A stretch of DNA of 63,009 bases from a virus. A model generated the notes under the pieces. The model was not told where the DNA came from. It was given only the letters and a program-made list of their open reading frames with translations, and searched no databases. The stretch is from IMG/VR virus record IMGVR_UViG_3300042514_001623, positions 1-63,009 of that record. The stretch is one strand, 5' to 3'. A program made the translations under genes and the position numbers. Shown here piece by piece: positions 1-63,009 of the stretch. The stretch's first letter is position 1. The number at the start of each line of letters is the position of its first letter.

Positions 1-127
1 GCATCTGGCGCGGCATCCTCGTGAAGAAGATGGAGCACACCATCGCCTTCAACGCCGGCTCGAAGTTCCAGTACGTGCCGGTGGCCAACCGCCTGACCGC
101 GACGGAAGCCGAGGGCACGGTGGCCGC
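1..127. repeat. Terminal direct repeat, copy 1 (assembly overlap of a circular genome)
   Basis: Bases 1-127 are identical to 62883-63009. A 127-base exact end overlap inside an open capsid gene is what a de Bruijn assembler with k=127 leaves on a circular contig. It indicates a circularly permuted or circular genome of 62,882 bp, not a biological terminal repeat. Confidence 0.9.
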
Positions 128-395
128 AGGCCTGAGCACCACGCACCGCGTTGAACGCGCGGTGCTGCTGGGCGCGCAGGCCCTGGCGCGCGCCGAGGGC
201 TCCTCGAACAGTGGCGTGCAGGCCGCCATCATCGAGAACAAGTACAACGCCGGCCGCAACTACGAGTACATGGGCGAGTTCATGGGCGGCGAGGCGAAGT
301 TCCGCTTCGCCTTCCCGAACGCCGCCGGTGACGCGGAAGCGACCGACAACGGCGTGTTCGTCATCGACTCGGTGAGCCGCATCGTCGGCAACTGA
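1..395 (+). CDS. Major capsid protein, C-terminal part (continues from window end)
   Basis: This is the 3' part of the major capsid gene that begins at 61982. The frame is continuous when the 127-bp end repeat is collapsed: base 62883 equals base 1 and the phase matches. The joined gene is 1,296 nt and encodes 431 residues. The stop is TGA at 393-395. The next gene follows after a 67-bp gap with a clear ribosome binding site. Family assignment and details are given under the 5' part. Confidence 0.85.
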   Translation, partial: IWRGILVKKMEHTIAFNAGSKFQYVPVANRLTATEAEGTVAAGLSTTHRVERAVLLGAQALARAEGSSNSGVQAAIIENKYNAGRNYEYMGEFMGGEAKFRFAFPNAAGDAEATDNGVFVIDSVSRIVGN

Positions 396-462
396 TCCCC
401 CGCAACCCTGAACGGCTGGCGCTCCGGCGCCGGCCATCCTCCTCTTTCCGAAGGAAATCACC

Positions 463-918
463 ATGCCTCAGTACAAGGCCAACGGCCTCTCCAACAACGC
501 TGCGCACATGCAGGCTTTCGGCAACGCCGTGCTCGAACACGACACGACCGTGCTGCCCGCTGCGCTGGCCCTCAACGACACCGTGGACCTCCTGCGCGTG
601 GCCGGCGGCACCAAGCTCATCGAGCTCTGGAAGACCAACGGCGACTGCGACACGGGCACGACGCTGCAGTACAGCCTGGGCTACCGCCGCGCCAACAGCG
701 ATGGCGTCATCACCCCGGTGGCCAACTACTTCGGCGCAGCCCTCACGGACCTGCAAGCCGCGGTGACTGGCACCAACCCGACGCGCTACGCCTTCGCGCC
801 CATCACGTTCGATGAGGACGTGTTCATCACCGCGACCATCACGGCCGCGGCTGCGGGCCAGTCGGGCAACCCGCGCATCGACGTGTTCGCGCACGGCATC
901 GCCCGCGGCATCAAGTGA
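463..918 (+). CDS. Virion structural protein next to capsid, 151 aa
   Basis: This 151-residue protein follows the major capsid gene and has a good ribosome binding site (AAGGAA, 6 bases before ATG). It has no recognisable enzymatic motif. It is rich in small and beta-forming residues (repeated T, A, V, G) and is of a size typical for head decoration or capsid-stabilising proteins encoded beside the capsid gene. The role is inferred only from position: it ends the capsid cluster and is followed by a double terminator at 944-992. It could also be a minor head protein. Confidence 0.6.
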   Translation: MPQYKANGLSNNAAHMQAFGNAVLEHDTTVLPAALALNDTVDLLRVAGGTKLIELWKTNGDCDTGTTLQYSLGYRRANSDGVITPVANYFGAALTDLQAAVTGTNPTRYAFAPITFDEDVFITATITAAAAGQSGNPRIDVFAHGIARGIK

Positions 919-943
919 CGCGCTGACACCTCGTGTCTCCTGG

Positions 944-992
944 CGGGCGAAAGCCCGTTTTTCGGCCCCGGGCTCACCCCCGGGGTTTTTTT
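944..992 (+). terminator. Tandem rho-independent terminator
   Basis: Two hairpins in series. The first is CGGGC-GAAA-GCCCG (944-957) followed by five T. The second has stem CCCCGGG paired with CCCGGGG around 966-985, followed by seven T (986-992). They lie between the capsid-adjacent gene and the tail-side genes, so they would limit read-through from the strongly expressed capsid cluster. Confidence 0.75.
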
Positions 993-1006
993 CTTGGAGC
1001 GAGCCA

Positions 1007-1375
1007 ATGAGCAACCTTTCCGTGCGGTACGTGGGCCAGAAGACCCAGCGCGCCGATACCGTGGCCGGCACCGGCCTGACGTGGTACGGCCACGGCGACA
1101 TCCAAAGCGTGCCGCTGGCCGCCTGGGACAAGCTCAAGCGCCACCCGGACGTGTGGGAACTGGTGGACACCACCACCGAAGCCCCGAAGACCGAGGGCAC
1201 CCTGGGCGCCGCATCTGGTGCCCTCGTCGGCAACGAGGACACCTCGGACCCCGAAACCCCGCCAGCCGACCGTGACGCCATCGTGGCGCAACTGGAAGCC
1301 CGCGGCATCAAGTTCGACAAGCGGATCAAGGACGTGACCAAGCTGGCCGCGCTGCTGACCGCCGAGGAGGCCTGA
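1007..1375 (+). CDS. Small virion-associated protein with HeH/LEM-like C-terminus, 122 aa
   Basis: ATG at 1007 was chosen because it follows GGAGC with suitable spacing and lies beyond the double terminator. The first 50 residues (SVRYVGQKTQRADTV and on) look like a small beta domain. The last 35 (VAQLEARGIKFDKRIKD...LAALL) match the pattern of the HeH/LEM helix-extended-helix motif often found at the end of small phage head-tail proteins. The middle is acidic and Pro/Thr rich, and its GALVGNEDT segment is encoded by a near-palindrome (1217-1243) that recurs at 37241. The stop is one base before the next ATG. Confidence 0.55.
   Translation: MSNLSVRYVGQKTQRADTVAGTGLTWYGHGDIQSVPLAAWDKLKRHPDVWELVDTTTEAPKTEGTLGAASGALVGNEDTSDPETPPADRDAIVAQLEARGIKFDKRIKDVTKLAALLTAEEA
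1217..1243. repeat. Palindromic repeat, copy A (27 nt)
   Basis: The segment reads GGTGCCCTCGT, CGGC, AACGAGGACACC. It can form an 11-bp hairpin with one mismatch. It differs from the segment at 37241-37267 at only two of 27 positions, although the two lie in unrelated genes on opposite coding strands. Confidence 0.6.
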
Positions 1376-1376
1376 C

Positions 1377-2084
1377 ATGGGCACGCTTACCGGCCAGCAG
1401 ATCATCGACCGCGCGTGGATCATCTTGCAGGACACCAACGGCGCCACCGGCGTGCGGTGGCCCGCCACGGAGCAGATCCTGTGGGTGAACGACGGTCAAC
1501 GCGAGGTGGTGATGAACCTGCCGAGCGCCTACGTCAAGACGACCATCGCAGCGCTTCAGGCCGGTACGCGGCAGACCCTGGCGGGCCTGGGCTTCACGGA
1601 CGGCATCCAGTTTATGAAGATGCCGCGCAACTACGCCTCAGACGGCACCACGCCAGGCCGCGCCGTGACCATCAAGCCCATGCTGTGGCTGGATGAGCAG
1701 CGGCCGAACTGGCACAGCGACCCGGCGGCCCCGGCGATTCACTGCTTCTTCGATCCGGCAGACCCCAAGACCTTCTACGTGTGGCCGCCCGCGAACGGCA
1801 CCGGCAGGGGCGAGGTGGTCTATGCGGCGTCGCCGGCCGAACTGGCTTCGCTCAGCAACACCATCGTGCTGGACGACATCTACGCCAACGCCTTGCAGTA
1901 CTACGTGCTTTTCCGCAGCTTCAGCAAGAACGCGACCTACACCAAGGCCCCGCAGCTTGCCGCGCAGTACTACCAGCTGTTCCTGCAGGCCCTGGGCATC
2001 AAGGACGCGCGAGTGAAGGCGCTGGACGCGAACCTGCAGATGGCCGCTGACGGCGCCGGTGTGGCCGGCTCGCAGGCGAACTGA
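1377..2084 (+). CDS. Head-tail adaptor-type protein, 235 aa
   Basis: The 235-residue protein starts one base after the preceding stop. It opens with GQQIIDRAWIILQD and has W-rich helical stretches (ILWVNDGQREVVMNLPS) and a C-terminal helix region (ANALQYYVLFRSFSK). This pattern is seen in short-tailed phage adaptor proteins that sit between portal and tail nozzle (DUF6682-like, from memory). No enzymatic motif is visible. Its place between the capsid cluster and the large nozzle-like protein supports an adaptor role. The family name is from recall, not a search. Confidence 0.55.
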   Translation: MGTLTGQQIIDRAWIILQDTNGATGVRWPATEQILWVNDGQREVVMNLPSAYVKTTIAALQAGTRQTLAGLGFTDGIQFMKMPRNYASDGTTPGRAVTIKPMLWLDEQRPNWHSDPAAPAIHCFFDPADPKTFYVWPPANGTGRGEVVYAASPAELASLSNTIVLDDIYANALQYYVLFRSFSKNATYTKAPQLAAQYYQLFLQALGIKDARVKALDANLQMAADGAGVAGSQAN

Positions 2085-2093
2085 GGGTAGCCC

Positions 2094-3734
2094 GTGCTGA
2101 TCGCCGCGTGGTCCAACTTCCTCGGCTGCAACCGCAAGGTGCACCCCAAGCGCTTGCCCGAGGGGGTGGGCGCCAACGCGGTGAACCTGCGGCTGGGCTT
2201 CGCTGACCTGCGCGCGTGGCGCGAGGCCAGCACGGTGGTGACGACCGGCGGCGCGACGCCCCTCATCAGCGCCTACCGCATGAACCGCGCGACCGTGAGC
2301 GACACGAGCGCATGGATTCAGTGGACCACGGACGTGGACGTGGTGCGCAGCCTGAACCCGAACGACAGCACCGAGGAGATCTACTACACCGGCGACGGCG
2401 TGCCCAAGCGCACCGACAACGTGCTCGGCCTGCCGGCAGCACCCGGGCCGGCAGCCTCACGCACGCTGGGCATCCCCAAGCCCACGGCAGCGCTGACTGC
2501 CACGGTGTTGGTACCGGGCAGCGGCACCGACCAGACCCGGGTGTACGTCGACCTGTTCCGCAACGACCAAGGCCGGGCCAGCGCCCCGGGCGTGCCGCGC
2601 TCGATCGTGTGCAAGCCCGACGCCACGGTAACGCTGGACGGCTTCGACACGGTGCCCAGCGGCTACCCGGACGTGACCCTGCGCGACATCTACGTGAGCG
2701 TGGACGGCAGCGAGTACCGACGCTGCAACCAGATTGCGGTGGCTACCACCAGCGTGGTGGACACGGGCGCGCGTGGCGAGGTGATGGAAAGCGGCGGCAG
2801 CACCAGCAAACCCGCGTGGGAGATGCCCCCGAGCGGCCTGAAAGGGCTGATCGAGCTCTACAACGGCATGCTCGGCGGGTTCGTCGGCAAGCAGTTCATG
2901 GTGTGCGAGCCTGGCAAGCCCTGGGCGTGGCCGGTGGAGTACCAGGACACGGTGTTTGACGACATCGTGGGCACCGGCAAGTGGGGCCAGAACTGGGTGT
3001 TGCTGACGACCTCCACGCCCGTGGTGCTGCGCGGCGGCCCGTTGCTGTTCGACAAGCAGCCGGTGCAGTTCTTCCAGGCCTGCGTGAGCAAGCGCAGCGT
3101 GGTGAGCATGGGCAACGGCGTGTGCTGGGCCTCGCCGCGGGGCTTGTGCTTCATCGGCGACAGCGGCGTGCGCGTGCTGACCGAAGACATCCTGAGCCCC
3201 GAGCAGTGGGAGGCGCTAAACCCTTCCAGCATCACCGGCGCGCGCATTGAAGGTGGCATGTACTACGGCGCCTACAACGACGGCACGGCCAAGGCCTTCA
3301 TGCTCGACCCGAACAACCCGCGCGGGATCATCTTCCTGACCCAGGGCGCGCGGGGCGTGTTCTACGACCCCATCAGCGACCGGCTGTACTTGCAGGACAC
3401 CGGCAACGTCATCAGGCGCTGGAACCACCCGAGCGCGGCGCTGCTGACGGGCACCTTCCTCACCGAAGTGAAGCGGCACCCGCAGCCCACCAACCCGGGC
3501 TTTGCCATGATCGTCGCGGACGAGCCGGTGAGCGTGGCGTTCAAGCTCTATGCCGCGGTGCTGCAGGCCGACAAGACCACGGTGTGGACGGAGATGTTCA
3601 GCCGCACGGTGACCAGCGGCGAGCCGTTCAGCCTGCCCGCGGGATACATGGCGCAGGACTTCCAAGTGGAAGTGCAGACCACCGGCCCGGTGCAGGGCGT
3701 GCTGCTGGCCGAAGACGTGGCGGATCTCCCCTGA
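2094..3734 (+). CDS. Large tail protein, probable nozzle/beta-propeller type, 546 aa
   Basis: GTG start at 2094, after GAGGG. The 546 residues have almost no charged helices. They show repeated beta-hairpin blades with glycine turns and WVLLTTSTPVVLRGG, VVSMGNGVCWASPRGL and GVFYDPISDRLYLQD segments, each reading like one blade of a propeller. This resembles the platform and nozzle proteins of short-tailed phages. The gene lies between the adaptor-type gene and the J-like fibre gene, with one base before the next ATG. No catalytic residues were recognised. A general virion structural role is safe; nozzle is an inference. Confidence 0.6.
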   Translation: MLIAAWSNFLGCNRKVHPKRLPEGVGANAVNLRLGFADLRAWREASTVVTTGGATPLISAYRMNRATVSDTSAWIQWTTDVDVVRSLNPNDSTEEIYYTGDGVPKRTDNVLGLPAAPGPAASRTLGIPKPTAALTATVLVPGSGTDQTRVYVDLFRNDQGRASAPGVPRSIVCKPDATVTLDGFDTVPSGYPDVTLRDIYVSVDGSEYRRCNQIAVATTSVVDTGARGEVMESGGSTSKPAWEMPPSGLKGLIELYNGMLGGFVGKQFMVCEPGKPWAWPVEYQDTVFDDIVGTGKWGQNWVLLTTSTPVVLRGGPLLFDKQPVQFFQACVSKRSVVSMGNGVCWASPRGLCFIGDSGVRVLTEDILSPEQWEALNPSSITGARIEGGMYYGAYNDGTAKAFMLDPNNPRGIIFLTQGARGVFYDPISDRLYLQDTGNVIRRWNHPSAALLTGTFLTEVKRHPQPTNPGFAMIVADEPVSVAFKLYAAVLQADKTTVWTEMFSRTVTSGEPFSLPAGYMAQDFQVEVQTTGPVQGVLLAEDVADLP

Positions 3735-3735
3735 C

Positions 3736-6261
3736 ATGGCGCGCGTGCCCAACATCCGAGGCACGGACAGCGTGCCCTCGGGGCCGCTGGCGTGGCTGAA
3801 GGACTGGCTGGAGAGCGTGCGCACCTGGGTTCGCATGCGCGACCCGGCCGAGCCCAGCGTGGGCGACCCGCTGGACAAGTTCACGACCCGCGGCGAGCTC
3901 ATCGCCTGGGGCGCGGTGACGCGCAACGCGGACGGCAGTTTCAGCGGTACCGGCGCCGGCGGCAGCACGACGATCATCCTGCCGCCTGGCGTTGAAGGTG
4001 GCGGCGGCGACCCCTACGTGCCCGACCTGACCCCGCCGCCGACGCCTACCGGCCTGGTGGTGTCGGCCGGCATTACCAACGTCTACATCGAGTTGGACGC
4101 GCCGACCTACACGGTGGGCCATGGCCACGCGCAGACCAACATCTACGGGGCCATCTGGGCCGAGGGCGATACCGAGCCGACCTTCAGCGACCCACGCACC
4201 AAGCTGATCGACAACATCGTGGGCCCGGGGACGATCCACGCCTACGCCAGCAACCCGGCCACGCGGTGGTGCATCTGGATCAAGTTCCAGTCGGTGGACG
4301 GCGTGGAGTCGACGGCGCCTGCCGGCGGCACGCACGGCGCGCAGGCCACCACCGGGCAGGACGTGGCCGCGCTGTTGGAGATCCTGACCGGCCAGATCAC
4401 GGCGAGCCAGCTGTTCACCGACCTTGCAACGCCGATCCTGAGCCTGCAGGAGCGCCTGGACGATGCGGCATCGGACGCGCTGGCGGCCATGCTGAGCGTG
4501 CACGAAGAGCAGCAGAGCAGGGCGGCGGCGCTGCTGGACGAGGCGCGCGACCGCGGCACGGCGCTGACGGAGACGCGGCGCGTCATCAACGAGGGCGACG
4601 CGCAACTGGCGCAGAGCATCACGACCCTGACGGCCACGGTGGGCGGCAACCAGGCCGCGGTGCTGGCGGCGCTGCAGGTGGAGCAACTCACCCGGGCGAG
4701 CGCCATTGAGGCTGAAGCCGCGCTGCGCGAATCCCTGGCGGCGCAGGTCAACGACCCGGCCACGGGCCTGCCGGCCACGCGCGCCACGCTGCTGACCGAC
4801 TACAGCACGACCGCGAACATGAACGCGGCCATTGCCAGCAGCGCGAGCAGCCTCACGGCGGCTTTCTCGGCGGCCGACACCACGACCCTGGCCGCAGCCA
4901 ACGCCTTCACCTACAGCCGGGCGGCCATCGACGGCGCCATCAGCACGAGCGCCACGAGCATCACGGCGGCCTACACCGCGGCGGATGCGAGCACGCTGGC
5001 GAGCGCCAACGCCTTCACCTACTCGCGCGCCACCATCGACGGCGCGATTGCGGCCAGCACGGCCACGGTCAACGCGCGGCTGGACAGCTTCGCCGGCACC
5101 GGATCCACGGTGGAGGTGGCCTACAGCGCGCAGGCCAGCAGCCTCACCGGCTTGGCAGGCCAGTACACGGTCAAGATCGACCTGAACGGCTACGTGAGCG
5201 GGTTCGGGCTGGCCAGCACGGCGGTTGGGGCGACGCCTTTCAGCCAGTTCATCGTGCGGGCCGACAGCTTCAGCATCGCCAGCCCGAGCGGGCCCGGCAT
5301 CACGCCTATCGTGCCTTTTATCGTGCGCACGACGCCGGGCACGGTCAACGGCGTGTCCTACCCGGCCGGGGTCTACATCGACGCGGCCTACATCCTTGAC
5401 CTGACCGCCGCGGTGGCCCGGCTGGGCAACGCCTGGATTGACGACGCGAAGGTGGCCAACCTGAGCGCGGCCAAGCTCACTGCGGGCGACGGCACGATCG
5501 GCGGCGACCTCAAGAGCTCGGCGTTCACCAGCGGGAGCGTAGGCTGGCGCATCCGGCCCAGCGGCGTGGCCGAGTTCAACAACGTGACCGTGCGCGGCGC
5601 GGTGTTTGCCAGTTCGGGCACCTTCGCCGGCTCTCTGGTGGCGGCCACGGGCACGTTCGCCGGCAGCTTGAGCGCGGCGACTGGCACCTTCTCGGGCAGC
5701 CTGAGCGCAGCCAGCGGCACGTTCACCGGGGCCCTGAGCGGCGCGACGGGCACCTACACCGGCACCCTGACCGTGGGCACGGCCGCGCGCAGCGGCACGA
5801 CCATGACCGGCCTAGGGTTCAAAGCAGACGGCGCAGACGGCACCGGGTGCTGGGGCAACGCCACCACGAACCTCACCTTCGATGGCACGGCCATGAAGAT
5901 GAACGGCGCGTGGATCACGGCCGCGAACCTGAACCTCGGGTCCTTCACGCTCACGGTGGACGACTCGGCGGTGACGGCATCGGGCCCGAGCCCGGTGGAC
6001 GTGTCGCAGGCCGTGACCGTGACGGCAACGGGTGGCACTGGGCCAATCACCTACTCCTGGCGGATGGTGCAGGACGGCGCCATCGCCAACGGGCCGGTGG
6101 AGCTCTACTTCAGCGGCAACGTCTTCGCCGCGTCCATCACCGTGGGTGCCCGCGCGACCAACACCGGCTCGCAGATCACCGGCTACGCCATCTGCACAGC
6201 CCGCGACGCGAACGGCCGCACGGCCGAGGCGGCGGTTTTTTTGTCGGCGACCTGCGTATGA
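3736..6261 (+). CDS. Tail tip/fibre protein with J-like C-terminal region, 841 aa
   Basis: The 841-residue protein has, in order: a short N-terminal linker, a fibronectin-like beta domain (about 90-200), a long helical region (about 210-400) holding two copies of a unit containing ANAFTYSRAxIDGAI, and a lambda-J-like C-terminal block (DUF1983 type, roughly 420-620, with WIDDAKVANLSAAKL). Five tandem 11-12 residue units of the form ATGTFxGSLSA follow (nt about 5617-5766). A final Ig-like domain (VTVTATGGTGPITYSW) ends the chain. These are features of host-binding tail proteins. The stop overlaps the next start as ATGA. Confidence 0.7.
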   Translation: MARVPNIRGTDSVPSGPLAWLKDWLESVRTWVRMRDPAEPSVGDPLDKFTTRGELIAWGAVTRNADGSFSGTGAGGSTTIILPPGVEGGGGDPYVPDLTPPPTPTGLVVSAGITNVYIELDAPTYTVGHGHAQTNIYGAIWAEGDTEPTFSDPRTKLIDNIVGPGTIHAYASNPATRWCIWIKFQSVDGVESTAPAGGTHGAQATTGQDVAALLEILTGQITASQLFTDLATPILSLQERLDDAASDALAAMLSVHEEQQSRAAALLDEARDRGTALTETRRVINEGDAQLAQSITTLTATVGGNQAAVLAALQVEQLTRASAIEAEAALRESLAAQVNDPATGLPATRATLLTDYSTTANMNAAIASSASSLTAAFSAADTTTLAAANAFTYSRAAIDGAISTSATSITAAYTAADASTLASANAFTYSRATIDGAIAASTATVNARLDSFAGTGSTVEVAYSAQASSLTGLAGQYTVKIDLNGYVSGFGLASTAVGATPFSQFIVRADSFSIASPSGPGITPIVPFIVRTTPGTVNGVSYPAGVYIDAAYILDLTAAVARLGNAWIDDAKVANLSAAKLTAGDGTIGGDLKSSAFTSGSVGWRIRPSGVAEFNNVTVRGAVFASSGTFAGSLVAATGTFAGSLSAATGTFSGSLSAASGTFTGALSGATGTYTGTLTVGTAARSGTTMTGLGFKADGADGTGCWGNATTNLTFDGTAMKMNGAWITAANLNLGSFTLTVDDSAVTASGPSPVDVSQAVTVTATGGTGPITYSWRMVQDGAIANGPVELYFSGNVFAASITVGARATNTGSQITGYAICTARDANGRTAEAAVFLSATCV

Positions 6262-6782
6262 AGACCTGGGCCAAGATCGAAGGCGGCTACATCGTGGCCG
6301 TGGCCAGCGCCGCGCGGCAGCCGGTGGGGCAGTGGGAAGAACTGCCCACGGGTGCGTGGCCCGGCTGGCAGGCCCGGCCCAGCCCGGCGCACAAGCCCCG
6401 GCGCGTCGGGAATTTGGTGGCCTGGGAAGACCCGCGGACCTTGGAGCAGGCCCGCGAGCAAAGGCTGGCACAGATCCAAGCCGAGCGCGACGCTGTGCTG
6501 TTTGGCGGTTTCCAGTGGGACGGCAGCACGTTCGACTCGAACGCCGACAGCCAATCGCGCCTGATGGGGCTTCGCGTGGACGCCATGTTGCCCACGTTCA
6601 CGCCACGCGGTTGGCGGCTGGCCGACAACACCTGGCGCACGCTCAGCGCCGCCGATGCGGCTGGCATCTGGGTGGCGCTCACCGAGCACATGGAGGCCCA
6701 GTTCCGGCGCTTTGAGGCGCGCGAGGCCGCCATCAACGCAGCAACAACCGTGGCGGCAGTGGATGCCGTGACCTGGGAGTAA
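6258..6782 (+). CDS. DUF4376-like tail fibre-associated protein, 174 aa
   Basis: ATG at 6258 overlaps the preceding stop (ATGA), so the pair is translationally coupled. The N-terminal half has MKTWAKIEGGYIVAVAS, common in small proteins encoded after fibre genes. The C-terminal half (QREQRLAQIQAERD-like helix, then FQWDGSTFDSNADSQSRL and the W-x-L-ADNTW pattern) matches DUF4376, found in phage fibre-assembly or fibre-attached proteins. An assembly chaperone or a small distal fibre domain are both possible. The coupling suggests it works with the 841-residue protein. Confidence 0.6.
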   Translation: MKTWAKIEGGYIVAVASAARQPVGQWEELPTGAWPGWQARPSPAHKPRRVGNLVAWEDPRTLEQAREQRLAQIQAERDAVLFGGFQWDGSTFDSNADSQSRLMGLRVDAMLPTFTPRGWRLADNTWRTLSAADAAGIWVALTEHMEAQFRRFEAREAAINAATTVAAVDAVTWE

Positions 6783-6785
6783 GAC

Positions 6786-7850
6786 ATGGCTTGGTACTCG
6801 ACCGGCACCGTGAACGTGACCAACGGCAGCGCGGCCCTCGTGGGCGTGGGCACGGCCTGGCTGGATGCGGTGCAACCCGGCTGGGCCTTCTTCGGCCCCG
6901 ATGGGCGGCCGTATCAGGTGCTGACGGTCAACAGCAACACCAGTATCACGCTGGCAAAGAACTACACCGGCACCACGTTGACCGGGCAGGCCTACGACCT
7001 GATCCCCACGCAGGGCTTCGTGCGGACCCTGGCGCAGCGCGTGTCAGACCTGATTGCCACCTACGCGGGCTTCGTGACCACGCGCCTTGCGGGCCTGTTC
7101 GGCGCTGGCAGCGTGAGCGCCCCGGGCGTGGCGCGCGAGGGGGACACCAACACGGGCATCTACTGGCCGGCGGATGACGAGGTGGCCGTGGCAACGGGTG
7201 GAGTGCAGCGCGTGCGCGTGGACTCCGCAGGCCGGGTAGGCATCGGGGGCTCGCCCACGACCAACCGCCTGGAGGTGTACCACGCCACCAACGGCATCGG
7301 CTTCCGGCTGCGCAACACGAACACGAACGTGGAACTGGCCGCGCGCACCGACGCGGACACAGCGGGTATTGACGCCGGCAACGCGACCGGCGGCATGACC
7401 TTCTCAATCAACACGACCGAGCGCTTGCGGATCGGCGCAGCCGGCAACGTGGGCATTGGCACTGCAAGCCCATCCGCGCGCCTGCACATCGACACGACCA
7501 CCAGCGGCTCGGGGCTGATCGTCGGGCAACTGAACCAGACAGGCTCGCAGGTGAATATCGGCATCGGCTTCCGCACGGCGGGCTTGCCTTTCCTGGGCAC
7601 CAACACAGCGTCCAATCCTTTGGAGATTGGCACACGCTCTGCCGCGTCCGTCGTTTTCGTGAGCGACGACATCGAGCGCATGCGGATCGACGCAGCGGGC
7701 AACTGGCTGCTGCGCAACCCCCCATCGACCCCGCCGGCCCTTGCGACGAACGGCGACCTGACGCTGAACCCCACCAGCAACACCAACGTCCGCATCAGCT
7801 ACCGGGGCAGCGATGGCGTAACCCGCGTGGGCGACATCCCGCTGGCTTGA
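6786..7850 (+). CDS. Tail fibre protein, 354 aa
   Basis: The 354-residue protein starts MAWYSTGTVNVTNGSA, a fibre N-terminal segment. It contains several copies of a short beta unit with consensus RMRIDAAGNVGIGTxxPxxRLxI (variants near residues 140, 225 and 295). This unit is typical of fibre shafts and heads in phages and of structures that carry S74 chaperone ends. Here the C-terminus lacks the S74 domain, which is instead found at the end of the next gene. Receptor binding is the likely role; the receptor cannot be read from the sequence. Confidence 0.65.
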   Translation: MAWYSTGTVNVTNGSAALVGVGTAWLDAVQPGWAFFGPDGRPYQVLTVNSNTSITLAKNYTGTTLTGQAYDLIPTQGFVRTLAQRVSDLIATYAGFVTTRLAGLFGAGSVSAPGVAREGDTNTGIYWPADDEVAVATGGVQRVRVDSAGRVGIGGSPTTNRLEVYHATNGIGFRLRNTNTNVELAARTDADTAGIDAGNATGGMTFSINTTERLRIGAAGNVGIGTASPSARLHIDTTTSGSGLIVGQLNQTGSQVNIGIGFRTAGLPFLGTNTASNPLEIGTRSAASVVFVSDDIERMRIDAAGNWLLRNPPSTPPALATNGDLTLNPTSNTNVRISYRGSDGVTRVGDIPLA

Positions 7851-7904
7851 CGGCAAATCTTGGGAGCAACATCCCGCCCGCAACCCTGACCGAGAGCGCA
7901 GCCC

Positions 7905-9773
7905 ATGAGCACTGCTGACCCCTACGCGGCCCTTGCCCGACTGCCCGGCAGCACTTTTCGGAAAGAGGTGATTCCGGCCTACTCGTCCGGTGACGTGTAC
8001 GCGCCCGAGTCGACCACGCTGGGCATCGACACCTCAATCTTCAGCGGCGACCGCGCGCAGTTCCAGAGCAAGTACAACTGGCCGGAAGACCTGGGTGATG
8101 GCCGCTACGCGCTGACCTTCCAGGCCCCCGGCGGCCACAAGTACGACACCCTTCGGGCGACCTACAAGCTCGACCCGGCCACGGGCGAGTACGTCATGGA
8201 GAGCGCGCCGGTGAGCACCCGGCAGGTTTCCAGCAGCCAGAACATGCGCGATGCGGCCGAGAAGGGCATCCCCTTCGTTGCGGCCGTGCTGGGCGGGGCC
8301 TACGGTCTTTCGCAGCTTGCAGGCGCGGGTGCGACAGCCGGCGCTACGGGCAAGTCGGGTCTGGACGCCTACATGCTGACCGGCGCCTCGGAGATGTCCA
8401 CCGTGGGCGGCGCGGCAGCCGGTGGCGGCGGGGCGGGTGCGGTGGGCTCCGGTTCGCTGGCCTCGGCCATCGCAGCGCCTATGGAAGCCGGTCTGCTGAG
8501 CACTGGCGGCGCGGCCACGGCCGGCCCCACCGCAGCCGGCACCACGGCCGCAACACCAACCCTGGCCAGCGCCGCGTCATCGGCAGGCCCGGCCACCATG
8601 GCCAACACTTTCGGGAGCACCGGCATGAGCGGTTTCGGCGACTGGATTCAACTCGGCGGGCTGGTGAACAGCATCGTCAACAAGCCCAAGGCCCCGGACA
8701 CGAGCGGCCTGAACGAGGCTGCACGGGCGAACGCGGGCATTGCCGACCGGCAGCAAGGCCTGGCCGAAAAGCAGTACGCCGACTCGCTGGCCCTGTTCAA
8801 CGAGTTCAAGCCCTTCCTCGTGCAGCAGATGCAGACCTCTGCCAGCGAGCAGCAGAAGAGCATCGGCCGCAGCGACGACCAGTGGAACAGCTACCTGACC
8901 ACGTACCGGCCGCTGGAACTGCAGATGGCCGAGAAGTCGGCCAACTGGGCCAGCGAGCCACGCATGCGCGCAGAAGCCGAGCGCGCTGGCGCCGAGGTGC
9001 AAGGCCAGTTCGACCGAGCGCGCACGATCACCAGCCGCAACCTGAGCATGGCCGGCGCCAGCCCCGAGAAGATCGCGGCGCTGGAAGCCGCCGGCCGGCT
9101 GGAAGAGGCCAAGGCAGTGGGCGGCGCGCAGGGCGAGACGCGGCGCGCGGTGGAGAAGGAGGGCATGGCCTATCTGGACAACGTGGCCCGCTTCGGCCGC
9201 GGCATGCCCAGCACCGGCCTGGCGGCGGCAGGGCTGGCCGGTAGCCAAGGCGCGCAGGCCACGGGCGGTTACGGCACGCTGGCGAATGCGCAGACGCAGC
9301 CCGCCGCCGCAGCGAACCCGCTATTCAACAGCGCCGTGAGCGCGAACAACAGTTCGGGCAGCCTGTTCGACCGGCTTTCGGGCACGCAGGCCGACGCCAA
9401 CCTGCAGAGCTACAACCAGACCATGGGCACGCTGGCCGGGCTGAACCAGTGGGCCAACAGCGGCAGCAGCTGGTTCACGAGCAGCAAGAAGACCAAGAAC
9501 GTCGGCGGCGACGTGAAGGGGGCTGCTGACAAGGTGGAGAAATCCGGCGCCAAGCACTGGGCCTACAAGGATGGCGAGGGCGACGGCAACACCAAGGCTC
9601 GCATCGGGCCCATGGCTGAAGACCTCGCTGCGGTGGCGCCCGAGGTGAGCGACGGCAAGCGCGTGGACGCGATTTCCCTGGCCGGGCTGCACCACGCTGC
9701 CATCGGCGAGCTCACCCGCGAGGTGAAGGCCCTGAAGCGCCGCCTGACCCTGGCTGACGCCGCAACCGCCTGA
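7905..9773 (+). CDS. Virion protein with C-terminal S74-type chaperone domain, 622 aa
   Basis: Residues about 1-110 form a small polar domain. A hydrophobic glycine/alanine stretch (FVAAVLGGAYGLSQLAGAG) and a low-complexity Gly/Ala region (about 150-235) follow. A long helical part (about 260-440, with QQGLAEKQYADSLALFNEF) comes next. The last 95 residues (SSKKTKNVGG..., KHWAYKDG, ARIGPMAEDLAAVAPEV, then LKRRLTLADAA) match the peptidase S74 intramolecular chaperone. The helical and hydrophobic middle resembles internal or ejection proteins more than a fibre, so it may be an injected protein that borrowed an S74 end. The role is uncertain; the S74 call is firmer. Confidence 0.6.
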   Translation: MSTADPYAALARLPGSTFRKEVIPAYSSGDVYAPESTTLGIDTSIFSGDRAQFQSKYNWPEDLGDGRYALTFQAPGGHKYDTLRATYKLDPATGEYVMESAPVSTRQVSSSQNMRDAAEKGIPFVAAVLGGAYGLSQLAGAGATAGATGKSGLDAYMLTGASEMSTVGGAAAGGGGAGAVGSGSLASAIAAPMEAGLLSTGGAATAGPTAAGTTAATPTLASAASSAGPATMANTFGSTGMSGFGDWIQLGGLVNSIVNKPKAPDTSGLNEAARANAGIADRQQGLAEKQYADSLALFNEFKPFLVQQMQTSASEQQKSIGRSDDQWNSYLTTYRPLELQMAEKSANWASEPRMRAEAERAGAEVQGQFDRARTITSRNLSMAGASPEKIAALEAAGRLEEAKAVGGAQGETRRAVEKEGMAYLDNVARFGRGMPSTGLAAAGLAGSQGAQATGGYGTLANAQTQPAAAANPLFNSAVSANNSSGSLFDRLSGTQADANLQSYNQTMGTLAGLNQWANSGSSWFTSSKKTKNVGGDVKGAADKVEKSGAKHWAYKDGEGDGNTKARIGPMAEDLAAVAPEVSDGKRVDAISLAGLHHAAIGELTREVKALKRRLTLADAATA

Positions 9774-9784
9774 AGGACCGCAGC

Positions 9785-11047
9785 ATGAACCGAATGATGA
9801 CCCTGGGCGATGTCATCGACGCCGGCAACAAGGGCCGCGACGACCGCCAGCGCCAAGAGCAGTACCAGCGCGGGCTGAAGCAGCAGCAGATCGGCGACGG
9901 CGCCAACGCGCGAGCCAGCGAGGTGTTCCGCGCGGCCATGGATGGCGGTGAGGACCGCGACATCGCCATGTTGCGCGCCAGCGAGGCCTACGGCCAGCAG
10001 TTTGCCGAGGCCGGGCAGTGGCAGGACTACCTGAAGCACGAGGCCGCGGTGCACCCGCAGCGCCTGCGCGTGCGCGCCAAGGCCTTGCAGCAGTTCCAGA
10101 TGGACAAGAACCCCGAAAAGCTGCTGCGCACGGTGTACGCGACGGTCCCTGACGGCAACGACATCGAGGCGATTGAGAACCTGCCAGGCGGCGCCCCGGT
10201 GGACCGCGGCACGGCACCCACGGCGGCCAAGACTGCGCCCATGACGCTGGGGCAGGTGCAAGGCAAGTTCGACACCGAGGTGATGAACCCGTTGGGCGTG
10301 AAGGCCGAAGCGCCGCCGCCGGTGGTGAACCCTGGCACGCCAGGCGACGGCCGGCTGGGCGCCCCGAGCGGCCCCGCGGCGCTGCGCGTGCGCCTGAAGA
10401 ACGGCGAAGTGCGGCCGGTGGATCTCAACGGCTTCCTGAAGGGCGTGCAGCAGTCGCTGCAAGACCCGGTGAAGTCGGCCGAGAAGGAGATCGAACTGAA
10501 CTTCTTGCGCGCGCAGGAGGCCATCAAGGCCGCCCGTGCCGAAGGGCTGGAGCGCGTGAAGGGCGAAGAGACGCGCAAGACAGAGAAGGTCAAAGGCACG
10601 TTTCAGGCTGACCGCGACGCGCGGCAGGCCGCCGACCGGCGCACGCTGGCCGACATCAACAACACGGCCGACCTCGAACGCACGCGCATCACCGCGGCAG
10701 CAACCACGGGGGCTGCCGGCATCCGCGCCGGCGGCGGCAAGGACGATGACGACGGCGAGATCAAGACCCTGGCGCAGGCCAACCGCGCGGTGGAGACGGC
10801 GCGCAACGCGCTGAACCAGGCCACGACGGCCGCCAGCAAGATCCGGCTCGATGGCATGGACGGCCTGAGCCTGAGCGGCGAGGAACGCGCCGCGCGCGTG
10901 GACGCCGACCCGCAGGTGAAAGCCGCCCGCGCAGAATACGAGCGCGCTCTGGCCGTGCGCAACGACCTCGCATCCGGCAAGAAGCCCGCCGCAGGCACCA
11001 AGCGCCCCGCCGACGCCCGCCTCAACCAGTTCCAGGTGATTCGCTGA
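9785..11047 (+). CDS. Helical internal virion/ejection-type protein, 420 aa
   Basis: The protein is strongly alpha-helical, charged and Q/A/R rich (RDDRQRQEQYQRGLKQQQ near the N-terminus; EARN-type coiled coil in the last third). It has no catalytic motif and a Pro-rich linker near residues 160-200. Proteins of this composition encoded directly before a giant virion enzyme are often internal head proteins ejected with DNA. Its stop overlaps the start of the giant gene (TGATG), so the two are translationally coupled, which suggests they are packaged together. Confidence 0.5.
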   Translation: MNRMMTLGDVIDAGNKGRDDRQRQEQYQRGLKQQQIGDGANARASEVFRAAMDGGEDRDIAMLRASEAYGQQFAEAGQWQDYLKHEAAVHPQRLRVRAKALQQFQMDKNPEKLLRTVYATVPDGNDIEAIENLPGGAPVDRGTAPTAAKTAPMTLGQVQGKFDTEVMNPLGVKAEAPPPVVNPGTPGDGRLGAPSGPAALRVRLKNGEVRPVDLNGFLKGVQQSLQDPVKSAEKEIELNFLRAQEAIKAARAEGLERVKGEETRKTEKVKGTFQADRDARQAADRRTLADINNTADLERTRITAAATTGAAGIRAGGGKDDDDGEIKTLAQANRAVETARNALNQATTAASKIRLDGMDGLSLSGEERAARVDADPQVKAARAEYERALAVRNDLASGKKPAAGTKRPADARLNQFQVIR

Positions 11048-14000
11048 TGACGATGACCACGTTCAAGGTCCGCGGGCCTGATGGCCAGATCCTCAACATC
11101 CGCGGCCCTGCCGATGCGACCGACGAGGAACTGCAGGCGGTTGCGGCGGCGAACTGGACGCCTTCGCGCGTGGGCACCGAGCGCGGCCGCGCCACGCTGG
11201 CGCAAGCCAAGCCCCTGAGCTACCTGCCCGACCCGCTGGAGCCGGCATCGCCGAACGCCACGGCCGACATGCTCAACGCCGGGGTCGACGCCGGTGCACC
11301 GCAGACCGAAGCCGGCGGCAGCGTGCTCGATCGGCCGCGCGACCCGCTGGCCCAGGGCTTCCGCGCCGCCAGCCAGCAGCAGCGCACCCTGGCCGACACC
11401 GCCGCCACGGCCAAGAATGACCGCTTCTTGAGCGCGCGGGCCAGCGAGGCCACGCCGATGCAGAAGCAGGCCATGGCCCTGGACGAGTCCGGCGCCGGTG
11501 GCATCAAGCGCGGTGCCATCGCCGGTGGCGCGCAACTTGGGCAGATCGGCCTGGGCGCCATGCGCCTGGTGGGCGACCTGACCGGCTCCGAAACCATCGA
11601 AGGCATCGCTGCGGCGGGCAGCAGGGCCGCCGAAGGCACGTCCATGGCCTCGATGCAGGGCCTGGAAGGCGGCGAGAAGCTGGCCGCGCAGGTGACGAGC
11701 TCGATCATCAACTCGGCGCCGGCCCTGGCGCTGGGCGTCATCGGCGGGCCGGCGCTCACCACGCTGTTCGCGCAGAGCACCCTGGCCGAATACAACGCTG
11801 GCCGCAACGCGGGCTTTGATCCCGGCGAGTCGCTGGGCCGCGGCATCATCATGGGCATTGGTGAAGCCGCTGGCGAGCGTTTCGGCCTGTCCGAGCAGAT
11901 CGCGCTGCTGAAGGGCGCGGCCAAGGGCTTGCCGCAAGGCGAGGTTGCGCGGCTGTTCGGCAACATGCTGGTCAAGGAAATCCCGGGCGAGCAGTTGACA
12001 ACGCTGGTGCAGACCCTGGCGGACAAGATCGGCCCGGCGGCGCTGAACCCCGATGCCACGCTGGCGGACTATCTGGAAGCCGCGGCCGACACGCTGAAGG
12101 TGACGGTGGGGCAGTCCCTGGTGATGGGCGGCGGCCCGGCCGCAGTCACGACCGCGCGCAACACCTTCCGCGCGGCAGACCAGGCCGCAGCAGGCCCCGA
12201 GGCGCAGGCCGCGCAGGAGATCAACGCGGCAGCAGCCTCGTTCGAGGGCTTCTTCAAGCCCGCCGACACGGCCGCCATGCCCACCCAGGCCCGTGCCGAG
12301 AGCGTCAAGCGCTTCGATGAACTGGCCGCGGCGTTCGGGCTGGACCCCAAGGCCGCAGCGCGCGTGCGCGAGCAGGCCGGCGCCATGCCCACCGCGCAGG
12401 TGCCGGGCTTCCTGGCCCGCGTCACGCAGGCGCTGAACAAGCGCGGGTTCTTCCGCCAGCCGGTGGACGAGACGGGCGTGCAGGAACTGCGCACTCGCAT
12501 CGAGCCGGCGCTGGCGCCCGCAGGCACCAACGCAGCGACGGAGAGGCCCGCTGTCGAACAGCCTGACGTGGCAGGAACTGCCGGAGTGGCTGCTGGAGCC
12601 GGTGATGCAGGGGCACCTGCTGCTGTGGGAAGCGGCGTGGCTGTGGGACCACTGCCTGATGCAGACGGAGGAGTTCAGCCCGCTGCCGCCGCAACTGTTC
12701 CCAGCAGCGGAGAAGCTGGCCCTGCTGGAGATGGAGGCGCTGCCGGGCCTGCACTGACCCTGCTGCCCATCGACGCCGACGCGGCGCTGGCGAACATGGA
12801 GCGCCAGAGCGCGCAGGACTACGCCGACACCAAGGCCGCCGGCCGCATGCCCGAGCAGCCCGACTTCGAGCCGCGCGAGAGCACCGACATCCTGAACCCG
12901 AAGGGCGCAGCCTGGGCGGCCAAGGTGGGCGCGAACAAGCGCCTGAAAGAGCTCGGCGACGGCTACCGCCTGGCGCGCGTGAGCACGGGCTGGGTTATCA
13001 AGCCCGTGGCTCCCGTCAATACAATCGACACCGCATCGGCGCCCGCCGGCCCTATCGCGCAAGCGCCCGGGTCGCAGTCCGCTTCAGGGGCACCAGAAGC
13101 TGCCGGCGCCGATGCACTCATCAATGCAGCAGTCGAACCCCAAGCCCCGGAATCGTCAGCGACGACGCAGCCGAGGCCGCAAACACTCAATCTGGACGCC
13201 GTATCGGACAAAGGCCTTCTCAACGCATCTCTTGCTGACGCCGAGTTGCTTGCCAGCGTTGCCAAGACTGAGCCCGCTGGCAACAAGTTGCTTGGCTCTC
13301 TCAATGTCGAAACTAAGAGGCTTGTGCTCTCGGCCGTGAGCCGACTTGTCAACGACCGCGAGATTTTCAAGCGCGTTGTTGAGCTTGTCCCCGTCGAGGT
13401 GATGAACGTCCTTACCGGCAATAGCAGCGGGGCCGATGGCGGCAGCGACTACCGCGCGGTGCTCAAGAACTTGGCGGCCGTTGACGCTGAAAACCCGATA
13501 CCCGTCCTCGTTGACGCTGCCGACACGTTTGTTCGTGTCACGGCAAACGCTGCTGCAGAAAAGCTTGCGATGTCCAATGGTGCCGGCGCGGCTGCGCCTG
13601 ACCGCGACTCCGCATTGAGCGCAGTTGAAGTGGACGCAGGCTCTTTGCCGCCAAGCGAATTGGCAGGACGTGTTGCAGAAGAAAACGCCAGATGGCGTTC
13701 GCGCGATGCGGGAGTCAGTTCTGAGGACGGCAGCACCGCATTGGCTACACTGGACGATAGGCAAGTCAATTCTCCAACCAGGATTGATGAGCTAGGGTCG
13801 TCATCGGATGCAACCAATGACGGCCCGCCTACTGTACGTGCATCCAGAGCAAGCGCAAAGCCGCAGGGCGTGGCTGCCGAACAGTCGCCAGCCGAAGCGC
13901 CTGCCCCCGCCGACGCGGCCCCGCCCCCCGGCTACGAGGCCATCGAGCACACCACCGGCAAGGGCAAGGTTCTGCGCGGCGTGGTGGTGAAGGGCATCAA

Positions 14001-17000
14001 GGGCGAGGATGCCCTGAAGCTGGACGGCGGCACCTTCAAGAAGGACGGCGGCTACTTCGTGCGCGAGAAGCACTGGGGCCGGTTGCCTCCCGTGGTCGCC
14101 GGCAACGACCGCGGGGAATCTGCGCCTGCTGATGCGCCAGCCAGTGCAAGTACAGATGCACAGCCGGCCGCTGCGGTCGACAAGGCGAAGAAGGACCAGA
14201 AGGCTGAGTTTGACCGTATCCGCGCAGAGATTGCGGCCAAGAAGGCCCCCGCCCCCGTCGACACGTCACCAGGACGTGCACAGAAACCGGCGGAAAGTGA
14301 ACAGGTTGCGCCGAGCCTGGGCAAGGCGCTGCAGACGGCCATGGGCAAATCCGGCTGGGCCGCAGAAGACAAGGGCGAGGGCAACACGTTCTGGAGCAAG
14401 CGCCAGGGCCAAGAGCGCTACACCGCGCGCTGGGACCGTGAGCAGGGCCGCGTGGAAGTCACGGCACTGGAAGCCGGCGGCGTTGAGACGCAGATTGCCT
14501 TCTTCGAGGCAACCGACGCCCAAGATGCAGCGCGGCGAGCGGACAAGGCAGTCGCTGATGACTTGGCCGAAATCGCAGCGCGCAATGGCTCCGCTTCTTC
14601 CCCCGCGCCCGAGAAAACAACGCCTGCCACCGAGGTGAGTTCTTCACCGGCAGAGCCCGAAGTCACCTCGTCGCAGCAGCCGCTGAGCGACGCCGAGCAG
14701 AAGGAACTGGACCGCATGCTGGGCCTGAACGCATCGGTCGGGTTCAAGGACATGGGCGGCCACTGGATGGCCGAGGCCACCGGCAACAGCCTGCGCATGC
14801 CGGTGCGGGCCCGCGGGTCTAGCAAGGACGCGGCGCGAAGGAACCTGCTGCAGGCCGTGCGCCAAGCGCGCGAGGAGCAGCAGGCCACCGCGGCCCCGAG
14901 TGCGGCGGCCGCGCCTACCCCAAGACCCGTGCAAACGACGGCCAGCCGCGTAGCCGATGCTCGGGCCATCGGAGCCCAGGCCTACGCAGAGGACGCCGAC
15001 CGCGTGCCGCCGCAAGCCTTCACGACCGCAGAAAAGCGGGCGTGGCTGGATGGCTACGACAACGCGCCGCCGCGGGCGTCCGCAGCACCGGCCCCCGCCC
15101 CCGCCGCCGCCGACCCCACCCTGGACGACGAACTGAACGACGCCCTGGGCAAGCTGGGCGACGTGCTGGGCGACGTGTTCGGCGCCAAGAAGAACATCAC
15201 CGGCCCGCAGTACGGCGCTGCCGACCTGCTGCCGGCTCTGTCCAAGGTGGTTGAACTGCTGGTGCGCAAGGGCTTCAAGAGCTTCGCCCAGGCCGCTGGC
15301 AAGGCCGCGGCGCTGATGCGCGCCAACGAGAAGACCGCGGCGCACGTCGACGCCATCACCCCGCGCCAGTGGAAGGCCGCCTACAACGCCATCGCCGAAG
15401 GCACCGAGGGCACCGACACTGAGGAAGCCCTGTCTGCGATGACGGCCGAGCAGGTCAAGGCCATCGTCAGCCCGGCCATTCCGCCAGCAGCGGAATCCGC
15501 GCCGGCGCCGGAAGCGCAGAATCAGGCCAAGGAGCCCGCCAATGGAAATGCACCACGCCAACTGGATCGCCCAGGCCAACGAGCACTGGAAGGAGCACCA
15601 GCCGACCCGGTACAAGCGCCTGATGCAGGCGGGCGAACTGGGCAAGGCGCTGAAGGAAGCGGCAGCGCAGACGGCGACCGAGTTCCAGGCGCTGAAGGAG
15701 CAGGGGCTGGACGCCCTGGCGGCGTGGGAGATGGTGCGGGAGCGCTACCTGTTCCCGGCCGAGGAGCCGGGCGCAAGCCCCGCGGAGAGCCCAAGCCAAG
15801 GGTACGGCGCGATGCGCGACCTGACGCAGACCCTGGGCTCTTTGGGGATGGAGCCGGACCCGATCCGCAAGGACTGACCGCGCCCAACGTGGCGCCGCCG
15901 GCCCCGCCGGCATTCACGCCCACGGACTTCGAGATTGCCGACGACCTGGCGCTCGGCGAGGGCGGCCAGAAAGCCAAGTACCGCGGCAACGTCGAAGCCA
16001 TCCGCCTGCTGCGCGACCTTGAGGCCACTGGCCGCACCGCCACGCCGGCCGAGCAGCGTGTGCTGGCGCGCTACGTGGGCTGGGGCGGCATCGCGCAGGC
16101 CTTCGATGCGGGCAACAAGGACTGGACGCGCGAGTACGCCGAGCTTAAGGAACTGCTGACCCCGGAAGAGTGGGCCACGGCCAACGAGAGCACCCAGTAC
16201 GCGCACTACACCTCGCGCGAGATCATCGGCGGCATCTACGAGGCGCTGGCCCGCATGGGCTTCACCGGCGGCAAGATCCTTGAGCCTGGCAGCGGCGTGG
16301 GGAACTTCGTCGGGCTGATGCCGGCGGGCCTGCGCACTTCAAGCCGCTTCACCGGCGTGGAGCGCGAGGCCATCGCTGTGGGCATCGCCAAGCAGCTGTA
16401 CCCGCGCCAGAACATCCAGCGCGCCGACTTCACCGAGTTCATCGGCAACGATGGCTTCTTCGACCTGGCCATCGGCAACCCGCCTTTCGCGCGCAACCCG
16501 CTGACCGACAAATCGGGCCGCAAGCACCTCACGGGCTTGTCGGTGCACAACTACTTCTTCGCCAAGGCCGTGGACATGCTGCGCGAGGGCGGCATCCTGG
16601 CGCAGGTGGTGTCCAACAGCTTCTTGGACGCCAAGCGCGACACCGCGCGCCGCTACATCGCCGATCGCACCGAGTTCCTGGGCGCCATCCGCCTGCCCAA
16701 CAACGCCTTCGCCAAGAACGCGAACACCGAAGTCACGACCGACATCGTGTTTCTGCGCAAGCTGCCCGAAAGCGAGTGGGGCAGCCGCAGCGGCAAGGAG
16801 AACCGCGACCGCTGGCTGGACACGCAGAACATCACCGACCCGAACGGCGGCGATGACATCCCGGTGAACCGCTACTTCGCCGAGAACCCCGAGATGATGC
16901 TGGGCCAGATGGGCCGCTACGGCACCATGTACGGGCCCGGCCAGCCGGCCCTGGTGGCCAAGCCCGGCCAGGACACGGCCGCACTGCTGCGCGCTGCCAT

Positions 17001-20000
17001 CGCGCGCCTGCCCGAGGGCGTCTACACCCCGCCGGCCGTGGCCAACACCGCCGCCATGGGCGACGCGGCCATCGTGGCGCTGCGCAACCCCAAGGTGCAG
17101 GAGGGCGGCCACTACGTCGAAGGCGACAAGCTGTACCGCCGCCTGCAGGACGTGGCCGGCGAGGCCCGCGCGGTTGAACTGACCCCGGACACCCAGTGGA
17201 CCGAGAAGACCAAGCTGGGCGAGGAAGGCTTTGCGCGCATCAAGGCGCTGGCAGGCCTGCGGCAGACCCTGCGCGACCTGCTGGCGGCCGAACTGGCCGA
17301 CGCCAAGGACATCGAGGCGCTGCGCACGCGCCTGAACACGGAGTACGACGCCTACGCCAAGCGGCACGGCCTCATCAACGACCGGCCCAGCGCCCGGGTG
17401 TTCGATGACGACCCCGACTACCCGCTGCTGGCTTCGCTGGAGCACGGCTTCACGCCGGGCATCGGCGCTGCGGCCGCGCGGAAGATGGGCGTCAAGCCCA
17501 TGCTGGCCACGGCCAAGAAGGGCCCGATCTTCAAGGCCCGGGTGATCGAGAAGCGCACCGCGCCGACCCGCGCCAGCAGCCCGGCCGACGCCCTGAACAT
17601 CAGCATGGCCGAGCGCGGCCGCATCGACGCGGCCTACATCGGTGAACTGCTGGGGATCAGCGGCGAGGAAGCGCTGCGCGACATGAGCCAGGGCGCCAAG
17701 CCGCTGCTGTTCATGGACCCGGCCAGCAACGAGTACGTGCTGCGCGACGCCTACCTCTCCGGCAACGTGCGCGCCAAACTCGCGCAGGCCCGCCAGGCCG
17801 GGATGATGGCCAACGCCCGCGCGCTCGAAGAAGTGCAGCCGCCCGACGTGAGCGCCGGCGAGATTTCGGTGCGCGTGGGCTCGCCTTGGGTGCCGACGCC
17901 GGTGTACGAGGCTTTCGCGCGCCACCTGTTCGGCGACGGCACCTCGGCCAAGTTCATCTACGTGAAGGCCAACTCTTCCTTCATGGACGCCATATCGGGC
18001 GAATCCGACGTGGCTTCCAGCGCCACCTGGGGCACGCCCAGCTACCCGGGCCCGCAGATCCTGACCTCGCTGATGAACAACCGCGAGATCAAGGTGATGT
18101 TCAAGGACGCGGACGGCAGCCTGAAGGTCGACCGCGAAGCCACCGATGCGGCGAACCAGAAGGCCACCGAGATCAAGCAGGCCTTCAGCGACTGGGTGTT
18201 CAGCGACCCGGAGCGCGCTGACGTGCTGACCAAGGCCTACAACGAGGCCAACAACAACTACGTGACGCGCGCCTTCGACGGTGGCTACATGCAGTTCCCG
18301 GGCAAGGTGCCCGACAGCATCATCAAGTTCCGCCGCCACCAGCGCAACGCCATCGCGCGCATCGTGCAGGACCGCACCGCGCTGCTGGACCATGTGGTGG
18401 GCGCCGGCAAGACCTTCACCGTGATCTCCGCGGCGATGGAGCTCAAGCGCACCGGGCTGGCGAACAAGCCTCTCATCATGGTGCCGAACCACTTGGTGAA
18501 GCAGTGGGCGGCCGACTTCTACCGCCTGTACCCCGGCGCCAACATCCTCACGGCCACCAAAAAGGACTTCGAGAAGACCAACCGCCGCCGCTTCCTGGCC
18601 AAAATCGCCACGGGCAACTGGGATGCCGTCATCATGGCGCACTCATCGTTCGGCTTCATCAAGCCGGCGCCCGAGTTCGAGGCCCAGTTCAACGAGCAGC
18701 AGGTCAAGAACGTGATGGACACCATCGACGCGGTGAACGCGGGCGATGCTGACGAGGGCACCAAGAAGCGCACGGTCAAGCAACTGGCCGCGTTGAAAGA
18801 GCGGCTGGAGAACCGCATCGACGCGCTGCGCCAGAAGCCGATCGACGCGCTGCTGGACTTCAAGGAAATCGGGGTCGATCAGCTGTTCGTGGACGAGGCG
18901 CACTTGTTCAAGAACCTGATGTTCACGACCAAGATGCAGAACGTGCGCGGCCTGGGCGACTCGGCCGGCTCGCAGCGCGCCTACGACCTGTTCATCAAGA
19001 CGAACCAGCTGTACGCGCAGAACGGCCGCGGCCAGGGCGTGGTCTTCGCCACCGGCACGCCGGTGTCCAACTCGCTGGCCGAGATGTATCACATGATGCG
19101 GTACCTGATGCCGCAGGCCCTGCAGGAGGGCGGCTTCGAGTCGTTCGACGCCTGGGCCAACACCTTCGCATCCGTCGAACAGGTGTGGATGCAGAAGATC
19201 TCGGCCAACGGCTTCAAGGCCGACAACCGCATGAGCACCTTCGTGAACACACACGAACTGCTCAAGATGTTCGATCAGGTTGCGGACACCGTGACCATGG
19301 ACGACATCAAGAAGGCCTACGCCGAAGAGAACGACGGCCGCGAGTTCCCCCTGCCCAAGCTGAAGACCGGCCGCCGCCAGCCGGTGTCCCTGGACAAGAG
19401 CCAGGCGCAGGAGGACTACATGGCCGCGGTGGCGGCCCGTGCCCAGGCCATTGAGGGCAAGCGCACCAATGAGAAGGGCATGGACAACGCCCTGAAGATC
19501 ATGGGCGACGCGCGCAAGGCCGCCATGGACATCCGGCTGGTGGATGTCACCATCACCGAGCGCGAGAAGGGCGGCCGCATCGACCGCGCCGCCGACGAGA
19601 TCGCAGCGCGCTACCGCCAGTACGGCGACGTGAAGGGCACGCAACTTGTTTTCTCGGACCTGGGCACGCCGATCAAGCACGCCCGCGAGGAAATGAAGGA
19701 GTGGGAGGCGCTGCAGGCCCGCATCCAGAAGGGCGTGGACCCGGAAACCGTGACCGCGGCGAACTTTGGCAACGAGGCCGCCATGAAGGTGGTGGAGGAC
19801 GCCGAAGACGCGCAGCGCGAGATGGACGAGAAGGGCGCCGACTGGCTGGACGCCGTGAAGGCGGCCTTGCGCGGTTTCTCGGTGTACGACGACCTGCGCG
19901 CAGCGCTGGTGGAGCGGGGCATTCCCGACAGCGAGATCGCCTTCATCCACGACTACAACACCGACGACCAGAAACTCAGCCTGTTCCGCAAGATGAACGC

Positions 20001-23000
20001 GGGCGACATGCGCGTGCTCATCGGCTCCACGCCCAAGCTGGGCGCCGGCACCAACGTGCAGGACCGCCTGGTGGCGCTGCACCACCTTGACGTGCCTTGG
20101 AAGCCCAGCGACGTGGAGCAGCGCGAGGGCCGGATCATCCGCCAGGGCAACAAGCTCATGGACACGGTGCCCGGCTTCGAGGTGGAGATCCTGGCCTACG
20201 TGACCAAGGACACCCTGGACATGCGCATGTGGCAGGTTCAGGAGACGAAGCTGAAAATGATTAATCAGCTTCGCACGCGCCAGATCAGCCGCGAGATCGA
20301 CAACGCTTTCGAGGACATGGAAATGTCCGCGGGCGAGATGCAGGCCGCCGCCACCGGCAACATGGACCTGCTGAAGGAGATCCAGCTTCGCACCGACGTG
20401 AAGAAGCTAGAGCAGGCCAAGCGCAGTTTCGACGCCACGCGCAACGATCTCGTGTCGCGCCGCCGGCGCGCAGACGAGGCGGTGGCCACCCTGCCGGCCA
20501 AGATTGCCCGCGCCGAGAAGATGGCCGAGGCATCCAAGGCCTACACCGACGCGCAGAAGGCGCAGGCCGAGCGTTTCTCGGTGACGGTCAACGGCAAGGC
20601 CTACACCGACGCCCGCGAGGCTGGCGCGGTGCTGCAGGCCTTCGTGGACGCCAAGCAGTTCACCAAGAAGGGCACCGACATCGTTCTGACGCCTGAGCAG
20701 TACCAGGCCATGGACGAGGACGAGCGTTCGGCCAGCAACGGCTGGCAAGAGCGCCCGGTGCCGCTGAAGGTGGAAATGGACGGCAAGACCTACACGGCGC
20801 GCGCTGCGCTGGGTGAGGCTTTCGCCGACCTGCGCGGCGACGTGAACGACGCGCCGCTATGGCAGGTGGACGGGCAGACCTACATCCGCCGCACCAAGGC
20901 CGCCGCGGCCATCGCGCAGCGCGTGGCCGACAGCATGGCCGAGATGACCGAGGCCGAGGTGGGCCGCATCGGCCCCTTCACCGTCACGGTGGAAGGCCAG
21001 CCGCCCAGCGCCTACGCCACGGGCACGACGGGCCTGGAGGTGGTGATTCGCGCGCCTGGCGGTGTGGAGGCGAGCACGACGCTGAACTTCAAGGACATCG
21101 CCAGCGAGGACGACGCCCGCAAGGCGGCAACCGGCGTCATCAACGCGGCCATGAGCCTTGCCAGCGGTGGCCAGCAGCAGGTGTTGTGGCTGCGCAGTGA
21201 CTTGGAGCGACAGCAGCGCGTGCTGGCCGACTTGGCCACGGCCAAGGTGGCGGCCGATTTCCCGCAGCAGGACAAACTGGAAGCAGCCCGCGCGGCGCAC
21301 AAGGAAGTGCTGGCGCGACTGGCGGCCAAGCCCGAGCAGCCTGCAGCGCCCGAGGCCGATGAGGCCGCCGGCGACACCGCACTCAGCCGCGGCGCTGGCC
21401 GCGGTGTGGCCATGGCCGACGCCGAAGCGGCCCGCGACGCCCTGCTGCGCGCGATGCCCAAGGCGCCGCGCATCACCCTGCTGGAACGTGTCGACCAAGC
21501 CCCGGCAAGCCTGCTGAGCAAGATCAGCAGCGCTGGCGCGAGTGCCGACGTGGAGGGCGCCTTCCACGAGGGCGAGGTGTTCATCTTCCCGGGCAACATC
21601 GACAGCCTGGAGCGCCTGCAGTTCGTCATGGCGCACCACGAGTTGCGGCACTACGGGCTGCGCTCGCTGATGCCCAACCAGAACCGCCGCGGCCCGCTGC
21701 TGCTGGCCATCTACAACACCAACCCCGAGATCCGCCGGCAGGCCGACGACAAGATGGCCGCCGGCCTGGCTGGCAGCAAGGTGCTGGCGGTGGAGGAAGC
21801 CCTGGCCGACATGCCGGTGGAGCAGATGCAGGCGCTGAAGGGCGGCCCGCGGCTGCTGGCGGCGCTGCGCGACGTGCTGCGCAAGCTGGCCGAGGTGTTC
21901 CGCAGCCTGGGCTGGGTGCGCGTGGCCGATGCCCTGGAGCCGGCGACGTGGACCGATGCTGACGTGGTGGCCCTGGTGCGCCGGGCTGAAGCGGTGAGCC
22001 GCACGGGTGGGCCGCTGTTCCGGGTGGGGGATACGGCTTTCAGCCGCAGCCCGAGCGTCGCCACCAAGGCCTTGACCGCCGCCCTGTCCAAGCCCGGCGC
22101 CGCGCTGCGCGACGTGCGCCTGCCCGCCGGGTACGTGGTGGGCGACTGGTTCGGCAACAGCCTGGGCCGCCTCCACTGGTGGCACAAGACCGTGGGCACG
22201 CCCTACAACCTGGCAGAGCGTGAGCGCAGCTTCCGGCCGGTGTTCGAGTCGATCCAGAACTTCATGGACGACATCAGCCACTACGCCACCGAGGCGGCCA
22301 ACCTCGCGCCGAGCATCCTGCCCAAGCTGGAGAGCATCACCGACATCCTGAAAGCCCCGCTGCCGCCGGCCGACGTGAAGGCCTTGGCCGCGCCGGTGTT
22401 CGAGGGCACGCTGGGCTGGGGCCGCGACTTGGACGGCAAGCCGGTGCGCATGGTGGATCTTGAGGCGAAGGCCGCACAGCTGAGCGCCGAGGACAAGGCG
22501 CAGGAGATGCTGCGCCGCCGGCTGCTGAACCCGCGCGTGCTGAAGATGTGGCAAGGCCTGCCGCTGGAGCAGTTCGAGGCGGCTGTGGAGACGCGCTACC
22601 AGAACGAGGTGCTCAAGCCCGGTGTGGTGTGGTCCGATGGCGAGCTGCGCACGATGTTCGGTCTGAGCCCGCGCCAGATTGCGCTGTACCGCGAGTTCCG
22701 CAGCGCCACCGACAAGAGCCTGGACGATCTCACCATCACCACCATGCTGCGCGTGGGTGGCGAGGAAGTGGCGGACCTGCGCGAGCAGGTGCTGGCTGAG
22801 CCCGACCTGATGACGGCGGCCGAGCTCATCCGCGACCGGCTGTTCGACCTGGCAGAGCAGCAGCCCGAGAACGCCGACGCGATGAACGCGCGTGGCAACG
22901 GCATCATCGACATCGCCGACCGGGTGGAAGACCTGAAGGACCGCGGCTACGCGCCGCTTTCGCGTTTCGGGCAGTACACCCTGGACGTGGTGACGCCGGA

Positions 23001-24990
23001 TGGCGTGCGCCAGTTCTTCGGCATGTACGAGAGCCGCAGCGAGCGCGCCAAGGCCGTGCGCCTGATGCGTGAGAACTTCCCCGATGCCGACATCAAGCAG
23101 GGCACCACCTCGGAGGAGGAGTTCAAGCTGTTCGCGGGTGTCACGCCCGAGACGCTGGAACTGTTCGGCGACAAGCTGGGCCTGAGCGACGAAGTGGCCA
23201 AGAGCAGCCTGTTCCAGAAGTGGCTGCAGGTGGCCAAGGCCAACCGATCGGGCATGAAGCGGCTGATCCACCGCAAGGGCGTGCCTGGCTTCAGCGAGGA
23301 CGTGGGCCGCGTGCTGGCCTCGTTCATCTACTCCAACGCGCGCCAGGCTTCCAGCAACCTGCACGCTGGCGCGGCCGAGCGGGCCATCGAGGAGATCCCG
23401 CAGAGCAAGGGCCAGTTGAAGGACTACGCCGTTCGCCTGAACGAGTACGTCAAGAACCCGCAGGAGGAGGCGCAGGCGCTGCGCTCCGTGCTGTTCGCGC
23501 AGTTCCTGGGCGGCAGCATCGCTTCGGCCATCGTCAACGCCACGCAGCCGTTCATGGTGACGCTGCCCTACCTGACCCAGTTCGGCGGGGTGGGCAAGGC
23601 CGGTGCGCGCATGGCCGCGGCGCTGAAAGACGTGGGCCGGCGCGAGTTCCCCAAGGACAAGGGCCTGACGGAGGCGCTGAACCGCGCGGCCGAGGACGGC
23701 ATCGTGGCGCCGCAGGAGGTGTTCTTCCTGCAGGCGCAGGCCAGCGGCAAGGCACAGCTTCAGTCCGGCGACGGCACGCTGCTGGGCAACGCCGGGGCGC
23801 GCGTGAACAACGGGATCTCGCGCCTGACCCTGGCGTGGGGAAAGCCGTTCAGCTTCGCGGAGTTGTTCAACCGGCGCCTGACCTTCATCGCGGCGTACCG
23901 CACGGCGCAAGAGGAGGGGATGTCGCGGCCCTACGAGTTCGCCATCAAGGCGGTGCGCGAGACGCAGTTCCTCTACAACAAGGGCAACCGGCCGCGCTGG
24001 GCCCGTGGGGCGGTGGGTGCGCTGCTGTTCACGTTCAAGACCTACAGCGTCAGCATGGTGGAGCACCTGGCGCGCAACGCCAAGACCCCGCAGGGCCGCC
24101 GCGCGCTGCTGGCCGCGCTGGTGATGATCGCCATGATGGCGGGCCTGGATGGCCTGCCGTTCATGGAAGACGTGGAGGACGTGATCGACGGCGTGATGCA
24201 GCGGGTGTTCGACAAGAATTTCTCGCTGCGCTTTGAGCGCAACCAGTGGATCGCGCGGCAACTGATCGCCCTGGTGGGTGAAGACCTGGGCCAGCCGGTG
24301 GCCGATTTCCTGGCCAAGGGCGTCACCGGCCTGCCCGGGGCGCCGTTCGACGTGTCCGGCCGCCTGGGCCTGCACAACATCATCCCGGGCACTGGCGTGT
24401 TCCTGAAGAAGGACAGCTACGCCCGCGACGTGGCCGACGTGGCCGGCGCGGCTGGCAGTTTCGTGGCGCGGATGTTCGACGCCATCGGCAAGGCCGCCGA
24501 GGGCCGCATGAAGGAGGCCCTGGTGCTGGCTTCGCCCATCGCCGTGCAGAACGCGGTGAAGGGCGGGATGATGGCGCAGACCGGCATGTACCCGGACACG
24601 CGCGAGAACATGGTGGTCAAGACCACCCTGGCCGATGCCGGGTTCAAGGCCGCGGGCTTCCAGCCCAAGGTGGTGCAGAAGGCGCAGCAGGTGGCCGGGG
24701 AGAGCGCCCGAGCCGTGGCCCTGGTGCGCCAGGTGGAAACAGAGATCGTCACCGCCATGGCGAAAGCCCTGGCCCGTTCCGATCCCGCCGGATTGCGCGA
24801 GGCGCTGGAACGGCTAGATTCGTGGAACCGGAAGAACCCCGGCTCGCCCATTCGCATCACCCCGAGCCAAGTGCGCGAGCGCTTGAAGAGCATGACCACC
24901 GAGAAGTCTGTTCGCCTGTTGAAGTCTGCGCCGCGCGAGATGCGGCCGGGCTTGGCCGAGCGCTTCCAGCAGCTGGAGCCGCAGGAATGA
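11047..24990 (+). CDS. Giant polyvalent virion protein with DarB-like methylase and SNF2 helicase, 4647 aa
   Basis: One open frame of 4,647 codons. Visible parts: a short N-terminal domain (TFKVRGPDGQ, 5-40); a hydrophobic ejection-type region (about 150-370); Ala/Pro linkers with small repeated domains (about 500-1600); an N6-adenine methylase with motif I ILEPGSGVGNF (1744-1754) and NPPF (1811-1814); an SNF2-type helicase with GAGKT (2452-2456), DEAH (2616-2619), ATGTPVSNS and EQREGRIIRQGN (about 3024-3036); a HELRH zincin motif (3531-3535); PLSRFG (3970-3975, PLxRFG family); and a hydrophobic segment near 4352-4372. P1 DarB and Bcep22-like giant proteins are known relatives; protection of injected DNA is the expected role. 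Linkers hold three other genes. Confidence 0.85.
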   Translation: MTMTTFKVRGPDGQILNIRGPADATDEELQAVAAANWTPSRVGTERGRATLAQAKPLSYLPDPLEPASPNATADMLNAGVDAGAPQTEAGGSVLDRPRDPLAQGFRAASQQQRTLADTAATAKNDRFLSARASEATPMQKQAMALDESGAGGIKRGAIAGGAQLGQIGLGAMRLVGDLTGSETIEGIAAAGSRAAEGTSMASMQGLEGGEKLAAQVTSSIINSAPALALGVIGGPALTTLFAQSTLAEYNAGRNAGFDPGESLGRGIIMGIGEAAGERFGLSEQIALLKGAAKGLPQGEVARLFGNMLVKEIPGEQLTTLVQTLADKIGPAALNPDATLADYLEAAADTLKVTVGQSLVMGGGPAAVTTARNTFRAADQAAAGPEAQAAQEINAAAASFEGFFKPADTAAMPTQARAESVKRFDELAAAFGLDPKAAARVREQAGAMPTAQVPGFLARVTQALNKRGFFRQPVDETGVQELRTRIEPALAPAGTNAATERPAVEQPDVAGTAGVAAGAGDAGAPAAVGSGVAVGPLPDADGGVQPAAAATVPSSGEAGPAGDGGAAGPALTLLPIDADAALANMERQSAQDYADTKAAGRMPEQPDFEPRESTDILNPKGAAWAAKVGANKRLKELGDGYRLARVSTGWVIKPVAPVNTIDTASAPAGPIAQAPGSQSASGAPEAAGADALINAAVEPQAPESSATTQPRPQTLNLDAVSDKGLLNASLADAELLASVAKTEPAGNKLLGSLNVETKRLVLSAVSRLVNDREIFKRVVELVPVEVMNVLTGNSSGADGGSDYRAVLKNLAAVDAENPIPVLVDAADTFVRVTANAAAEKLAMSNGAGAAAPDRDSALSAVEVDAGSLPPSELAGRVAEENARWRSRDAGVSSEDGSTALATLDDRQVNSPTRIDELGSSSDATNDGPPTVRASRASAKPQGVAAEQSPAEAPAPADAAPPPGYEAIEHTTGKGKVLRGVVVKGIKGEDALKLDGGTFKKDGGYFVREKHWGRLPPVVAGNDRGESAPADAPASASTDAQPAAAVDKAKKDQKAEFDRIRAEIAAKKAPAPVDTSPGRAQKPAESEQVAPSLGKALQTAMGKSGWAAEDKGEGNTFWSKRQGQERYTARWDREQGRVEVTALEAGGVETQIAFFEATDAQDAARRADKAVADDLAEIAARNGSASSPAPEKTTPATEVSSSPAEPEVTSSQQPLSDAEQKELDRMLGLNASVGFKDMGGHWMAEATGNSLRMPVRARGSSKDAARRNLLQAVRQAREEQQATAAPSAAAAPTPRPVQTTASRVADARAIGAQAYAEDADRVPPQAFTTAEKRAWLDGYDNAPPRASAAPAPAPAAADPTLDDELNDALGKLGDVLGDVFGAKKNITGPQYGAADLLPALSKVVELLVRKGFKSFAQAAGKAAALMRANEKTAAHVDAITPRQWKAAYNAIAEGTEGTDTEEALSAMTAEQVKAIVSPAIPPAAESAPAPEAQNQAKEPANGNAPRQLDRPGQRALEGAPADPVQAPDAGGRTGQGAEGSGSADGDRVPGAEGAGAGRPGGVGDGAGALPVPGRGAGRKPRGEPKPRVRRDARPDADPGLFGDGAGPDPQGLTAPNVAPPAPPAFTPTDFEIADDLALGEGGQKAKYRGNVEAIRLLRDLEATGRTATPAEQRVLARYVGWGGIAQAFDAGNKDWTREYAELKELLTPEEWATANESTQYAHYTSREIIGGIYEALARMGFTGGKILEPGSGVGNFVGLMPAGLRTSSRFTGVEREAIAVGIAKQLYPRQNIQRADFTEFIGNDGFFDLAIGNPPFARNPLTDKSGRKHLTGLSVHNYFFAKAVDMLREGGILAQVVSNSFLDAKRDTARRYIADRTEFLGAIRLPNNAFAKNANTEVTTDIVFLRKLPESEWGSRSGKENRDRWLDTQNITDPNGGDDIPVNRYFAENPEMMLGQMGRYGTMYGPGQPALVAKPGQDTAALLRAAIARLPEGVYTPPAVANTAAMGDAAIVALRNPKVQEGGHYVEGDKLYRRLQDVAGEARAVELTPDTQWTEKTKLGEEGFARIKALAGLRQTLRDLLAAELADAKDIEALRTRLNTEYDAYAKRHGLINDRPSARVFDDDPDYPLLASLEHGFTPGIGAAAARKMGVKPMLATAKKGPIFKARVIEKRTAPTRASSPADALNISMAERGRIDAAYIGELLGISGEEALRDMSQGAKPLLFMDPASNEYVLRDAYLSGNVRAKLAQARQAGMMANARALEEVQPPDVSAGEISVRVGSPWVPTPVYEAFARHLFGDGTSAKFIYVKANSSFMDAISGESDVASSATWGTPSYPGPQILTSLMNNREIKVMFKDADGSLKVDREATDAANQKATEIKQAFSDWVFSDPERADVLTKAYNEANNNYVTRAFDGGYMQFPGKVPDSIIKFRRHQRNAIARIVQDRTALLDHVVGAGKTFTVISAAMELKRTGLANKPLIMVPNHLVKQWAADFYRLYPGANILTATKKDFEKTNRRRFLAKIATGNWDAVIMAHSSFGFIKPAPEFEAQFNEQQVKNVMDTIDAVNAGDADEGTKKRTVKQLAALKERLENRIDALRQKPIDALLDFKEIGVDQLFVDEAHLFKNLMFTTKMQNVRGLGDSAGSQRAYDLFIKTNQLYAQNGRGQGVVFATGTPVSNSLAEMYHMMRYLMPQALQEGGFESFDAWANTFASVEQVWMQKISANGFKADNRMSTFVNTHELLKMFDQVADTVTMDDIKKAYAEENDGREFPLPKLKTGRRQPVSLDKSQAQEDYMAAVAARAQAIEGKRTNEKGMDNALKIMGDARKAAMDIRLVDVTITEREKGGRIDRAADEIAARYRQYGDVKGTQLVFSDLGTPIKHAREEMKEWEALQARIQKGVDPETVTAANFGNEAAMKVVEDAEDAQREMDEKGADWLDAVKAALRGFSVYDDLRAALVERGIPDSEIAFIHDYNTDDQKLSLFRKMNAGDMRVLIGSTPKLGAGTNVQDRLVALHHLDVPWKPSDVEQREGRIIRQGNKLMDTVPGFEVEILAYVTKDTLDMRMWQVQETKLKMINQLRTRQISREIDNAFEDMEMSAGEMQAAATGNMDLLKEIQLRTDVKKLEQAKRSFDATRNDLVSRRRRADEAVATLPAKIARAEKMAEASKAYTDAQKAQAERFSVTVNGKAYTDAREAGAVLQAFVDAKQFTKKGTDIVLTPEQYQAMDEDERSASNGWQERPVPLKVEMDGKTYTARAALGEAFADLRGDVNDAPLWQVDGQTYIRRTKAAAAIAQRVADSMAEMTEAEVGRIGPFTVTVEGQPPSAYATGTTGLEVVIRAPGGVEASTTLNFKDIASEDDARKAATGVINAAMSLASGGQQQVLWLRSDLERQQRVLADLATAKVAADFPQQDKLEAARAAHKEVLARLAAKPEQPAAPEADEAAGDTALSRGAGRGVAMADAEAARDALLRAMPKAPRITLLERVDQAPASLLSKISSAGASADVEGAFHEGEVFIFPGNIDSLERLQFVMAHHELRHYGLRSLMPNQNRRGPLLLAIYNTNPEIRRQADDKMAAGLAGSKVLAVEEALADMPVEQMQALKGGPRLLAALRDVLRKLAEVFRSLGWVRVADALEPATWTDADVVALVRRAEAVSRTGGPLFRVGDTAFSRSPSVATKALTAALSKPGAALRDVRLPAGYVVGDWFGNSLGRLHWWHKTVGTPYNLAERERSFRPVFESIQNFMDDISHYATEAANLAPSILPKLESITDILKAPLPPADVKALAAPVFEGTLGWGRDLDGKPVRMVDLEAKAAQLSAEDKAQEMLRRRLLNPRVLKMWQGLPLEQFEAAVETRYQNEVLKPGVVWSDGELRTMFGLSPRQIALYREFRSATDKSLDDLTITTMLRVGGEEVADLREQVLAEPDLMTAAELIRDRLFDLAEQQPENADAMNARGNGIIDIADRVEDLKDRGYAPLSRFGQYTLDVVTPDGVRQFFGMYESRSERAKAVRLMRENFPDADIKQGTTSEEEFKLFAGVTPETLELFGDKLGLSDEVAKSSLFQKWLQVAKANRSGMKRLIHRKGVPGFSEDVGRVLASFIYSNARQASSNLHAGAAERAIEEIPQSKGQLKDYAVRLNEYVKNPQEEAQALRSVLFAQFLGGSIASAIVNATQPFMVTLPYLTQFGGVGKAGARMAAALKDVGRREFPKDKGLTEALNRAAEDGIVAPQEVFFLQAQASGKAQLQSGDGTLLGNAGARVNNGISRLTLAWGKPFSFAELFNRRLTFIAAYRTAQEEGMSRPYEFAIKAVRETQFLYNKGNRPRWARGAVGALLFTFKTYSVSMVEHLARNAKTPQGRRALLAALVMIAMMAGLDGLPFMEDVEDVIDGVMQRVFDKNFSLRFERNQWIARQLIALVGEDLGQPVADFLAKGVTGLPGAPFDVSGRLGLHNIIPGTGVFLKKDSYARDVADVAGAAGSFVARMFDAIGKAAEGRMKEALVLASPIAVQNAVKGGMMAQTGMYPDTRENMVVKTTLADAGFKAAGFQPKVVQKAQQVAGESARAVALVRQVETEIVTAMAKALARSDPAGLREALERLDSWNRKNPGSPIRITPSQVRERLKSMTTEKSVRLLKSAPREMRPGLAERFQQLEPQE
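12551..12757 (+). CDS. Small nested gene in +1 frame of the giant gene, 68 aa, CTG start
   Basis: In the +1 frame the giant gene contains a compact, protein-like reading: a start at CTG 12551 (MSNSLTWQELPEW...), then QGHLLLWEAAWLWDHCLM, and a helix ending EKLALLEMEALPGLH before TGA at 12755. GGAG at 12540-12543 lies seven bases before CTG. Over the same bases the giant frame is a low-complexity Ala/Gly/Val linker. The Trp-rich amphipathic sequence looks selected. CTG is a rare start, so translation from GTG 12602 or ATG 12605 is an alternative. No family was recognised. Confidence 0.5.
   Translation: MSNSLTWQELPEWLLEPVMQGHLLLWEAAWLWDHCLMQTEEFSPLPPQLFPAAEKLALLEMEALPGLH
13156..13764 (-). CDS. 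HNH homing endonuclease, antisense inside the giant gene, 202 aa
   Basis: TTG start at 13764, preceded by GGAG eight bases away. Residues 1-70 contain two CxxC zinc pairs (CSQCG ... CNTSC; CAQCG ... CSSVC). An HNH core follows, with EHR, KDVHHLDGDKLNNALENL and H in SAHGREH. The C-terminal helix-turn-helix is ASGLSLGNAGKQLGVSKRCV. This is the plan of mobile HNH endonucleases. It lies wholly inside the 4,647-codon frame on the other strand, which stays open, so its antisense (residues about 704-906) is translated as part of a linker. Base composition from about 13015 to 13840 is visibly lower in GC than the flanks, a sign of recent arrival. Confidence 0.85.
   Translation of the reverse strand: MPIVQCSQCGAAVLRTDSRIARTPSGVFFCNTSCQFAWRQRACVHFNCAQCGVAVRRSRAGTIGHRKLFCSSVCRDTNKRVGSVNEDGYRVFSVNGRQVLEHRAVVAAAIGPAAIAGKDVHHLDGDKLNNALENLAVVDKSAHGREHKPLSFDIERAKQLVASGLSLGNAGKQLGVSKRCVEKAFVRYGVQIECLRPRLRRR
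15542..15877 (+). CDS. Small nested gene in +1 frame of the giant gene, 111 aa
   Basis: ATG at 15542 is preceded by AAGGAG seven bases upstream, a near-ideal ribosome binding site inside the giant gene. The 111-residue product is helical and well-formed: HHANWIAQANEHWKEHQP, then LGKALKEAAAQTATEFQALK and DALAAWEMVRERYLFPAEE. I recall similar small proteins with a W-x2-AQ-x3-HW and AWE-x-VRE-x-YLF pattern in other phages, without a known function. The giant frame over the same bases is low-complexity Gly/Arg/Pro/Asp, as expected when the other frame carries the constraint. Confidence 0.75.
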   Translation: MEMHHANWIAQANEHWKEHQPTRYKRLMQAGELGKALKEAAAQTATEFQALKEQGLDALAAWEMVRERYLFPAEEPGASPAESPSQGYGAMRDLTQTLGSLGMEPDPIRKD

Positions 24991-25103
24991 ACAACCTCGG
25001 CGGCTGGTCCGTGCTCGCCGGGCTTCTTACGCTGGCCTGGACCCTGGGCCCGTGGGGCCTGCTGATCGTGGCCGCCCTGGCCGCGCTGTTCAGCAGGCCC
25101 TGA
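24987..25103 (+). CDS. Short single-span membrane protein, 38 aa
   Basis: ATG at 24987 overlaps the stop of the giant gene (ATGA). The 38-residue product is almost entirely one hydrophobic segment (SVLAGLLTLAWTLG, GLLIVAALAALFS) with a tiny polar N-terminus. Its place at the start of the lysis cassette makes a holin-like or accessory membrane role plausible, but it could also act with the giant virion protein. It would be missed by length filters. Confidence 0.5.
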   Translation: MNNLGGWSVLAGLLTLAWTLGPWGLLIVAALAALFSRP

Positions 25104-25222
25104 CCTTCGCGCCGGCGCAACGCCGGCACCGCACCCGCTGACTGCCCGCTTGCCCTGGAAACAGGGCCGGCGGCGCAGCCACGTCTACCCCCGGCGCAAG
25201 CCGACACCCGAGGAGCGCGCCC

Positions 25223-25486
25223 ATGCCGGCACGACTGCTACGCCCCGACCTCCTGACACACGCCCTGGTAGGCAACGTCATCACAACCGCCTGCTTGCCG
25301 CTAGGACGGCCCGTGGCCCTGGCCGTGTGCCTGCTGGCCGCCATCGGCCGCGAGATCTACGCCTGGCGCAAGCGCGGTTGGCGCATGAGCCGCGAAGACG
25401 CCAAGGAGCACGCGCTGGACATCGGCGCAACCATGGCCGGGGGTTTCCTGGCCGCAACCGCCTTCACCATGGGGAGCAAGGCATGA
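25223..25486 (+). CDS. Membrane protein of the lysis cassette, holin candidate, 87 aa
   Basis: The 87-residue protein has a strong ribosome binding site (AGGAG, eight bases before ATG). Two hydrophobic segments are visible: LVGNVITTACLPLG plus PVALAVCLLAAIG (about 15-45) and GATMAGGFLAATAFTM (about 68-83). Between them is a basic loop (YAWRKRGWRMSRED). The stop overlaps the next ATG (ATGA). It lies two genes before an endolysin without a signal peptide, so one of these membrane proteins must release it. Confidence 0.6.
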   Translation: MPARLLRPDLLTHALVGNVITTACLPLGRPVALAVCLLAAIGREIYAWRKRGWRMSREDAKEHALDIGATMAGGFLAATAFTMGSKA

Positions 25487-25701
25487 AGCTGAAACCGATC
25501 CCGAACTGGCGCCAGTCCTGGCGCATGCTGAGTGTGCAGGTGGCCGCGGCCGCCGTGGCCTGGGGCAGCCTGCCCACCGAGATGCAGACCGCGGTGCTCA
25601 CCGCGCTGGGTGTCGGCCCCGAGCGCGTGCCCGCGGTGCTGGGCGCGCTGTTCCTGCTGGGCCGGCTGATCGACCAACCCAAGACGCGGGAGGGCGAGTG
25701 A
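25483..25701 (+). CDS. Holin-like membrane protein, 72 aa
   Basis: This 72-residue protein overlaps its neighbours on both sides (ATGA at the start, TGATG at the end). It reads WRQSWRMLSVQVAAAAVAWGSLP, a turn, VLTALGVGPERVPAVLGALFLLGRLIDQP, so two membrane segments flank a short loop with a charged C-terminus. Small proteins with this WR.SWRMLSVQ start precede endolysins in many betaproteobacterial phages and are usually called holins. It is my first choice for the holin, with the 87-residue neighbour as antiholin or second holin. Confidence 0.65.
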   Translation: MKLKPIPNWRQSWRMLSVQVAAAAVAWGSLPTEMQTAVLTALGVGPERVPAVLGALFLLGRLIDQPKTREGE

Positions 25702-26090
25702 TGGACGCCCGCAGCGAGAAGAACCTGCAGGGCGTGCACCCTGACCTGGCGCGCGTGGTGCGCATCGCATGGGAGCGCATGGACGGCCGCGCCGACAAAC
25801 TGCGCTTCATCGCCATCGAGGGCCTGCGCACCAAGAAGCGCCAGGCCGAACTGATGGCCGCCGGTGCGTCGCAGACCATGAACGGCCGGCACCTGACCGG
25901 GCACGCCGTCGACCTGATGGCCACCGTGGCCGGCGCCGCGCGCTGGGACTGGCCGCTGTACGCAACGCTGGGCGCGCACGTCAAGGCCGTGGCGGCCGAG
26001 CTCGGCGTGCCGATCACCTGGGGGGGTGACTGGGCGCGTTTGCGCGACGGTCCTCACTTCGAGTTGTCGCGCAAGGAGTACCCGGCGTGA
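25701..26090 (+). CDS. Endolysin, M15-type peptidase, 129 aa
   Basis: Zinc peptidase of the M15 family (L-alanyl-D-glutamate endopeptidase or D,D-carboxypeptidase type), which cuts peptidoglycan cross-link peptides. The zinc-binding pattern is intact: GRHLTGHAVDL gives H64 and D71, and GPHFEL gives H119. IEGLRTKKRQAEL precedes it as in phage T5-like endopeptidases. There is no signal peptide, so it depends on a holin. ATG 25701 overlaps the previous stop; GTG 25698 is an alternative start adding one residue. Length is normal for single-domain lysins of Gram-negative phages. Confidence 0.85.
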   Translation: MDARSEKNLQGVHPDLARVVRIAWERMDGRADKLRFIAIEGLRTKKRQAELMAAGASQTMNGRHLTGHAVDLMATVAGAARWDWPLYATLGAHVKAVAAELGVPITWGGDWARLRDGPHFELSRKEYPA

Positions 26091-26116
26091 GCACGGCCGC
26101 TGTTTTGGCCCCGCCG

Positions 26117-26614
26117 TCAGATGGTGCAGTGCCCGTGCAAAGCGCGTTTCGCGGACAAGTAGGCGTGATGCGCTTCTTCGGCAGTCCTAAACGTACCAAG
26201 CCTGATCGTCACGCCATTCTGGACGATAGAGGAGCGGAACCCGCTTCCATGAGGATGCGCGCCAAGCAGACCAGAACTGCTGCCGGATTTAGCCCGGCGC
26301 TGATTCTCTCCGTTCTGAGACTTGGTGGCTTCGCGCAGATTGGCAATCCGGTTGTCGTCGCGGACTCCGTTGATGTGGTCAACGAAGGTGCGCGGCCACT
26401 CACCATAAACGTAAAGCCAAGCCAAACGGTGGGCTGCGTAATTGGTCTTTCCGAACATGATCGTGCGATAGCCGCTGGCGCGAACGTACCCGCACGGTTG
26501 GCCGGTTGTGACGCCCCGTACTGGCGCAATCCAGGTGAAAGCGCCGGTGTCGGGGTTGTAGCGCACCGTGCGACGAAGCTCGTCGGCGGTCAACCTAGAA
26601 TTGAAATTGCTCAT
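26117..26614 (-). CDS. HNH endonuclease with AP2-like DNA-binding domain, 165 aa
   Basis: A mobile HNH endonuclease on the strand opposite to the lysis genes, lying between endolysin and Rz. Residues about 20-100 carry the HNH_3 pattern: AAHRLAWLYVYGEWP, VDHINGVRDDNRIANLR. The last 55 residues (GLLGAHPHGSGF..., IRLGTFRTAEEAHHAY) form the three-strand AP2-like DNA-binding unit. The start at 26614 has GGAG eight bases upstream. It is a paralogue of the gene at 32344. Its GC content is lower than the flanking phage genes, consistent with lateral arrival. Confidence 0.9.
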   Translation of the reverse strand: MSNFNSRLTADELRRTVRYNPDTGAFTWIAPVRGVTTGQPCGYVRASGYRTIMFGKTNYAAHRLAWLYVYGEWPRTFVDHINGVRDDNRIANLREATKSQNGENQRRAKSGSSSGLLGAHPHGSGFRSSIVQNGVTIRLGTFRTAEEAHHAYLSAKRALHGHCTI

Positions 26615-26700
26615 GCCATTCGCTCCTTACAGCGGTGGGGTGGGAAGTGGCAGGGTTGGCTGGCAGGCCAACTCTGCTGCGCCTATTTTAGGCGCGCGCC

Positions 26701-27024
26701 ATGAACACTGTTGCAGTGGCCTTCGTAGCCGGCGCGGTCATTTCAGGTGTCGCGGCATTCCAGGTCCAAGCCTGGCGGTGGGGCGCGGCCGACGCGGCCC
26801 GGCTGGAAGCCCAGGCCGAGGCCCAGCGCCTGCAGGCCCGGGTGGCCGATGAAGCCGCAGCACGTCACGAGGCCGAGAAGGCCGCCATTGCGGCGCAGCG
26901 CCGCACCATCACCAAGGAGGTGGTCAAACTCACCGAGCGTGAGTCAATGCAGGCGCAATGTCTGGACGCTGCTGCTTTGGAGCTTGTCAGGCAGGCCGCT
27001 TCGCCTGAGCCCGCCAAGCCTTGA
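26701..27024 (+). CDS. Rz: Rz-like inner-membrane spanin, 107 aa
   Basis: One N-terminal membrane segment (VAVAFVAGAVISGVAAF) is followed by a long periplasmic alpha-helix rich in A, E, R and Q (AADAARLEAQAEAQRLQARV to VKLTERES). That is the plan of i-spanins, which pair with an outer-membrane lipoprotein to fuse the two membranes at the last step of lysis. The partner gene (Rz1 type) is at 27678. In most phages the two genes overlap; here a 663-bp HNH gene on the other strand separates them. Confidence 0.8.
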   Translation: MNTVAVAFVAGAVISGVAAFQVQAWRWGAADAARLEAQAEAQRLQARVADEAAARHEAEKAAIAAQRRTITKEVVKLTERESMQAQCLDAAALELVRQAASPEPAKP

Positions 27025-27649
27025 ATGCGGCGTTGTCGCATGCAATCTCTGGTGGGCAGCCTAGCCGATTCACACGACCATAAACCGTGGGGCGAGCGAC
27101 GCCATTCTGTTTTGCCAAGTCGGAAAGACAAACCTCGCCGCCGCCAGTTTTAACCATAACGCTGGACCGCCTGTTTGCCGACTGCTCTGCAGGAGTCGCC
27201 CAACGGCAATTACCTGGGAAGTATCCCTTGTTGTTGTCGATCCGATCAAGGCTGTGCAAAACGCTGGGCGGATTCCCCACGTCTCTCAAAAAAGCCTCAA
27301 AGCTGTTTACCCACTCATCGCAGACCGTAATGCCGCGCGCGCCGTACCTAGCGTATGACTGCGACTCTGGAGAGAGGCAGCGCGTTTTCATTGAAAGCCA
27401 CGCCGTGTATGGCTTCGTCTTGGTCAAACCGTGTGATGTGCGCGACCTGTTGCGTTCGGCTGCCGCCTCTGACGCCAAGCATCCACAGGACTTTGTACCT
27501 TTGGCACTCGCAAGATTAGCTGCAGAAACCTTGTGCTCTCGCCCGCAATCGCATTTGCAGATCCAAGCGACTTTGCCAGTCGCTGTGCGGTCAGGTGCTA
27601 CTGCGGTAAGTCGACCGAACTTCTGGCCGGATAGGTCTTTGATTGGCAT
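26987..27649 (-). CDS. HNH-type homing endonuclease, 220 aa
   Basis: Residues 1-60 carry a zinc-binding segment (ICKCDCGREHKVSAANL, then SCGCLA). The middle has TAWLSMKTRCLSPES and the nuclease-type signature HSLDRIDNNKGYFPGNCRWA, with TPAEQSANRR following, as in many phage HNH proteins. A C-terminal helix-turn-helix (LSDLAKQNGVARPTVYGRVN) completes it. It is antisense to the lysis genes, its 3' end overlaps the end of Rz by 38 bp, and it sits between Rz and Rz1. Low GC again suggests recent acquisition. Confidence 0.85.
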   Translation of the reverse strand: MPIKDLSGQKFGRLTAVAPDRTATGKVAWICKCDCGREHKVSAANLASAKGTKSCGCLASEAAAERNRSRTSHGLTKTKPYTAWLSMKTRCLSPESQSYARYGARGITVCDEWVNSFEAFLRDVGNPPSVLHSLDRIDNNKGYFPGNCRWATPAEQSANRRSSVMVKTGGGEVCLSDLAKQNGVARPTVYGRVNRLGCPPEIACDNAAFKAWRAQAKRPA

Positions 27650-28031
27650 CTAATGATTCTAAAGGCTGTGCAACACCATGACAACCCGCCACGCAATAAT
27701 GCTCCTGCTTTCTGGCTTGCTGCCGGCTTGCGCCTCGTTGAAGCCGCCGCCCGCGGCACCGACCCTGCCGGCCAGCCTGCGCCAGCCTTGCCCGCCTCTG
27801 CCGCTGCCCGCTGATGGGAGCGGCGCCGCGGTGCTGCGCACGATGGTGGAGTGGGGGGCGATGTACCGCGAGTGCGCCGACCGCCATGCAGCGGTGGTGA
27901 GGGCGGCGCAGCCAACCCACCCCGAGTAAGCCGCTGACACGGTACGGCACGATCTCGGGCTCTTGGCCCTCTGCTTTGGCCACGGCTGCATCCAGCAGCG
28001 CCCCGGTGAGGGTGGAGGTGTTGTGCTTCAT
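27591..28031 (-). pseudogene. DUF2591-like start running antisense into Rz1, probably truncated
   Basis: The ATG at 28031 overlaps the stop of the upstream twin-arginine gene (ATGA). The first 40 residues (MKHNTSTLTGALLDAAVAK, then EGQEPEIVPYRVSG) match the start of DUF2591-type phage proteins as I remember them. Beyond that the frame runs antisense through Rz1 and becomes R/H/P/A rich, which looks non-coding. The simplest reading is a gene whose 3' part was replaced, leaving a coupled 5' fragment. Translation to the stop at 27591 is possible but unsupported. Confidence 0.35.
27678..27929 (+). CDS. Rz1: Rz1-like outer-membrane spanin lipoprotein, 83 aa
   Basis: The N-terminus MTTRHAIMLLLSGLLPAC is a lipoprotein signal with lipobox LPAC and Cys18 as the modified residue. 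The mature part is proline rich (LKPPPAAPTLPASLRQPCPP) and ends in a helix (VEWGAMYRECADRHAAVV), as in o-spanins. It would work with the Rz-like protein at 26701. The separation of Rz and Rz1 by an HNH gene is unusual. Confidence 0.8.
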   Translation: MTTRHAIMLLLSGLLPACASLKPPPAAPTLPASLRQPCPPLPLPADGSGAAVLRTMVEWGAMYRECADRHAAVVRAAQPTHPE

Positions 28032-28372
28032 GCGCGGACCCCGATAGCAGCCATGAATGCCGCGTGATGCGACTGCTGCAGGCGCCTGACGTGCGGGCTG
28101 GGGTCGGCGTAGAAGATGGGGCCGCTGGCCGAGTCGTACACGTTGCGCCCCGCATGGTCCTGCACCCACACGCGGTCGGCCTGGAACGCCAGCGGGTCAT
28201 CCAGCATGGCTTGGCGCCGCAGCACCTCGGTGCCCGTCAGGATCTCGTGCTGACGCAGCACCGCGATGCCCGAAAGCGGCGCAGCCACCAGCGGCACCAC
28301 TGGCATCAGCACCCCGCTGCGGATGATGGCCGGGGCGGCGAGGAAGGTCTTGAGTAGGTTGCGGCGGTTCAC
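28028..28372 (-). CDS. Exported protein with twin-arginine-like signal, 114 aa
   Basis: The 114-residue protein begins MNRRNLLKTFLAAPAIIRSG, with RR-x-LLK followed by a hydrophobic segment, as in Tat signal peptides. The rest (TEVLRRQAMLDDPLAFQADRV..., DPSPHVRRLQQSHHAAF) has no recognised domain. Similar small Tat-signal proteins occur in other phages, without known function in my memory. It lies just left of attP, so in the prophage it would be at the opposite end from the integrase body. A role in lysogeny or in the envelope is possible but not shown. Confidence 0.55.
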   Translation of the reverse strand: MNRRNLLKTFLAAPAIIRSGVLMPVVPLVAAPLSGIAVLRQHEILTGTEVLRRQAMLDDPLAFQADRVWVQDHAGRNVYDSASGPIFYADPSPHVRRLQQSHHAAFMAAIGVRA

Positions 28373-28382
28373 GGGGCCTCCT

Positions 28383-28424
28383 GGGGAGATTCTGAGGGAG
28401 ATTGTTGGGGAATAGAGGGGAATA
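28383..28424 (+). promoter_or_regulatory. Candidate integrase arm-type sites, left arm (four repeats)
   Basis: Four short direct repeats in an otherwise gene-free spacer: GGGGAGATT (28383-28391), AGGGAGATT (28395-28403), TGGGGAATA (28406-28414) and AGGGGAATA (28416-28424). They are spaced 10-12 bp, close to one helical turn. Two more copies occur right of the attP core at 28581-28600. The placement fits arm-type binding sites of a tyrosine integrase. Confidence 0.5.
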
Positions 28425-28449
28425 CCGGGGCTGCGGCGGCGTCATCCAC

Positions 28450-29766
28450 CTATGCAGCGCGCCCCTTCGTGCCCTTGGGCTCCCCGGCCGCACTGGTTCG
28501 AGTCCAATCGCGCCTACCAACATCCGGCCCCGTCTTCTCCTCGGAAGACGGGGTTTTTTGTTGCCCGGACGCCAGGGCCTGGGGAGATTCCAGGGGGATT
28601 TCCTGCCCGGTCATGGCCGCCGCCAGGCGCTGCCGTTCGCTGCCGCCGTCGTTTTCGGGAATCCAGCGCGCGTAGGTGTCCAGCAGCATCTTGACGCTGT
28701 GCCCGGCCTGCGCCGCGATGTACCCGGGCTTGATGCCCCGCATCAGCGCCACCGTGCAGTAGGTGTGCCGGGTGCAGTACGGCCGGCGCCGGCGCACGCC
28801 CAGCAGCTTCAGCGTGGGAACCCAGTAGTGCTCGCGCTGGCTGCGTTCATCGTGCCAGGGCCTGCCCGTCACCGGGTTCTCGAAGATGTCCACCTCGCGG
28901 CCCTCGGTGTCGCGCTTCATGGCGGTGTAGGGCTTCATGGCCTTCAGCGCGTCCAGGGCCGGCGGCACGAGATCCACGTCGCGCACGGTGTGCGTCTTCG
29001 ATCCCTCGCGCTCGGAACCCATGAACGTGCGCACGCGCTGCACCCGGGCCGTGGCCGCGTTCCAGTCGATGTCTTCCCAGCGCAGGGCGATGATCTCCTC
29101 GGGCCGCATGCCGGTGAAGAACGCAAAGGCGAAGTAGGCCCACACGCGGATGTCGTAGCGCTTGCGCATGCTGGACAGGATGGCGTCGCGCTCCGCGATG
29201 GTCAGCGGGTCGGGCAGCTTCTTGACCACGCGGCGGTTCGTGATGTCGGCCAGCGGGTTCTCCAGCGCCTTCGGGCCGCGGAACTCCATGGCGAAGACCC
29301 CCCGCAGCGGGATCATGTAGTTGTTGAACAACCGCGCCGAGGACCACGGGTAGCTGCCGATCTTCACGCTCAGCACCTTGTGGGTCAGTTCGGCCAGCGG
29401 CTTGTCGGCGCCCAGCACCTGCTTCCACACCTTCAGGGCGTTGCGGTACTGCGCGCGGGTGGCCGGTGCGAGCTCGCCCTGGGCCTTCAGCCAGTCGTCG
29501 GCCAGCGCGCCGAAGGTCAGCGCAGCGGCGGGCGCGGCGGCGGCGCGCGGCGAGTCGGGGAAGAACTCGGCCAGGTCGAACGTGCCGGCCGCGATGCGCG
29601 CCCGGATGGCCGCGATGACGCGGTGGGCGTGCTTGATGTTGGGCCCCGTGGGCAACATCGGCACGCCGTTGGTGGTGAGGGTTTCGCGCATGCTCACGCC
29701 GGCGACGGTGAACGCCAGCCGGATGCTCTTGGCGCGGATCTCTACGCCGCTGCCGCCACGGCCCAT
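28450..29766 (-). CDS. int: Tyrosine integrase, 438 aa
   Basis: Site-specific recombinase for integration and excision. The N-terminal arm-binding domain is of the DUF3596 type (GVEIRAKSIRLAFTVAGVS, about 8-70), followed by a core-binding SAM-like domain. The catalytic residues are in place: R221 in TGMRPEE, H334 in the TRHTYCT motif (canonical HxxR box as T-R-H-T), H356 in AGHS and tyrosine Y365 in DTYARWI. The tail (RRDWTRTS...) is encoded by the attP core and is expected to change on integration. The start overlaps the excisionase gene by 25 bp. Integron integrase features were not seen. Confidence 0.9.
   Translation of the reverse strand: MGRGGSGVEIRAKSIRLAFTVAGVSMRETLTTNGVPMLPTGPNIKHAHRVIAAIRARIAAGTFDLAEFFPDSPRAAAAPAAALTFGALADDWLKAQGELAPATRAQYRNALKVWKQVLGADKPLAELTHKVLSVKIGSYPWSSARLFNNYMIPLRGVFAMEFRGPKALENPLADITNRRVVKKLPDPLTIAERDAILSSMRKRYDIRVWAYFAFAFFTGMRPEEIIALRWEDIDWNAATARVQRVRTFMGSEREGSKTHTVRDVDLVPPALDALKAMKPYTAMKRDTEGREVDIFENPVTGRPWHDERSQREHYWVPTLKLLGVRRRRPYCTRHTYCTVALMRGIKPGYIAAQAGHSVKMLLDTYARWIPENDGGSERQRLAAAMTGQEIPLESPQALASGQQKTPSSEEKTGPDVGRRDWTRTSAAGEPKGTKGRAA
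28494..28519 (+). other. attP: attP core: 3' end of a tRNA gene (tRNA-Val type)
   Basis: The 26 bases read TGG-TTCGAGT-CCA (T-arm) followed by ATCGCGCCT and ACCA, i.e. the 3' end of a tRNA including discriminator and CCA. No tRNA 5' part is present. The mating acceptor strand would be AGGCGCG, which fits my memory of betaproteobacterial tRNA-Val(GAC). It lies inside the 3' end of the integrase gene, coding for about residues 416-424 on the minus strand. Integration at the host tRNA would restore the tRNA 3' end. Confidence 0.8.
28528..28559 (+). terminator. Rho-independent terminator next to attP core
   Basis: A perfect 10-bp stem CCCCGTCTTC (28528-28537) pairs with GAAGACGGGG (28544-28553), followed by six T (28554-28559). 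It starts nine bases after the tRNA-like CCA. In a lysogen this sequence would follow the restored tRNA, so it could end the tRNA transcript before it runs antisense into the integrase gene. Confidence 0.75.
28581..28600 (+). promoter_or_regulatory. Candidate integrase arm-type sites, right arm (two repeats)
   Basis: GGGGAGATT (28581-28589) and AGGGGGATT (28592-28600), 11 bp apart, match the four repeats on the other side of the core at 28383-28424. They lie within the integrase coding region, so that sequence carries both protein-coding and site information. Confidence 0.45.
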
Positions 29767-29963
29767 TCGTGGTATCCCTTCATGCTGATTAGGATGCGGC
29801 CGTCAGGGGCGCGCTTCCAGTGTGTGTGTTCAAGCCACACGCCGTCTTCGATCTTGCGGCGGATGGCCTTCTCGGAGTATCCGGTGCACGCGGATGCAAG
29901 GGTGATCGTGACCCATTGCGCCGGCGCCACCAGCACCGGCCGGGTTTCGGTGGGCTGGTTCAT
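29742..29963 (-). CDS. xis: Excisionase-type DNA-binding protein, 73 aa
   Basis: ATG at 29963 overlaps the upstream stop (TGATG). The 73 residues fold like a small winged helix: WVTITLASACTGYSEKAIRR is the helix-turn-helix with a MerR-like start, and WLEHTHWKRAPDGRILIS is the wing. Such proteins bind beside attP and bias integrase toward excision. Its gene overlaps the start of the integrase gene, as is common for xis-int pairs. Confidence 0.8.
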   Translation of the reverse strand: MNQPTETRPVLVAPAQWVTITLASACTGYSEKAIRRKIEDGVWLEHTHWKRAPDGRILISMKGYHEWAVAAAA

Positions 29964-30634
29964 CAATCCTCCTGCGCCTCAGTGCTGCGCAGCGTTTTCA
30001 GGCGCTGCTCGATGTCTCGCCCGGCCTCGTCGCGGCCCACGGCGTGCCGGCTGCGGTAGCGCAAGAACTCGCGCATCTGCGCCGTGAAGGTTTCGGTCTT
30101 GCGGTCCATGACGCCCATCAGGGACAAGCCAAAGCGGTTGGTCGACTCCACCGCGCCCAGGCGCAACGGGCGCTTGCCCGTGCCAGCGCATGCGGTGCAC
30201 AGCACCATCGGCACGCCGAACCCGCCGGTGAAGCCGCGCCCGGTGCAGTGCTTGCAGTTCGGGCAGATCCACATATCCAGGGCCCGCGCGGCGATCAGGC
30301 GCACCTCGCGGTCCTCGGCCGTGAGGTGGGTCCGCGCGGCGTGCTGCAGGGCAAAGACCATCAGCGCGTCCATCGTGCTGCGCAGGCTTTTCAGCCGGTT
30401 CATGCTGATGGCGTGCGCCGTGGAAAGGCTGGCCGCGGCGAGCTCGCGCTGGTTCAGGAAGTCCCACTCCATGCGCAGGCGGTACAGCCGCGCTCCCAGG
30501 CCGTCAGACGTCCACCCCGACGCGATGAGCATGTCCACGTCGCCGAAGCGATCGGGCGTCACCTCAAGGTGTGAGCTCTCCGTGGCGCGGCTGTACTTTT
30601 CGCCGATGTCGGGGCGGTCTTCAGGTAGGGTCAT
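29963..30634 (-). CDS. Zinc-finger protein of the early operon, possible Q-like regulator, 223 aa
   Basis: ATG at 30634 starts MTLPEDRPDIGEKYSRATE. The N-terminal 130 residues are helical (ELAAASLSTAHAISMNRLKS). A DnaJ-like zinc finger follows: CPNCKHCTGRGF ... VLCTACAGTGKRP (about 135-170). The order helical domain plus CxxC-x-G-x-G finger near the end of an early operon is reminiscent of lambdoid Q antitermination proteins of the zinc-finger type. That is an analogy, not a demonstrated homology. It could equally be another small regulator. Confidence 0.5.
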   Translation of the reverse strand: MTLPEDRPDIGEKYSRATESSHLEVTPDRFGDVDMLIASGWTSDGLGARLYRLRMEWDFLNQRELAAASLSTAHAISMNRLKSLRSTMDALMVFALQHAARTHLTAEDREVRLIAARALDMWICPNCKHCTGRGFTGGFGVPMVLCTACAGTGKRPLRLGAVESTNRFGLSLMGVMDRKTETFTAQMREFLRYRSRHAVGRDEAGRDIEQRLKTLRSTEAQED

Positions 30635-30660
30635 GCTGCGGGTGGGGTGGGGTTGCTGGG

Positions 30661-31197
30661 TCAGAACGCGGCGATGAGCTCGTGCAGCGCGCGGCTGTAG
30701 CTCTCCATGGCCGCCAGTTGGGCATTCATGCGGCCCTGTTCCTCGGCGGGCAGGCTGGCGAAGACCGGGCCCTTGCCGAACGTGCTCAGCTTGACGATGC
30801 GCTCGTCCAGTTCTGCGGCCTCGGCGCGCACGCGGTCGCGGTGGTCGGCCGGCACGCTGGCCAGCTTCTCCTTCAGGGCGTAGCCCAGCAGCGGCCACAG
30901 TTCCTGCTTCGCGTTCTCGAACGCCACCTTTTCCCCGATGGCCGCGTCGTCGTTCTCGGGTGACACCGCCACAGAGGGCCGGCCAGTGACGGCAAAGCCG
31001 TTCGGCGTGGTGATGACGCACCACCGCAGCACCTGCCCGCACGGTGCGACGTGCCTGACGAACTCGTGCATGGTGATGGCTCTGGCGAGGTCAGCCGGCG
31101 TGACGCGCGGCGCGGTCAGGCCCTTGGCTTTGATCTCCTGCTCGATGGCGTTGTCGTCGGTGCGGGGGGATTCGATGCGGTTCATGGGGAGGTTCAT
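30661..31197 (-). CDS. N4 Gp49/Sf6 Gp66 family protein, 178 aa
   Basis: The start contains IEQEIKAKGLTAPRVTPADL, the signature of the N4 gp49/Sf6 gene 66 family (PF13876), followed by HEFVRHVAPCGQVLRWCVIT, in which family members have a beta-hairpin. This domain covers residues about 18-100. The C-terminal 80 residues form a separate helical region (AELDERIVKLSTFGKG...) with unknown role. The family is common in phage early regions, and no biochemical function is established to my knowledge. ATG 31197 is used; ATG 31185 (MNRIES) is possible. Confidence 0.7.
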   Translation of the reverse strand: MNLPMNRIESPRTDDNAIEQEIKAKGLTAPRVTPADLARAITMHEFVRHVAPCGQVLRWCVITTPNGFAVTGRPSVAVSPENDDAAIGEKVAFENAKQELWPLLGYALKEKLASVPADHRDRVRAEAAELDERIVKLSTFGKGPVFASLPAEEQGRMNAQLAAMESYSRALHELIAAF

Positions 31198-31243
31198 CCT
31201 TCGATCAATGCCGCAGCGCGGCGGGTGGGGGAAGTGGTGGCCT

Positions 31244-31696
31244 TCACACGAGGCCTTTCTGGCGCAGACGCACCAGGGAACGTAGGTGGCCCTCGAACCA
31301 CGCTAGGCGCACGTCGGCAGCGCTGATGCCGCCCGGGGCCTTGGCCTGGCCGTCGACCACGGCATCGCAGGCGGTGCAGCAGTACGCGCCGCACAGGTCC
31401 AGGGCCTTGATCGACCTGCCCTTGCCGGCGGCGCCCAGCGGGGCGTGGCTCCAGATGGTCTTGTCGGGGTCGAAGGTGCACGCGCCGGGGATGCGCACGG
31501 TGCAGTCCTCGCCGCGGGCGCTGTCTCGGATGGCCTGCTGCTTGCGGTCGGGTGTCTTCGGCTCGACCTTCGTGCTGGCCGGCGTCGCGGCCATGGCCAG
31601 GGCCAGCAGCCCGCTACCCCGCGCGATGGGGCGCGGCGCCAGGTTCAGGCTCTCCACGGTCTTGACCGGGCGGGGCGGGTGCTTGCGGGTCAGCAT
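31244..31696 (-). CDS. DUF1364 nuclease-domain protein, 150 aa
   Basis: The C-terminal two thirds read IRDSARGEDCTVRIPGAC, TIWSHAPLGAAGKGRS, DLCGAYCCTACDAVVDG. That is the DUF1364 pattern, an HNH-like zinc-containing domain in lambdoid nin-type regions. The conserved Cys and His are present. The start ATG 31696 (MLTRKHPPRP) overlaps the previous gene by 7 bp. Proteins of this family lie near NinB-type recombination genes, as here. DNA processing is likely; the substrate is unknown. Confidence 0.7.
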   Translation of the reverse strand: MLTRKHPPRPVKTVESLNLAPRPIARGSGLLALAMAATPASTKVEPKTPDRKQQAIRDSARGEDCTVRIPGACTFDPDKTIWSHAPLGAAGKGRSIKALDLCGAYCCTACDAVVDGQAKAPGGISAADVRLAWFEGHLRSLVRLRQKGLV

Positions 31697-31929
31697 GCGT
31701 ACACCTCCACCCAATCAAGCTGCCGCGGATCTCGCGCAGGCACCGGCCGGGCTTCCACGAACCGCACGCGCCGAGACTTGGCGCGCGGCTTGCCGTCCTT
31801 GCGCAGTACCTGCGGCAGCACACGGGGCAGGCCCAGGCGTTGCGCGCAAACAGGCCCCACCGGGCCGGCGTCGATGCGCCCGGCCTCCTTCTTGATGCGC
31901 TGGTGGCAGCGCACGCACACGAGGGGCAT
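31690..31929 (-). CDS. Small basic CxxC protein, 79 aa
   Basis: ATG 31929 overlaps the upstream stop (TGATG). MPLVCVRCHQRIKKEAGRID gives a CxxC zinc half, and VGPVCAQRLGL gives another Cys. The C-terminal half is basic (RKDGKPRAKSRRVRF) and ends QLDWVEVYAC. It looks like a small nucleic-acid-binding protein of the early operon. I do not recognise a family. Confidence 0.55.
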   Translation of the reverse strand: MPLVCVRCHQRIKKEAGRIDAGPVGPVCAQRLGLPRVLPQVLRKDGKPRAKSRRVRFVEARPVPARDPRQLDWVEVYAC

Positions 31930-32129
31930 CACCGCTTGCCCTCCTTCACGCGCCACGCATCGCTGCCACGCTCGCGTGCATCGCGCAGGCGCTCGGCGGC
32001 CTCCGCATCGCGGGGCTTGCCAGCAGCAGGTGCACACAGTTCTGCGGCGATGCGGGGCCGGTAGCCACCAAGCCACGCGCGCATCTCGGGCGTGAAGAAC
32101 AAGAACCCCGGCTGCTCCCATGGCTTCAT
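31929..32129 (-). CDS. Small hypothetical protein, 66 aa
   Basis: ATG 32129 overlaps the preceding stop by ATGA and its own stop overlaps the next start, so it sits tightly in the operon. The sequence MKPWEQPGFLFFTPEMRAWL, then EAAERLRDARERGSDAW, has an aromatic N-terminus and an acidic/basic helix. No family was recognised. Confidence 0.5.
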   Translation of the reverse strand: MKPWEQPGFLFFTPEMRAWLGGYRPRIAAELCAPAAGKPRDAEAAERLRDARERGSDAWRVKEGKR

Positions 32130-32344
32130 CCCTGCCACTCCCAAGCCAGCGGCCGAATACCGTGCGCGCCCCTGCGCTCCCCGTGGCCGTTGGGCTTCAG
32201 CAGGCCGTGGTTGTGGAATGACGCGACCCAGTTCCTTGCGCCTTCAGGGTGCGTGTCCAGCGTTTCCGCCAGGTCGGCAACTGTGAACCGGCGTAGGCGC
32301 TTCATGGCAGCGGCCACCTTGGCCCCGTTGCTCTTGCCGGCCAT
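32126..32344 (-). CDS. Small winged helix-turn-helix protein, 72 aa
   Basis: ATG 32344 overlaps the stop of the HNH gene (TGATG). MAGKSNGAKVAAAMKRLRRF is followed by a helix-turn-helix TVADLAETLDTHPEGARNWV and a wing (HNHGLLKPNGHGERRG). Small wHTH proteins of this type occur in phage early operons. The direct overlap with an inserted endonuclease gene means the HNH gene arrived without losing translational coupling to this gene. Confidence 0.6.
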   Translation of the reverse strand: MAGKSNGAKVAAAMKRLRRFTVADLAETLDTHPEGARNWVASFHNHGLLKPNGHGERRGAHGIRPLAWEWQG

Positions 32345-32829
32345 CACAACGTGCACCCTGGGTGCAACTCACGCTTCTTGGACACGTAAGCGGCATGGGC
32401 TTCTTCTGGCGTGTTGAACGTACCAATGTGAATCCGCACGCCCTTAGACATGATCGTCGCCGCCCATTTGCCGTGCCTTGGCGAAGCTCCTAGCAAACCG
32501 CATTTGTTGTTTGAAAGGGCCCGTCTTAAGTTTTGGCAGTTGATTGCTTTTGGCACGTCCCGCAAATTGCAGAATCGGTTATCCAGTGGGTTCCCGTTGA
32601 TGTGGTCCACGAAACCGGAAGGCCAACTGCCAGTCACATAGAGGAACGCCAGCCGATGCACCTGGCAAGGCGCACCTTCTAGGCGAATCACCCTGTAGCC
32701 ATCGCTTCTTAGGTTGCCTGCCAAGTCGCCAGCGCGTGCCGACCCTCTGCGAACCTTCCACCGGAATTCGCCAGTGTCTTGGTTGTATTCAAGAAGCTCT
32801 TTGAGAAGCGATTGAGTCAATGTGCTCAT
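32344..32829 (-). CDS. HNH endonuclease with AP2-like domain, second copy, 161 aa
   Basis: Same plan as the gene at 26117: QVHRLAFLYVTGSWP and VDHINGNPLDNRFCNLR form the HNH_3 core. GLLGASPRHGKWAAT and HIGTFNTPEEAHAAYV form the AP2-like domain, with LHPGCTL at the end (the paralogue ends LHGHCTI). It points with the early operon, starts three bases after the LuxR-type gene and its stop overlaps the next start. It is likely a homing endonuclease; GC is lower than its neighbours. Confidence 0.9.
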   Translation of the reverse strand: MSTLTQSLLKELLEYNQDTGEFRWKVRRGSARAGDLAGNLRSDGYRVIRLEGAPCQVHRLAFLYVTGSWPSGFVDHINGNPLDNRFCNLRDVPKAINCQNLRRALSNNKCGLLGASPRHGKWAATIMSKGVRIHIGTFNTPEEAHAAYVSKKRELHPGCTL

Positions 32830-32832
32830 TGA

Positions 32833-33111
32833 TTAAACCCACCCAGCCTTTCCAGCCAGCACAGCGGCTTCCACGTAGGTGACGCCCAGCCGCGTGGTGA
32901 GCGTGCGGCGCTGGTCCTCGATGGTCTTCTCGGTCTTGCCCCGCTTCCCGGCGATCACCTTGTTGCTGTGGCCCTTGGCCAGCAGCACCAGAACTTCCAC
33001 CTCTGCGGCCGTGAGGCACGACAGCCGCGCCTCGGCCTGCGCGCGGATTTCCTCCAGCGGCGTGGTGATGGGCACGGTGTGGCCGGCGGGCTTGGCTTGA
33101 AACCGGCTCAT
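32833..33111 (-). CDS. LuxR-type helix-turn-helix protein, 92 aa
   Basis: ATG 33111 overlaps the upstream stop (ATGA). After about 30 residues of linker, LTAAEVEVLVLLAKGHSNK, VIAGKRGKTEKTIEDQ and RTLTTRLGVTYVEAAVLA form a GerE/LuxR-type DNA-binding domain covering the rest of the protein. No sensor domain is present, so it probably acts as a constitutive small regulator in the early operon. Its target cannot be seen. Confidence 0.7.
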   Translation of the reverse strand: MSRFQAKPAGHTVPITTPLEEIRAQAEARLSCLTAAEVEVLVLLAKGHSNKVIAGKRGKTEKTIEDQRRTLTTRLGVTYVEAAVLAGKAGWV

Positions 33112-33527
33112 CGCTTGAACACCAGCATGGCCGCGTCTCTGCCGTGTTCGTTCGTGCGGCCCTGCCAGCCCGTCAGCTTGGCGAACGGCACCGCTTCCAG
33201 CTTTGGCCCCTTGTCCTTGGGGCTCACGGCTTTGTAGGCGCAGCCCAGCATGGACAGCCACTCAGCCCACACGCTGCAATCCCGCTTGATGCTGCCGGCG
33301 CCTTGCTGCTTTTTGTCCGCGCGCTTGCCGAAGTAGCCGGTGCGCAGGCGCGCGTCTTCGTACACCACGGAGTGCAGCACGCCCTCGTTGTGCATGAGCT
33401 GCACGCGGAGCATCGCGGCCACGATGCCCATGCTGTTCACCTCTTCCAGCCGGCCCGTGGTTTTGTCCCACAAGGCAAAGCCGGTGGTGACGCCGGGGTC
33501 GATGCCTACGATCAGGTAGCCGCTCAC
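33108..33527 (-). CDS. RuvC-like Holliday junction resolvase/RNase H-fold nuclease, 139 aa
   Basis: GTG 33527 overlaps the NinB stop (GTGA). The start YLIVGIDPGVTTGFALWD has the first catalytic Asp (D10) of the RNase H fold. VVYEDARLR supplies the middle acid and NEHGRDAAMLVFK the last Asp. The length (139) is that of phage RuvC-like resolvases. It would cut branched DNA produced by recombination or replication. NinB directly upstream fits a recombination module. Confidence 0.75.
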   Translation of the reverse strand: MSGYLIVGIDPGVTTGFALWDKTTGRLEEVNSMGIVAAMLRVQLMHNEGVLHSVVYEDARLRTGYFGKRADKKQQGAGSIKRDCSVWAEWLSMLGCAYKAVSPKDKGPKLEAVPFAKLTGWQGRTNEHGRDAAMLVFKR

Positions 33528-34006
33528 GCCTGCACCTCCTGCCCCTTCTTCGCGCGCACCGGGCGCACGCCCGTAGAGCCCTCGGGCCAGTCGCGGCCCA
33601 GCGATGTCCTGCTCCACCGCACCCCGCGCAGGTCGCCGAAGGCATGGGCGTAGTCGATGACTTCCACCATCTCGGCGATGGTCATGTCGCTGGTGCTCTT
33701 GCCCCGGCTCAACGACACAAGGCCGTTGCACTCAAGGTCGCGCACCACGCGCTGCCCGTGGATCGTGGCCGTGATGAGGTCTTTCCAGCCCTCCTCATCA
33801 AACCGGCCGCCGTCCCACTCGACTTGCTGGCTCAGGTCTTTCAGGCAGGACCACATCAGCCGGTTCTGCGCCAGGCTGCGGCTGTCCGTCTTGATCGTGA
33901 CGATCAGGTACTTGCCGGCGGCCAGCAGCGGCTTGATCTGCGCCCACAAGGCCAGCAAGGCGCGGTGCGCGGCGGCAAGCTCGCGGAGTTCGACGGTCCA
34001 CTTCAC
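33524..34006 (-). CDS. ninB: NinB-family recombination protein, 160 aa
   Basis: GTG start at 34006. After an N-terminal strand (KWTVELRELAAAHRALLAL), the NinB hallmarks appear: KTDSRSLAQNRLMWSCLKDL, KDLITATIHGQRVVRDLE, and TIAEMVEVIDYAHAFGDLR. In lambda, NinB (Orf) helps RecF-type recombination by binding SSB and single-stranded DNA. The stop overlaps the RuvC-like gene. In frame upstream there are about 40 sense codons (34010-34130) with no standard start codon, so the N-terminus could be longer only with a rare start. Confidence 0.75.
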   Translation of the reverse strand: MKWTVELRELAAAHRALLALWAQIKPLLAAGKYLIVTIKTDSRSLAQNRLMWSCLKDLSQQVEWDGGRFDEEGWKDLITATIHGQRVVRDLECNGLVSLSRGKSTSDMTIAEMVEVIDYAHAFGDLRGVRWSRTSLGRDWPEGSTGVRPVRAKKGQEVQA

Positions 34007-34135
34007 AGCGTGCCCCCTGCCGGCCGGCGCGTCGCGTGCGTAGGTGAGGTAGTAGCGCTCATAGAGAAACAGCCAAATGCTTTCTTCGTTGGTGCCGTTT
34101 GGTGGACGGACCCAGCCTGCCGGATGAGTCCTTCA

Positions 34136-34285
34136 CTACGTGCCGTCTGGAGCCACATAGACCCGGTAGCCGCTCGACGCTGGGGCGCTGCCTTCGCCAC
34201 CCCGCCCCTCTGCTTCCGCGTCTTGCCCCCGGTAGAGGTGTCGTGTCCCGCGCGCCGGTGTCTGCTTGGCGTCCGCGCGGGGCAT
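34136..34285 (-). CDS. Possible small gene, 49 aa
   Basis: ATG 34285, 11 bases after the primase stop, opens a 49-residue frame: MPRADAKQTPARGTRHLYRG ... SAPASSGYRVYVAPDGT, ending in TAG TGA. The amino-acid makeup is more natural than that of the competing frame (34003-34299). That competing frame, however, has 4-base overlaps with both neighbours (GTGA with the primase stop and GTGA with NinB) and would be 98 residues of Arg/Pro/Ser/Thr-rich sequence. Only one is likely real; the choice is open. Confidence 0.35.
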   Translation of the reverse strand: MPRADAKQTPARGTRHLYRGQDAEAEGRGGEGSAPASSGYRVYVAPDGT

Positions 34286-34295
34286 CGAGGCCCGC

Positions 34296-35207
34296 TCACG
34301 GCACAGGCTCCATCACGTAGCGGGCCTGGGCCAGCACCGCGCGTTCCAGCTTCCGCGGCGAGCCTTCGCCAAGTTCCTTGAGGAAATCAGCCCAGTCGCT
34401 GCCTTCAATGCCCGTGGGGTAGGCCACACCGCAGCCGATCAACTCGGCCGCGTTGCGCGCCTTGTCCAGGCCGGGGTTGAAGCCGCGGCGGGCCAGCGTG
34501 GCGTGGTCGTTGTCGGCGCCGATCACCACGCTGCCCGACAGCTTCAAGCGCCCCACCACCGGCAGCAGGTTGCCGGCGTCAAAGGCCACCACCACGCGCG
34601 CCTGGCGCATGCTCTGAAACACCGCAAGGCCGGTGGCCAAGCCCTCGCACACCACGGTGACGGCCGGGCGCTGGCGATCCAGCACCAGGCACCCCGCCTT
34701 GACAGGCGCACCCGGCCAGAAACGCTTGGCGCCGTCTGCGGTGATGGTCTGCACGCTGATGAGCCATTCACCCAGCCACACAGGCACCACCAGCAGCCCG
34801 TCGTGCGTGCGCAGGCTCGCGCAGCCCAGCGGGCTCAGGCCCTTGTCGGCGATGTACTTGTGCGGCCGGTTCAGCGGGCGCGCAGCAGCCCAGAACGTGC
34901 GGGCGCTGCGCATGGCCTGCAGTCGGTGCGCGCGCTCGCGCTCGCGCTGCTGGCGTGTCTGCTCGGCCATGCGCGCCACAGCAGCCGCATCGACCTTCGC
35001 GTGTTCGTCCTTCCAGTGGCCCAGCGCCTCGCCGCCGCCGCTGCCCCAATCACCCCAGGAGCCATGGCCATCCGGGTGCAGCACAAACCAGCCGTTGCGC
35101 TTGCCTGGCTTGCTTTCGGTCGGGCAGCGGCGGATGACGCCATCGGCCTTGATGTCGCTGCTGCGCGGGCGCAGGCCAGCGAAGCGGAGTGCCTGCTCAA
35201 AGCTCAT
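34296..35207 (-). CDS. Toprim-domain primase-like protein, 303 aa
   Basis: ATG 35207 (MSFEQALRFAGL) overlaps the helicase stop. The N-terminal 80 residues (GVIRRCPTESKPGKRNGWFV, HPDGHGSWGDWGSGG) look like the nucleic-acid-binding start of phage primases with most zinc ligands missing. The C-terminal half has CEGLATGLAVFQSM (Toprim E) and GSVVIGADNDHATLARRG (DxD), i.e. a complete Toprim catalytic fold. DNA primase for phage replication is the likely role, working with the helicase directly upstream. Confidence 0.75.
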   Translation of the reverse strand: MSFEQALRFAGLRPRSSDIKADGVIRRCPTESKPGKRNGWFVLHPDGHGSWGDWGSGGGEALGHWKDEHAKVDAAAVARMAEQTRQQRERERAHRLQAMRSARTFWAAARPLNRPHKYIADKGLSPLGCASLRTHDGLLVVPVWLGEWLISVQTITADGAKRFWPGAPVKAGCLVLDRQRPAVTVVCEGLATGLAVFQSMRQARVVVAFDAGNLLPVVGRLKLSGSVVIGADNDHATLARRGFNPGLDKARNAAELIGCGVAYPTGIEGSDWADFLKELGEGSPRKLERAVLAQARYVMEPVP

Positions 35208-36703
35208 GCCGGCACCGCCTCGCGCTGCGCGGCCTTCTGGCGGCCCTTGGCCCAGCGGATCTGGTTCGCCCGGATGCGATTGCGGACCTCGGCCGTGCAC
35301 GGCTCGGGCGTCGTCGTCTCGACGCGCGCCTTGGCGAACGTGCCAGTAAGCTCGTGGTACATGGCCTGCGCCTTGCGCTGCGCGCGCTCCATGTCCTGCG
35401 TGCCTTCCAGCACGTAAGACACGATCTGCGGCCACAGCTTCTTGCGCAGCAGGCCCTGGTCGCCGTGAGCGATGAGTTCCTTCAGCGTGCCAGGCACATG
35501 CTGCACCGCGGCCTTCTTCGGGTACTCGTGGCCGCAGTTCGGGCAGAACGGCATCGGCCGGTGCAGGTGGCCGCAGCTTCCGCACTTGACCGGCTCGGCC
35601 TCAACCTTCTTCTCGGCCTTCTTCTTGTCCTTGGGCTTGCCGTCGTCCAGTTCGGCTAAGCCGTTGTCGAAGAACTCTTCGGTGTCAGCCCAAAACCGGG
35701 CCATGTTCCCTGAGTGGCACAGCACCAGGCAGTCCGTCTTGTTGTCCGCGATGCGAAGGCCGCGGCCCAGCAGCTGGATGTGCTCGGCCAAGCTCTTGCG
35801 CAGGGGCCGGGCCATGATGATGCAGCCCACGTCAGGCACGTCGAACCCACGCGAGGCAGCAGTGACAGTGATGAGGCCGCGAATGCTGCTGTCAGGCTTT
35901 CGGAACTCCAGCGTGACATCCGCGCGGTCTTCGTCCTTGTCCTTGTAGGTGTAGCTGGCCACGTTGATGCCCGCGGCCAGAAACTGGCGCTGCAGTTCCT
36001 CAACGTGCGTGGTGTCTACCGCGCTGCAAATGAACTTGCGGCTCTCGCCGTGCTTCAGGTACTCGGCCACCACGTCGCCCACCACTTCCAGCGCCTTCTT
36101 GCTGGCCTGGGTGTCGTCCCACTCGCCGGTGGACTTCACCGCGACGCCACTCATGTCGGGCTCGACGCACGAGAAAACGCGGTACGGGGAAAGCCACTTC
36201 TGGTCTATCAGTTCGCGCGTGGTCGTCACGTTGATGACGACATCGAACCACTTGCCCAGGCCCTTGGTAAAAGGCGTGGCGGTCAAGCCGATCACCACCG
36301 ACTCGTCTTGCTGCAGGCGGGCCTTGTGGCATGCGTGCAGAACGTGCGCCTCATCGAACACGTCCACTTGCGTTTCTGGCCAGCGGCGGCGGGCCAGCGT
36401 CTGCACGCTGCACAACTGCAGCGGCATCGACGGGCGGAACCGGACGTGGCCGCCCTGGATGACGCCGTGGTCAAGCCCGTAGCGGTCGAAGGTGTCGCTG
36501 GTCTGCTGGATCAGGGAGAGCCGGTCCACCACGAACGCGGCGCGGTTCCCCTTCTCCTTCACCATCTCCATGAGGGCCGACGCCAGCACGGTCTTGCCGC
36601 CGCCGGTGGGGGCCACGATGAGGATGCGCTTATGGCCCTGACGCACTGCATCGCGCGCAAGGTCGAACGCGCGCGCCTGGTAATCGCGGAGAGAGACTTT
36701 CAT
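35204..36703 (-). CDS. Superfamily II DNA helicase with zinc ribbon, 499 aa
   Basis: Motif I APTGGGKT (31-38), motif II DEAH (near 115), motif III LTATPF (near 141), and motif VI QLLGRGLR (near 313) are all in place, as in DEAD/DEAH helicases of the RecQ/RapA-like phage group. At about 370-395 a zinc ribbon CGSCGHLHRPMPFCPNCG follows a Lys/Glu linker. The C-terminal helical tail has unknown role. It probably unwinds DNA for replication with the Toprim protein encoded next. It overlaps its neighbours by 4 bases on both sides. Confidence 0.8.
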   Translation of the reverse strand: MKVSLRDYQARAFDLARDAVRQGHKRILIVAPTGGGKTVLASALMEMVKEKGNRAAFVVDRLSLIQQTSDTFDRYGLDHGVIQGGHVRFRPSMPLQLCSVQTLARRRWPETQVDVFDEAHVLHACHKARLQQDESVVIGLTATPFTKGLGKWFDVVINVTTTRELIDQKWLSPYRVFSCVEPDMSGVAVKSTGEWDDTQASKKALEVVGDVVAEYLKHGESRKFICSAVDTTHVEELQRQFLAAGINVASYTYKDKDEDRADVTLEFRKPDSSIRGLITVTAASRGFDVPDVGCIIMARPLRKSLAEHIQLLGRGLRIADNKTDCLVLCHSGNMARFWADTEEFFDNGLAELDDGKPKDKKKAEKKVEAEPVKCGSCGHLHRPMPFCPNCGHEYPKKAAVQHVPGTLKELIAHGDQGLLRKKLWPQIVSYVLEGTQDMERAQRKAQAMYHELTGTFAKARVETTTPEPCTAEVRNRIRANQIRWAKGRQKAAQREAVPA

Positions 36704-37536
36704 GCGGCCACCTTCTGCTGGCGGGCCACTGCCTCAACGGCGGCGGCGATCTTGGACGGGTCTTCCTGGCCCACGGCCTTGCCGCAGCGCATCAGTTGCC
36801 GCATCACCCACTTCTCGCGGTCGGTCGATTCCTTGGCGCGGTCCATCGCTTCGGACTGCTGGCGCACCGCGTGGTCGTAGGCGCGGCGCCACTTGATGGC
36901 CTCGGCCTTCAGGTCGTCGGCTTCGGCCGCCTTTACTTCGCCGGTCAGCGCCTCGATCTCGCGCAGCGCCTCTTCCAGGGCCGCCACCGTGTCAAGGTCG
37001 CCGTGCGCCTCTTCGGCCTGGCGCGCGGCTTCGGCCTCTTGTGCCGTCTGCTGCTTCAGCACCTTGGCGCCGGCGGCTTCAAGGCGAGCACTGACCCGTG
37101 CACCGTCCTTCAGGTCGCGTTCGCGCTTGGCGGCGAGCTCTGCTTCAAAGACCTGCTCGGGCACAGCGGCCAGCCGTTGCGCGCGGCTGGACAGGTCGTA
37201 GCTGATGCCCGCCTCGGCCAGCGCAGGTGCCCTCGTTTGAGGTGCCCTCGTCGCCAACGAGGGCACCTCCTTGGGCGTGTGCTGGTTGATGCCAAGCCCG
37301 GCTGCGCCGCGGTTCAGCCCGCCCTCGGCCTTCTGCGCCGTGATGAGTTCACCCAGCCGGCGCTCGGCGCGAATGCGGATCTCGGCCGCCTGCGCCTGCA
37401 AGGTCTGGTCCTTCGCCATGCGCCCGTAGGCCTGCATCGCGGCGGCCTTGTCGGCCCATTCCTTCACCTCGTCCACGCGCACGCACTCGGCGATGGCGTA
37501 GCAGGCGGCTTCGTACTTGATGAGTGCTTGCGTCAT
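36700..37536 (-). CDS. Helical early protein of unknown function, 278 aa
   Basis: The N-terminal 75 residues (VDEVKEWADKAAAMQAYGRM, then AEIRIRAERRLGELI) match a helical domain I have seen in many phage early proteins of unknown function. The middle (about 85-110) is a variable linker containing SLATRAPQTRAPALAE, encoded by repeated GGTGCCCTCGT elements. The last 170 residues form coiled coil (LEEALREIEALTGEVKAAEA). A replication or recombination accessory role is plausible from context only. Confidence 0.5.
   Translation of the reverse strand: MTQALIKYEAACYAIAECVRVDEVKEWADKAAAMQAYGRMAKDQTLQAQAAEIRIRAERRLGELITAQKAEGGLNRGAAGLGINQHTPKEVPSLATRAPQTRAPALAEAGISYDLSSRAQRLAAVPEQVFEAELAAKRERDLKDGARVSARLEAAGAKVLKQQTAQEAEAARQAEEAHGDLDTVAALEEALREIEALTGEVKAAEADDLKAEAIKWRRAYDHAVRQQSEAMDRAKESTDREKWVMRQLMRCGKAVGQEDPSKIAAAVEAVARQQKVAA
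37226..37267. repeat. Direct and inverted repeat cluster (palindromic repeat, copy B)
   Basis: GGTGCCCTCGT occurs at 37226-37236 and again at 37241-37251. Its exact reverse complement ACGAGGGCACC follows at 37257-37267 after a five-base loop, giving a perfect 11-bp hairpin. The 27 bases 37241-37267 match 1217-1243 at 25 positions. It lies in a linker of the coding region. Confidence 0.65.
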
Positions 37537-37823
37537 GGGGTTTGAAAGCTGAAGCGCTCGCAGCGCTGGAGAAGGTCAGGAACAGGCGCGTGCCTGGGCG
37601 AGGTGTGGGGAAGCCAGCCCTGCGCGGCAGCGAAGCACGCACCGGAGCGCTGCAGGTGCTCGCACTCCAGGCACACGCGCCGGTCGTCGCGGTCGTCGTC
37701 GCGGTCTGCCAAGCGGTCGGCCAGCTTCTCGGCCGCGCGCTCGCTCAAGCCGCGGCGCTGAAACATGGCGATGCGGAAGGCCATGCGCGCGATCTGCTTG
37801 TCGTTCAGGGCAGGGCGCGTCAT
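37533..37823 (-). CDS. Small cysteine-containing early protein, 96 aa
   Basis: MTRPALNDKQIARMAFRIAM, a helical RLSERAAEKLADRLADRD region, then CLECEHLQRSGACF and a final C in LLQRCERF, a CxxC-x7-C-x20-C arrangement that can hold one zinc. Proteins with this C-terminal pattern are frequent in phage early operons. The function is unknown. It overlaps both neighbours by 4 bases. Confidence 0.55.
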   Translation of the reverse strand: MTRPALNDKQIARMAFRIAMFQRRGLSERAAEKLADRLADRDDDRDDRRVCLECEHLQRSGACFAAAQGWLPHTSPRHAPVPDLLQRCERFSFQTP

Positions 37824-38071
37824 GCCGAGTCCTCCGGCATGTCATCCAGAAGCGGAGGATTGCCACGCGAGGTGTTCATCACGAGACTGGCCCTGCGATA
37901 TTCCTTCTGAGCCCAGGCGCGGAGGATCTCGTTGACCTTCTTGGTACGGTCCTTCCCTTCGTCGGTGCACACGGCATCGAGCACGGCAAGAACCTCCACG
38001 GGGACCATCGGACGGACTTCGGCCTCAAGACGGTTCGGGTTCGCAGGACGACTCAGCAGGGGTTCACTCAT
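37820..38071 (-). CDS. Ribbon-helix-helix-like small protein, 83 aa
   Basis: ATG 38071. VRPMVPVEVLAVLDAVCTDE followed by KVNEILRAWAQKEYR has the strand-helix-helix pattern of Arc/MetJ-type DNA-binding proteins. The flanks are short and polar. The start codon overlaps, on the opposite strand, the ATG of the small gene at 38070 (shared CATG). A DNA-binding or antitoxin-like role is possible; no toxin partner was recognised. Confidence 0.5.
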   Translation of the reverse strand: MSEPLLSRPANPNRLEAEVRPMVPVEVLAVLDAVCTDEGKDRTKKVNEILRAWAQKEYRRASLVMNTSRGNPPLLDDMPEDSA

Positions 38072-38222
38072 GGGCGACGACACTCAGTTGCAGGTGCATG
38101 CGATGGCAGCGGCCTCGCTGGCGTACTGGCTGGGCAAGATCCGCGAGGCCGTGGCGCTGGAGTACCAACGCAAGGCGCTCGAAGTGCTGGGCAGGGATGC
38201 CCGCGTGGGGCGGAGGCCGTGA
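38070..38222 (+). CDS. Small divergent protein, 50 aa
   Basis: ATG 38070 on the plus strand, in the middle of the minus-strand early operon, with GGGG eight bases upstream. The 50 residues (MAAASLAYWLGKIREAVALE, then YQRKALEVLGRDARVG) form a natural-looking helical protein, while all minus-strand frames here are poor. It shares CATG with the oppositely directed gene at 37820-38071. A promoter was not identified. Confidence 0.45.
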   Translation: MGDDTQLQVHAMAAASLAYWLGKIREAVALEYQRKALEVLGRDARVGRRP

Positions 38223-38226
38223 GGCA

Positions 38227-38547
38227 TCAGGCGGCCACCCGCGCAACGTCAAGGCAAGGGCGGCCCCAAATGGCCGGGCCGCGCAACTGGTTGCAACTCG
38301 CGCAAACGGGCACGACGTGAAGCGGGCGCGAGTAATCGCGGTGGTCGTACCGCGTAGCTGGCTTTCCGCAATCCACACACGTCTGTCCCACAGCGCGGGG
38401 AACCTTGCCGGCCTTTACAGCGCGCAGCAGCTTGGACGATGCAGACTGGCGGATGCGCGCGTGCTCGCTACTGCACGGGTAGCACATCAGGCAGGACTTG
38501 TGACGGCGCAGCACTTCGCAGCCGCAGTGAAAACACTTGCGCGTCAT
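38227..38547 (-). CDS. Zinc-binding HNH-like small protein, 106 aa
   Basis: Two zinc-type clusters are visible: CFHCG ... CLMCYPC at the N-terminus and CVDCGKPATRYDHRDYSRP ... VVPVCASCNQLRG at the C-terminus. The latter (CxxC, DHRDY, CxxCN) is a common phage pattern related to HNH zinc fingers but without a full catalytic HNH. It probably binds DNA. It overlaps the Cro-like gene by 4 bases. Confidence 0.6.
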   Translation of the reverse strand: MTRKCFHCGCEVLRRHKSCLMCYPCSSEHARIRQSASSKLLRAVKAGKVPRAVGQTCVDCGKPATRYDHRDYSRPLHVVPVCASCNQLRGPAIWGRPCLDVARVAA

Positions 38548-38750
38548 GCAGCTACCTCAAGCGCAGCCGATATGTGCGGCGCGAACTTGCGGACCGTCTC
38601 GATGCCAGGGTTCTCAGTCGTGCCGAGCTTGATCTTGTAGATCGTCGTGGCCGGCACCCCTGAAAGCCGTTCGAGCACTTCCAGTTGCTTCAGGGAAAGC
38701 GGCGCAAGTGCGCTCCGCACTTGGTCAATGCTTGGGAAGTCGATGTCCAT
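38544..38750 (-). CDS. Cro-like helix-turn-helix regulator, 68 aa
   Basis: The 68-residue product has LSLKQLEVLERLSGVPATTI and KLGTTENPGIETVRKFAPHI, a five-helix Cro/CI-type DNA-binding fold. It is the first gene of the leftward early operon. TTGACA (minus strand 38787-38782) and TAACGT (38763-38758) form its promoter, with the palindromic operator CGTTACCG-GATG-CGGTAACG between them. The predicted RNA start falls at the ATG, so the message may be leaderless. GTG 38759 is an alternative start but would overlap the -10 box. Confidence 0.7.
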   Translation of the reverse strand: MDIDFPSIDQVRSALAPLSLKQLEVLERLSGVPATTIYKIKLGTTENPGIETVRKFAPHISAALEVAA

Positions 38751-38758
38751 GGCCGACA

Positions 38759-38826
38759 CGTTACCGGATGCGGTAACGCTCTGTCAACCACATTCGGTAT
38801 CAGCGCCGGCTTACCGTGTGGGGATG
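38759..38826. promoter_or_regulatory. Immunity operator region between divergent regulators
   Basis: Three sites fit TTACCG-N4-CGGTAA. The first is exact (38761-38776, inside the 20-base palindrome 38759-38778). The second is degenerate: CAACCA-CATT-CGGTAT (38785-38800). The third is a half-site TTACCG (38811-38816) just before ATG 38824. They overlap the leftward promoter and the start of the rightward repressor-like gene, the geometry expected for a CI/Cro switch. Confidence 0.7.
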
Positions 38827-39225
38827 GAAGACGACATCAAGTTGGTAGTGCGCGACAACGTGCGCCGCTTGCTTGGCCTCGCTGATGACGAGTCAGGCGT
38901 CGCCAAGCTGATGAAGAAGGGGCTATCGAATGGCAACGCCCAGCGCATCCTGGGCGGCGAGACGAGCTTTGGCGTTGACCTGCTGGCCAAGGTCGCGGGA
39001 GCGTTTGGGCTGCAGGCTTGGCAGCTGTGCGTCCCTGGGCTTGACCCTGAGAAGCGCCCGGTGCTACACGCCCCGTCCGCGCGGTGGCCGTTCCGGGGCG
39101 TAGATCAGGAGGCGATAGCCAGCCTGGTTGGCTTGCAGGCCCAGATGGTGGAGCAGGGCCTACTGGTGGCGCTGGCTGCGGCAGGCGCTCCGTCAAGGAA
39201 ACAGCCGACGCAGGCCGCAGCATGA
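38824..39225 (+). CDS. Prophage repressor-like XRE-type regulator, 133 aa
   Basis: Residues 1-75 (DNVRRLLGLADDESGVAKLM, GLSNGNAQRILGGETSFGVD, LLAKVAGAFGLQAWQLCVPG) are an XRE-type DNA-binding domain. The C-terminal 55 residues are Ala/Gln rich and lack an S24 peptidase, so RecA-driven self-cleavage is not expected. It is transcribed away from the Cro-like gene, from an operator-dense spacer. The ATG lacks a normal ribosome binding site and overlaps a half-operator, so a leaderless message or GTG 38815 is possible. Confidence 0.65.
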   Translation: MEDDIKLVVRDNVRRLLGLADDESGVAKLMKKGLSNGNAQRILGGETSFGVDLLAKVAGAFGLQAWQLCVPGLDPEKRPVLHAPSARWPFRGVDQEAIASLVGLQAQMVEQGLLVALAAAGAPSRKQPTQAAA

Positions 39226-39332
39226 CCAACGTTTACACGTTGCGCCATGACCCCGCTGGGCGTATCTGCAAACGAGATGAATCGCCCCTTGTTCGGGTGG
39301 AGTGCATCCGCCGGCAGTGGGGAATCTTCTGA
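39222..39332 (+). CDS. Short coupled protein, 36 aa
   Basis: ATG 39222 overlaps the repressor stop (ATGA). The 36 residues (MTNVYTLRHDPAGRICKRDE, VECIRRQWGIF) are basic and aromatic with no known domain. Coupling to the repressor suggests expression in the lysogen. Its small size leaves doubt. Confidence 0.4.
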   Translation: MTNVYTLRHDPAGRICKRDESPLVRVECIRRQWGIF

Positions 39333-39429
39333 TGCCGGCGGTGATGACGTGGCGCGAGGGCGGAGAAATCTAGGCCGGCGCAGTGCTGGCCGGGCGAGCC
39401 CGGCGCTACCCGGGCAAGGGAGAGAACCG

Positions 39430-39657
39430 ATGAACAAAATTGTTGTCATGCTTCTGGCGCTCGCTGCAAGCTCAATGCTTGCTGGCCCATCCGCAGCGCA
39501 AGGCACCTTCAAAGGCTACAGGTGCACGCAGGACTGCTCCGGCCACAAGGCCGGCTACGAGTGGGCCGCGAAGAAGGGGATCACCAACAAGCGCGACTGC
39601 ACCGGCAACTCGCAGTCCTTTATCGAAGGCTGCTGGGCGTGGGTTGAGGGTAAGTAG
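39430..39657 (+). CDS. Secreted small protein with four cysteines, 75 aa
   Basis: A strong ribosome binding site (GGGAGAG) precedes ATG 39430. The N-terminus MNKIVVMLLALAASSMLAGP is a cleavable signal peptide, with likely cleavage at SAA-Q near residue 24. The mature part has four Cys and the pattern GYRCTQDCSGHKAGYEWA ... DCTGNSQSF ... GCWAWVEG, a small conserved domain I remember from bacterial and plasmid proteins without a function. Lying between repressor and terminator, it is a good candidate for a gene expressed by the prophage. Confidence 0.65.
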   Translation: MNKIVVMLLALAASSMLAGPSAAQGTFKGYRCTQDCSGHKAGYEWAAKKGITNKRDCTGNSQSFIEGCWAWVEGK

Positions 39658-39957
39658 GTGGGCGTCGAAGCAAACGACCGGATTTCGTTCGTTGCTGAGG
39701 CGACCGCGTACAAGCACGTCATGGTTTGCGCTGCGGAAGCGCTGACAGCCGTGCTACCCCTTCTCGAAGATCGGCAGCGATCTGCTGTGCTGTCGATGCT
39801 GGAAGCGCGGCTGGCGCACTTGCGGGGCGAGTTCGCGGCTGTGGTGCTGCCGGATATTCACCCGGTGGAATCGGACGCCTGGACTCAAGAAGCGCTTGAA
39901 GCCTTGGATCGAGCGGAAGCCGCTTTCCGCGGTTTGGTTCATCTGCCGCTGAAGTGA
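39658..39957 (+). CDS. Hypothetical protein of the immunity operon, 99 aa
   Basis: GTG 39658 follows the previous stop directly. The 99 residues are helical and acidic (VCAAEALTAVLPLLEDRQRS, MLEARLAHLRGEFAAV, EALEALDRAEAAFRG). No membrane segment or motif was recognised. It is the last gene before the terminator at 39979, in the block probably expressed with the repressor. Confidence 0.5.
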   Translation: MGVEANDRISFVAEATAYKHVMVCAAEALTAVLPLLEDRQRSAVLSMLEARLAHLRGEFAAVVLPDIHPVESDAWTQEALEALDRAEAAFRGLVHLPLK

Positions 39958-39978
39958 TCTCGCCCATCAACCTCTCCC

Positions 39979-40001
39979 AGCCCGCCGCGCGCGGGCTTTT
40001 T
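39979..40001 (+). terminator. Rho-independent terminator of the immunity operon
   Basis: AGCCCGC (39979-39985), loop CGCGC, GCGGGCT (39991-39997), then T to 40001. It separates the repressor block from the operator-controlled rightward operon that starts about 90 bases later. Confidence 0.8.
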
Positions 40002-40045
40002 GCTGCCCCTCGATTTAGGGGCCGGGCTGCATCGTAGCAAAAACA

Positions 40046-40088
40046 TTACCGAAATCGGTTGACTGCTGATTACCTGATTCGGTAAACT
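40046..40088 (+). promoter_or_regulatory. Rightward early promoter with two operators
   Basis: TTGACT (40059-40064) and TAAACT (40083-40088) are spaced by 18 bases. Two sites matching TTACCG-N4-CGGTAA overlap them: TTACCG-AAAT-CGGTTG (40046-40061) and TTACCT-GATT-CGGTAA (40070-40085). Binding by the repressor would block this promoter. Downstream, 40090-40118 can form an interrupted hairpin (CGTCTC with GAGACG, CGCC with GGCG) that includes the ribosome binding site of the first gene, but the predicted RNA start at about 40095 would remove part of it. Confidence 0.75.
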
Positions 40089-40122
40089 GCGTCTCACGCC
40101 ATCCCGGCGTTGGAGACGCGAA

Positions 40123-40425
40123 GTGCAAACGACTTTTGCCCCGCCTGCGGTCCAAGCTGACCTGCAGGCCATCGTTGACGGCATCAAGGCCCGCCACGCT
40201 GCGGAGCGGGCCCGTCAGCGCGCCCACTACATCCCGATGGCCGCCGAGGCGGTGGCCGACAAGCGCGCCCGGCTGCAGGCTGCGCTGACCGAAGCGCAGC
40301 AGGGCTTCGACCCGGCCTACCCGGAGTGCGACTACTACACCGAGTACACGCGGCAGGCGGCCAAGGCCGCGAACATCGCGTACTGCACCCGTGAGCTGGC
40401 GAAGCTGGGCGAGGTGGCAGCGTGA
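40123..40425 (+). CDS. First gene of the rightward operon, unknown, 100 aa
   Basis: GTG 40123 with TTGGAGA upstream. Helical product: AVQADLQAIVDGIKARHAAE, DKRARLQAALTEAQQGFDP, then ECDYYTEYTRQAAKAANIAY. No family was recognised. It is the first gene under the operator-controlled promoter and overlaps the next start (GTGA). Confidence 0.55.
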   Translation: MQTTFAPPAVQADLQAIVDGIKARHAAERARQRAHYIPMAAEAVADKRARLQAALTEAQQGFDPAYPECDYYTEYTRQAAKAANIAYCTRELAKLGEVAA

Positions 40426-40709
40426 GCGCCCTGCTGGACTCCCTGCTGACGCCGGCCCAGCGCGCCGACGTTGCCAGCGAAGACGCCAAGCGCATGCCGG
40501 TGTGGATTTCCATGACCGAGCACGAGCGCCGCACGACGCTGGCCGCGATGCAGGCCTACGGCGGCAGCTTCGTGCAGGCGCTGGCCTGCGCGTGGCGCAT
40601 CGCGGACACGGTGAACAGCGTGCGCCTTGGTGCCGCGATGGCCGACTACGTGCGCCAGTACGGCCCCGGCTCTCCGGTGTACGCGATGGCCGATCGGGGG
40701 CGCGCATGA
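40422..40709 (+). CDS. Hypothetical early protein, 95 aa
   Basis: GTG 40422 overlaps the previous stop. MSALLDSLLTPAQRADVASE, WISMTEHERRTTLAAMQAYG, then a helical C-terminus (QALACAWRIADTVNSVRLGA). The function is not recognised. It is in a chain of four small genes with 4-base overlaps before the recombination genes. Confidence 0.5.
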   Translation: MSALLDSLLTPAQRADVASEDAKRMPVWISMTEHERRTTLAAMQAYGGSFVQALACAWRIADTVNSVRLGAAMADYVRQYGPGSPVYAMADRGRA

Positions 40710-40888
40710 GCCCCGCCGAGATCAAGGCCAGCAACGAGGAAGCCGAGGCCTTCGCCGCCTACACCGCCCGCACGCACAACGCCGTGGACCGTGCCTTGGC
40801 CTGCGCTGGCCGGTGGGCCGTTGCCATCGTGGCCGGTGCGTGGCTGGGCGTGCACGCAATCAACGTCATCGCGGAGGCTCTGCAATGA
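40706..40888 (+). CDS. Small membrane protein, 60 aa
   Basis: ATG 40706 overlaps the preceding stop. The N-terminal half is polar and helical (AEIKASNEEAEAFAAYTART). The C-terminal half is one hydrophobic segment (WAVAIVAGAWLGVHAINVIA). A single-span early membrane protein could be a superinfection-related factor, but nothing specific is visible. Confidence 0.5.
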   Translation: MSPAEIKASNEEAEAFAAYTARTHNAVDRALACAGRWAVAIVAGAWLGVHAINVIAEALQ

Positions 40889-41157
40889 GGCGCGCTGTTG
40901 ACCCCGCACAGCTGATGGCCGCGTTCGACTGCAACGTCGAACCCTGGCACATGCCGCACATGACCCGCGCGCTGACCGCGCAGCACTTGGACGCCAAGCA
41001 GCGCGAGCGCGAGACGGCCACCACCCCGCTGGGCGAGTTGCTGCTGGCCTCTGGCGCCGTCGAGGGGCCATTCCGCAAGCCGCACCCCCTTACCCGCTGG
41101 CGCCTGATCGGCCGCCGCATCTCCACCGCCCTGGCCGCACTGGCGCGGGCACTTTGA
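40885..41157 (+). CDS. Hypothetical early protein, 90 aa
   Basis: ATG 40885 overlaps the previous stop. MRRAVDPAQLMAAFDCNVEP, WHMPHMTRALTAQHL, KQRERETATTPLGELLLASG, and a basic, partly hydrophobic end (WRLIGRRISTALAALARAL). No family was recognised. The next gene starts ten bases later with its own ribosome binding site. Confidence 0.5.
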   Translation: MRRAVDPAQLMAAFDCNVEPWHMPHMTRALTAQHLDAKQRERETATTPLGELLLASGAVEGPFRKPHPLTRWRLIGRRISTALAALARAL

Positions 41158-41167
41158 AGGAAACCCT

Positions 41168-42028
41168 GTGAACGCTGTCACCGAGATTAAACACGAGGCC
41201 AGCGCGCTGAGCGCTGCGCCAGAAGCCCCCGCCACCCGCGCGCTGAGCGTGATCGAGCACGCCGTGCGCAGCGGCGCCACGCCCGACCAATTGGAGCGCC
41301 TGCTGGACCTGCAGGTGCGCGCCGACAACCACCAACTCGAACTGATGCGCGAGCGGCGCCGCATGGACGAGGAAGACCGCAAAGCCGCCGCGCTGCTGGC
41401 CTTCCGCCGCGACTTCGCCGCCTTCCGTGGCGAGAACATCATCATCCCCAAGAACGGCTTTGCAGACCGCGCCAAGGCGGGCAGTTTCAACTTCGCCCGG
41501 TTCGGCGACGTGATGCAGATGTTGTCCCCCGCGCTGTCCAAGCACGGGTTCAGCATCCGCCACAACGAGGTGTTCGGGTCCAAGCCCTGGGTGACCGATG
41601 GCGTGGAAAGCACGGTGCCGTGGGTCTACGTCACCTGCTACCTCGAACACCGCGACGGACACAGCGAGCGCCTGGACCTTGAAGGCCCGCCGGGTGATGC
41701 AACGGCGAATACGCCGGCGCAGAACATGCAACTCACGGGCAGCTACCTGAAGCGTCAGGCCACGCTGGCCATCACCGGCACGGCCACGGCCGACGAGGAC
41801 GACGAGAACAAGCTGAAGGGCGAAGGCAAGGCCGGCGCCCAGCAGCCGGACGCTGATGCGCTGGAGGCCCTGCTGGCCACCGGCCGCGATGAGTCCCTGA
41901 AGGGCATGGCCGCGCTGACCGCGTGGTGGGGCTCGCTGAACGCCCGGCAACGCGCCGACCTGAGCCCCGACTTCCCCGGCCTGCGCAAGGCCGCCCAGGC
42001 CGCCGATCAGCAGGGGGGTGCCAAGTGA
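41168..42028 (+). CDS. erf: ERF-family single-strand annealing protein, 286 aa
   Basis: GTG 41168 with AAGGA upstream. The N-terminal 70 residues are a helical leader. From about 75 the ERF domain is clear: AFRGENIIIPKNGFADRAKA, FNFARFGDVMQMLSPALSKH, GFSIRHNEVFGS, YVTCYLEHRDGHSE, and AQNMQLTGSYLKRQATLAIT (the conserved final helix), then TADEDDEN. The last 60 residues are a linker and short C-terminal domain. It anneals complementary single strands in phage recombination together with the exonuclease encoded next. Confidence 0.85.
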   Translation: MNAVTEIKHEASALSAAPEAPATRALSVIEHAVRSGATPDQLERLLDLQVRADNHQLELMRERRRMDEEDRKAAALLAFRRDFAAFRGENIIIPKNGFADRAKAGSFNFARFGDVMQMLSPALSKHGFSIRHNEVFGSKPWVTDGVESTVPWVYVTCYLEHRDGHSERLDLEGPPGDATANTPAQNMQLTGSYLKRQATLAITGTATADEDDENKLKGEGKAGAQQPDADALEALLATGRDESLKGMAALTAWWGSLNARQRADLSPDFPGLRKAAQAADQQGGAK

Positions 42029-42921
42029 GCAACCTCATTGTTCGCTGCAGCAGCATCGGCCGGCTGATGGCCGCGCCGACGAGCGCTGACCTTGACCCGG
42101 CCTTGGTGGACGACGAGGTGCGCCGCATCCTGGCGCTGAAGAAGCGCACCGACGAGGAAACCTCGGTGCTGGACGAGGTGCGCCGCAAGAGCCTGAGCGC
42201 TGGCGGCAAGACGCACGTTCGGGAACTGGTGCGCGAAGCGGTGTACGGCTTTGAGCCGGCCGAGATCGCCACGCGGCCCATCCTGAAGGGCAGGGCGGTT
42301 GAGCAGGCCTGCATCGAGATGCTGGCCCGCCTGACCGGCCGCCCGCTGGTGAAGAACACCGAGCGCCGCACCAATGGCCTGATCTCGGGCGAGTGCGACA
42401 TCTTCGACGCCCCGCTGCGCCACGGCCGCGACGTGAAGGCCCCGTACAGCATGGAGAGCATGCCGATCGTGCTGGCCGACTGCTACGACAGTGGCTACGA
42501 GTGGCAGATGCAGGGCTATGAAATCCTGTGGGACGCCGACACCTGGAGCGTGGACTACGTGCTGGTGGACACGCCCGAGGAACTGATCGGGCTGGAGCCG
42601 GCGGCGCTGCACTACGTGAGCCACATCCCCGAGGCGCTGCGCTGGACGACGTGGACCGTCAAGCGCGACCGCGCGCTGCAGTCGCTGATCGAGGACAAGG
42701 TGCTGGCTGCGCGCCGGTACTACCGCCAGGTGCTCAACGAGTTCGACAGAACCCACGGAGTGCGCACTGACAAAACCGACGAAACCCCTATTTCGTCAGT
42801 TTCGTCAGTTGCCCCCGAGGGGGTTCCCGACAAATCGCGCCCCGACATGGACGCCCCCTGGGACTTGCCCACGGCGCCCGTGGAGCGCCCGCGCGCTGCG
42901 CTGGCACCGGCTGACTTCTGA
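42025..42921 (+). CDS. PD-(D/E)XK exonuclease, YqaJ-like, 298 aa
   Basis: GTG 42025 overlaps the ERF stop (GTGA). NLIVRCSSIGRLMAAP is typical of YqaJ-like nucleases. The catalytic part has RAVEQACIEMLARLTG, ISGECDIFDAPLRHGRDVK (D...DxK signature) and YEWQMQGYEILWDADTWSVD. The last 60 residues are a proline/serine-rich tail. It would resect DNA ends to give the single strands used by the ERF protein. Confidence 0.8.
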   Translation: MSNLIVRCSSIGRLMAAPTSADLDPALVDDEVRRILALKKRTDEETSVLDEVRRKSLSAGGKTHVRELVREAVYGFEPAEIATRPILKGRAVEQACIEMLARLTGRPLVKNTERRTNGLISGECDIFDAPLRHGRDVKAPYSMESMPIVLADCYDSGYEWQMQGYEILWDADTWSVDYVLVDTPEELIGLEPAALHYVSHIPEALRWTTWTVKRDRALQSLIEDKVLAARRYYRQVLNEFDRTHGVRTDKTDETPISSVSSVAPEGVPDKSRPDMDAPWDLPTAPVERPRAALAPADF

Positions 42922-42948
42922 CCCTTCCCCAACGCCAGAAAGGCACCT

Positions 42949-43305
42949 ATGAGCGACAAACCCGACACCACCCGCGCCGCCACCAACGTCCCCGAGTTCT
43001 TCGGCGAATTGGACGGCGGCCAGTTCGAGCACATGACTTCCGTTGCCCTGTCCGAAGTGGCCGCGGCGGTGGTCGACCGCGAGAAGAAGGGCGAGGTGAC
43101 GATCACCATGAAGTTCGAGCACATCAAGGGCACGCCCCAGGTGCGCATCGAGCACACCACCAAGTTCACGCGCCCGACGATGAGCGGCAAGCGCAGCGAA
43201 GAAGCCAAGGGCGCCACCGTGATGCACGTCGGCCGCTACGGCAAGTTGTCGATCACGCAGGCCTCGCTGGTGCCCAAGGCCGAGCAGACCCGCATCCCCG
43301 ACTGA
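42949..43305 (+). CDS. Hypothetical protein of the recombination operon, 118 aa
   Basis: A clear beta-rich small protein: NVPEFFGELDGGQFEHMTSV, ALSEVAAAVVDREKKGEVTI, TMKFEHIKGTPQVRIEHTTK, then LSITQASLVPKAEQ. Such proteins often lie between the exonuclease and DUF2303 genes in other phages. No enzymatic motif is visible. A single-stranded-DNA or recombination accessory function is a guess. Confidence 0.5.
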   Translation: MSDKPDTTRAATNVPEFFGELDGGQFEHMTSVALSEVAAAVVDREKKGEVTITMKFEHIKGTPQVRIEHTTKFTRPTMSGKRSEEAKGATVMHVGRYGKLSITQASLVPKAEQTRIPD

Positions 43306-43330
43306 ACACCCCAACACCCGAGACACACCC

Positions 43331-44146
43331 ATGTTCACCAAAGACGCCATCGAGAAACTGTCCGAAGCCGAAGCCATCAGCGCAGCCAACAGGGAGGTGA
43401 CGGCTTCAAACGTCGTTGCCCTGCCGAGCGACTTCGAGTTGCGCGACCTGGAGGCCAAGGCCCCGCACCGCCGCCGCGCCCGCGGCACGATGACCACCAG
43501 CACGGTGGCCGACTTCGCGGGCTACACCGAAACCCACGCCGAAGACGGCGCTACCGTGTTCGTGAACCAAGACGACATGAGCGCCACGGCTGTGCTGAAC
43601 CTGGGCACGCCGCTGGAGCCCGGCCATGCCGACAACCGCGCGAAGCTGCAGCCCAAGAAGACCGCCGCCTACATCGCGCTGCAGGCAGTGGCGAACGGCC
43701 GCGCCATCACCCAGCAGGCCGTGGCTGAGTTCATGGAGGACTGGCCCGGTGAACTGGAGTTCTTCAACGCGCAGTCCGACAAGTTGACCCCGAGCCAAGC
43801 CATCACGGCAGTGCGCAGGATCACCATTGAAGGCCTGAACCGCGTGGAGAGCGCCACGCAGCAGTTGAGCGCCGAGCGCAGCACCTTCGAGCGCATCGAG
43901 GCCAAGGGCACGGACCTGATTCCGACCACGATCTACTTCCGCTGCTGCCCCTACGTGGACTTCGCATCGCGCCTGTTCGTGCTGCGCCTGGGCATCGTCA
44001 CTGGCGCCAAAGACCCGGCCATCACGTTGCGCGTGCAGAACGCGGAGAAGCACGCCGAGGAGATGGCCGCCGAGCTCGCCAGCCTGGTGCGCGGTGCGGT
44101 GAAGGACACGCCGGTGCTGCTGGGCAGCTACAGCCCGAGCGCATGA
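43331..44146 (+). CDS. DUF2303 (YfdQ-like) protein, 271 aa
   Basis: The order LPSDFELRDLEAKAPHRRRA, TTSTVADFAGYTETHAEDGA, TVFVNQDDMSATAVLNLGTP, AFMEDW-type helix (VAEFMEDWPGELEFFN) and PTTIYFRCCPYVDFASRLFV matches DUF2303 proteins such as E. coli YfdQ. These lie in phage early or recombination regions; function is not established to my knowledge. The length (271) is normal. It overlaps the next start by ATGA. Confidence 0.7.
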   Translation: MFTKDAIEKLSEAEAISAANREVTASNVVALPSDFELRDLEAKAPHRRRARGTMTTSTVADFAGYTETHAEDGATVFVNQDDMSATAVLNLGTPLEPGHADNRAKLQPKKTAAYIALQAVANGRAITQQAVAEFMEDWPGELEFFNAQSDKLTPSQAITAVRRITIEGLNRVESATQQLSAERSTFERIEAKGTDLIPTTIYFRCCPYVDFASRLFVLRLGIVTGAKDPAITLRVQNAEKHAEEMAAELASLVRGAVKDTPVLLGSYSPSA

Positions 44147-44346
44147 GCGACGCGATTGAGGGCTTCCGGGCCCTTGACGACCACCGCAAGGCACTGCGCG
44201 CCAAGTACGGCGTGAACTGCCCGCAGTGCGCCGTGAAGCGGCCCCGGGCCCACCCCTCAATCCTTCTGCCGCAGCAGCGGTGCCGTGTGGACGGCTACCG
44301 CGACCCGCGGCCGGAGCTCACGAACGAACAGTGGAGCAGCACATGA
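44143..44346 (+). CDS. Small protein with CPQC motif, 67 aa
   Basis: ATGA overlaps on both ends. MSDAIEGFRALDDHRKALRA, YGVNCPQCAVKRPRAHPSIL, LPQQRCRVDGYRDPRPELT: CxxC plus a third Cys suggests a small zinc element or a CxxC redox pair. I recall similar phage proteins with NCPxC and LLPxQxCxxDGY patterns, of unknown function. Confidence 0.55.
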   Translation: MSDAIEGFRALDDHRKALRAKYGVNCPQCAVKRPRAHPSILLPQQRCRVDGYRDPRPELTNEQWSST

Positions 44347-44870
44347 AGATGGCAAAGGCCAGCGAGGCCGACATGCAGATGGCATCAGAGCTTGCCAACG
44401 CGCTTGAAGCACTGAGCAGCCGCTGGGGCGCGACGATGCCGGAAAAGATCGACAGGGCCGCGCCTGACGCCAATGAAGCCTTTTCCGTCGATGACCCTGA
44501 CCACTGCCGCCGGGTGTGCGAATACCTCATCGCGCTGACGCGCAGCGCCTCCCTGTGCCGCGTGGTGTGGGGCATGGACGTGCTGCTGGACCCGCGCAAC
44601 AAGATCGTGGACCCCGACGCTGACACCCTGGAGCACCACCCGGAAACGGTTGCCTGCAGGGCTGCCACCCTGCCAAAGCCGCTGGCCGACTGGGACGAAG
44701 ACAAGGGCGCCGTGCTGTGGTGGAGGTTCCCGGTCGAGGAACCACCGTACTGCGGGCACCCCAACTGCGACGACTGGCCCGGCTATCACACGCACTGGAC
44801 GCCGCTGATCGTGCCTGACGCGCCGGCCGCCGCCAAAACAACCCAGATCACCGAGGACACCCATGCTTGA
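44343..44870 (+). CDS. Hypothetical protein, 175 aa
   Basis: ATG 44343 overlaps the previous stop. The N-terminal half is helical (ASELANALEALSSRWGATMP, DPDHCRRVCEYLIALTRSAS). The C-terminal half carries VLWWRFPVEEPPYCGHPNCD and GYHTHWTPLIV, with a CxxxxC plus His cluster that could bind a metal. No family was recognised. Confidence 0.5.
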   Translation: MKMAKASEADMQMASELANALEALSSRWGATMPEKIDRAAPDANEAFSVDDPDHCRRVCEYLIALTRSASLCRVVWGMDVLLDPRNKIVDPDADTLEHHPETVACRAATLPKPLADWDEDKGAVLWWRFPVEEPPYCGHPNCDDWPGYHTHWTPLIVPDAPAAAKTTQITEDTHA

Positions 44871-46113
44871 CTTCCCCAACATCGAAGCCCCGGCCGCCGC
44901 GCCGGCCCCGCGCACCGAGGTTGCCACCGCCGCAGCCCAGGCCCTGGACCTTGCCAAGATCGACCTGGCCGCCGTGGTGCGCCAGCAGTTCGGCGACTGG
45001 CGCGCGGCCACGGCCCAGCTGAAGGCCGACAACGCCAAGACCGTGCTGGACCTGACCACGCAGAGCCGGGTGGACGAAGCCCGGTCCCTGCGCGAGCGCA
45101 CGATCAACAAGCCCATCGCCGAAGCCCGCAAGACCTGCAAGGCGCTGAAATCGACCCTGGCCAGCGCAAGCAAGGTGGCCGGCGACGAGGTGGACGCCCT
45201 GGTGCTGGCCTACGAGGAAGCCGCGGCGCCCATCACCAAGCAGATTGACGAGGCGCAGGCCCGGTTCGACGCTGCCAAGGCCGAGAAAGAGCGCCTGGAG
45301 CGCGAGGCCCAGGAGCGCCACGCCGCGCGCCTGCAGGTGATCGCCGGCTACCTGCTGCGCTGCCAAGAGGTGGGCATGACGGCTGAGCGCATCGCCCTCG
45401 GCATCAAGACCTTGGCCGACAGCGACGTGAGCGACACCGACGCCGCCCGAGCCGAAGCGCTGGCCGGCGCCAAGGCACGCGCGCTGGAGCAGATGGGCAC
45501 GCTGCACGCCCAGGCCGTGGCCCGGGAAGCCGAGGCAGCGCGGCAGGAGGCCATCCGCGTGGAGAACGAGCGCCGGGCCGCCGAGCTTGCCGAGCAGGAG
45601 CGCCGCATTGCCGCCGAAGCCGCCGCCATCCGCAAGGCCGCCGAGGAACTGGCCGCGCGTGAGGCCGCGGCACGGGCTGCGGAGGCCGCTGCCAAGCAAG
45701 CCGAGAACGACCGGCTGGCCGCCTTGGACCTGAAGCGCGCCGCCGAGCTTCAAGCGGAGTTCGAGGCCAGCTGCGCAGCCGCCACGGCGCGCGAGAAGGC
45801 CGCCCAAGAGCGCTACATCGAAGACCGCCAAGCCGACCCGATCCGCGCCGACGACCCCGACGCTGCCCCGCACACCACGGCAGCCGAGATGGGCGGCGAC
45901 CGCGCCGACCCGGGCGAGGCCGTGGGGCTGGCCGAGGTGAACCCGGAGCCGGCAACTGTCAAGGAATCCTTGACAGCTGAGCCCACGCCCGCCGACACCC
46001 TGCGCGCCCTGGCCGCCGAAGCCCGCGCGAGCCGCGTCCCCACGAACCCCAAGATGGGCCCGGAGTGGTGGGCCCGCTGGTTCGCCGCCGTCGATGCGCT
46101 GGAGGTGGCGTGA
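44863..46113 (+). CDS. Long coiled-coil protein, 416 aa
   Basis: From about 70 to 310 the protein is almost continuous charged helix (FDAAKAEKERLEREAQERHA, AELAEQERRIAAEAAAIRKA, EELAAREAAARAAEAAAKQA), a long coiled coil. The N-terminus and the last 100 residues are less regular. Similar coiled-coil proteins lie next to recombination genes in several phages; no mechanism is known to me. Overlaps with both neighbours place it firmly in the operon. Confidence 0.55.
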   Translation: MLDFPNIEAPAAAPAPRTEVATAAAQALDLAKIDLAAVVRQQFGDWRAATAQLKADNAKTVLDLTTQSRVDEARSLRERTINKPIAEARKTCKALKSTLASASKVAGDEVDALVLAYEEAAAPITKQIDEAQARFDAAKAEKERLEREAQERHAARLQVIAGYLLRCQEVGMTAERIALGIKTLADSDVSDTDAARAEALAGAKARALEQMGTLHAQAVAREAEAARQEAIRVENERRAAELAEQERRIAAEAAAIRKAAEELAAREAAARAAEAAAKQAENDRLAALDLKRAAELQAEFEASCAAATAREKAAQERYIEDRQADPIRADDPDAAPHTTAAEMGGDRADPGEAVGLAEVNPEPATVKESLTAEPTPADTLRALAAEARASRVPTNPKMGPEWWARWFAAVDALEVA

Positions 46114-46550
46114 TGGGCCTGCGCTGCACCAAATGCGGCCGGCGCGGGCACGTCATGGAGCGCTGCACCGTTGACCTGCAAGCCGCCGCCCGCGAAGCTT
46201 GCGCGGCCATCCTGCGGGTCGCGCGTCAGTACCCGCAGGGGATTGAGCGCCGCACGCTGCTGGACGAGGCCGGCATCAAGCATGACCGGGGATTCAAGAT
46301 TCTCATAGCCCTGCGCAAATCGGGCGAGGTGGTCAAGCGGCAGACCGTAGACCGGCAGACGCTGTTCACCGCAGCCGAGCACGAAGCCGAGATGCTGGCC
46401 CATGTGGAGGCAGCAGCGAAGACCGCAGCAAACAAGGCCCCCGGCCGCCAGTGGCCCGAGGGCAACACATGGACCCCGCCAGCGCCGCGAATCCCCAGCG
46501 TGTGGCACCTGGCGCAGATGGCCGCCAACGAAGATCGGAGGGCTGCATGA
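46113..46550 (+). CDS. Zinc-knuckle protein with winged-helix-like domain, 145 aa
   Basis: ATG 46113 overlaps the previous stop (TGATG). The start LRCTKCGRRGHVMERC is a CCHC zinc knuckle (C-x2-C-x4-H-x4-C), a nucleic-acid-binding element more familiar from retroviral proteins. Residues about 25-90 (REACAAILRVARQYPQGIER, LLDEAGIKHDRGFKILIALR, KSGEVVKRQTVD) look like a winged helix. DNA or RNA binding is likely. Confidence 0.55.
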   Translation: MGLRCTKCGRRGHVMERCTVDLQAAAREACAAILRVARQYPQGIERRTLLDEAGIKHDRGFKILIALRKSGEVVKRQTVDRQTLFTAAEHEAEMLAHVEAAAKTAANKAPGRQWPEGNTWTPPAPRIPSVWHLAQMAANEDRRAA

Positions 46551-46861
46551 GCATCAAAGCACTGCGCGAGGCGCTGGCTGCGCCCGACAACTGGTTTGCG
46601 CGCGCGACATGGACACCGGCCGACTTTGACGATGCAGGCTACAGCGCTGCGCCGCGCGCCTACATCGCCGCAGCCTGCACCGCCGCCCCGGCTCTGCTGG
46701 CACGGTGCGATGAGCTGGCGGAGGCCGCACGGCAGGCGCTGGAGGCGCTTGAAGACGCACGCCACCACATGAGCGCATCGGGCGCATTCACTGAGATTCA
46801 ACTGGCCGCGCAAGACGCACTGCGCGTCGCCCTCAACAGCACACAGGAGAGCGCCAAGTGA
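46547..46861 (+). CDS. Hypothetical protein, 104 aa
   Basis: ATGA overlap at the start. MSIKALREALAAPDNWFARA, YIAAACTAAPALLARCDELA, EAARQALEALEDARHHMSAS: a helical protein of the type often seen as small variable genes in phage operons. No function was recognised. Confidence 0.45.
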   Translation: MSIKALREALAAPDNWFARATWTPADFDDAGYSAAPRAYIAAACTAAPALLARCDELAEAARQALEALEDARHHMSASGAFTEIQLAAQDALRVALNSTQESAK

Positions 46862-47058
46862 GCACACCACGCGACGACCGCCCCGCATACATGGCCGCCA
46901 TGCTGAGCGGCAACCACGTTCAGGCGCTGGCGATCGAGCGCCGCCACGGCTTGGACGGTTACCCGCCCGACCTGGTGAGCGTGGGCCTCAAGGCTGCTGC
47001 TGAAGGCCGCGATGCGCTGGAAGCCGTCGAAGCCCACATTGAGGAGAGCGCATCATGA
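46858..47058 (+). CDS. Hypothetical protein, 66 aa
   Basis: GTG 46858 overlaps the preceding stop. RPAYMAAMLSGNHVQALAIE and DGYPPDLVSVGLKAAAEGRD, then an acidic C-terminus. No family was recognised. Confidence 0.45.
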   Translation: MSTPRDDRPAYMAAMLSGNHVQALAIERRHGLDGYPPDLVSVGLKAAAEGRDALEAVEAHIEESAS

Positions 47059-47804
47059 GCACCAAGACCGAGGCCGGGCCGGTGGCGCCGGTTTGCTATT
47101 GCCCTCCTGAGCTGCTGCTGAAGCTAGACGACGAGGATTATCGCGCTGGATGGATGGCGCGCGTGAAAAGCGCGCCGAATGCCGTGTTCAGCGTCCCCCT
47201 CTACGCCCACCCGCCCGCACAAGAGCATCCCAACCTAGCGTGCAAGTCAGTGCAAAAGCGCCTTGCTACGCAGTGGGGCTACGTGCCCGCACAAGAGCAG
47301 CCGGCGCCCGGTGGAATGCCGAACGGCTACGAGGCCATGACTACCTGCTACAAGCGGTACGTCTCGCCTGCGCAGTACGCCGCCTTCTCGCCCGGGGTGC
47401 AGAAGTGGTATCGGCCTTTCTGGACTGCCACCCACCCCACGCCAGCCGAGCGCGCAGAGCAGCCACAAGCCGAGCAGGAACTGCGCGAGCTGCTGGCTGT
47501 GCGTGTGGCCGGTGCGCTGCTGTACGCCGACGATGGCGAATTGCAGGACGCCAGCGAACTGCCGGCCATCGACTTCAAGCGGGACGCCCCGGGCGAGATT
47601 GCTCGCAAGCTGACAGACCGGGGCCTGAAGCGCCTGACGCGCGCAGAGCAGCCCCCGCGCGATGCCGTGCAGCAGGGGCTGACGGATGAGCAGATTGATG
47701 CACTGTGGCGCCAGGCCGCATCCGCAGACGGATTCACTACGGCGCAGTTCGTGCGCGAGTTCGCCCGCGCCATCGAGCGCGCCACCCTGAAAGGCCAGCC
47801 ATGA
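47055..47804 (+). CDS. Hypothetical protein, 249 aa
   Basis: An ATGA overlap starts it, and it ends by overlapping the first cassette-like gene. The N-terminal part (YRAGWMARVKSAPNAVFSVP, LYAHPPAQEH) resembles the VPLYxxPP segment found in many phage and prophage proteins of unknown function. The rest is modular and Gln/Ala/Glu rich (EQELRELLAVRVAGALLYAD; DEQIDALWRQAASADGFTTA). It is the last ordinary operon gene before the integron cassette array. Confidence 0.5.
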   Translation: MSTKTEAGPVAPVCYCPPELLLKLDDEDYRAGWMARVKSAPNAVFSVPLYAHPPAQEHPNLACKSVQKRLATQWGYVPAQEQPAPGGMPNGYEAMTTCYKRYVSPAQYAAFSPGVQKWYRPFWTATHPTPAERAEQPQAEQELRELLAVRVAGALLYADDGELQDASELPAIDFKRDAPGEIARKLTDRGLKRLTRAEQPPRDAVQQGLTDEQIDALWRQAASADGFTTAQFVREFARAIERATLKGQP

Positions 47805-48103
47805 GCGGCGGGGACAGTGCGGGTCGGGGGGTGTTGAGCGAGGGGCTAGGCCTGGCTCCGGAGCGCCTGAGCGAAGACCGCGCACGCACGCTTATTGAGG
47901 CATGGCTGGACGAGCACGCCCAAGGATACCCGGACTACTCGCTGTGCGAAGACGGCGACGATGCCTGGGCCTTCTGGATCGCCGAGAAGGACACCACCAG
48001 TTACCTGCATTCCGATGGCCGCGTGGAGTGGTACGGCACCGGGTGGCCGGAGATCTACCAGTACGACGGCGACTCCGGCCTGTGGTCGTCGGCAAGGGCC
48101 TAA
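47801..48103 (+). CDS. Cassette-type ORF 0, hypothetical, 100 aa
   Basis: ATG 47801 overlaps the upstream phage gene (ATGA). The first 17 codons cover what looks like the right half of an old attC (ending in GCTAGGC, 47845-47851). The body reads ARTLIEAWLDEHAQGYPDYS, LCEDGDDAWAFWIAEKDTTS, YLHSDGRVEWYGTGWPEIY, an acidic, aromatic protein. Its TAA stop is inside the GCCTAAC core at 48098, as in normal gene cassettes. I recall similar W-rich DDxxAFW proteins in phages and cassettes, without function. Confidence 0.6.
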   Translation: MSGGDSAGRGVLSEGLGLAPERLSEDRARTLIEAWLDEHAQGYPDYSLCEDGDDAWAFWIAEKDTTSYLHSDGRVEWYGTGWPEIYQYDGDSGLWSSARA

Positions 48104-48116
48104 CGGACAGTTAGGC
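48098..48116 (+). repeat. Collapsed attC: GCCTAAC and GTTAGGC five bases apart
   Basis: GCCTAAC (48098-48104), GGACA, GTTAGGC (48110-48116). The two core sites are perfect inverted repeats with almost no arm between them, far shorter than functional attC sites (about 57-141 bp). It is probably a deletion product of a full attC. Confidence 0.75.
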
Positions 48117-48137
48117 ATCACTGCAACGAGGAACACG

Positions 48138-48338
48138 ATGAAGAAACTACAACTTACCCCGTGGTTCAAGGCGGCGACACAGAAGCCAGTCCGTCGCGGC
48201 TGGTACGACTTCTATGACGGACTTTGGGGCCAGCATGTGCGCGCCATGTGGAACGGCACCTACTGGGTTTGGCAGGAAGGCACCCGCATCGACCCATACC
48301 CGTGCGACAAGTGGCGCGGGGTTTCGGGTGATGCCTAA
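48138..48338 (+). CDS. Cassette 1 ORF, hypothetical, 66 aa
   Basis: ATG 48138 with ACGAGG upstream, in a cassette from about 48111 to 48435. Product: MKKLQLTPWFKAATQKPVRR, GWYDFYDGLWGQHVRAMWNG, TYWVWQEGTRIDPYPCDKWR. It is small, aromatic and basic. The TAA stop is inside the attC core at 48333. The PVRxGWYD and WRG ends are reminiscent of small phage proteins of unknown function. Confidence 0.6.
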   Translation: MKKLQLTPWFKAATQKPVRRGWYDFYDGLWGQHVRAMWNGTYWVWQEGTRIDPYPCDKWRGVSGDA

Positions 48339-48441
48339 CGCGCGAGCTAACCGGCCCGCAGAGGGCCAGAGGAGTGACAGGTGAGCACAGACGATACGAG
48401 CCCCGCTACTGCGGGTCCGGTGGTTCAGCGCGGTGTTAGGC
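48333..48441 (+). repeat. attC: attC site 1 (109 bp)
   Basis: Left arm GCCTAACGCGCGAGCTAACC and beyond. Right arm, read as reverse complement, GCCTAACACCGCGCTGAACC and beyond. They pair over about 25 positions with short bulges, ending near CCCGCAG. The single-stranded loop includes a ribosome binding site (GAGGAG) and the GTG start of the next ORF. Confidence 0.85.
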
Positions 48442-48743
48442 CCTGCGCGTGGTGGCGCGAGAGCATTTACGCGGAATGCTGGCCGTGCGTGACCGTAGAC
48501 GAAAAGGAGGCCGAGTTCTGGCGCTCCGAAGGGCTGACGGTTGTTGAGCTGGGTGACGTGGCCGCAGAACGCGCAGAGTCGGCGCGGCTTCGCCACCTCC
48601 TGAATCTGGCGCGCGACGACTACAACACTGCGGCGCAGCGGCTGCAAGACATTGGCGACTACGCGCACGACCACAGCACCGGCCCAGCAGTGCCGGATGC
48701 GCTGTGGGAAGTGTGCTCAATGGCCTACGGTTCAGGGGCCTAA
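48381..48743 (+). CDS. Cassette 2 ORF, hypothetical, 120 aa
   Basis: GTG 48381 lies inside the loop of attC 1, with GAGGAG eight bases upstream, so the first 20 residues (MSTDDTSPATAGPVVQRGVR) are encoded by the recombination site. The body: CAWWRESIYAECWPCVTVDE, KEAEFWRSEGLTVVELGDVA, RLRHLLNLARDDYNTAAQRL. The stop TAA lies in the next attC core. The function is not recognised. Confidence 0.6.
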   Translation: MSTDDTSPATAGPVVQRGVRPCAWWRESIYAECWPCVTVDEKEAEFWRSEGLTVVELGDVAAERAESARLRHLLNLARDDYNTAAQRLQDIGDYAHDHSTGPAVPDALWEVCSMAYGSGA

Positions 48744-48860
48744 CGTTCGAGTTCACCCGGACTCCAACAGCGCGAGGATCACAAATTGAATGAGAAAGCC
48801 ACAAATTCCGATGAGAGCCGGCCCGCTGTTGGTGGTCCGGGGTGCAACGAGGGGTTAGGC
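48738..48860 (+). repeat. attC: attC site 2 (123 bp)
   Basis: Left arm GCCTAACGTTCGAGTTCACC and beyond. Right arm as reverse complement GCCTAACCCCTCGTTGCACC and beyond. Both continue into CCGGAC and CCAACAGCG in register. The loop holds GAGGATCACAAA and the TTG start used by the next ORF. Confidence 0.85.
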
Positions 48861-49178
48861 CCGCTGCCAACCATCCGGCCCGGTGAAACAGACGCGGAGT
48901 TTGTGGCGCAGATTGAGGCCACGCACTGCCGGCCGCTGACGCCACCGGAGCGGATGCCGCAATACATCCGCGACGAGTTGCCTGATGAACTGGCAGCCCA
49001 TCGTTTGCAGGCGTGGGCAGATGCGCGCGTGGCCGCAGAGCGCGCGAGATTCCTGCGCCTCATTGCGCGGCACTGCGAAGACGCCTGCGTGGCCGCCGTA
49101 CTCGAAGACTCAGTGCGCCTCGGGTTGGATGTGGGGCCTAACGTCGGAAATCAGGCGGACCCGGAGGCGAAGCCGTAG
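48786..49178 (+). CDS. Cassette 3 ORF, hypothetical, 130 aa
   Basis: TTG 48786 lies inside attC 2. Residues 1-25 (MNEKATNSDESRPAVGGPGC) are encoded by the attC arm. The body: LPTIRPGETDAEFVAQIEAT, CRPLTPPERMPQYIRDELP, DELAAHRLQAWADARVAAER, a helical protein. Unlike the other ORFs its frame reads through the left attC core and stops at TAG 49176 in the next attC loop. The start is uncertain; the ribosome binding site is weak. Confidence 0.5.
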   Translation: MNEKATNSDESRPAVGGPGCNEGLGPLPTIRPGETDAEFVAQIEATHCRPLTPPERMPQYIRDELPDELAAHRLQAWADARVAAERARFLRLIARHCEDACVAAVLEDSVRLGLDVGPNVGNQADPEAKP

Positions 49179-49205
49179 GGGCTCGCCTGCATTGACCAGT
49201 TAGGC
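49136..49205 (+). repeat. attC: attC site 3 (70 bp)
   Basis: GCCTAACGTCGGAAATCAGG and GTTAGGC ends, with CAGGCG paired to CGCCTG, and a central GGCGAAGCC hairpin. This is the length and shape of classical short attC sites, with unpaired extrahelical bases between the paired boxes. Confidence 0.9.
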
Positions 49206-49233
49206 CACGGCTCCGAAGCGAAAGGACAAAAGC

Positions 49234-49515
49234 ATGCAAGCGTTGAGCGACCTGATAACTGCGGCAGTGCAACTGGCCGGCGCAGATGACACCGTGAGCC
49301 ACGGCGCGCGGCTGTGGCACAGCGAAGGCGGCCGGCGCTGCCCGCTTGGCTGGGAGGACTGCTCGCAGGCGGTGTACATGGACCTGAAGACCGGCGAGTA
49401 CGACTATGGCGATCCTGGCGGCCCTGGGCATGCGGACTGCGAACGCAACTGCGCTCACGGCATGTTGCCTGCGCCGGAAGACGAGAACGAAGGCCCGTAT
49501 GCCTTGGTGGCCTAA
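49234..49515 (+). CDS. Cassette 4 ORF, hypothetical, 93 aa
   Basis: ATG 49234 with GAAAGGAC upstream. Product: MQALSDLITAAVQLAGADDT, SHGARLWHSEGGRRCPLGWE, DCSQAVYMDLKTGEYDYGDP, with several Cys and His (RRCPLGWEDC, ADCERNCAHG) that could bind a metal. The TAA stop is inside the next attC core at 49510. I recall such W-x-SxGGRxCPLGW proteins as phage or cassette hypotheticals. Confidence 0.6.
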   Translation: MQALSDLITAAVQLAGADDTVSHGARLWHSEGGRRCPLGWEDCSQAVYMDLKTGEYDYGDPGGPGHADCERNCAHGMLPAPEDENEGPYALVA

Positions 49516-49614
49516 CGTTGGAGCTGAACGGGCACCAACGGCAGGCACAGATTAACCCGGAGCGCGCCACGGCAACCCTGCCGTTGGGGCTCCGATTCGA
49601 GCGACGAGTTAGGC
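49510..49614 (+). repeat. attC: attC site 4 (105 bp)
   Basis: Left arm GCCTAACGTTGGAGCTGAAC and beyond. Right arm as reverse complement GCCTAACTCGTCGCTCGAAT and beyond. Both end in CCAACGGCAGG, giving a long outer stem with a bulged base. The loop is about 30 bases. Confidence 0.85.
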
Positions 49615-49640
49615 CACGCTGTGGCCGGAGCGAGAAAACG

Positions 49641-49871
49641 ATGGCAAAGCGATTCACCAAGGCGGCACTTGTCGAACAACTGCGCGACCTTGCGGACAAC
49701 GTGCAGCAGACCCGCCACTTTGACGGCGGCAACGGCACCGCGCAGCTTCGCCCGCGCGGATGCGATGAAGCCACCCAAGCGCTGATTGATAAGGCTGTGG
49801 ACTATGGCCGCTGGCGCACGCTCCACAACTTGGCCGCGGACGTGGAGTGCGGGTGTATTGGCGTGGCCTAA
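49641..49871 (+). CDS. Cassette 5 ORF, hypothetical, 76 aa
   Basis: ATG 49641, GGAGCGAGAAAACG upstream. Product: MAKRFTKAALVEQLRDLADN, VQQTRHFDGGNGTAQLRPRG, DEATQALIDKAVDYGRWRTL, then VECGCIGVA. Small and helical. The TAA stop lies in the last GCCTAAC core (49866-49872), which has no partner GTTAGGC downstream, so the attC is truncated. Confidence 0.6.
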   Translation: MAKRFTKAALVEQLRDLADNVQQTRHFDGGNGTAQLRPRGCDEATQALIDKAVDYGRWRTLHNLAADVECGCIGVA

Positions 49872-49880
49872 CCCGTAGAT

Positions 49881-50246
49881 ATGCCACCTTTCCAAAGTCC
49901 GCGCAGGCCCGCGAGCCGCTGGGCCGCATACAACGCAACGCCAGGCGCGCACAAGCGCCGGAGCGCCGCGCGTGAGGCCGCCAGCATTGCCGGCCCGGCC
50001 CCGGCATACCCGCCGCTGGCCCCGTTGCATGGGGATTGGCTGGGCGGGTCCATAAACGGCAAGACCGTCATCATGCGGCTGATGCGAGATCCGCAGCACC
50101 GTTCTGACCAGTGGGCGGGCGAGATCGACGGCGAGGCGGTGACGGACGCCGCCGGCCTGACGCGGCTGTGGGAACTGCTGAGCAAGCGCTGGCCCAAGGC
50201 GCCGAGCCGGCGCACGCTGGCTGGGTTGGGAAAGCGCGAAGGGTGA
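49881..50246 (+). CDS. Hypothetical protein after the cassette array, 121 aa
   Basis: ATG 49881 follows directly after the orphan attC core. The N-terminal 45 residues are basic and Pro/Ala rich (PRRPASRWAAYNATPGAHKR). The rest: HGDWLGGSINGKTVIMRLMR, DPQHRSDQWAGEIDGEAVTD, AAGLTRLWELLSKRWPKAPS. The last helix is typical of small phage proteins. It is the last gene of the rightward operon before the structured spacer. The start may lie further downstream. Confidence 0.5.
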   Translation: MPPFQSPRRPASRWAAYNATPGAHKRRSAAREAASIAGPAPAYPPLAPLHGDWLGGSINGKTVIMRLMRDPQHRSDQWAGEIDGEAVTDAAGLTRLWELLSKRWPKAPSRRTLAGLGKREG

Positions 50247-50448
50247 CACCCTCCCCAAGTTGGGTGCAGAATCCCTCCAGCCCGCGCAAGGGCGCCACGT
50301 CATCGGGCCTTCCAGGCCCCACGCTTCCCGGCTGTGCCGGGTGACTGCTGCTAGACAGCACAGACTGGTAGGGCGAACTCGCCCCTAAATTTCCACCATC
50401 AGCCCGCCCCGGGAAACCGCGGCGGGCTTTGTCGTTCTGGAAGCGCTT
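50247..50448 (+). other. Structured intergenic region ahead of the late genes
   Basis: No gene is seen. Several short perfect hairpins occur in a row: GGGCCT-tcc-AGGCCC, CCCGGC-tgt-GCCGGG and GGGCGA-ac-TCGCCC, followed by a terminator at 50401-50430. This could be a leader or a small structured RNA of the late operon, or only stacked operon-end hairpins. A tRNA was considered and rejected (no T-loop consensus). Confidence 0.45.
50401..50430 (+). terminator. Rho-independent terminator before the late operon
   Basis: AGCCCGCC (50401-50408) pairs with GGCGGGCT (50421-50428), followed by TTTGTCGTTCT. The tail GGCGGGCTTTGTCGTTCT occurs again at the terminator near 60907, so the two are related repeats. 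Confidence 0.7.
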
Positions 50449-50888
50449 ATGACCCCTGCCATCGTGCGCGGCGCCTTCCGCTACGGTGACAGCCGCCCCT
50501 TCGCTCGCCTAGTTACGCTGCTGCGCGGCGGCGACTCGGCGCACTGCGAAGCCGCGTGGCAGTGGGAAGGCTCGCTGCATCGGTGCGTGTCGGCCTCGGG
50601 CTGGACGGCGGCGTGCGCGCCAAGGACATCGAGATGCCGGCCGACAGGTGGCGCATCTACGAGGTGCCTGCGCGCGCAATGCCGCAAGCCTGGGGGCTGC
50701 TGCGGGCGTCGCACGGCTACGACGTGCTGGGCCTGCTGGGCATCCTCTGGCCGATCCTGGGGCATCGCACGCGCCGCTGGTTTTGCAGCGAGGCCGTCGC
50801 CGACATGCTCGGCCTGCCCGAACCTCAACTGTTCGACCTGCGAACCCTCGAATCCGTGTGCGCCTTGATTGGGCGTCGCGTGCAGTAA
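50449..50888 (+). pseudogene. Permuted papain-like/NlpC-P60-type enzyme gene split by a frameshift
   Basis: ATG 50449 (GGAAG upstream) begins IVRGAFRYGDSRPFARLVTL with SAHCEAAWQWEG (catalytic-type His). The continuation DGGVRAKDIEMPADRWRIYE, GYDVLGLLGILWPILGHRTR, RWFCSEAVADMLGLPEPQLF (catalytic-type Cys) lies one base back (-1) in the next frame. Both halves together match phage permuted papain-like proteins with His before Cys. The switch is needed near 50598 (CTCGGG); no slippery heptamer is there. Either a single-base error or loss, or a dead gene. If intact it would be about 146 residues. Confidence 0.65.
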
Positions 50889-50914
50889 CACAACAGCCGT
50901 TTTAGGAGCCACAC

Positions 50915-51391
50915 ATGGCCGCTTTCGTTTTCAACATCGCCCTGGGCCGCGTTGCCGAGCTCTACCGCCGCGTCAAGGGCAACGACCCCGCCAACAGCGC
51001 CCTGGTGCTGGTGGCCATCAACAACGGCGGCACCACCGACGCCACCATGCAGGACTACACCACGCTGTCGGCCTTGCTGGCCGATGCTGGCGTGGCCGAG
51101 GTCACCAACAGCGGCTACAGCCGCAAGGTGCTCACCGACGCCGAGCTGGCATCGGTGCCCGCGCCCGACAGCACGAACAACCGCATCGAGCTGAGTCTGC
51201 CGGCGCAGACCTGGGCCACCATCGGTGCGGGCACGGCCTGGACTGACCTGGTGGTCTGCTACGACCCTGACACCACGACGGGCACCGACGCCGACCTGAT
51301 CCCGCTGACGCTGAGTGACTTCGTGAAGACCCCAGACGGTGGCGACATCCCGATGGCGGCCGGCGTGTTCTTCCGGGGCAGCGCGGCCTGA
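50915..51391 (+). CDS. Virion structural protein, 158 aa
   Basis: RTKNG-poor, beta-rich protein: FVFNIALGRVAELYRRVKGN, ALVLVAINNGGTTDATMQDY, then VVCYDPDTTTGTDADLIPLT. It begins a group of virion genes (50915-55785). Proteins with the FxxNIAxGRvaEyyxRVxxN start occur with tail or decoration genes in other phages. The exact role is unknown. Confidence 0.55.
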   Translation: MAAFVFNIALGRVAELYRRVKGNDPANSALVLVAINNGGTTDATMQDYTTLSALLADAGVAEVTNSGYSRKVLTDAELASVPAPDSTNNRIELSLPAQTWATIGAGTAWTDLVVCYDPDTTTGTDADLIPLTLSDFVKTPDGGDIPMAAGVFFRGSAA

Positions 51392-51403
51392 CGGGTCTGA
51401 GCC

Positions 51404-53002
51404 GTGGCTGTCTCAATCGTTGACGGCACGGCCGCCGCTGCCTGGCTGGCCGCAACCACTCAGCGCGCACAGCTCGAAGCCCTGGCGGCGCCGTGGGGCG
51501 GGTCTGCGGTGACGGCGCGCTTCTTCAGCGCTGGCGGCGACTTGCTGCGCACGCAGACCCTGCCGGCCCTGAGCATCGACACGGTGGCGGCTCCGTACCG
51601 TTTCAACCTCGGCCGCTACGTGGCAGACACCCATGTGGCCGAGGGCACGGCTGCGCGCCTGGATCTTCGCGCGGGCTCTACAGACATCGTGCGGCTGGAC
51701 TGCGGCCTGACGGGCTCGGGCGCCAGCGTAGAGCTTGCAGGGCCGCTGAAAGAGCTTTGCCCGCCCGACCTGGCCGGCGTGGAGTTGCTGGCGGATAGCG
51801 CGCTGCCTGCCGGGCCGCCGAACACGCTGCTGCTGACCGACGACGGGATGATGGCGAATGGCACTTTGCCCCTCGGCTCTCTTGAGTTGGACGGGGCGGT
51901 GTTCGTCGGCCACAACTCGCAAGACGGCCCGCGCGTGGCAAAGCATGTGCTTGCCACCGGCGTGACCACGGTCAGCGACTCGCTGCGCACGGCCATCGGC
52001 AATTCAGACCACTCAGCGCCGTGCGTCGTTGCGCGAAGCGATGGCAGGCTGACGGCCTTCTACTCGCGCCACAACATCGAAAACACCGCGTATCAGCGCA
52101 CCACCGTCAACCCCGGCGACGTGTCGTCTTGGGGCACCGAGGTCAATCTGAACGATGGCGGCGCCATCACCTATCCGAGCGTGATCGTGTGCGGCTCTCG
52201 GTGGCTGCTCACCTTCCGCGTGGACAACTCGTGGCGCTACCGCGTCAGCACTGACGAGGGCGCCACCTGGGGGCCGGGCATCACTGCGGCCACCTACTCG
52301 GGCGACGGCTCGGGCTCGCGGCCTTACCTGCTGCCTGTGTGGAATGCGGCGCAGAGCCGGGTTGACTTCGCCGTCATCGCCCAGGGTGCTGACCGCTTCC
52401 TTGTGCCCTACCTCTGGCACGTCTACGCGACTTTCGACGGCAGCAACGCGCTGACCTTCTTCAAGACCGATGGCACTTCGCTGGGCGCCGCCTTCGATGC
52501 TGCAAACGCCACCGAGATTTACAACGGCGCGCCTGATGGCGTGGACATCGCGTTCCAAATCGTCACGATCAACCCGAGCACCGGCGCGGTCTGGATCATG
52601 GCGCGTCGCATCAACAGCACCACCAGCAGCGACATGCTGCTGTATCGGCAGAACGGCACCGGCTGGCTGGGCCCTTCCACCATCTACAACGCGGGCTATC
52701 CCACAAGCCCAACGCGCACCGACTACGTGCCGGGGGCGGTCTTCCACCCGACCGACCCGACCCGCGTCTTCGGCATCCGGTCAACCGGCTACAGCGGCCC
52801 GAGCCGCTTGGCCGAGTACGCCACCACCGATGGCGGCGCCACATGGGCTTTCGTGCGCGAGATGACTCCGTGGAGCGAAGACAACGTGGAGCTGCTGCGG
52901 CCCCACGCGATTCAGAACGGCACCAAATATCTGGTGGCCTGGGCCAGCGGTCGCTTCACGGAGCTGACCGATTGGGACACATCAATTCTCATGGGAGCCT
53001 GA
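51404..53002 (+). CDS. Asp-box/sialidase-fold tail protein, 532 aa
   Basis: GTG start. The N-terminal 150 residues are a virion-attachment-type beta region. The rest has the sialidase/BNR arrangement with Asp-box motifs STDEGATWG (near 285) and TTDGGATWA (near 480) and repeated propeller-like segments (YPSVIVCGSRWLLTFRVDNS; PYLLPVWNAAQSRVDFAVIA). It may be a host-surface-binding or glycan-cutting tail protein. A complete sialidase catalytic set could not be verified by eye. Confidence 0.65.
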   Translation: MAVSIVDGTAAAAWLAATTQRAQLEALAAPWGGSAVTARFFSAGGDLLRTQTLPALSIDTVAAPYRFNLGRYVADTHVAEGTAARLDLRAGSTDIVRLDCGLTGSGASVELAGPLKELCPPDLAGVELLADSALPAGPPNTLLLTDDGMMANGTLPLGSLELDGAVFVGHNSQDGPRVAKHVLATGVTTVSDSLRTAIGNSDHSAPCVVARSDGRLTAFYSRHNIENTAYQRTTVNPGDVSSWGTEVNLNDGGAITYPSVIVCGSRWLLTFRVDNSWRYRVSTDEGATWGPGITAATYSGDGSGSRPYLLPVWNAAQSRVDFAVIAQGADRFLVPYLWHVYATFDGSNALTFFKTDGTSLGAAFDAANATEIYNGAPDGVDIAFQIVTINPSTGAVWIMARRINSTTSSDMLLYRQNGTGWLGPSTIYNAGYPTSPTRTDYVPGAVFHPTDPTRVFGIRSTGYSGPSRLAEYATTDGGATWAFVREMTPWSEDNVELLRPHAIQNGTKYLVAWASGRFTELTDWDTSILMGA

Positions 53003-53003
53003 C

Positions 53004-53411
53004 ATGCTTGGCCCACGCTATCGCTACCGCCTCACCAACTCGCACAACCAGATCGTCACGGTGACGATGCAGGAAACCCGCTTCAAGCGGGACAGCACCG
53101 GGCAGGAGGTGCGCGACTCTGTAGCCACGCCGTTTTCGGCTGTTGCCGTGAGCGGAACGGGGGGCACGCAAACCAGCACGCCCTTCGACAACGGCGCCAC
53201 CGGGACGTTTTGGGATGGCGCTTATCTGGTCATCAGCGCCGTGGCGTCGTTCGCCATCACCAACACTGGCGCGCTGACGGTGTGGCTTGAGCGCAGCCTG
53301 GATGGCGGCACCACCTGGGCCACCAACGGCAGCGCCACGCGCATTCAATCGCGCACGATCACCAACGCTGAAGGCACGTCCACCATCGTGTTTGAAGGTC
53401 TGGTGGAGTAA
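53004..53411 (+). CDS. Small virion protein with Asp-box-like motif, 135 aa
   Basis: It starts right after the previous stop. MLGPRYRYRLTNSHNQIVTV, VTMQETRFKRDSTGQEVRD, then VWLERSLDGGTTWATNGSAT, in which SLDGGTTWA is one Asp-box. A single beta domain, probably an accessory to the neighbouring 532-residue protein. Confidence 0.55.
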   Translation: MLGPRYRYRLTNSHNQIVTVTMQETRFKRDSTGQEVRDSVATPFSAVAVSGTGGTQTSTPFDNGATGTFWDGAYLVISAVASFAITNTGALTVWLERSLDGGTTWATNGSATRIQSRTITNAEGTSTIVFEGLVE

Positions 53412-53414
53412 GCC

Positions 53415-54851
53415 GTGGCCGTTCGCAGCCGAGTTATCCCGTGGACGCGGCGCCCGCTGCGCCCCGCGCCGCTGCTGAACAAGCACCAGGCGCTGCGCGA
53501 CGGTGCGCCGCTCATCGCGTGGGATGCGGCTGATGGCCTGGTTGACCATCTCGGGCGGGTCTTCTCGGTGGTCGGCACGGTTACGCAGCGCGAGGCTGAC
53601 GGCGGCCCCGAGACTTCGGCCAGCGGCAGCGGCAACCGCCTGGACGCGGCAAATTTCAGCCCGCCGACTGCGGCCTGCACGGTCATCATGGGCGTGCGGG
53701 CGCAGGCCAGCGCGTTTCTGTTCCAGACCCACGCCAGCAGCAACTTCGCGGGCCTGCGGGCGACGATCAACGCCAGCGGTCAACTCGAGTTCACCTTCGG
53801 CCAAGGCGGCGGCACGGGGCCCAGCAACAGGCGCACCTATGTCGTGACGCCCACGCTCACAGCCGGGCAGCTTTACACCTTCGTCATCAGCTTCCGTTCC
53901 ACCACCAGCGGCTACATCAGCATCGACGGCGCGCAGGCTGCGTTTACTGTCACGGGCACAGCTACCGACTACGCCGCAGGCACGGGCGCCGGCATGCTGC
54001 ACGCCATCTACACATCGGGTGCCTACGCCTACGGCACGGGCGCAGGGGCACTTGCGCATTTGGTGGTGCTGCCGCGCTACGTCGAGCCTGAGCTGGGGCA
54101 GTCGCTGGGCCGCAACCCTTGGCAGATCAGGGGGCGCCGCGAGAGCGTTACCTACAACTACAGCGGCGTGCCGGAAATCACCGGCATCACACCCAGCGAA
54201 ACCAGCGTCAGCGTTGCGTGGTCTGGACTGGCCGACGAGTTCCGCATCGACGGGGGCGCGGCCACGGCGCTGCCTGACGGCACCAGCCCCGACACCATCA
54301 CGGGGCTGACGGCAAACCAGCCCTACAGCGCCCCCGGTTTGCAGCTGCGCTTCGAGGGCGGCGCGTGGTCCGATGCGGTGCCGTTCGGCACGACGAACCC
54401 GGCAACGGGCGGCGGTGAGCCCGTTGTTCCTATCCCCCTTCTGGCTGCTGAAGAGACGGACGCAGCCGCCTCGCTGCAGCTGGCTCAGGTCATCCAGGCC
54501 GCGGAAGAGAGCGCCGCGGCATTCAACCTGCTGATGGCGCAGGTGCTGACGCCTGCGCTTGAGGCCGACGAGGCCGTGCAGCTGCTGCAGCCCGGTGCGC
54601 TCGAAGCCGCGCAGGAAACCGACGAGGCCGTGCCCCTGGTGCTTATCAGCCTGGGCGCCATCACAGCAGCCGAAGAGCAAGACCAAGCCGTCGCGCTGCA
54701 GCTCATCTCGCCCATCGCGCTGGGGGTGGCGGTGGAGGCCAGCGCAGCCCTGCAGCTCGGGCCACAAGTCGCCGCTGTCAGCCCGACGCTGTTCAGCCCA
54801 TCGCGGCGCGTCACGATGCGCAGCCCAGCCCGCGCTTTCGGAAGGTACTGA
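53415..54851 (+). CDS. Large virion protein with lectin-like domain and C-terminal repeats, 478 aa
   Basis: GTG start. Residues about 30-230 form a LamG-like beta sandwich (LIAWDAADGLVDHLGRVFSV; YTFVISFRSTTSGYISIDGA). A fibronectin-like segment follows (GVPEITGITPSETSVSVAWS). From about 335 to 450 come five repeats of about 22 residues with an xAAEExDxAxxLQL core (e.g. AAEETDAAASLQLAQVI, AAEEQDQAVALQLIS). A host-binding or fibre-like role is likely. The repeat number may vary between relatives. Confidence 0.55.
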   Translation: MAVRSRVIPWTRRPLRPAPLLNKHQALRDGAPLIAWDAADGLVDHLGRVFSVVGTVTQREADGGPETSASGSGNRLDAANFSPPTAACTVIMGVRAQASAFLFQTHASSNFAGLRATINASGQLEFTFGQGGGTGPSNRRTYVVTPTLTAGQLYTFVISFRSTTSGYISIDGAQAAFTVTGTATDYAAGTGAGMLHAIYTSGAYAYGTGAGALAHLVVLPRYVEPELGQSLGRNPWQIRGRRESVTYNYSGVPEITGITPSETSVSVAWSGLADEFRIDGGAATALPDGTSPDTITGLTANQPYSAPGLQLRFEGGAWSDAVPFGTTNPATGGGEPVVPIPLLAAEETDAAASLQLAQVIQAAEESAAAFNLLMAQVLTPALEADEAVQLLQPGALEAAQETDEAVPLVLISLGAITAAEEQDQAVALQLISPIALGVAVEASAALQLGPQVAAVSPTLFSPSRRVTMRSPARAFGRY

Positions 54852-54852
54852 C

Positions 54853-55785
54853 ATGGCCCACCTCGGCGTCATCTTGAAGCAGCCGGGCGAGACGCTTGCT
54901 CATGCCGTGGACTACAGCCTCGTCTTCGGTAATGCCGCGGGCGTGCTGGTTTCCGCCGTGGTCACCGCCGCGTCCGGCATCAGCGTGGCTCAGAGTATTG
55001 CCAGCACGAGCCTGAACCTGATATTCACTGGCGGCACGACAGCCACGGACTACGCCGTCACCATCGTGGCGCAGGTCAACATCGACGGCGTGGCGCAGAC
55101 CGTTGAAGACGAGTTCACAGTGCGCGTGCTGGAAGTGATCCCGTCACTGCTGGCGCCCATTGCCATCAAGCCGTGGATGGCTTGGGCCTCAGACCTGACC
55201 CCAAAAGTGCCCGACGCGCTGCTGCCGTCGATCATGGAGGCCCTGCAGGAGGCCACGCGGCGCCACTTCACCAAGACCCGAGCCTACCGGATCAACGGCA
55301 TCGCGCTGGGTTCAACGGTGGCCGGGCAGTCGGTCTACGTGGTGCCGCTGCCCAGCGGGGTGCAGCTGGTGGGCGTGCCTGACGCCCGGGTGGGCGAAAA
55401 CGACGCCACCGAGATCCAGCGCTATGCCGCAGTTGAGATCCCGCGCGACACCGACCCGACGCCGGACACCCACATTGCCGTGAACGGCACCAACAGCGTG
55501 CTTATCTGGCCGACGCCCACGGTGGCGGGCCAGGCCATCACGATCAACGCGGCCGTGGCGCCGGACGAGACGCTGGAAGGCATCGAGCACCTGCTGTACG
55601 TGGAGCACCAAGAGGCCATCGAGGCCGCGGCCCTGGCCGAGCTCTACGGCGACAAGACCAAACCATGGAGTGACCCCGCCATGGCCCGAGCACTCAACCG
55701 GGAAGGCAAAACCCGCCGGCTGATGCACTCCACCCAGGCCGGACCGCGCAGCGAGCGCATGCGGCTTCGCAGCAATCCCACTTGA
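54853..55785 (+). CDS. Virion protein, 310 aa
   Basis: ATG 54853 follows the previous stop by one base. The N-terminal 90 residues form an Ig-like beta domain (GETLAHAVDYSLVFGNAAGV; TTATDYAVTIVAQVNIDGV). The rest has WMAWASDLTPKVPDALLPSI, ATRRHFTKTRAYRINGIALG, and DETLEGIEHLLYVEHQEAIE, a fold resembling the adaptor-type protein at 1377 in its mix of helices and beta. It is probably a structural or head-completion protein. Confidence 0.5.
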   Translation: MAHLGVILKQPGETLAHAVDYSLVFGNAAGVLVSAVVTAASGISVAQSIASTSLNLIFTGGTTATDYAVTIVAQVNIDGVAQTVEDEFTVRVLEVIPSLLAPIAIKPWMAWASDLTPKVPDALLPSIMEALQEATRRHFTKTRAYRINGIALGSTVAGQSVYVVPLPSGVQLVGVPDARVGENDATEIQRYAAVEIPRDTDPTPDTHIAVNGTNSVLIWPTPTVAGQAITINAAVAPDETLEGIEHLLYVEHQEAIEAAALAELYGDKTKPWSDPAMARALNREGKTRRLMHSTQAGPRSERMRLRSNPT

Positions 55786-55794
55786 AAGCCTCGC

Positions 55795-56088
55795 ATGAGC
55801 ACCACCCCCCACGACGCCCCTGAACAAACAACGAAGCGGGGGAAGGTGGTCTTCGATCCCACGGTCAACTTGGGGCACATCTTGACTTTCTGCGGCTTCA
55901 TGGCCGCCGGCAGCGTGGCCTACCACGACCTCAAGGAAGCCCAGGCCGTGCAGAGCATGCGCGTGGAGATGCTGGCCCGCGAGTTTGAGGCCGAGAAGAA
56001 CCGGACCGGCAACGCCATCTTGGAGATCAAGGGCGACATGAAAGAGATCCGCCGAGGGGTGGATCAACTGCGCGAGCGCAAGCCCTGA
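55795..56088 (+). CDS. Membrane-anchored coiled-coil protein, 97 aa
   Basis: PTVNLGHILTFCGFMAAGSV is a membrane segment (about 24-43). It is followed by a long helix (AREFEAEKNRTGNAILEIKG, DMKEIRRGVDQLRERK). Proteins with this VNLGHILTxxGF start lie near lysis or terminase genes in many phages and are often annotated as holin-like or unknown. It is directly before the terminase genes. Confidence 0.55.
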   Translation: MSTTPHDAPEQTTKRGKVVFDPTVNLGHILTFCGFMAAGSVAYHDLKEAQAVQSMRVEMLAREFEAEKNRTGNAILEIKGDMKEIRRGVDQLRERKP

Positions 56089-56104
56089 AGCGCCACGCCT
56101 GACC

Positions 56105-56602
56105 ATGGGAACCCCCAAGACCGTTGACTGGGAGCGCATTGAGGCGGATTACCGCGCCGGTGTGAAATCCCTCCGCGAGATCGCGGCCGCCCATGGCATC
56201 ACCGAGGGCGCCATCCGCAAGCGCGCCAAGCAGCACGGTTGGACCCGCGACCTGAAGGACAAGGTACGCGCCAAGGCTGACGAACCCGGCCTGCGCGTCT
56301 CCGAGCTTGACGAGCACGCTGCCGCTGGTTTCGTCTATGTCATTGGGCTCGACGCGCCCCAGCGCTACTTCAAGATCGGCATGGCGCGCTTTTTCCCGGC
56401 CCGCATGGACGCACACCAGTGCGCCAGCCCGTTTGACCTGTTCGTCGCCTGCGCCTACTTCGTGCCCAACATGCGCGCAGAGGAACAGCGCCTGCATCGG
56501 AGGTTTGCAGAACAGCGCGTCAGGGGCGAGTGGTTCACGCTTTCTGCCGCCGACCTTCAAGAGATCGCCGGGCGGTCCCTTTTGCTTGAGGTGACGGTCT
56601 GA
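56105..56602 (+). CDS. Terminase-small-subunit-like HTH fused to GIY-YIG (MUG113-type) nuclease, 165 aa
   Basis: Residues 5-60 (VDWERIEADYRAGVKSLREI, AAAHGITEGAIRKRAKQHGW) are a close copy of the DNA-binding start of the real small terminase at 56602. Residues 75-160 form a GIY-YIG/MUG113-type nuclease: GFVYVIGLDAPQRYFKIGMA, MDAHQCASPFDLFVACAYF, RAEEQRLHRRFAEQRVRGEW. So the protein is a duplicated TerS head fused to a homing-type endonuclease. Its stop overlaps the next start (TGATG). Confidence 0.8.
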   Translation: MGTPKTVDWERIEADYRAGVKSLREIAAAHGITEGAIRKRAKQHGWTRDLKDKVRAKADEPGLRVSELDEHAAAGFVYVIGLDAPQRYFKIGMARFFPARMDAHQCASPFDLFVACAYFVPNMRAEEQRLHRRFAEQRVRGEWFTLSAADLQEIAGRSLLLEVTV

Positions 56603-57225
56603 TGGCTCGCAAGCAAGTGGATTGGGAACGTATCGAAACGGATTTCCGTGTCGGCGCCAAGTCCGTGCGCGAGATCGCCGCCGAGCATGGCATCTCTCAC
56701 ACCGCCATCAACAAGCGCGCGAAGGCTGAAGACTGGATCCGCGACCTTCAAGGCAAGGTCAAAGCCAAGGCCGATGCGCTAGTTGCCAAAGCGCTGGTTG
56801 CCAAGGAAGTTTCCGCACATGCGGCGGCAACCGAGAAGGAAACGGTTGAGGTTGAGGCGCAGGTTCAAGCCCGTATCCGCCTGGCGCACCGCGGCGACAT
56901 CACCCGCATGCGCAGCTTGGTGATCCGCCTGCTTGCCGAGTGCGAGGCGGAAGCCGCAGACCCGGACGTGTTCGAGAGCCTGGGCGAGATGCTGCGCAAC
57001 CCCGACGAGCGCGGCCAAGACAAGCTGAACGAGGCCTATCACAAGGCCATCAGCCTTCCCCAGCGCATCAAGGGCGTGAAGGAACTGGCCGAGGCGCTGC
57101 GGGTGCTTGTGGCGATGGAGCGCGAGGCCTACGGCATCGGCGTGGAAGACAAGCCCAAGGCGCCGCTGGAAGGTTTGTCCGACGAAGAGATTGAGGCCCG
57201 CCTGCGTGCTCGCATGCAGCCTTGA
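56602..57225 (+). CDS. terS: Terminase small subunit, 207 aa
   Basis: The N-terminal helix-turn-helix (SVREIAAEHGISHTAINKRA) binds DNA; the middle (AAATEKETVEVEAQVQARIR) is a helical oligomer region; the tail has PLEGLSDEEIEARLRARMQP. Its position directly before terminase large subunit and the 20-bp overlap support the assignment. It recognises phage DNA for packaging. Its N-terminal domain is duplicated in the preceding gene. Confidence 0.8.
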   Translation: MARKQVDWERIETDFRVGAKSVREIAAEHGISHTAINKRAKAEDWIRDLQGKVKAKADALVAKALVAKEVSAHAAATEKETVEVEAQVQARIRLAHRGDITRMRSLVIRLLAECEAEAADPDVFESLGEMLRNPDERGQDKLNEAYHKAISLPQRIKGVKELAEALRVLVAMEREAYGIGVEDKPKAPLEGLSDEEIEARLRARMQP

Positions 57226-58669
57226 ACAACTGCCGCAGTCCCGGGCCGCGCGCCTTGAACTGCTGGCACTGCTGGAAGAGAGAGAGCGCCGGGCGCGGCG
57301 CCGCAAGCTCTGGAGCTACTTCCCGGACACCGGACCGCTGCGCCGCGACCTCTACGTGCAGCACATGGAGTTCTTCAAGCTGGGCGCCACGGTGCCGAGC
57401 CGGTGCTTCATGGCCGCCAACCGGGTGGGCAAGACCGAGGGCGGGGGAGGGTACGAAACCACGCTGCACCTGACCGGGCGCTACCCGGACTGGTGGCCTG
57501 GCTACCGCTTCGACAAGCCGATCGACGCATGGGCGGCCGGCGACACGAACGAAACGGTGCGGGACATCATCCAAGACAAGATGGTGGGGCCGGAAAGCGA
57601 CTACGGCACCGGCCTGATCCCCGCCGACGACCTGATCCGCACCGTGCGCAGGCCCAACGGGAACGGGGCGCTGGACTACATCGAGGTGCGCCACATCAGC
57701 GGCGGGGTGTCTCGCCTGGCGTTCAAGAGCTACGAGCAGGGCCGCAAGGCCTTCCAGGGCACCGAGAAAGACCTCATCTGGCTGGACGAGGAGAGCAACG
57801 AGGGCATCCGGGCTGAGTGCGTTATGCGCCTGATGACCACGAACGGGCTGCTGATCGAGACGTTCACCCCGCTGCGGGGCCTGACGCCCAACGTGCTCAA
57901 GTACCTGGGTGAGGATGCCGCCATCCCCGATGGCCGCCGCGGCATCAACGGCGACCGCGGCATCGTGATGGCCGGCTGGGATGACGTGCCACACCTGAGC
58001 GCCGACCAGAAGCGCCGCATGCTGGCCGACGCCGAGCCGCACCTGGTGGAGGCGCGCTCGAAGGGCATCCCGAGCATTGGCAGCGGGGCCATTTATCCCG
58101 TGCCCGAAGAGCAGATCGTGGTGGACGACTTTGCCATCCCCGACCACTGGCCGCGTGCCTACGGCCTGGACGTGGGCTGGAACTGCACCGCGGCCGTGTT
58201 CGGCGCGCTGGACCGCGATTCCGATTGCCTGTACCTCTACAGCCTGCACTACCAGGGCCAGCAGGAGCCCAGCACCCACGTTGCTGGCATCCACGCCCGC
58301 GGGAAGTGGATACCCGGCGTGATCGACCCGGCCAGCCGCGGCCGCAGCCAGAAGGACGGCGAGCAGCTGCTGCAGATCTACCGCGACCTGGGCTTGCCCT
58401 TGATCGAAGCCGACAACTCGCGCGAGTCGGGCCTGTACGAGGTGCACCAGCGGCTGGCCACCGGCCGGCTGAAGGTGTTTCGCAGCCTCAAGCCTTGGCT
58501 GAGCGAGTACCGCATCTACCGGCGCGACGAGCGCGGGAACATCGTCAAAGAGAAAGACCACGCCATGGACGCAACTCGATACCTCGTGGTCAGCGGCATC
58601 CAAGTGGCGCGCGTGAACAACTCCAAGGGCGCGAGCGCCTACCGCCAACTCCGTGGCCTGGAAGACTGA
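57206..58669 (+). CDS. terL: Terminase large subunit, 487 aa
   Basis: The DNA-packaging motor. Start GTG 57206 is chosen because coding continues upstream of the TerS stop and GAGG lies upstream. Walker A is FMAANRVGKTEGG (K76-T77), Walker B is LIWLDEE (D194-E195). The nuclease part has GLDVGWNCTAAVFGALD, VDPASRG-type VIDPASRGRSQKDG and KDHAMDATRYLVVSG with the acidic residues expected of an RNase H-like nuclease. Length (487) is normal. It precedes the portal gene by 11 bases. Confidence 0.9.
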   Translation: MLACSLEQLPQSRAARLELLALLEERERRARRRKLWSYFPDTGPLRRDLYVQHMEFFKLGATVPSRCFMAANRVGKTEGGGGYETTLHLTGRYPDWWPGYRFDKPIDAWAAGDTNETVRDIIQDKMVGPESDYGTGLIPADDLIRTVRRPNGNGALDYIEVRHISGGVSRLAFKSYEQGRKAFQGTEKDLIWLDEESNEGIRAECVMRLMTTNGLLIETFTPLRGLTPNVLKYLGEDAAIPDGRRGINGDRGIVMAGWDDVPHLSADQKRRMLADAEPHLVEARSKGIPSIGSGAIYPVPEEQIVVDDFAIPDHWPRAYGLDVGWNCTAAVFGALDRDSDCLYLYSLHYQGQQEPSTHVAGIHARGKWIPGVIDPASRGRSQKDGEQLLQIYRDLGLPLIEADNSRESGLYEVHQRLATGRLKVFRSLKPWLSEYRIYRRDERGNIVKEKDHAMDATRYLVVSGIQVARVNNSKGASAYRQLRGLED

Positions 58670-58680
58670 GAAAGCCCACG

Positions 58681-60771
58681 ATGCAGCTTGAAACCCGCCC
58701 CCTCAAGCCCGTGCGCGAGCACGGTGCCGCCAGCGCCCGCGACGAAGCCAAGGATGGCTACTCGCTCCACGCGCTGGAGGAACTGGTGTCGGACTGCGAG
58801 AGCCAACCCGACTGGCGCGACCGCAGCGACAAGGCCCATGCCTACTACGACATGGGCAAGCAGCTCACGCCCGAGGCCGAGCACAAGATCCGCACCGAGT
58901 GGGGCATCGAGCCGCGCCAGATCAACCTCATCCACGGCGTCGTCAACGGCGTGCTGGGCCAGGAGGCCAAGGCGCGCAGCGACGTGCGCATCGAGGCCGA
59001 CGACGACGATTTTCAGGACGTGGCCGATGTCCTCAGCAAGAAGCACAAGGAGGCCACGCGCGAGGCCAACATCGACATGGCCGTGAGCAACGGCTACGCC
59101 GGCCAGGTCAAGGGCGGCATTGGCTGGGTGGAAGTCAGCCGCGCGGCCGACCCGCTGGACTACCCGTATCGCGTGACCGACGTGCACCGCTCGGAAATCT
59201 GGTGGGACATGCGCGCCACCGACCTGGGCCTGAAGGATGCCCGCTGGCTGGTGCGCAAGCGCTGGATGGACTTGGACGAGGCCATCGCCTGGATGCCCGA
59301 GCACCGCCGCATCCTTGAGCAGGCGCTGAACGGCTGGGATCTCATCGCGCTGCCCGAGGACCACGACAACATCCTGTACCGCAGCTACAGCAACGAGCGC
59401 CGCACGCGCATCCGCCGCGACGAGTGGGCCGACACGCGCCGCCAGCGCATCAAGATGTACGAAGTCTGGTACCGGGTGCCCGCCGAGACGGTGGTGCTGC
59501 ACGTCGGCCCCGGCAAGCGCCTGGCCTACGACGAAACCAACCCGCTGCACATCGAAGCGGTGAGCCGCGGCACGGTCAAGATCAGCCGCGCCATCACCCG
59601 GCAGGTGCGCATGGCCCTGTTCGCTGGCCCGCACCGCCTGCTGGACCAGGGCACGCGCCGCCGGCACTTCCCCTACGTGCCGTTTTTCGCCTTCCGCGAC
59701 GACGAGGACCGCACGCCCTACGGCCTGATCGAAGGGATGATTACCCCGCAGGACGAGTACAACGAGCGCCGCCAGATGATCAACTGGATGCTCAAGGCGC
59801 GGCAACTGGTGGCGGACTCGGACGCGCTGGACGAGGAATACAACAACATCGCCGACATCACCAAGACCATGAACCGCCCGGATATGGTGGCGGTGCTGAA
59901 CCCTGACCGGCGCAACGCCAACGCCTTCCAGATCGCCAACGGCCTGCGCATGGAGCCGTTTCAGGTGGACGTGATGCAGGACAGCAAGGCGCTGATTCAA
60001 GAGGTGCCGCGCGTCTACAGCACCCAACTCGGCCAGGCGCAGCAGGGCGTGACCTCGGGCGTGGCCATCAACAGCCTGACCGAGCAGGGCATCGTCGCCA
60101 TGGGCGAGCTCAACGACAACTACCGCTTCGCCCGCAAGCTGGTGCACGAGCAGGTGCTGGAGATGATCGTTGAAGACCATCTCGATGAAGACCTGAAGGT
60201 GGTCATGGGCGCCGGCCAGAACAAGCGCGTGATCATGCTCAACAGCTGGGATCCGCAGACCGGTGCGCCGATCAACCGCGTGAAGGACGCGCCGGTGAAG
60301 GTGGGCCTGAGCGACGTGCCGACCAGCCCGGCCTTCCGCATGCAGGAGCAGCAGCAGGTGGCCACGATGCTGCAGGCCTTCCGCGGCGACCCGCAGGCCC
60401 TGGCCATCCTGGGCCCGGTGTTCATCGAAGGCAGCAGCCTGAGCAACCGCCAGGCCATTGCCGACGACCTGCGCCGCGCCAAGGGCGTGCCGGTGGCCGG
60501 CGACCGCCAGCAGCAGCAGCAGCAGCAAGCCCAGCAGCAGGAAATGATGGCCCGCACCAAGGCCCTGGAAGACGCGAAGACCGAGGCCGAGGTGGCCAAG
60601 CTGGCCGCCGACGTGCGCGTGGCCGACACCGTGGCGACGTTGAACGCCGCCAAGGCCCGCGAGATCGGGCACACGGTGGCGCGCGACCTGCACAACATCG
60701 ACCGCGAAGAGGCCATGCCAAACCGCGACGCCGACCTAGAGGCCGCGCTGGCCGAGGCCGCGCAGACCTGA
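58681..60771 (+). CDS. Portal protein, P22-like, 696 aa
   Basis: Forms the DNA entry ring at the capsid vertex. It starts MQLETRPLKPVREH; the clip/wing/stem region has GIEPRQINLIHGVVNGVLGQ, SEIWWDMRATDLGLKDARWL, FAFRDDEDRTPYGLIEGMI and NRPDMVAVLNPDRRNANAF. The C-terminal barrel is helical with a poly-Gln tract (seven Q in a row, then AQQQ) near 610. Portals this long with this order occur in P22- and Bcep22-type podophages. The neighbouring terminase and scaffold genes fit. Confidence 0.85.
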   Translation: MQLETRPLKPVREHGAASARDEAKDGYSLHALEELVSDCESQPDWRDRSDKAHAYYDMGKQLTPEAEHKIRTEWGIEPRQINLIHGVVNGVLGQEAKARSDVRIEADDDDFQDVADVLSKKHKEATREANIDMAVSNGYAGQVKGGIGWVEVSRAADPLDYPYRVTDVHRSEIWWDMRATDLGLKDARWLVRKRWMDLDEAIAWMPEHRRILEQALNGWDLIALPEDHDNILYRSYSNERRTRIRRDEWADTRRQRIKMYEVWYRVPAETVVLHVGPGKRLAYDETNPLHIEAVSRGTVKISRAITRQVRMALFAGPHRLLDQGTRRRHFPYVPFFAFRDDEDRTPYGLIEGMITPQDEYNERRQMINWMLKARQLVADSDALDEEYNNIADITKTMNRPDMVAVLNPDRRNANAFQIANGLRMEPFQVDVMQDSKALIQEVPRVYSTQLGQAQQGVTSGVAINSLTEQGIVAMGELNDNYRFARKLVHEQVLEMIVEDHLDEDLKVVMGAGQNKRVIMLNSWDPQTGAPINRVKDAPVKVGLSDVPTSPAFRMQEQQQVATMLQAFRGDPQALAILGPVFIEGSSLSNRQAIADDLRRAKGVPVAGDRQQQQQQQAQQQEMMARTKALEDAKTEAEVAKLAADVRVADTVATLNAAKAREIGHTVARDLHNIDREEAMPNRDADLEAALAEAAQT

Positions 60772-60782
60772 CACCAGTTTCG

Positions 60783-60811
60783 TCCCTGGCCATGCCCCCC
60801 GCGGCCAGGGA
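60783..60811 (+). terminator. Strong hairpin after the portal gene
   Basis: TCCCTGGCC (60783-60791) pairs perfectly with GGCCAGGGA (60803-60811). A run of T is missing, so it could be an RNA-processing or pausing hairpin, or a weak terminator. A second hairpin, CCCGGC with GCCGGG, lies at about 60835-60855. Confidence 0.5.
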
Positions 60812-60887
60812 GTAAGAGGGGGAAGTTCCCACCGCCCGGCTTACATCGCGCCGGGTGGATGAGGTATTCAGCGATGGCGAACACGAG

Positions 60888-60916
60888 GCCCGCCCGGAGC
60901 AATCCCGGCGGGCTTT
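60888..60916 (+). terminator. Rho-independent terminator before the scaffold gene
   Basis: GCCCGCC (60888-60894) pairs with GGCGGGC (60907-60913), followed by TTTGTCGTTCTT. It shares GGCGGGCTTTGTCGTTCT with the terminator at 50421. It lies between the portal and the capsid block, which needs different expression levels. Confidence 0.65.
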
Positions 60917-60959
60917 GTCGTTCTTGGCACCCGGCCGTCAATCGGGATGAGGAGTGAGA

Positions 60960-61949
60960 GTGAACCTGAACGAACTGGAACCCGGAACCCCGGAGTACGA
61001 GGCGGCCCTGGACGCGGCACAAGCCGAAGAAGACGCTGCCAACGACAACGCCGATGGCGCCGCCGCCCCCCAGGGTGACGACGACGATGGCGAGGGAACC
61101 GAAAACGCACCCGCAGCAACCGCTGCCGAGGAACCCGCCGCCGCTGCGCCCGCAGCCGCCACGCCCGAAAAGCCGGCCAACCCTTCCGGGGTGCTGAGCA
61201 AGGATGGGAAGACGGTGCTGAGCTACGCGGTGCTGCAAGCCGCCCGCCGCGATAAAGCCAGCGAGCGCGATGCGCGCCTGGCCGCCGAAGCGGAGGCCGA
61301 GCGCCTGCGCAAGGAGATCGAAGACCTCAGAGCCGGGCGCAAGCCTGCCGCTGAAGCCGCCGACCCCCTGGACGAAGCGCTGGCCGATGCAGCCGAGGAC
61401 TTCCCCGCGCTTACCGCCGTGGCCAAGGTGCTGAAGGAAACCCGTGACGAGCTCGCAGCGCTGAAGGGCGCTGGCAAGACCGCCGCGGCACCTGCAGCCC
61501 AGGAAGCCACCGAGGAAGACGCCGACCCCGTGCAGTCGGCCATCGACGCCGTGCCGGCCCTGGCCACATGGCAAGCCACCGACCCCGAAAAGTTCCGCCG
61601 CGCCCAGCAACTGGACGTGGTGCTTTCGGACTCGCGCAAGTGGGCTGGCAAGCCCATGGCGGAGCGCTTTGCGCACGTCGCGCGCCTGGTGGCCGATGAG
61701 TACGACATCCAGATCGAGGACGAACCCGCCCCTCAACGCACCACCAGAACCACCCCGAACCGGGCCGACCCTCAAGAAGTCATCAGCCGCGCGGCGCGAC
61801 AAACGCCCAACACGCTGAGCGACATGAAGGGCGGTGCTGCCGCGGGCTCCGAAGAACGGCTCGACCGCATGCCACCGCAGCGAATGCTGGCGCGCATGCA
61901 GGAGATGACCGATCAGGAGATCGAGGACCACCTGGCCAAGTTCGGCTGA
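60960..61949 (+). CDS. Scaffold-like capsid assembly protein, 329 aa
   Basis: GTG 60960 with AGGAG six bases upstream. The protein is very acidic and Ala/Glu/Asp rich with a disordered N-terminus (EEDAANDNADGAAAPQGDDD) and a long coiled coil (RLAAEAEAERLRKEIEDLR). It ends near MPPQRMLARMQEMTDQEIED. Placement between portal and major capsid protein, composition and size match internal scaffold proteins of podophages. Confidence 0.75.
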   Translation: MNLNELEPGTPEYEAALDAAQAEEDAANDNADGAAAPQGDDDDGEGTENAPAATAAEEPAAAAPAAATPEKPANPSGVLSKDGKTVLSYAVLQAARRDKASERDARLAAEAEAERLRKEIEDLRAGRKPAAEAADPLDEALADAAEDFPALTAVAKVLKETRDELAALKGAGKTAAAPAAQEATEEDADPVQSAIDAVPALATWQATDPEKFRRAQQLDVVLSDSRKWAGKPMAERFAHVARLVADEYDIQIEDEPAPQRTTRTTPNRADPQEVISRAARQTPNTLSDMKGGAAAGSEERLDRMPPQRMLARMQEMTDQEIEDHLAKFG

Positions 61950-61981
61950 ACCAACCCATCCGAACCTCAAGGAACTGAACC

Positions 61982-63009
61982 ATGTCTGGTACCAACGTCG
62001 CACGCGGCTCGAACCTCGCGCTGCAACAGTATTCCGTGGCCGTCACCGCCCAGGTGATCCGCGCCCCGGGCAACCTCAACGCCCTGACCGGCCCCGCGCC
62101 GAAGCAGAGCGACGCCGAAGCGAACATGAAGCAGCAGACCTCTGCTGACATGCCGTTCGTGCGCATCACCGACCTGTCCACCGACCCGAAGGGCGACAAG
62201 GTGACGGTCGACGCCTTCAACATCGTCGGCGGCAAGCCCATCATGGGCGACCGCAACGCCGAGGGCAAAGGCAAGCGCCTGAGCTCTTCGTCGTTCGACA
62301 TGCTGATCGACCTCGCCACGTTCAACGTGGACGCCGGCGGCAAGATGAGCCGCCAGCGCACCCGCCACGAACTGCGCCGCATCGCCCGCGCGGCCATCGC
62401 CGGCTACTTCCCGCGCCTCATCTGGCAGCGTGCACTGACCCACCTGGCCGGCGCGCGTGGCTTCCAGACGGGTTCCTCGTGGGACATCCCGCTGGCCAGC
62501 GATGAGGACTTCGCCGAGATCATGGTGAACCCGGTGAAGGCGCCGACCTACAACCGGCACCTCGTCATCGACGGCACCAACCTCGTGCAAGGCGGCCTGC
62601 AACTGCAGACCTGCGACAGCGCGGACAAGTGGAGCCTGGCGGCGCTGGACAACCTGGCCCTGTACCTGGAGAGCCTGGACACCAAGCTGCCGCCGCCGCG
62701 CATCACCGGCGACGATCAGGCCTATGACAGCCCCCTCAAGGGCTGCCTGTACCTGAGCCCCGGCCAGTACAACGACCTCATCACCGATGCCAGCGCGGGC
62801 AACAACCTGCGCGCCTTCCAGGCCGCGGTGGAGCAGCGTCAGAAGTGGGCCAAGGGCACGGCGCTGTTCATGGGCGAGTGCGGCATCTGGCGCGGCATCC
62901 TCGTGAAGAAGATGGAGCACACCATCGCCTTCAACGCCGGCTCGAAGTTCCAGTACGTGCCGGTGGCCAACCGCCTGACCGCGACGGAAGCCGAGGGCAC
63001 GGTGGCCGC
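61982..63009 (+). CDS. Major capsid protein, N-terminal part (continues at window start)
   Basis: ATG 61982, AAGGAA upstream. The start (MSGTNVARGSNLALQQYSVA) and the middle (MPFVRITDLSTDPKGDKVTV, HELRRIARAAIAGYFPRLIW, SPGQYNDLITDASAGNNLRA) have the order of the N4 gp56-type capsid family (HK97-like fold). It continues past the window end and rejoins at base 1, giving 431 residues. The neighbouring scaffold and portal genes agree. Confidence 0.85.
   Translation, partial: MSGTNVARGSNLALQQYSVAVTAQVIRAPGNLNALTGPAPKQSDAEANMKQQTSADMPFVRITDLSTDPKGDKVTVDAFNIVGGKPIMGDRNAEGKGKRLSSSSFDMLIDLATFNVDAGGKMSRQRTRHELRRIARAAIAGYFPRLIWQRALTHLAGARGFQTGSSWDIPLASDEDFAEIMVNPVKAPTYNRHLVIDGTNLVQGGLQLQTCDSADKWSLAALDNLALYLESLDTKLPPPRITGDDQAYDSPLKGCLYLSPGQYNDLITDASAGNNLRAFQAAVEQRQKWAKGTALFMGECGIWRGILVKKMEHTIAFNAGSKFQYVPVANRLTATEAEGTVA
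62883..63009. repeat. Terminal direct repeat, copy 2 (assembly overlap of a circular genome)
   Basis: Identical to bases 1-127. See copy 1: an overlap of exactly 127 bases inside one gene is best explained as assembler overlap of a circular contig. Confidence 0.9.

Follow-up and report, generated by a model that had tools for sequence, protein, structure and literature searches.

A phage attC array without intI and with inverted cassettes, probably part of a phage-borne integron lineage

The window analysed here, the complete 63,009-nucleotide stretch of IMG/VR virus record IMGVR_UViG_3300042514_001623, harbours within a run of plus-strand genes an array of attC sites and small ORFs which, as judged from the sequence, most probably belongs to an integron lineage carried by phages, with cassettes that are inverted and, in this member, no intI. 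Phage mosaicism has mostly been attributed to illegitimate or homologous recombination; here, many phages appear to swap accessory genes in the form of integron cassettes, at one fixed site and with single-base precision, and near-identical genomes carry different arrays.

An exact direct repeat of 127 bp is present at both ends of the record, which is therefore considered a complete circular genome of 62.9 kb. Besides terminase, portal, tail, internal virion protein and integrase genes, it encodes a giant ORF of 4647 aa, an architecture that we take to be Bcep22-like. The layout of portal, terminase, internal virion protein and giant ORF resembles that of Bcep22-like/Stx-type podophages, whereas the portal is less than 40% identical to those of the nearest GenBank phages and a search for DNA-level relatives among GenBank phages gave no nucleotide match to the window. 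The viral status of the compared records is based on the IMG/VR classification and on structural genes in a sample of records. As IMG/VR records are predicted and the set includes short contigs devoid of structural genes, the viral contigs might be mis-called bacterial or mobile integron fragments, a reading with hardly any probability in view of the complete circular window genome with its terminase, portal, tail and integrase genes and of the many other array-carrying records with portal, terminase, tail or capsid genes. IntI is absent from the complete window genome, the best TIGR02249 score (14.6 bits) falling on the phage's own integrase. With four attC sites, of which at least two are required, and no adjacent intI, the array is by definition a CALIN and, as the complete genome holds no intI, not a complete integron, which bears out the preliminary description of a CALIN-type cluster, with no IntI in cis, in a temperate phage with its own tyrosine integrase.

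Table 1. Coordinates of the array, its flanks and related genes in the window
Feature	Position	Strand	Remarks
Tyrosine integrase of the phage	28450..29766	-	Arm-DNA-bind_2 and Phage_integrase; not an IntI
Erf-like annealing protein	41168-42028		
Left-flank gene (249 aa)	47055..47804	+	56% identical protein beside array of G010
Left boundary, common to relative L006	47764..47852	+	ends in truncated attC half (L and R arms)
ORF 0 (100 aa), array-distal	47801..48103	+	stop TAA inside core 48098-48104
Remnant attC, two R boxes left	48098..48116	-	18.3 bits with model R1
Cassette 1 (235 bp)	48104..48338	+	remnant attC and ORF A 48138-48338 (66 aa)
attC	48333..48441	-	67 bits (training-set site); fold z -2.5
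Cassette 2 (405 bp)	48339..48743	+	attC and ORF B; stop in core 48738
attC	48738..48860	-	77 bits (training-set site); fold z -2.8
Cassette 3 (398 bp)	48744..49141	+	attC and ORF C 48786-49178 (130 aa)
attC	49136..49205	-	58 bits (training-set site); fold z -3.2
Cassette 4 (374 bp)	49142..49515	+	attC and ORF D 49234-49515 (93 aa)
attC	49510..49614	-	69 bits (training-set site); fold z -3.6
Cassette 5 (356 bp)	49516..49871	+	attC and ORF E 49641-49871 (76 aa); adjoins attI-like site
Candidate attI-like junction	49866..49897	-	core GCCTAA^C, then conserved CCGTAGAT-ATG of right-flank gene
Right-flank gene (121 aa, function not assigned)	49881..50246	+	fixed array neighbour in at least 8 phage records

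attC sites and cassettes of the window

An attC site is defined by an R'' box RYYYAAC and an R' box GTTRRRY located 50-150 bp apart. The core GTTAGGC occurs 11 times in the window, both strands together (shuffled sequences: 3.1 on average, 9 at most), and none of the 11 GCCTAAC/GTTAGGC cores lies outside 48098-49872; their positions are exactly those initially listed. The array is divided into five cassettes by four attC sites that are intact and a fifth that is deleted (Table 1). Common to the sites is the arm order R, spacer, L, variable top, L with one bulged base, spacer, R; boxes are found at the defining distance and the stem is imperfect, with spacers of 5 and 6 nt and an extra base in L'' (G in three sites, C in the fourth) unpaired in L', an extra base which has been assigned to L'' only (Bouvier et al. 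2009, PMC2727003). The minus strand of attC 48333..48441, which corresponds to the canonical top strand, thus reads R'' GCCTAAC, 5 nt, L'' GCTGAACC with extra G, L' GGTTAGC, 6 nt and R' GTTAGGC. Plus-strand folding gives an imperfect hairpin for each of the four intact sites (z-scores from -2.5 to -3.6), although a single full-length hairpin is not the fold of lowest energy for 49510-49614. Over 16 sites from the window and its relatives, 88% of pair cells are formed, whereas shifting the partner column by 1-3 leaves 22-45%, so that the proposed imperfect inverted repeats with bulges hold up. Rfam contains no attC family, and an Rfam scan of the window gave one unrelated hit; the covariance model R1 built here, whose training set includes the window's own attC sites, finds the sites. 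The pair 48098/48110 had been put forward as a further attC: both cores are indeed present, in a remnant of 19 nt in total from which the L arms and the top are gone.

All six ORFs are located on the plus strand and five of them use the TAA of GCCTAAC as stop codon, the exception being ORF C, which extends beyond its core. The codon score of ORF 0 is +37 versus -17 on the opposite strand; that of ORF C, with a TTG start within attC, is weak (+4.3 versus 0.0). ORF B may start at GTG 48381 within attC, preceded by SD-like AGAGGAG, or at 48489. ORF 0 gave no family match, the window cassettes showed no significant match in Pfam or PHROGs, and neither relatives of cassette B among the viral contigs nor cassettes A and D among GenBank phages were found. 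Homologues of ORF D, with up to 82% identity, occur in two unrelated phage array groups.

Reversed polarity, crossover signature and cassette turnover

Judged by the extra base of L'', the attC sites of the window are oriented with the minus strand and against their ORFs, and the cassette unit consists of an attC and the ORF after it. The initial reading of attC in the direction of the ORFs was discarded upon linkage data and the bulge test. The usual arrangement with the gene in R''-to-R' direction of its own attC is found neither in the window nor in the 61 viral loci with this attC type, where 216 cassettes are reversed, none normal and 14 ambiguous. Further loci gave 42 reversed versus 1, and in bacterial arrays that have this attC, 56 cassettes are normal and 6 reversed. 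Strands were called with a codon score trained on the window's own phage genes, since a simple longest-ORF caller left 99 of 230 viral cases ambiguous (108 versus 23 for the others). Reversed attC polarity in phage arrays appears to be new.

Cassettes between the same flanks are entirely different in related phages, a complete turnover that, like the attC hits of the covariance model, decides a refuting condition of the preliminary description in its favour. The related phage G001/L006 shares both flanks with the window and carries a different and longer array between them, and L009 and L010, 99.98% identical over 12.5 kb, differ by a 384-bp unit of attC and ORF. In IMG/VR viral arrays, 157 ORF segments were informative: the core at the 3' end of the ORF agreed with the one in front of that ORF in 136 of them and with the one beyond the attC in 16. 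Circularisation of cassettes at the IntI crossover would produce such a pattern; the window by itself says nothing in this respect because all its cores are identical. Complementary cores at start and end, as required of a circle cut at G^TTRRRY, are present in the viral arrays. When an attC is found in a new context, the following ORF has been kept 8 times and the preceding ORF once. On the other hand, 91 near-identical attC pairs have neither neighbouring ORF in common, the same ORF in L006 and L009 has a different attC on both its sides, and a short attC of 66 nt is found with different ORFs on either side, which renders the simple model of one attC and one ORF incomplete.

That this 66-nt attC moves independently of both neighbours, that some exchanges break at either core and that the window phage possesses an Erf-like annealing protein would also be in line with cores that are mere module linkers or terminators, genes being swapped by Erf or homologous recombination without any integron integrase. 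This explanation is considered very unlikely, as cores covary across the ORF and not across the hairpin and therefore need a circular intermediate cut at one base, as the L''/L' asymmetry is kept together with the 5- and 6-nt spacers and the extra base, and as sister phages have IntI genes at the array end.

Somewhat less improbable, and nevertheless unlikely, is an ordinary phage CALIN, a decaying piece of a bacterial chromosomal integron acquired by chance, as proposed for some published phages. In its favour, phages are already known to carry CALINs and integron fragments, Burkholderiales chromosomes are rich in this attC type, and the window has one deleted site as well as a half site at the left boundary of its array. 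However, the polarity is opposite to the sampled bacterial arrays, relatives differ by whole cassettes, one and the same boundary adjoins different cassettes in 10 contigs, and cassette content is common to phages and hardly to bacterial loci: homologues of 64 of 189 phage cassette proteins occur in unrelated viral loci, as opposed to 4 of 189 in 0.54 Mb of bacterial integron loci, where both loci concerned are reversed, phage-like arrays. The suggested shuttling of cassettes between bacterial integrons by phages is consequently doubtful.

Array ends and phage-encoded integrases

At the left boundary, a degenerate half-site with core GCTAGGC (47845-47851) holds the start codon of the first ORF; the boundary is 86.5% identical to L006 12609-12692, with the alignment ending at the core, and L006 has an intact GTTAGGC at this position. 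At the opposite end, the core at 49866, previously regarded as an orphan, is no leftover but constitutes the right boundary, the putative attI-like end of the array, which reads ..CATATCTACGG^TTAGGC on the minus strand. Ten contigs, from IMG/VR and including the window, have the sequence 3' of GCCTAA^C in common, with conservation reaching the crossover base; the mean majority fraction of their alignment is 0.58 on the cassette side and 0.86 on the flank side of the cut. A fixed sequence adjoining variable cassettes at G^TT thus fits an attI in these 10 contigs, whereas the sequence itself is unlike the attI sites compared: attI sites of sampled bacteria gave no match to the phage junctions, and the window junction differs, core excepted, from the attI of intI-bearing phages. 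The array appears to end at a candidate attI-like junction that is apparently new. Searches for the right-flank gene in GenBank phages and for prophages with this gene in GTDB genomes found none.

A second group of phages has a conserved attI at the position of the array end, and after it a phage-encoded IntI; 11 intI-bearing contigs show there a different conserved sequence (AATTCGACCGC..GGCGTAACA) and then intI. Nine phage IntIs score 405-429 bits (cut-off 265), and all 65 attC hits in this set of 29 loci are located on the strand of intI or the flank gene. Sister phages such as G041/L315 possess a complete integron with intI, attI and cassettes, intI being in normal orientation with its start codon toward attI. 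Sixteen phage IntIs form a clade outside of which the 13 sampled Burkholderiales intI rows are placed (support 100/97), and intI is present in only 1 of 50 attC-bearing virus records. A partial IntI match in G015 turned out to be the phage's own integrase beside the array, and a scan around an integrase-like gene in Rctr41k (H33) found no attC pairs. The occurrence of intI in some distant relatives suggests that phages run a separate gene-swapping system. There is about an even chance that freshwater Burkholderiales phages keep their own integron system, with an IntI clade, an attI beside xis-int and a pool of attC-inverted cassettes; the window platform would then have lost its intI, or have been without one from the start, and would depend on others.

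Proposed mechanism and relation to known systems

In the phage-borne integron lineage proposed here, cassettes would be circles of one attC and one small phage-type gene. An integron integrase would recombine the folded attC with the attI-like site 3' of the cassettes, the cut being made at GCCTAA^C (minus strand: G^TTAGGC). Of this model, the structure of attC, the crossover signature, cassette turnover, polarity and the array boundary can be read directly from the sequence. With insertion at this end, a new cassette would come to lie beside the right-flank gene and older ones further left. Since attC is inverted relative to the genes, transcription of the latter would run in the direction of the attI-like site and would come from the rightward, presumably early, operon by read-through instead of from a Pc beside attI. 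As the window phage is without intI, the recombinase would have to act in trans, its likely source being the host, a co-resident prophage or a co-infecting phage, and the cassettes may help the phage, for example against restriction.

If true, reversed polarity lets phage operons read cassettes that are antisense to Pc inside bacterial integrons, so that phage and bacterial pools would be functionally separated with a common attC chemistry. Equally, polarity would be a simple marker to tell phage from bacterial cassettes, making the source of a cassette testable, and raises the question of how a platform read from the opposite side can be reconciled with the strand that IntI chooses. Furthermore, a large pool of uncharacterised small phage genes, DNA methyltransferases included, would be naturally sorted as accessory functions.

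The preliminary description knew of no well-described example; however, Qi et al. 2023 (PMC9892861) describe 17 CALINs along with several complete integrons from phages and demonstrate that IntI1 recombines phage attC sites. Those phages equally have intI-less attC arrays with small function-unassigned ORFs and DNA methyltransferase cargo, whereas neither a conserved attI-like end with turnover across phages nor a phage intI clade beside xis-int is described in the text consulted. The published phage cases TJE1 (one site) and M16-3 (array) appear to be of normal polarity, unlike the window. Sedentary chromosomal integrons of Burkholderiales (Rubrivivax, Ideonella, Sphaerotilus and others) share the attC consensus GCCTAACGTTYGARCTAA (one strand) and the arm asymmetry but have ORFs in the opposite direction relative to attC and, as sampled, intI outside the phage clade. 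In the 'reverse' integrons of Treponema (PMC3607928), intI and cassette genes are likewise transcribed in one direction; there, however, intI is flipped and points toward attI, whereas in the phages intI is normal and the cassette genes are flipped.

Cassette turnover at a fixed locus of a phage genome

The 63,009-base IMG/VR record carries an exact terminal direct repeat of 127 bases; the most plausible reading is therefore a complete, circular genome with a length of 62,882 bp and a GC content of 67.6%. Its genes for terminase, portal, internal virion protein, tail, holin, Erf annealing protein and an Arm-domain tyrosine integrase are the reason for regarding the phage as probably temperate. 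The portal is distantly similar to those of Achromobacter, Vibrio and Stx podophages (<40% identity), and no DNA-level match has been found among GenBank phages. The layout, together with a 4647-aa ORF, resembles that of Bcep22-like phages.

Features of the window
Feature	Position	Strand	Remark
4647-aa ORF	11047-24990	+	22% of the genome; also in the related record G001
Rfam RF02932, Betaproteobacteria-1 sRNA	34161-34283	-	62.7 bits, in a phage genome; adjoins Toprim and helicase genes, which relatives conserve
attC cores of the cassette array	48098-49872	+ (ORFs)	
First core pair	48098-48116		deleted attC
SD-like and start sequences in attC top	48381, 48786		
Junction core	49866		
121-aa right-flank gene	49881-50246	+	fixed neighbour at the 3' end of the array
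BNR-repeat protein	51404-53002	+	BNR_4, 6.7e-09; possibly carbohydrate-active or tail-associated

The attC cores noticed in the preliminary description have been confirmed, as every one of the 11 GTTAGGC motifs lies within 48098-49872, compared with a mean of 3.1 and a maximum of 9 in the shuffled whole window. The four intact attC sites fold more stably than shuffled sequence (z of -2.5 to -3.6), and upon alignment with the sites of relatives 88% of the pair cells are formed, dropping to 22-45% when the partner is shifted by 1-3 columns. For five of the six window ORFs the stop codon is the TAA within GCCTAAC.

Turnover can be seen by comparison with a related phage record of 52 kb (G001/L006; portal 98% and terminase 97% identical), which aligns with the window until 47852 and resumes from 49866, with breaks at cores and, in between, 4.6 kb with around ten different cassettes. 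L009 and L010, a pair of contigs obtained from separate metagenomes, share 99.98% identity across 12,507 bp, beyond which their difference is a core-to-core unit of 384 bp.

Polarity of the attC sites and the unit of exchange

In attC sites, the L'' arm carries a base unpaired in L', and strand exchange occurs at L'-R' only (Bouvier et al. 2009, PMC2727003). On the + strand of the window, the extra base sits in the arm adjoining GTTAGGC and the spacers are 6 and 5 nt. Because the - strand thus reads R''-5-L''(extra base)-..-L'-6-R', the canonical attC direction is, by this sequence criterion, that of the - strand, with the genes on the + strand. Within this attC type, the same arm asymmetry occurs in 272 of 293 callable viral sites and in 128 of 132 bacterial ones. 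A codon-score caller assigned reversed polarity, with the ORF opposite to the canonical attC direction, to 216 viral cassettes and normal polarity to none (14 unclear; 61/61 loci reversed). In Burkholderiales arrays normal polarity prevailed, with 56 cassettes versus 6 reversed ones (48 unclear). A cruder longest-ORF count agrees (reversed to normal 108:23 in viral, 7:81 in bacterial arrays), and additional viral loci gave 42 reversed versus 1 normal. Loci were gathered by a strand-neutral DNA pattern or via protein relatives, so that polarity was not selected by the search.

Given reversed polarity, the exchanged unit would be an attC plus the gene after it. Two such units occur in swapped order, at 99-100% identity, in L006 and another contig, L091, and an attC in a new context retained its following ORF eight times and its preceding ORF once. 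Exceptions are an ORF common to L006 and L009 whose attC sites differ between the two contigs on either side, and a short, nearly topless 66-nt attC with differing ORFs on both sides (L006:13494, L009:12874, L010:12490, L021). For several genes the start and an SD-like sequence lie within the attC top, so that the attC doubles as their leader.

If a cassette circle is closed at G^TTRRRY, the cores flanking its gene derive from a single attC, and pre-gene and post-gene cores are expected to be complementary even with differing neighbours. Among 157 informative ORF segments of viral arrays, cores agree across the ORF in 136 (in L006, for example, GTTAGCC..GGCTAAC and GTTATGC..GCATAAC) and across the attC where the core now lies in 16, with 5 tied (binomial p ~7e-25, segments within one contig being not fully independent).

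The array end and phage integron integrases

In ten contigs the sequence 3' of GCCTAA^C is common (8 nt, then the start of the conserved 121-aa gene; majority fraction 0.86), while that 5' of the cut varies according to which cassette comes last (0.58), a pattern that fits an attI-like junction at the array end. A sister phage group (G041/L315, 11 contigs) has another conserved junction sequence, AAC-NNN-AATTCGACCGC..GGCGTAACA, with the gene for an integron integrase immediately after it; nine of these IntIs exceed the TIGR02249 cut-off by at least 140 bits. Integron integrase genes were observed in 28 IMG/VR contigs (L315-L341), several with tail genes near intI. In a tree that covered few bacterial IntIs, 16 phage IntIs grouped (support 100/97) apart from 13 Burkholderiales IntIs. 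All 65 attC matches in the 29 loci searched have the same strand as intI or as the flank gene. Since intI is followed in several contigs by a small xis-like gene and then a phage integrase, the gene order suggests a possible coupling of integron recombination to the excision of the prophage. In another record, G015 (L258), the array end adjoins a xis-like gene and phage integrase without intI, possibly a third kind of platform.

For the window array, IntI would act in trans, a new cassette would be inserted beside the right-flank gene, and cassettes would be expressed through the rightward operon.

Cargo, host and relation to known integrons

Few of 129 cassette proteins matched families, namely four DNA methylases and, as single cases, an RNA ligase, a dNMP phosphatase and an HNH-like protein; methyltransferases were also best supported by PADLOC. 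No known family was found for the window's own cassettes. Homologues occur in unrelated viral groups for 64 of 189 cassette proteins and in bacterial integron loci for 4, a comparison only indicative with a viral set ~2.5x the bacterial one. All four are in L208 and L213. These are small contigs, assigned to Rubrivivax and Aquincola MAGs, that have reversed arrays and cassettes in common with phages and are probably phage contigs themselves. Judged only from the attC type, a freshwater member of the Burkholderiales is the probable host; the occurrence of reversed arrays in these two MAGs is a possible host clue.

A phage-borne CALIN had initially been considered to be without a well-described example, which does not hold, as phage CALINs have previously been reported (PMC9892861). 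In the open-access literature searched, no report was found of reversed-polarity phage arrays or of the G041/L315 phage intI group. Along its genes, the published phage integron M16-3 has mostly normal asymmetry (8 of the 11 pairs scanned, a few of which are probably spurious). The published TJE1 attC site likewise has normal polarity. In Treponema integrons, intI and genes are co-directional owing to a flipped intI (PMC3607928).
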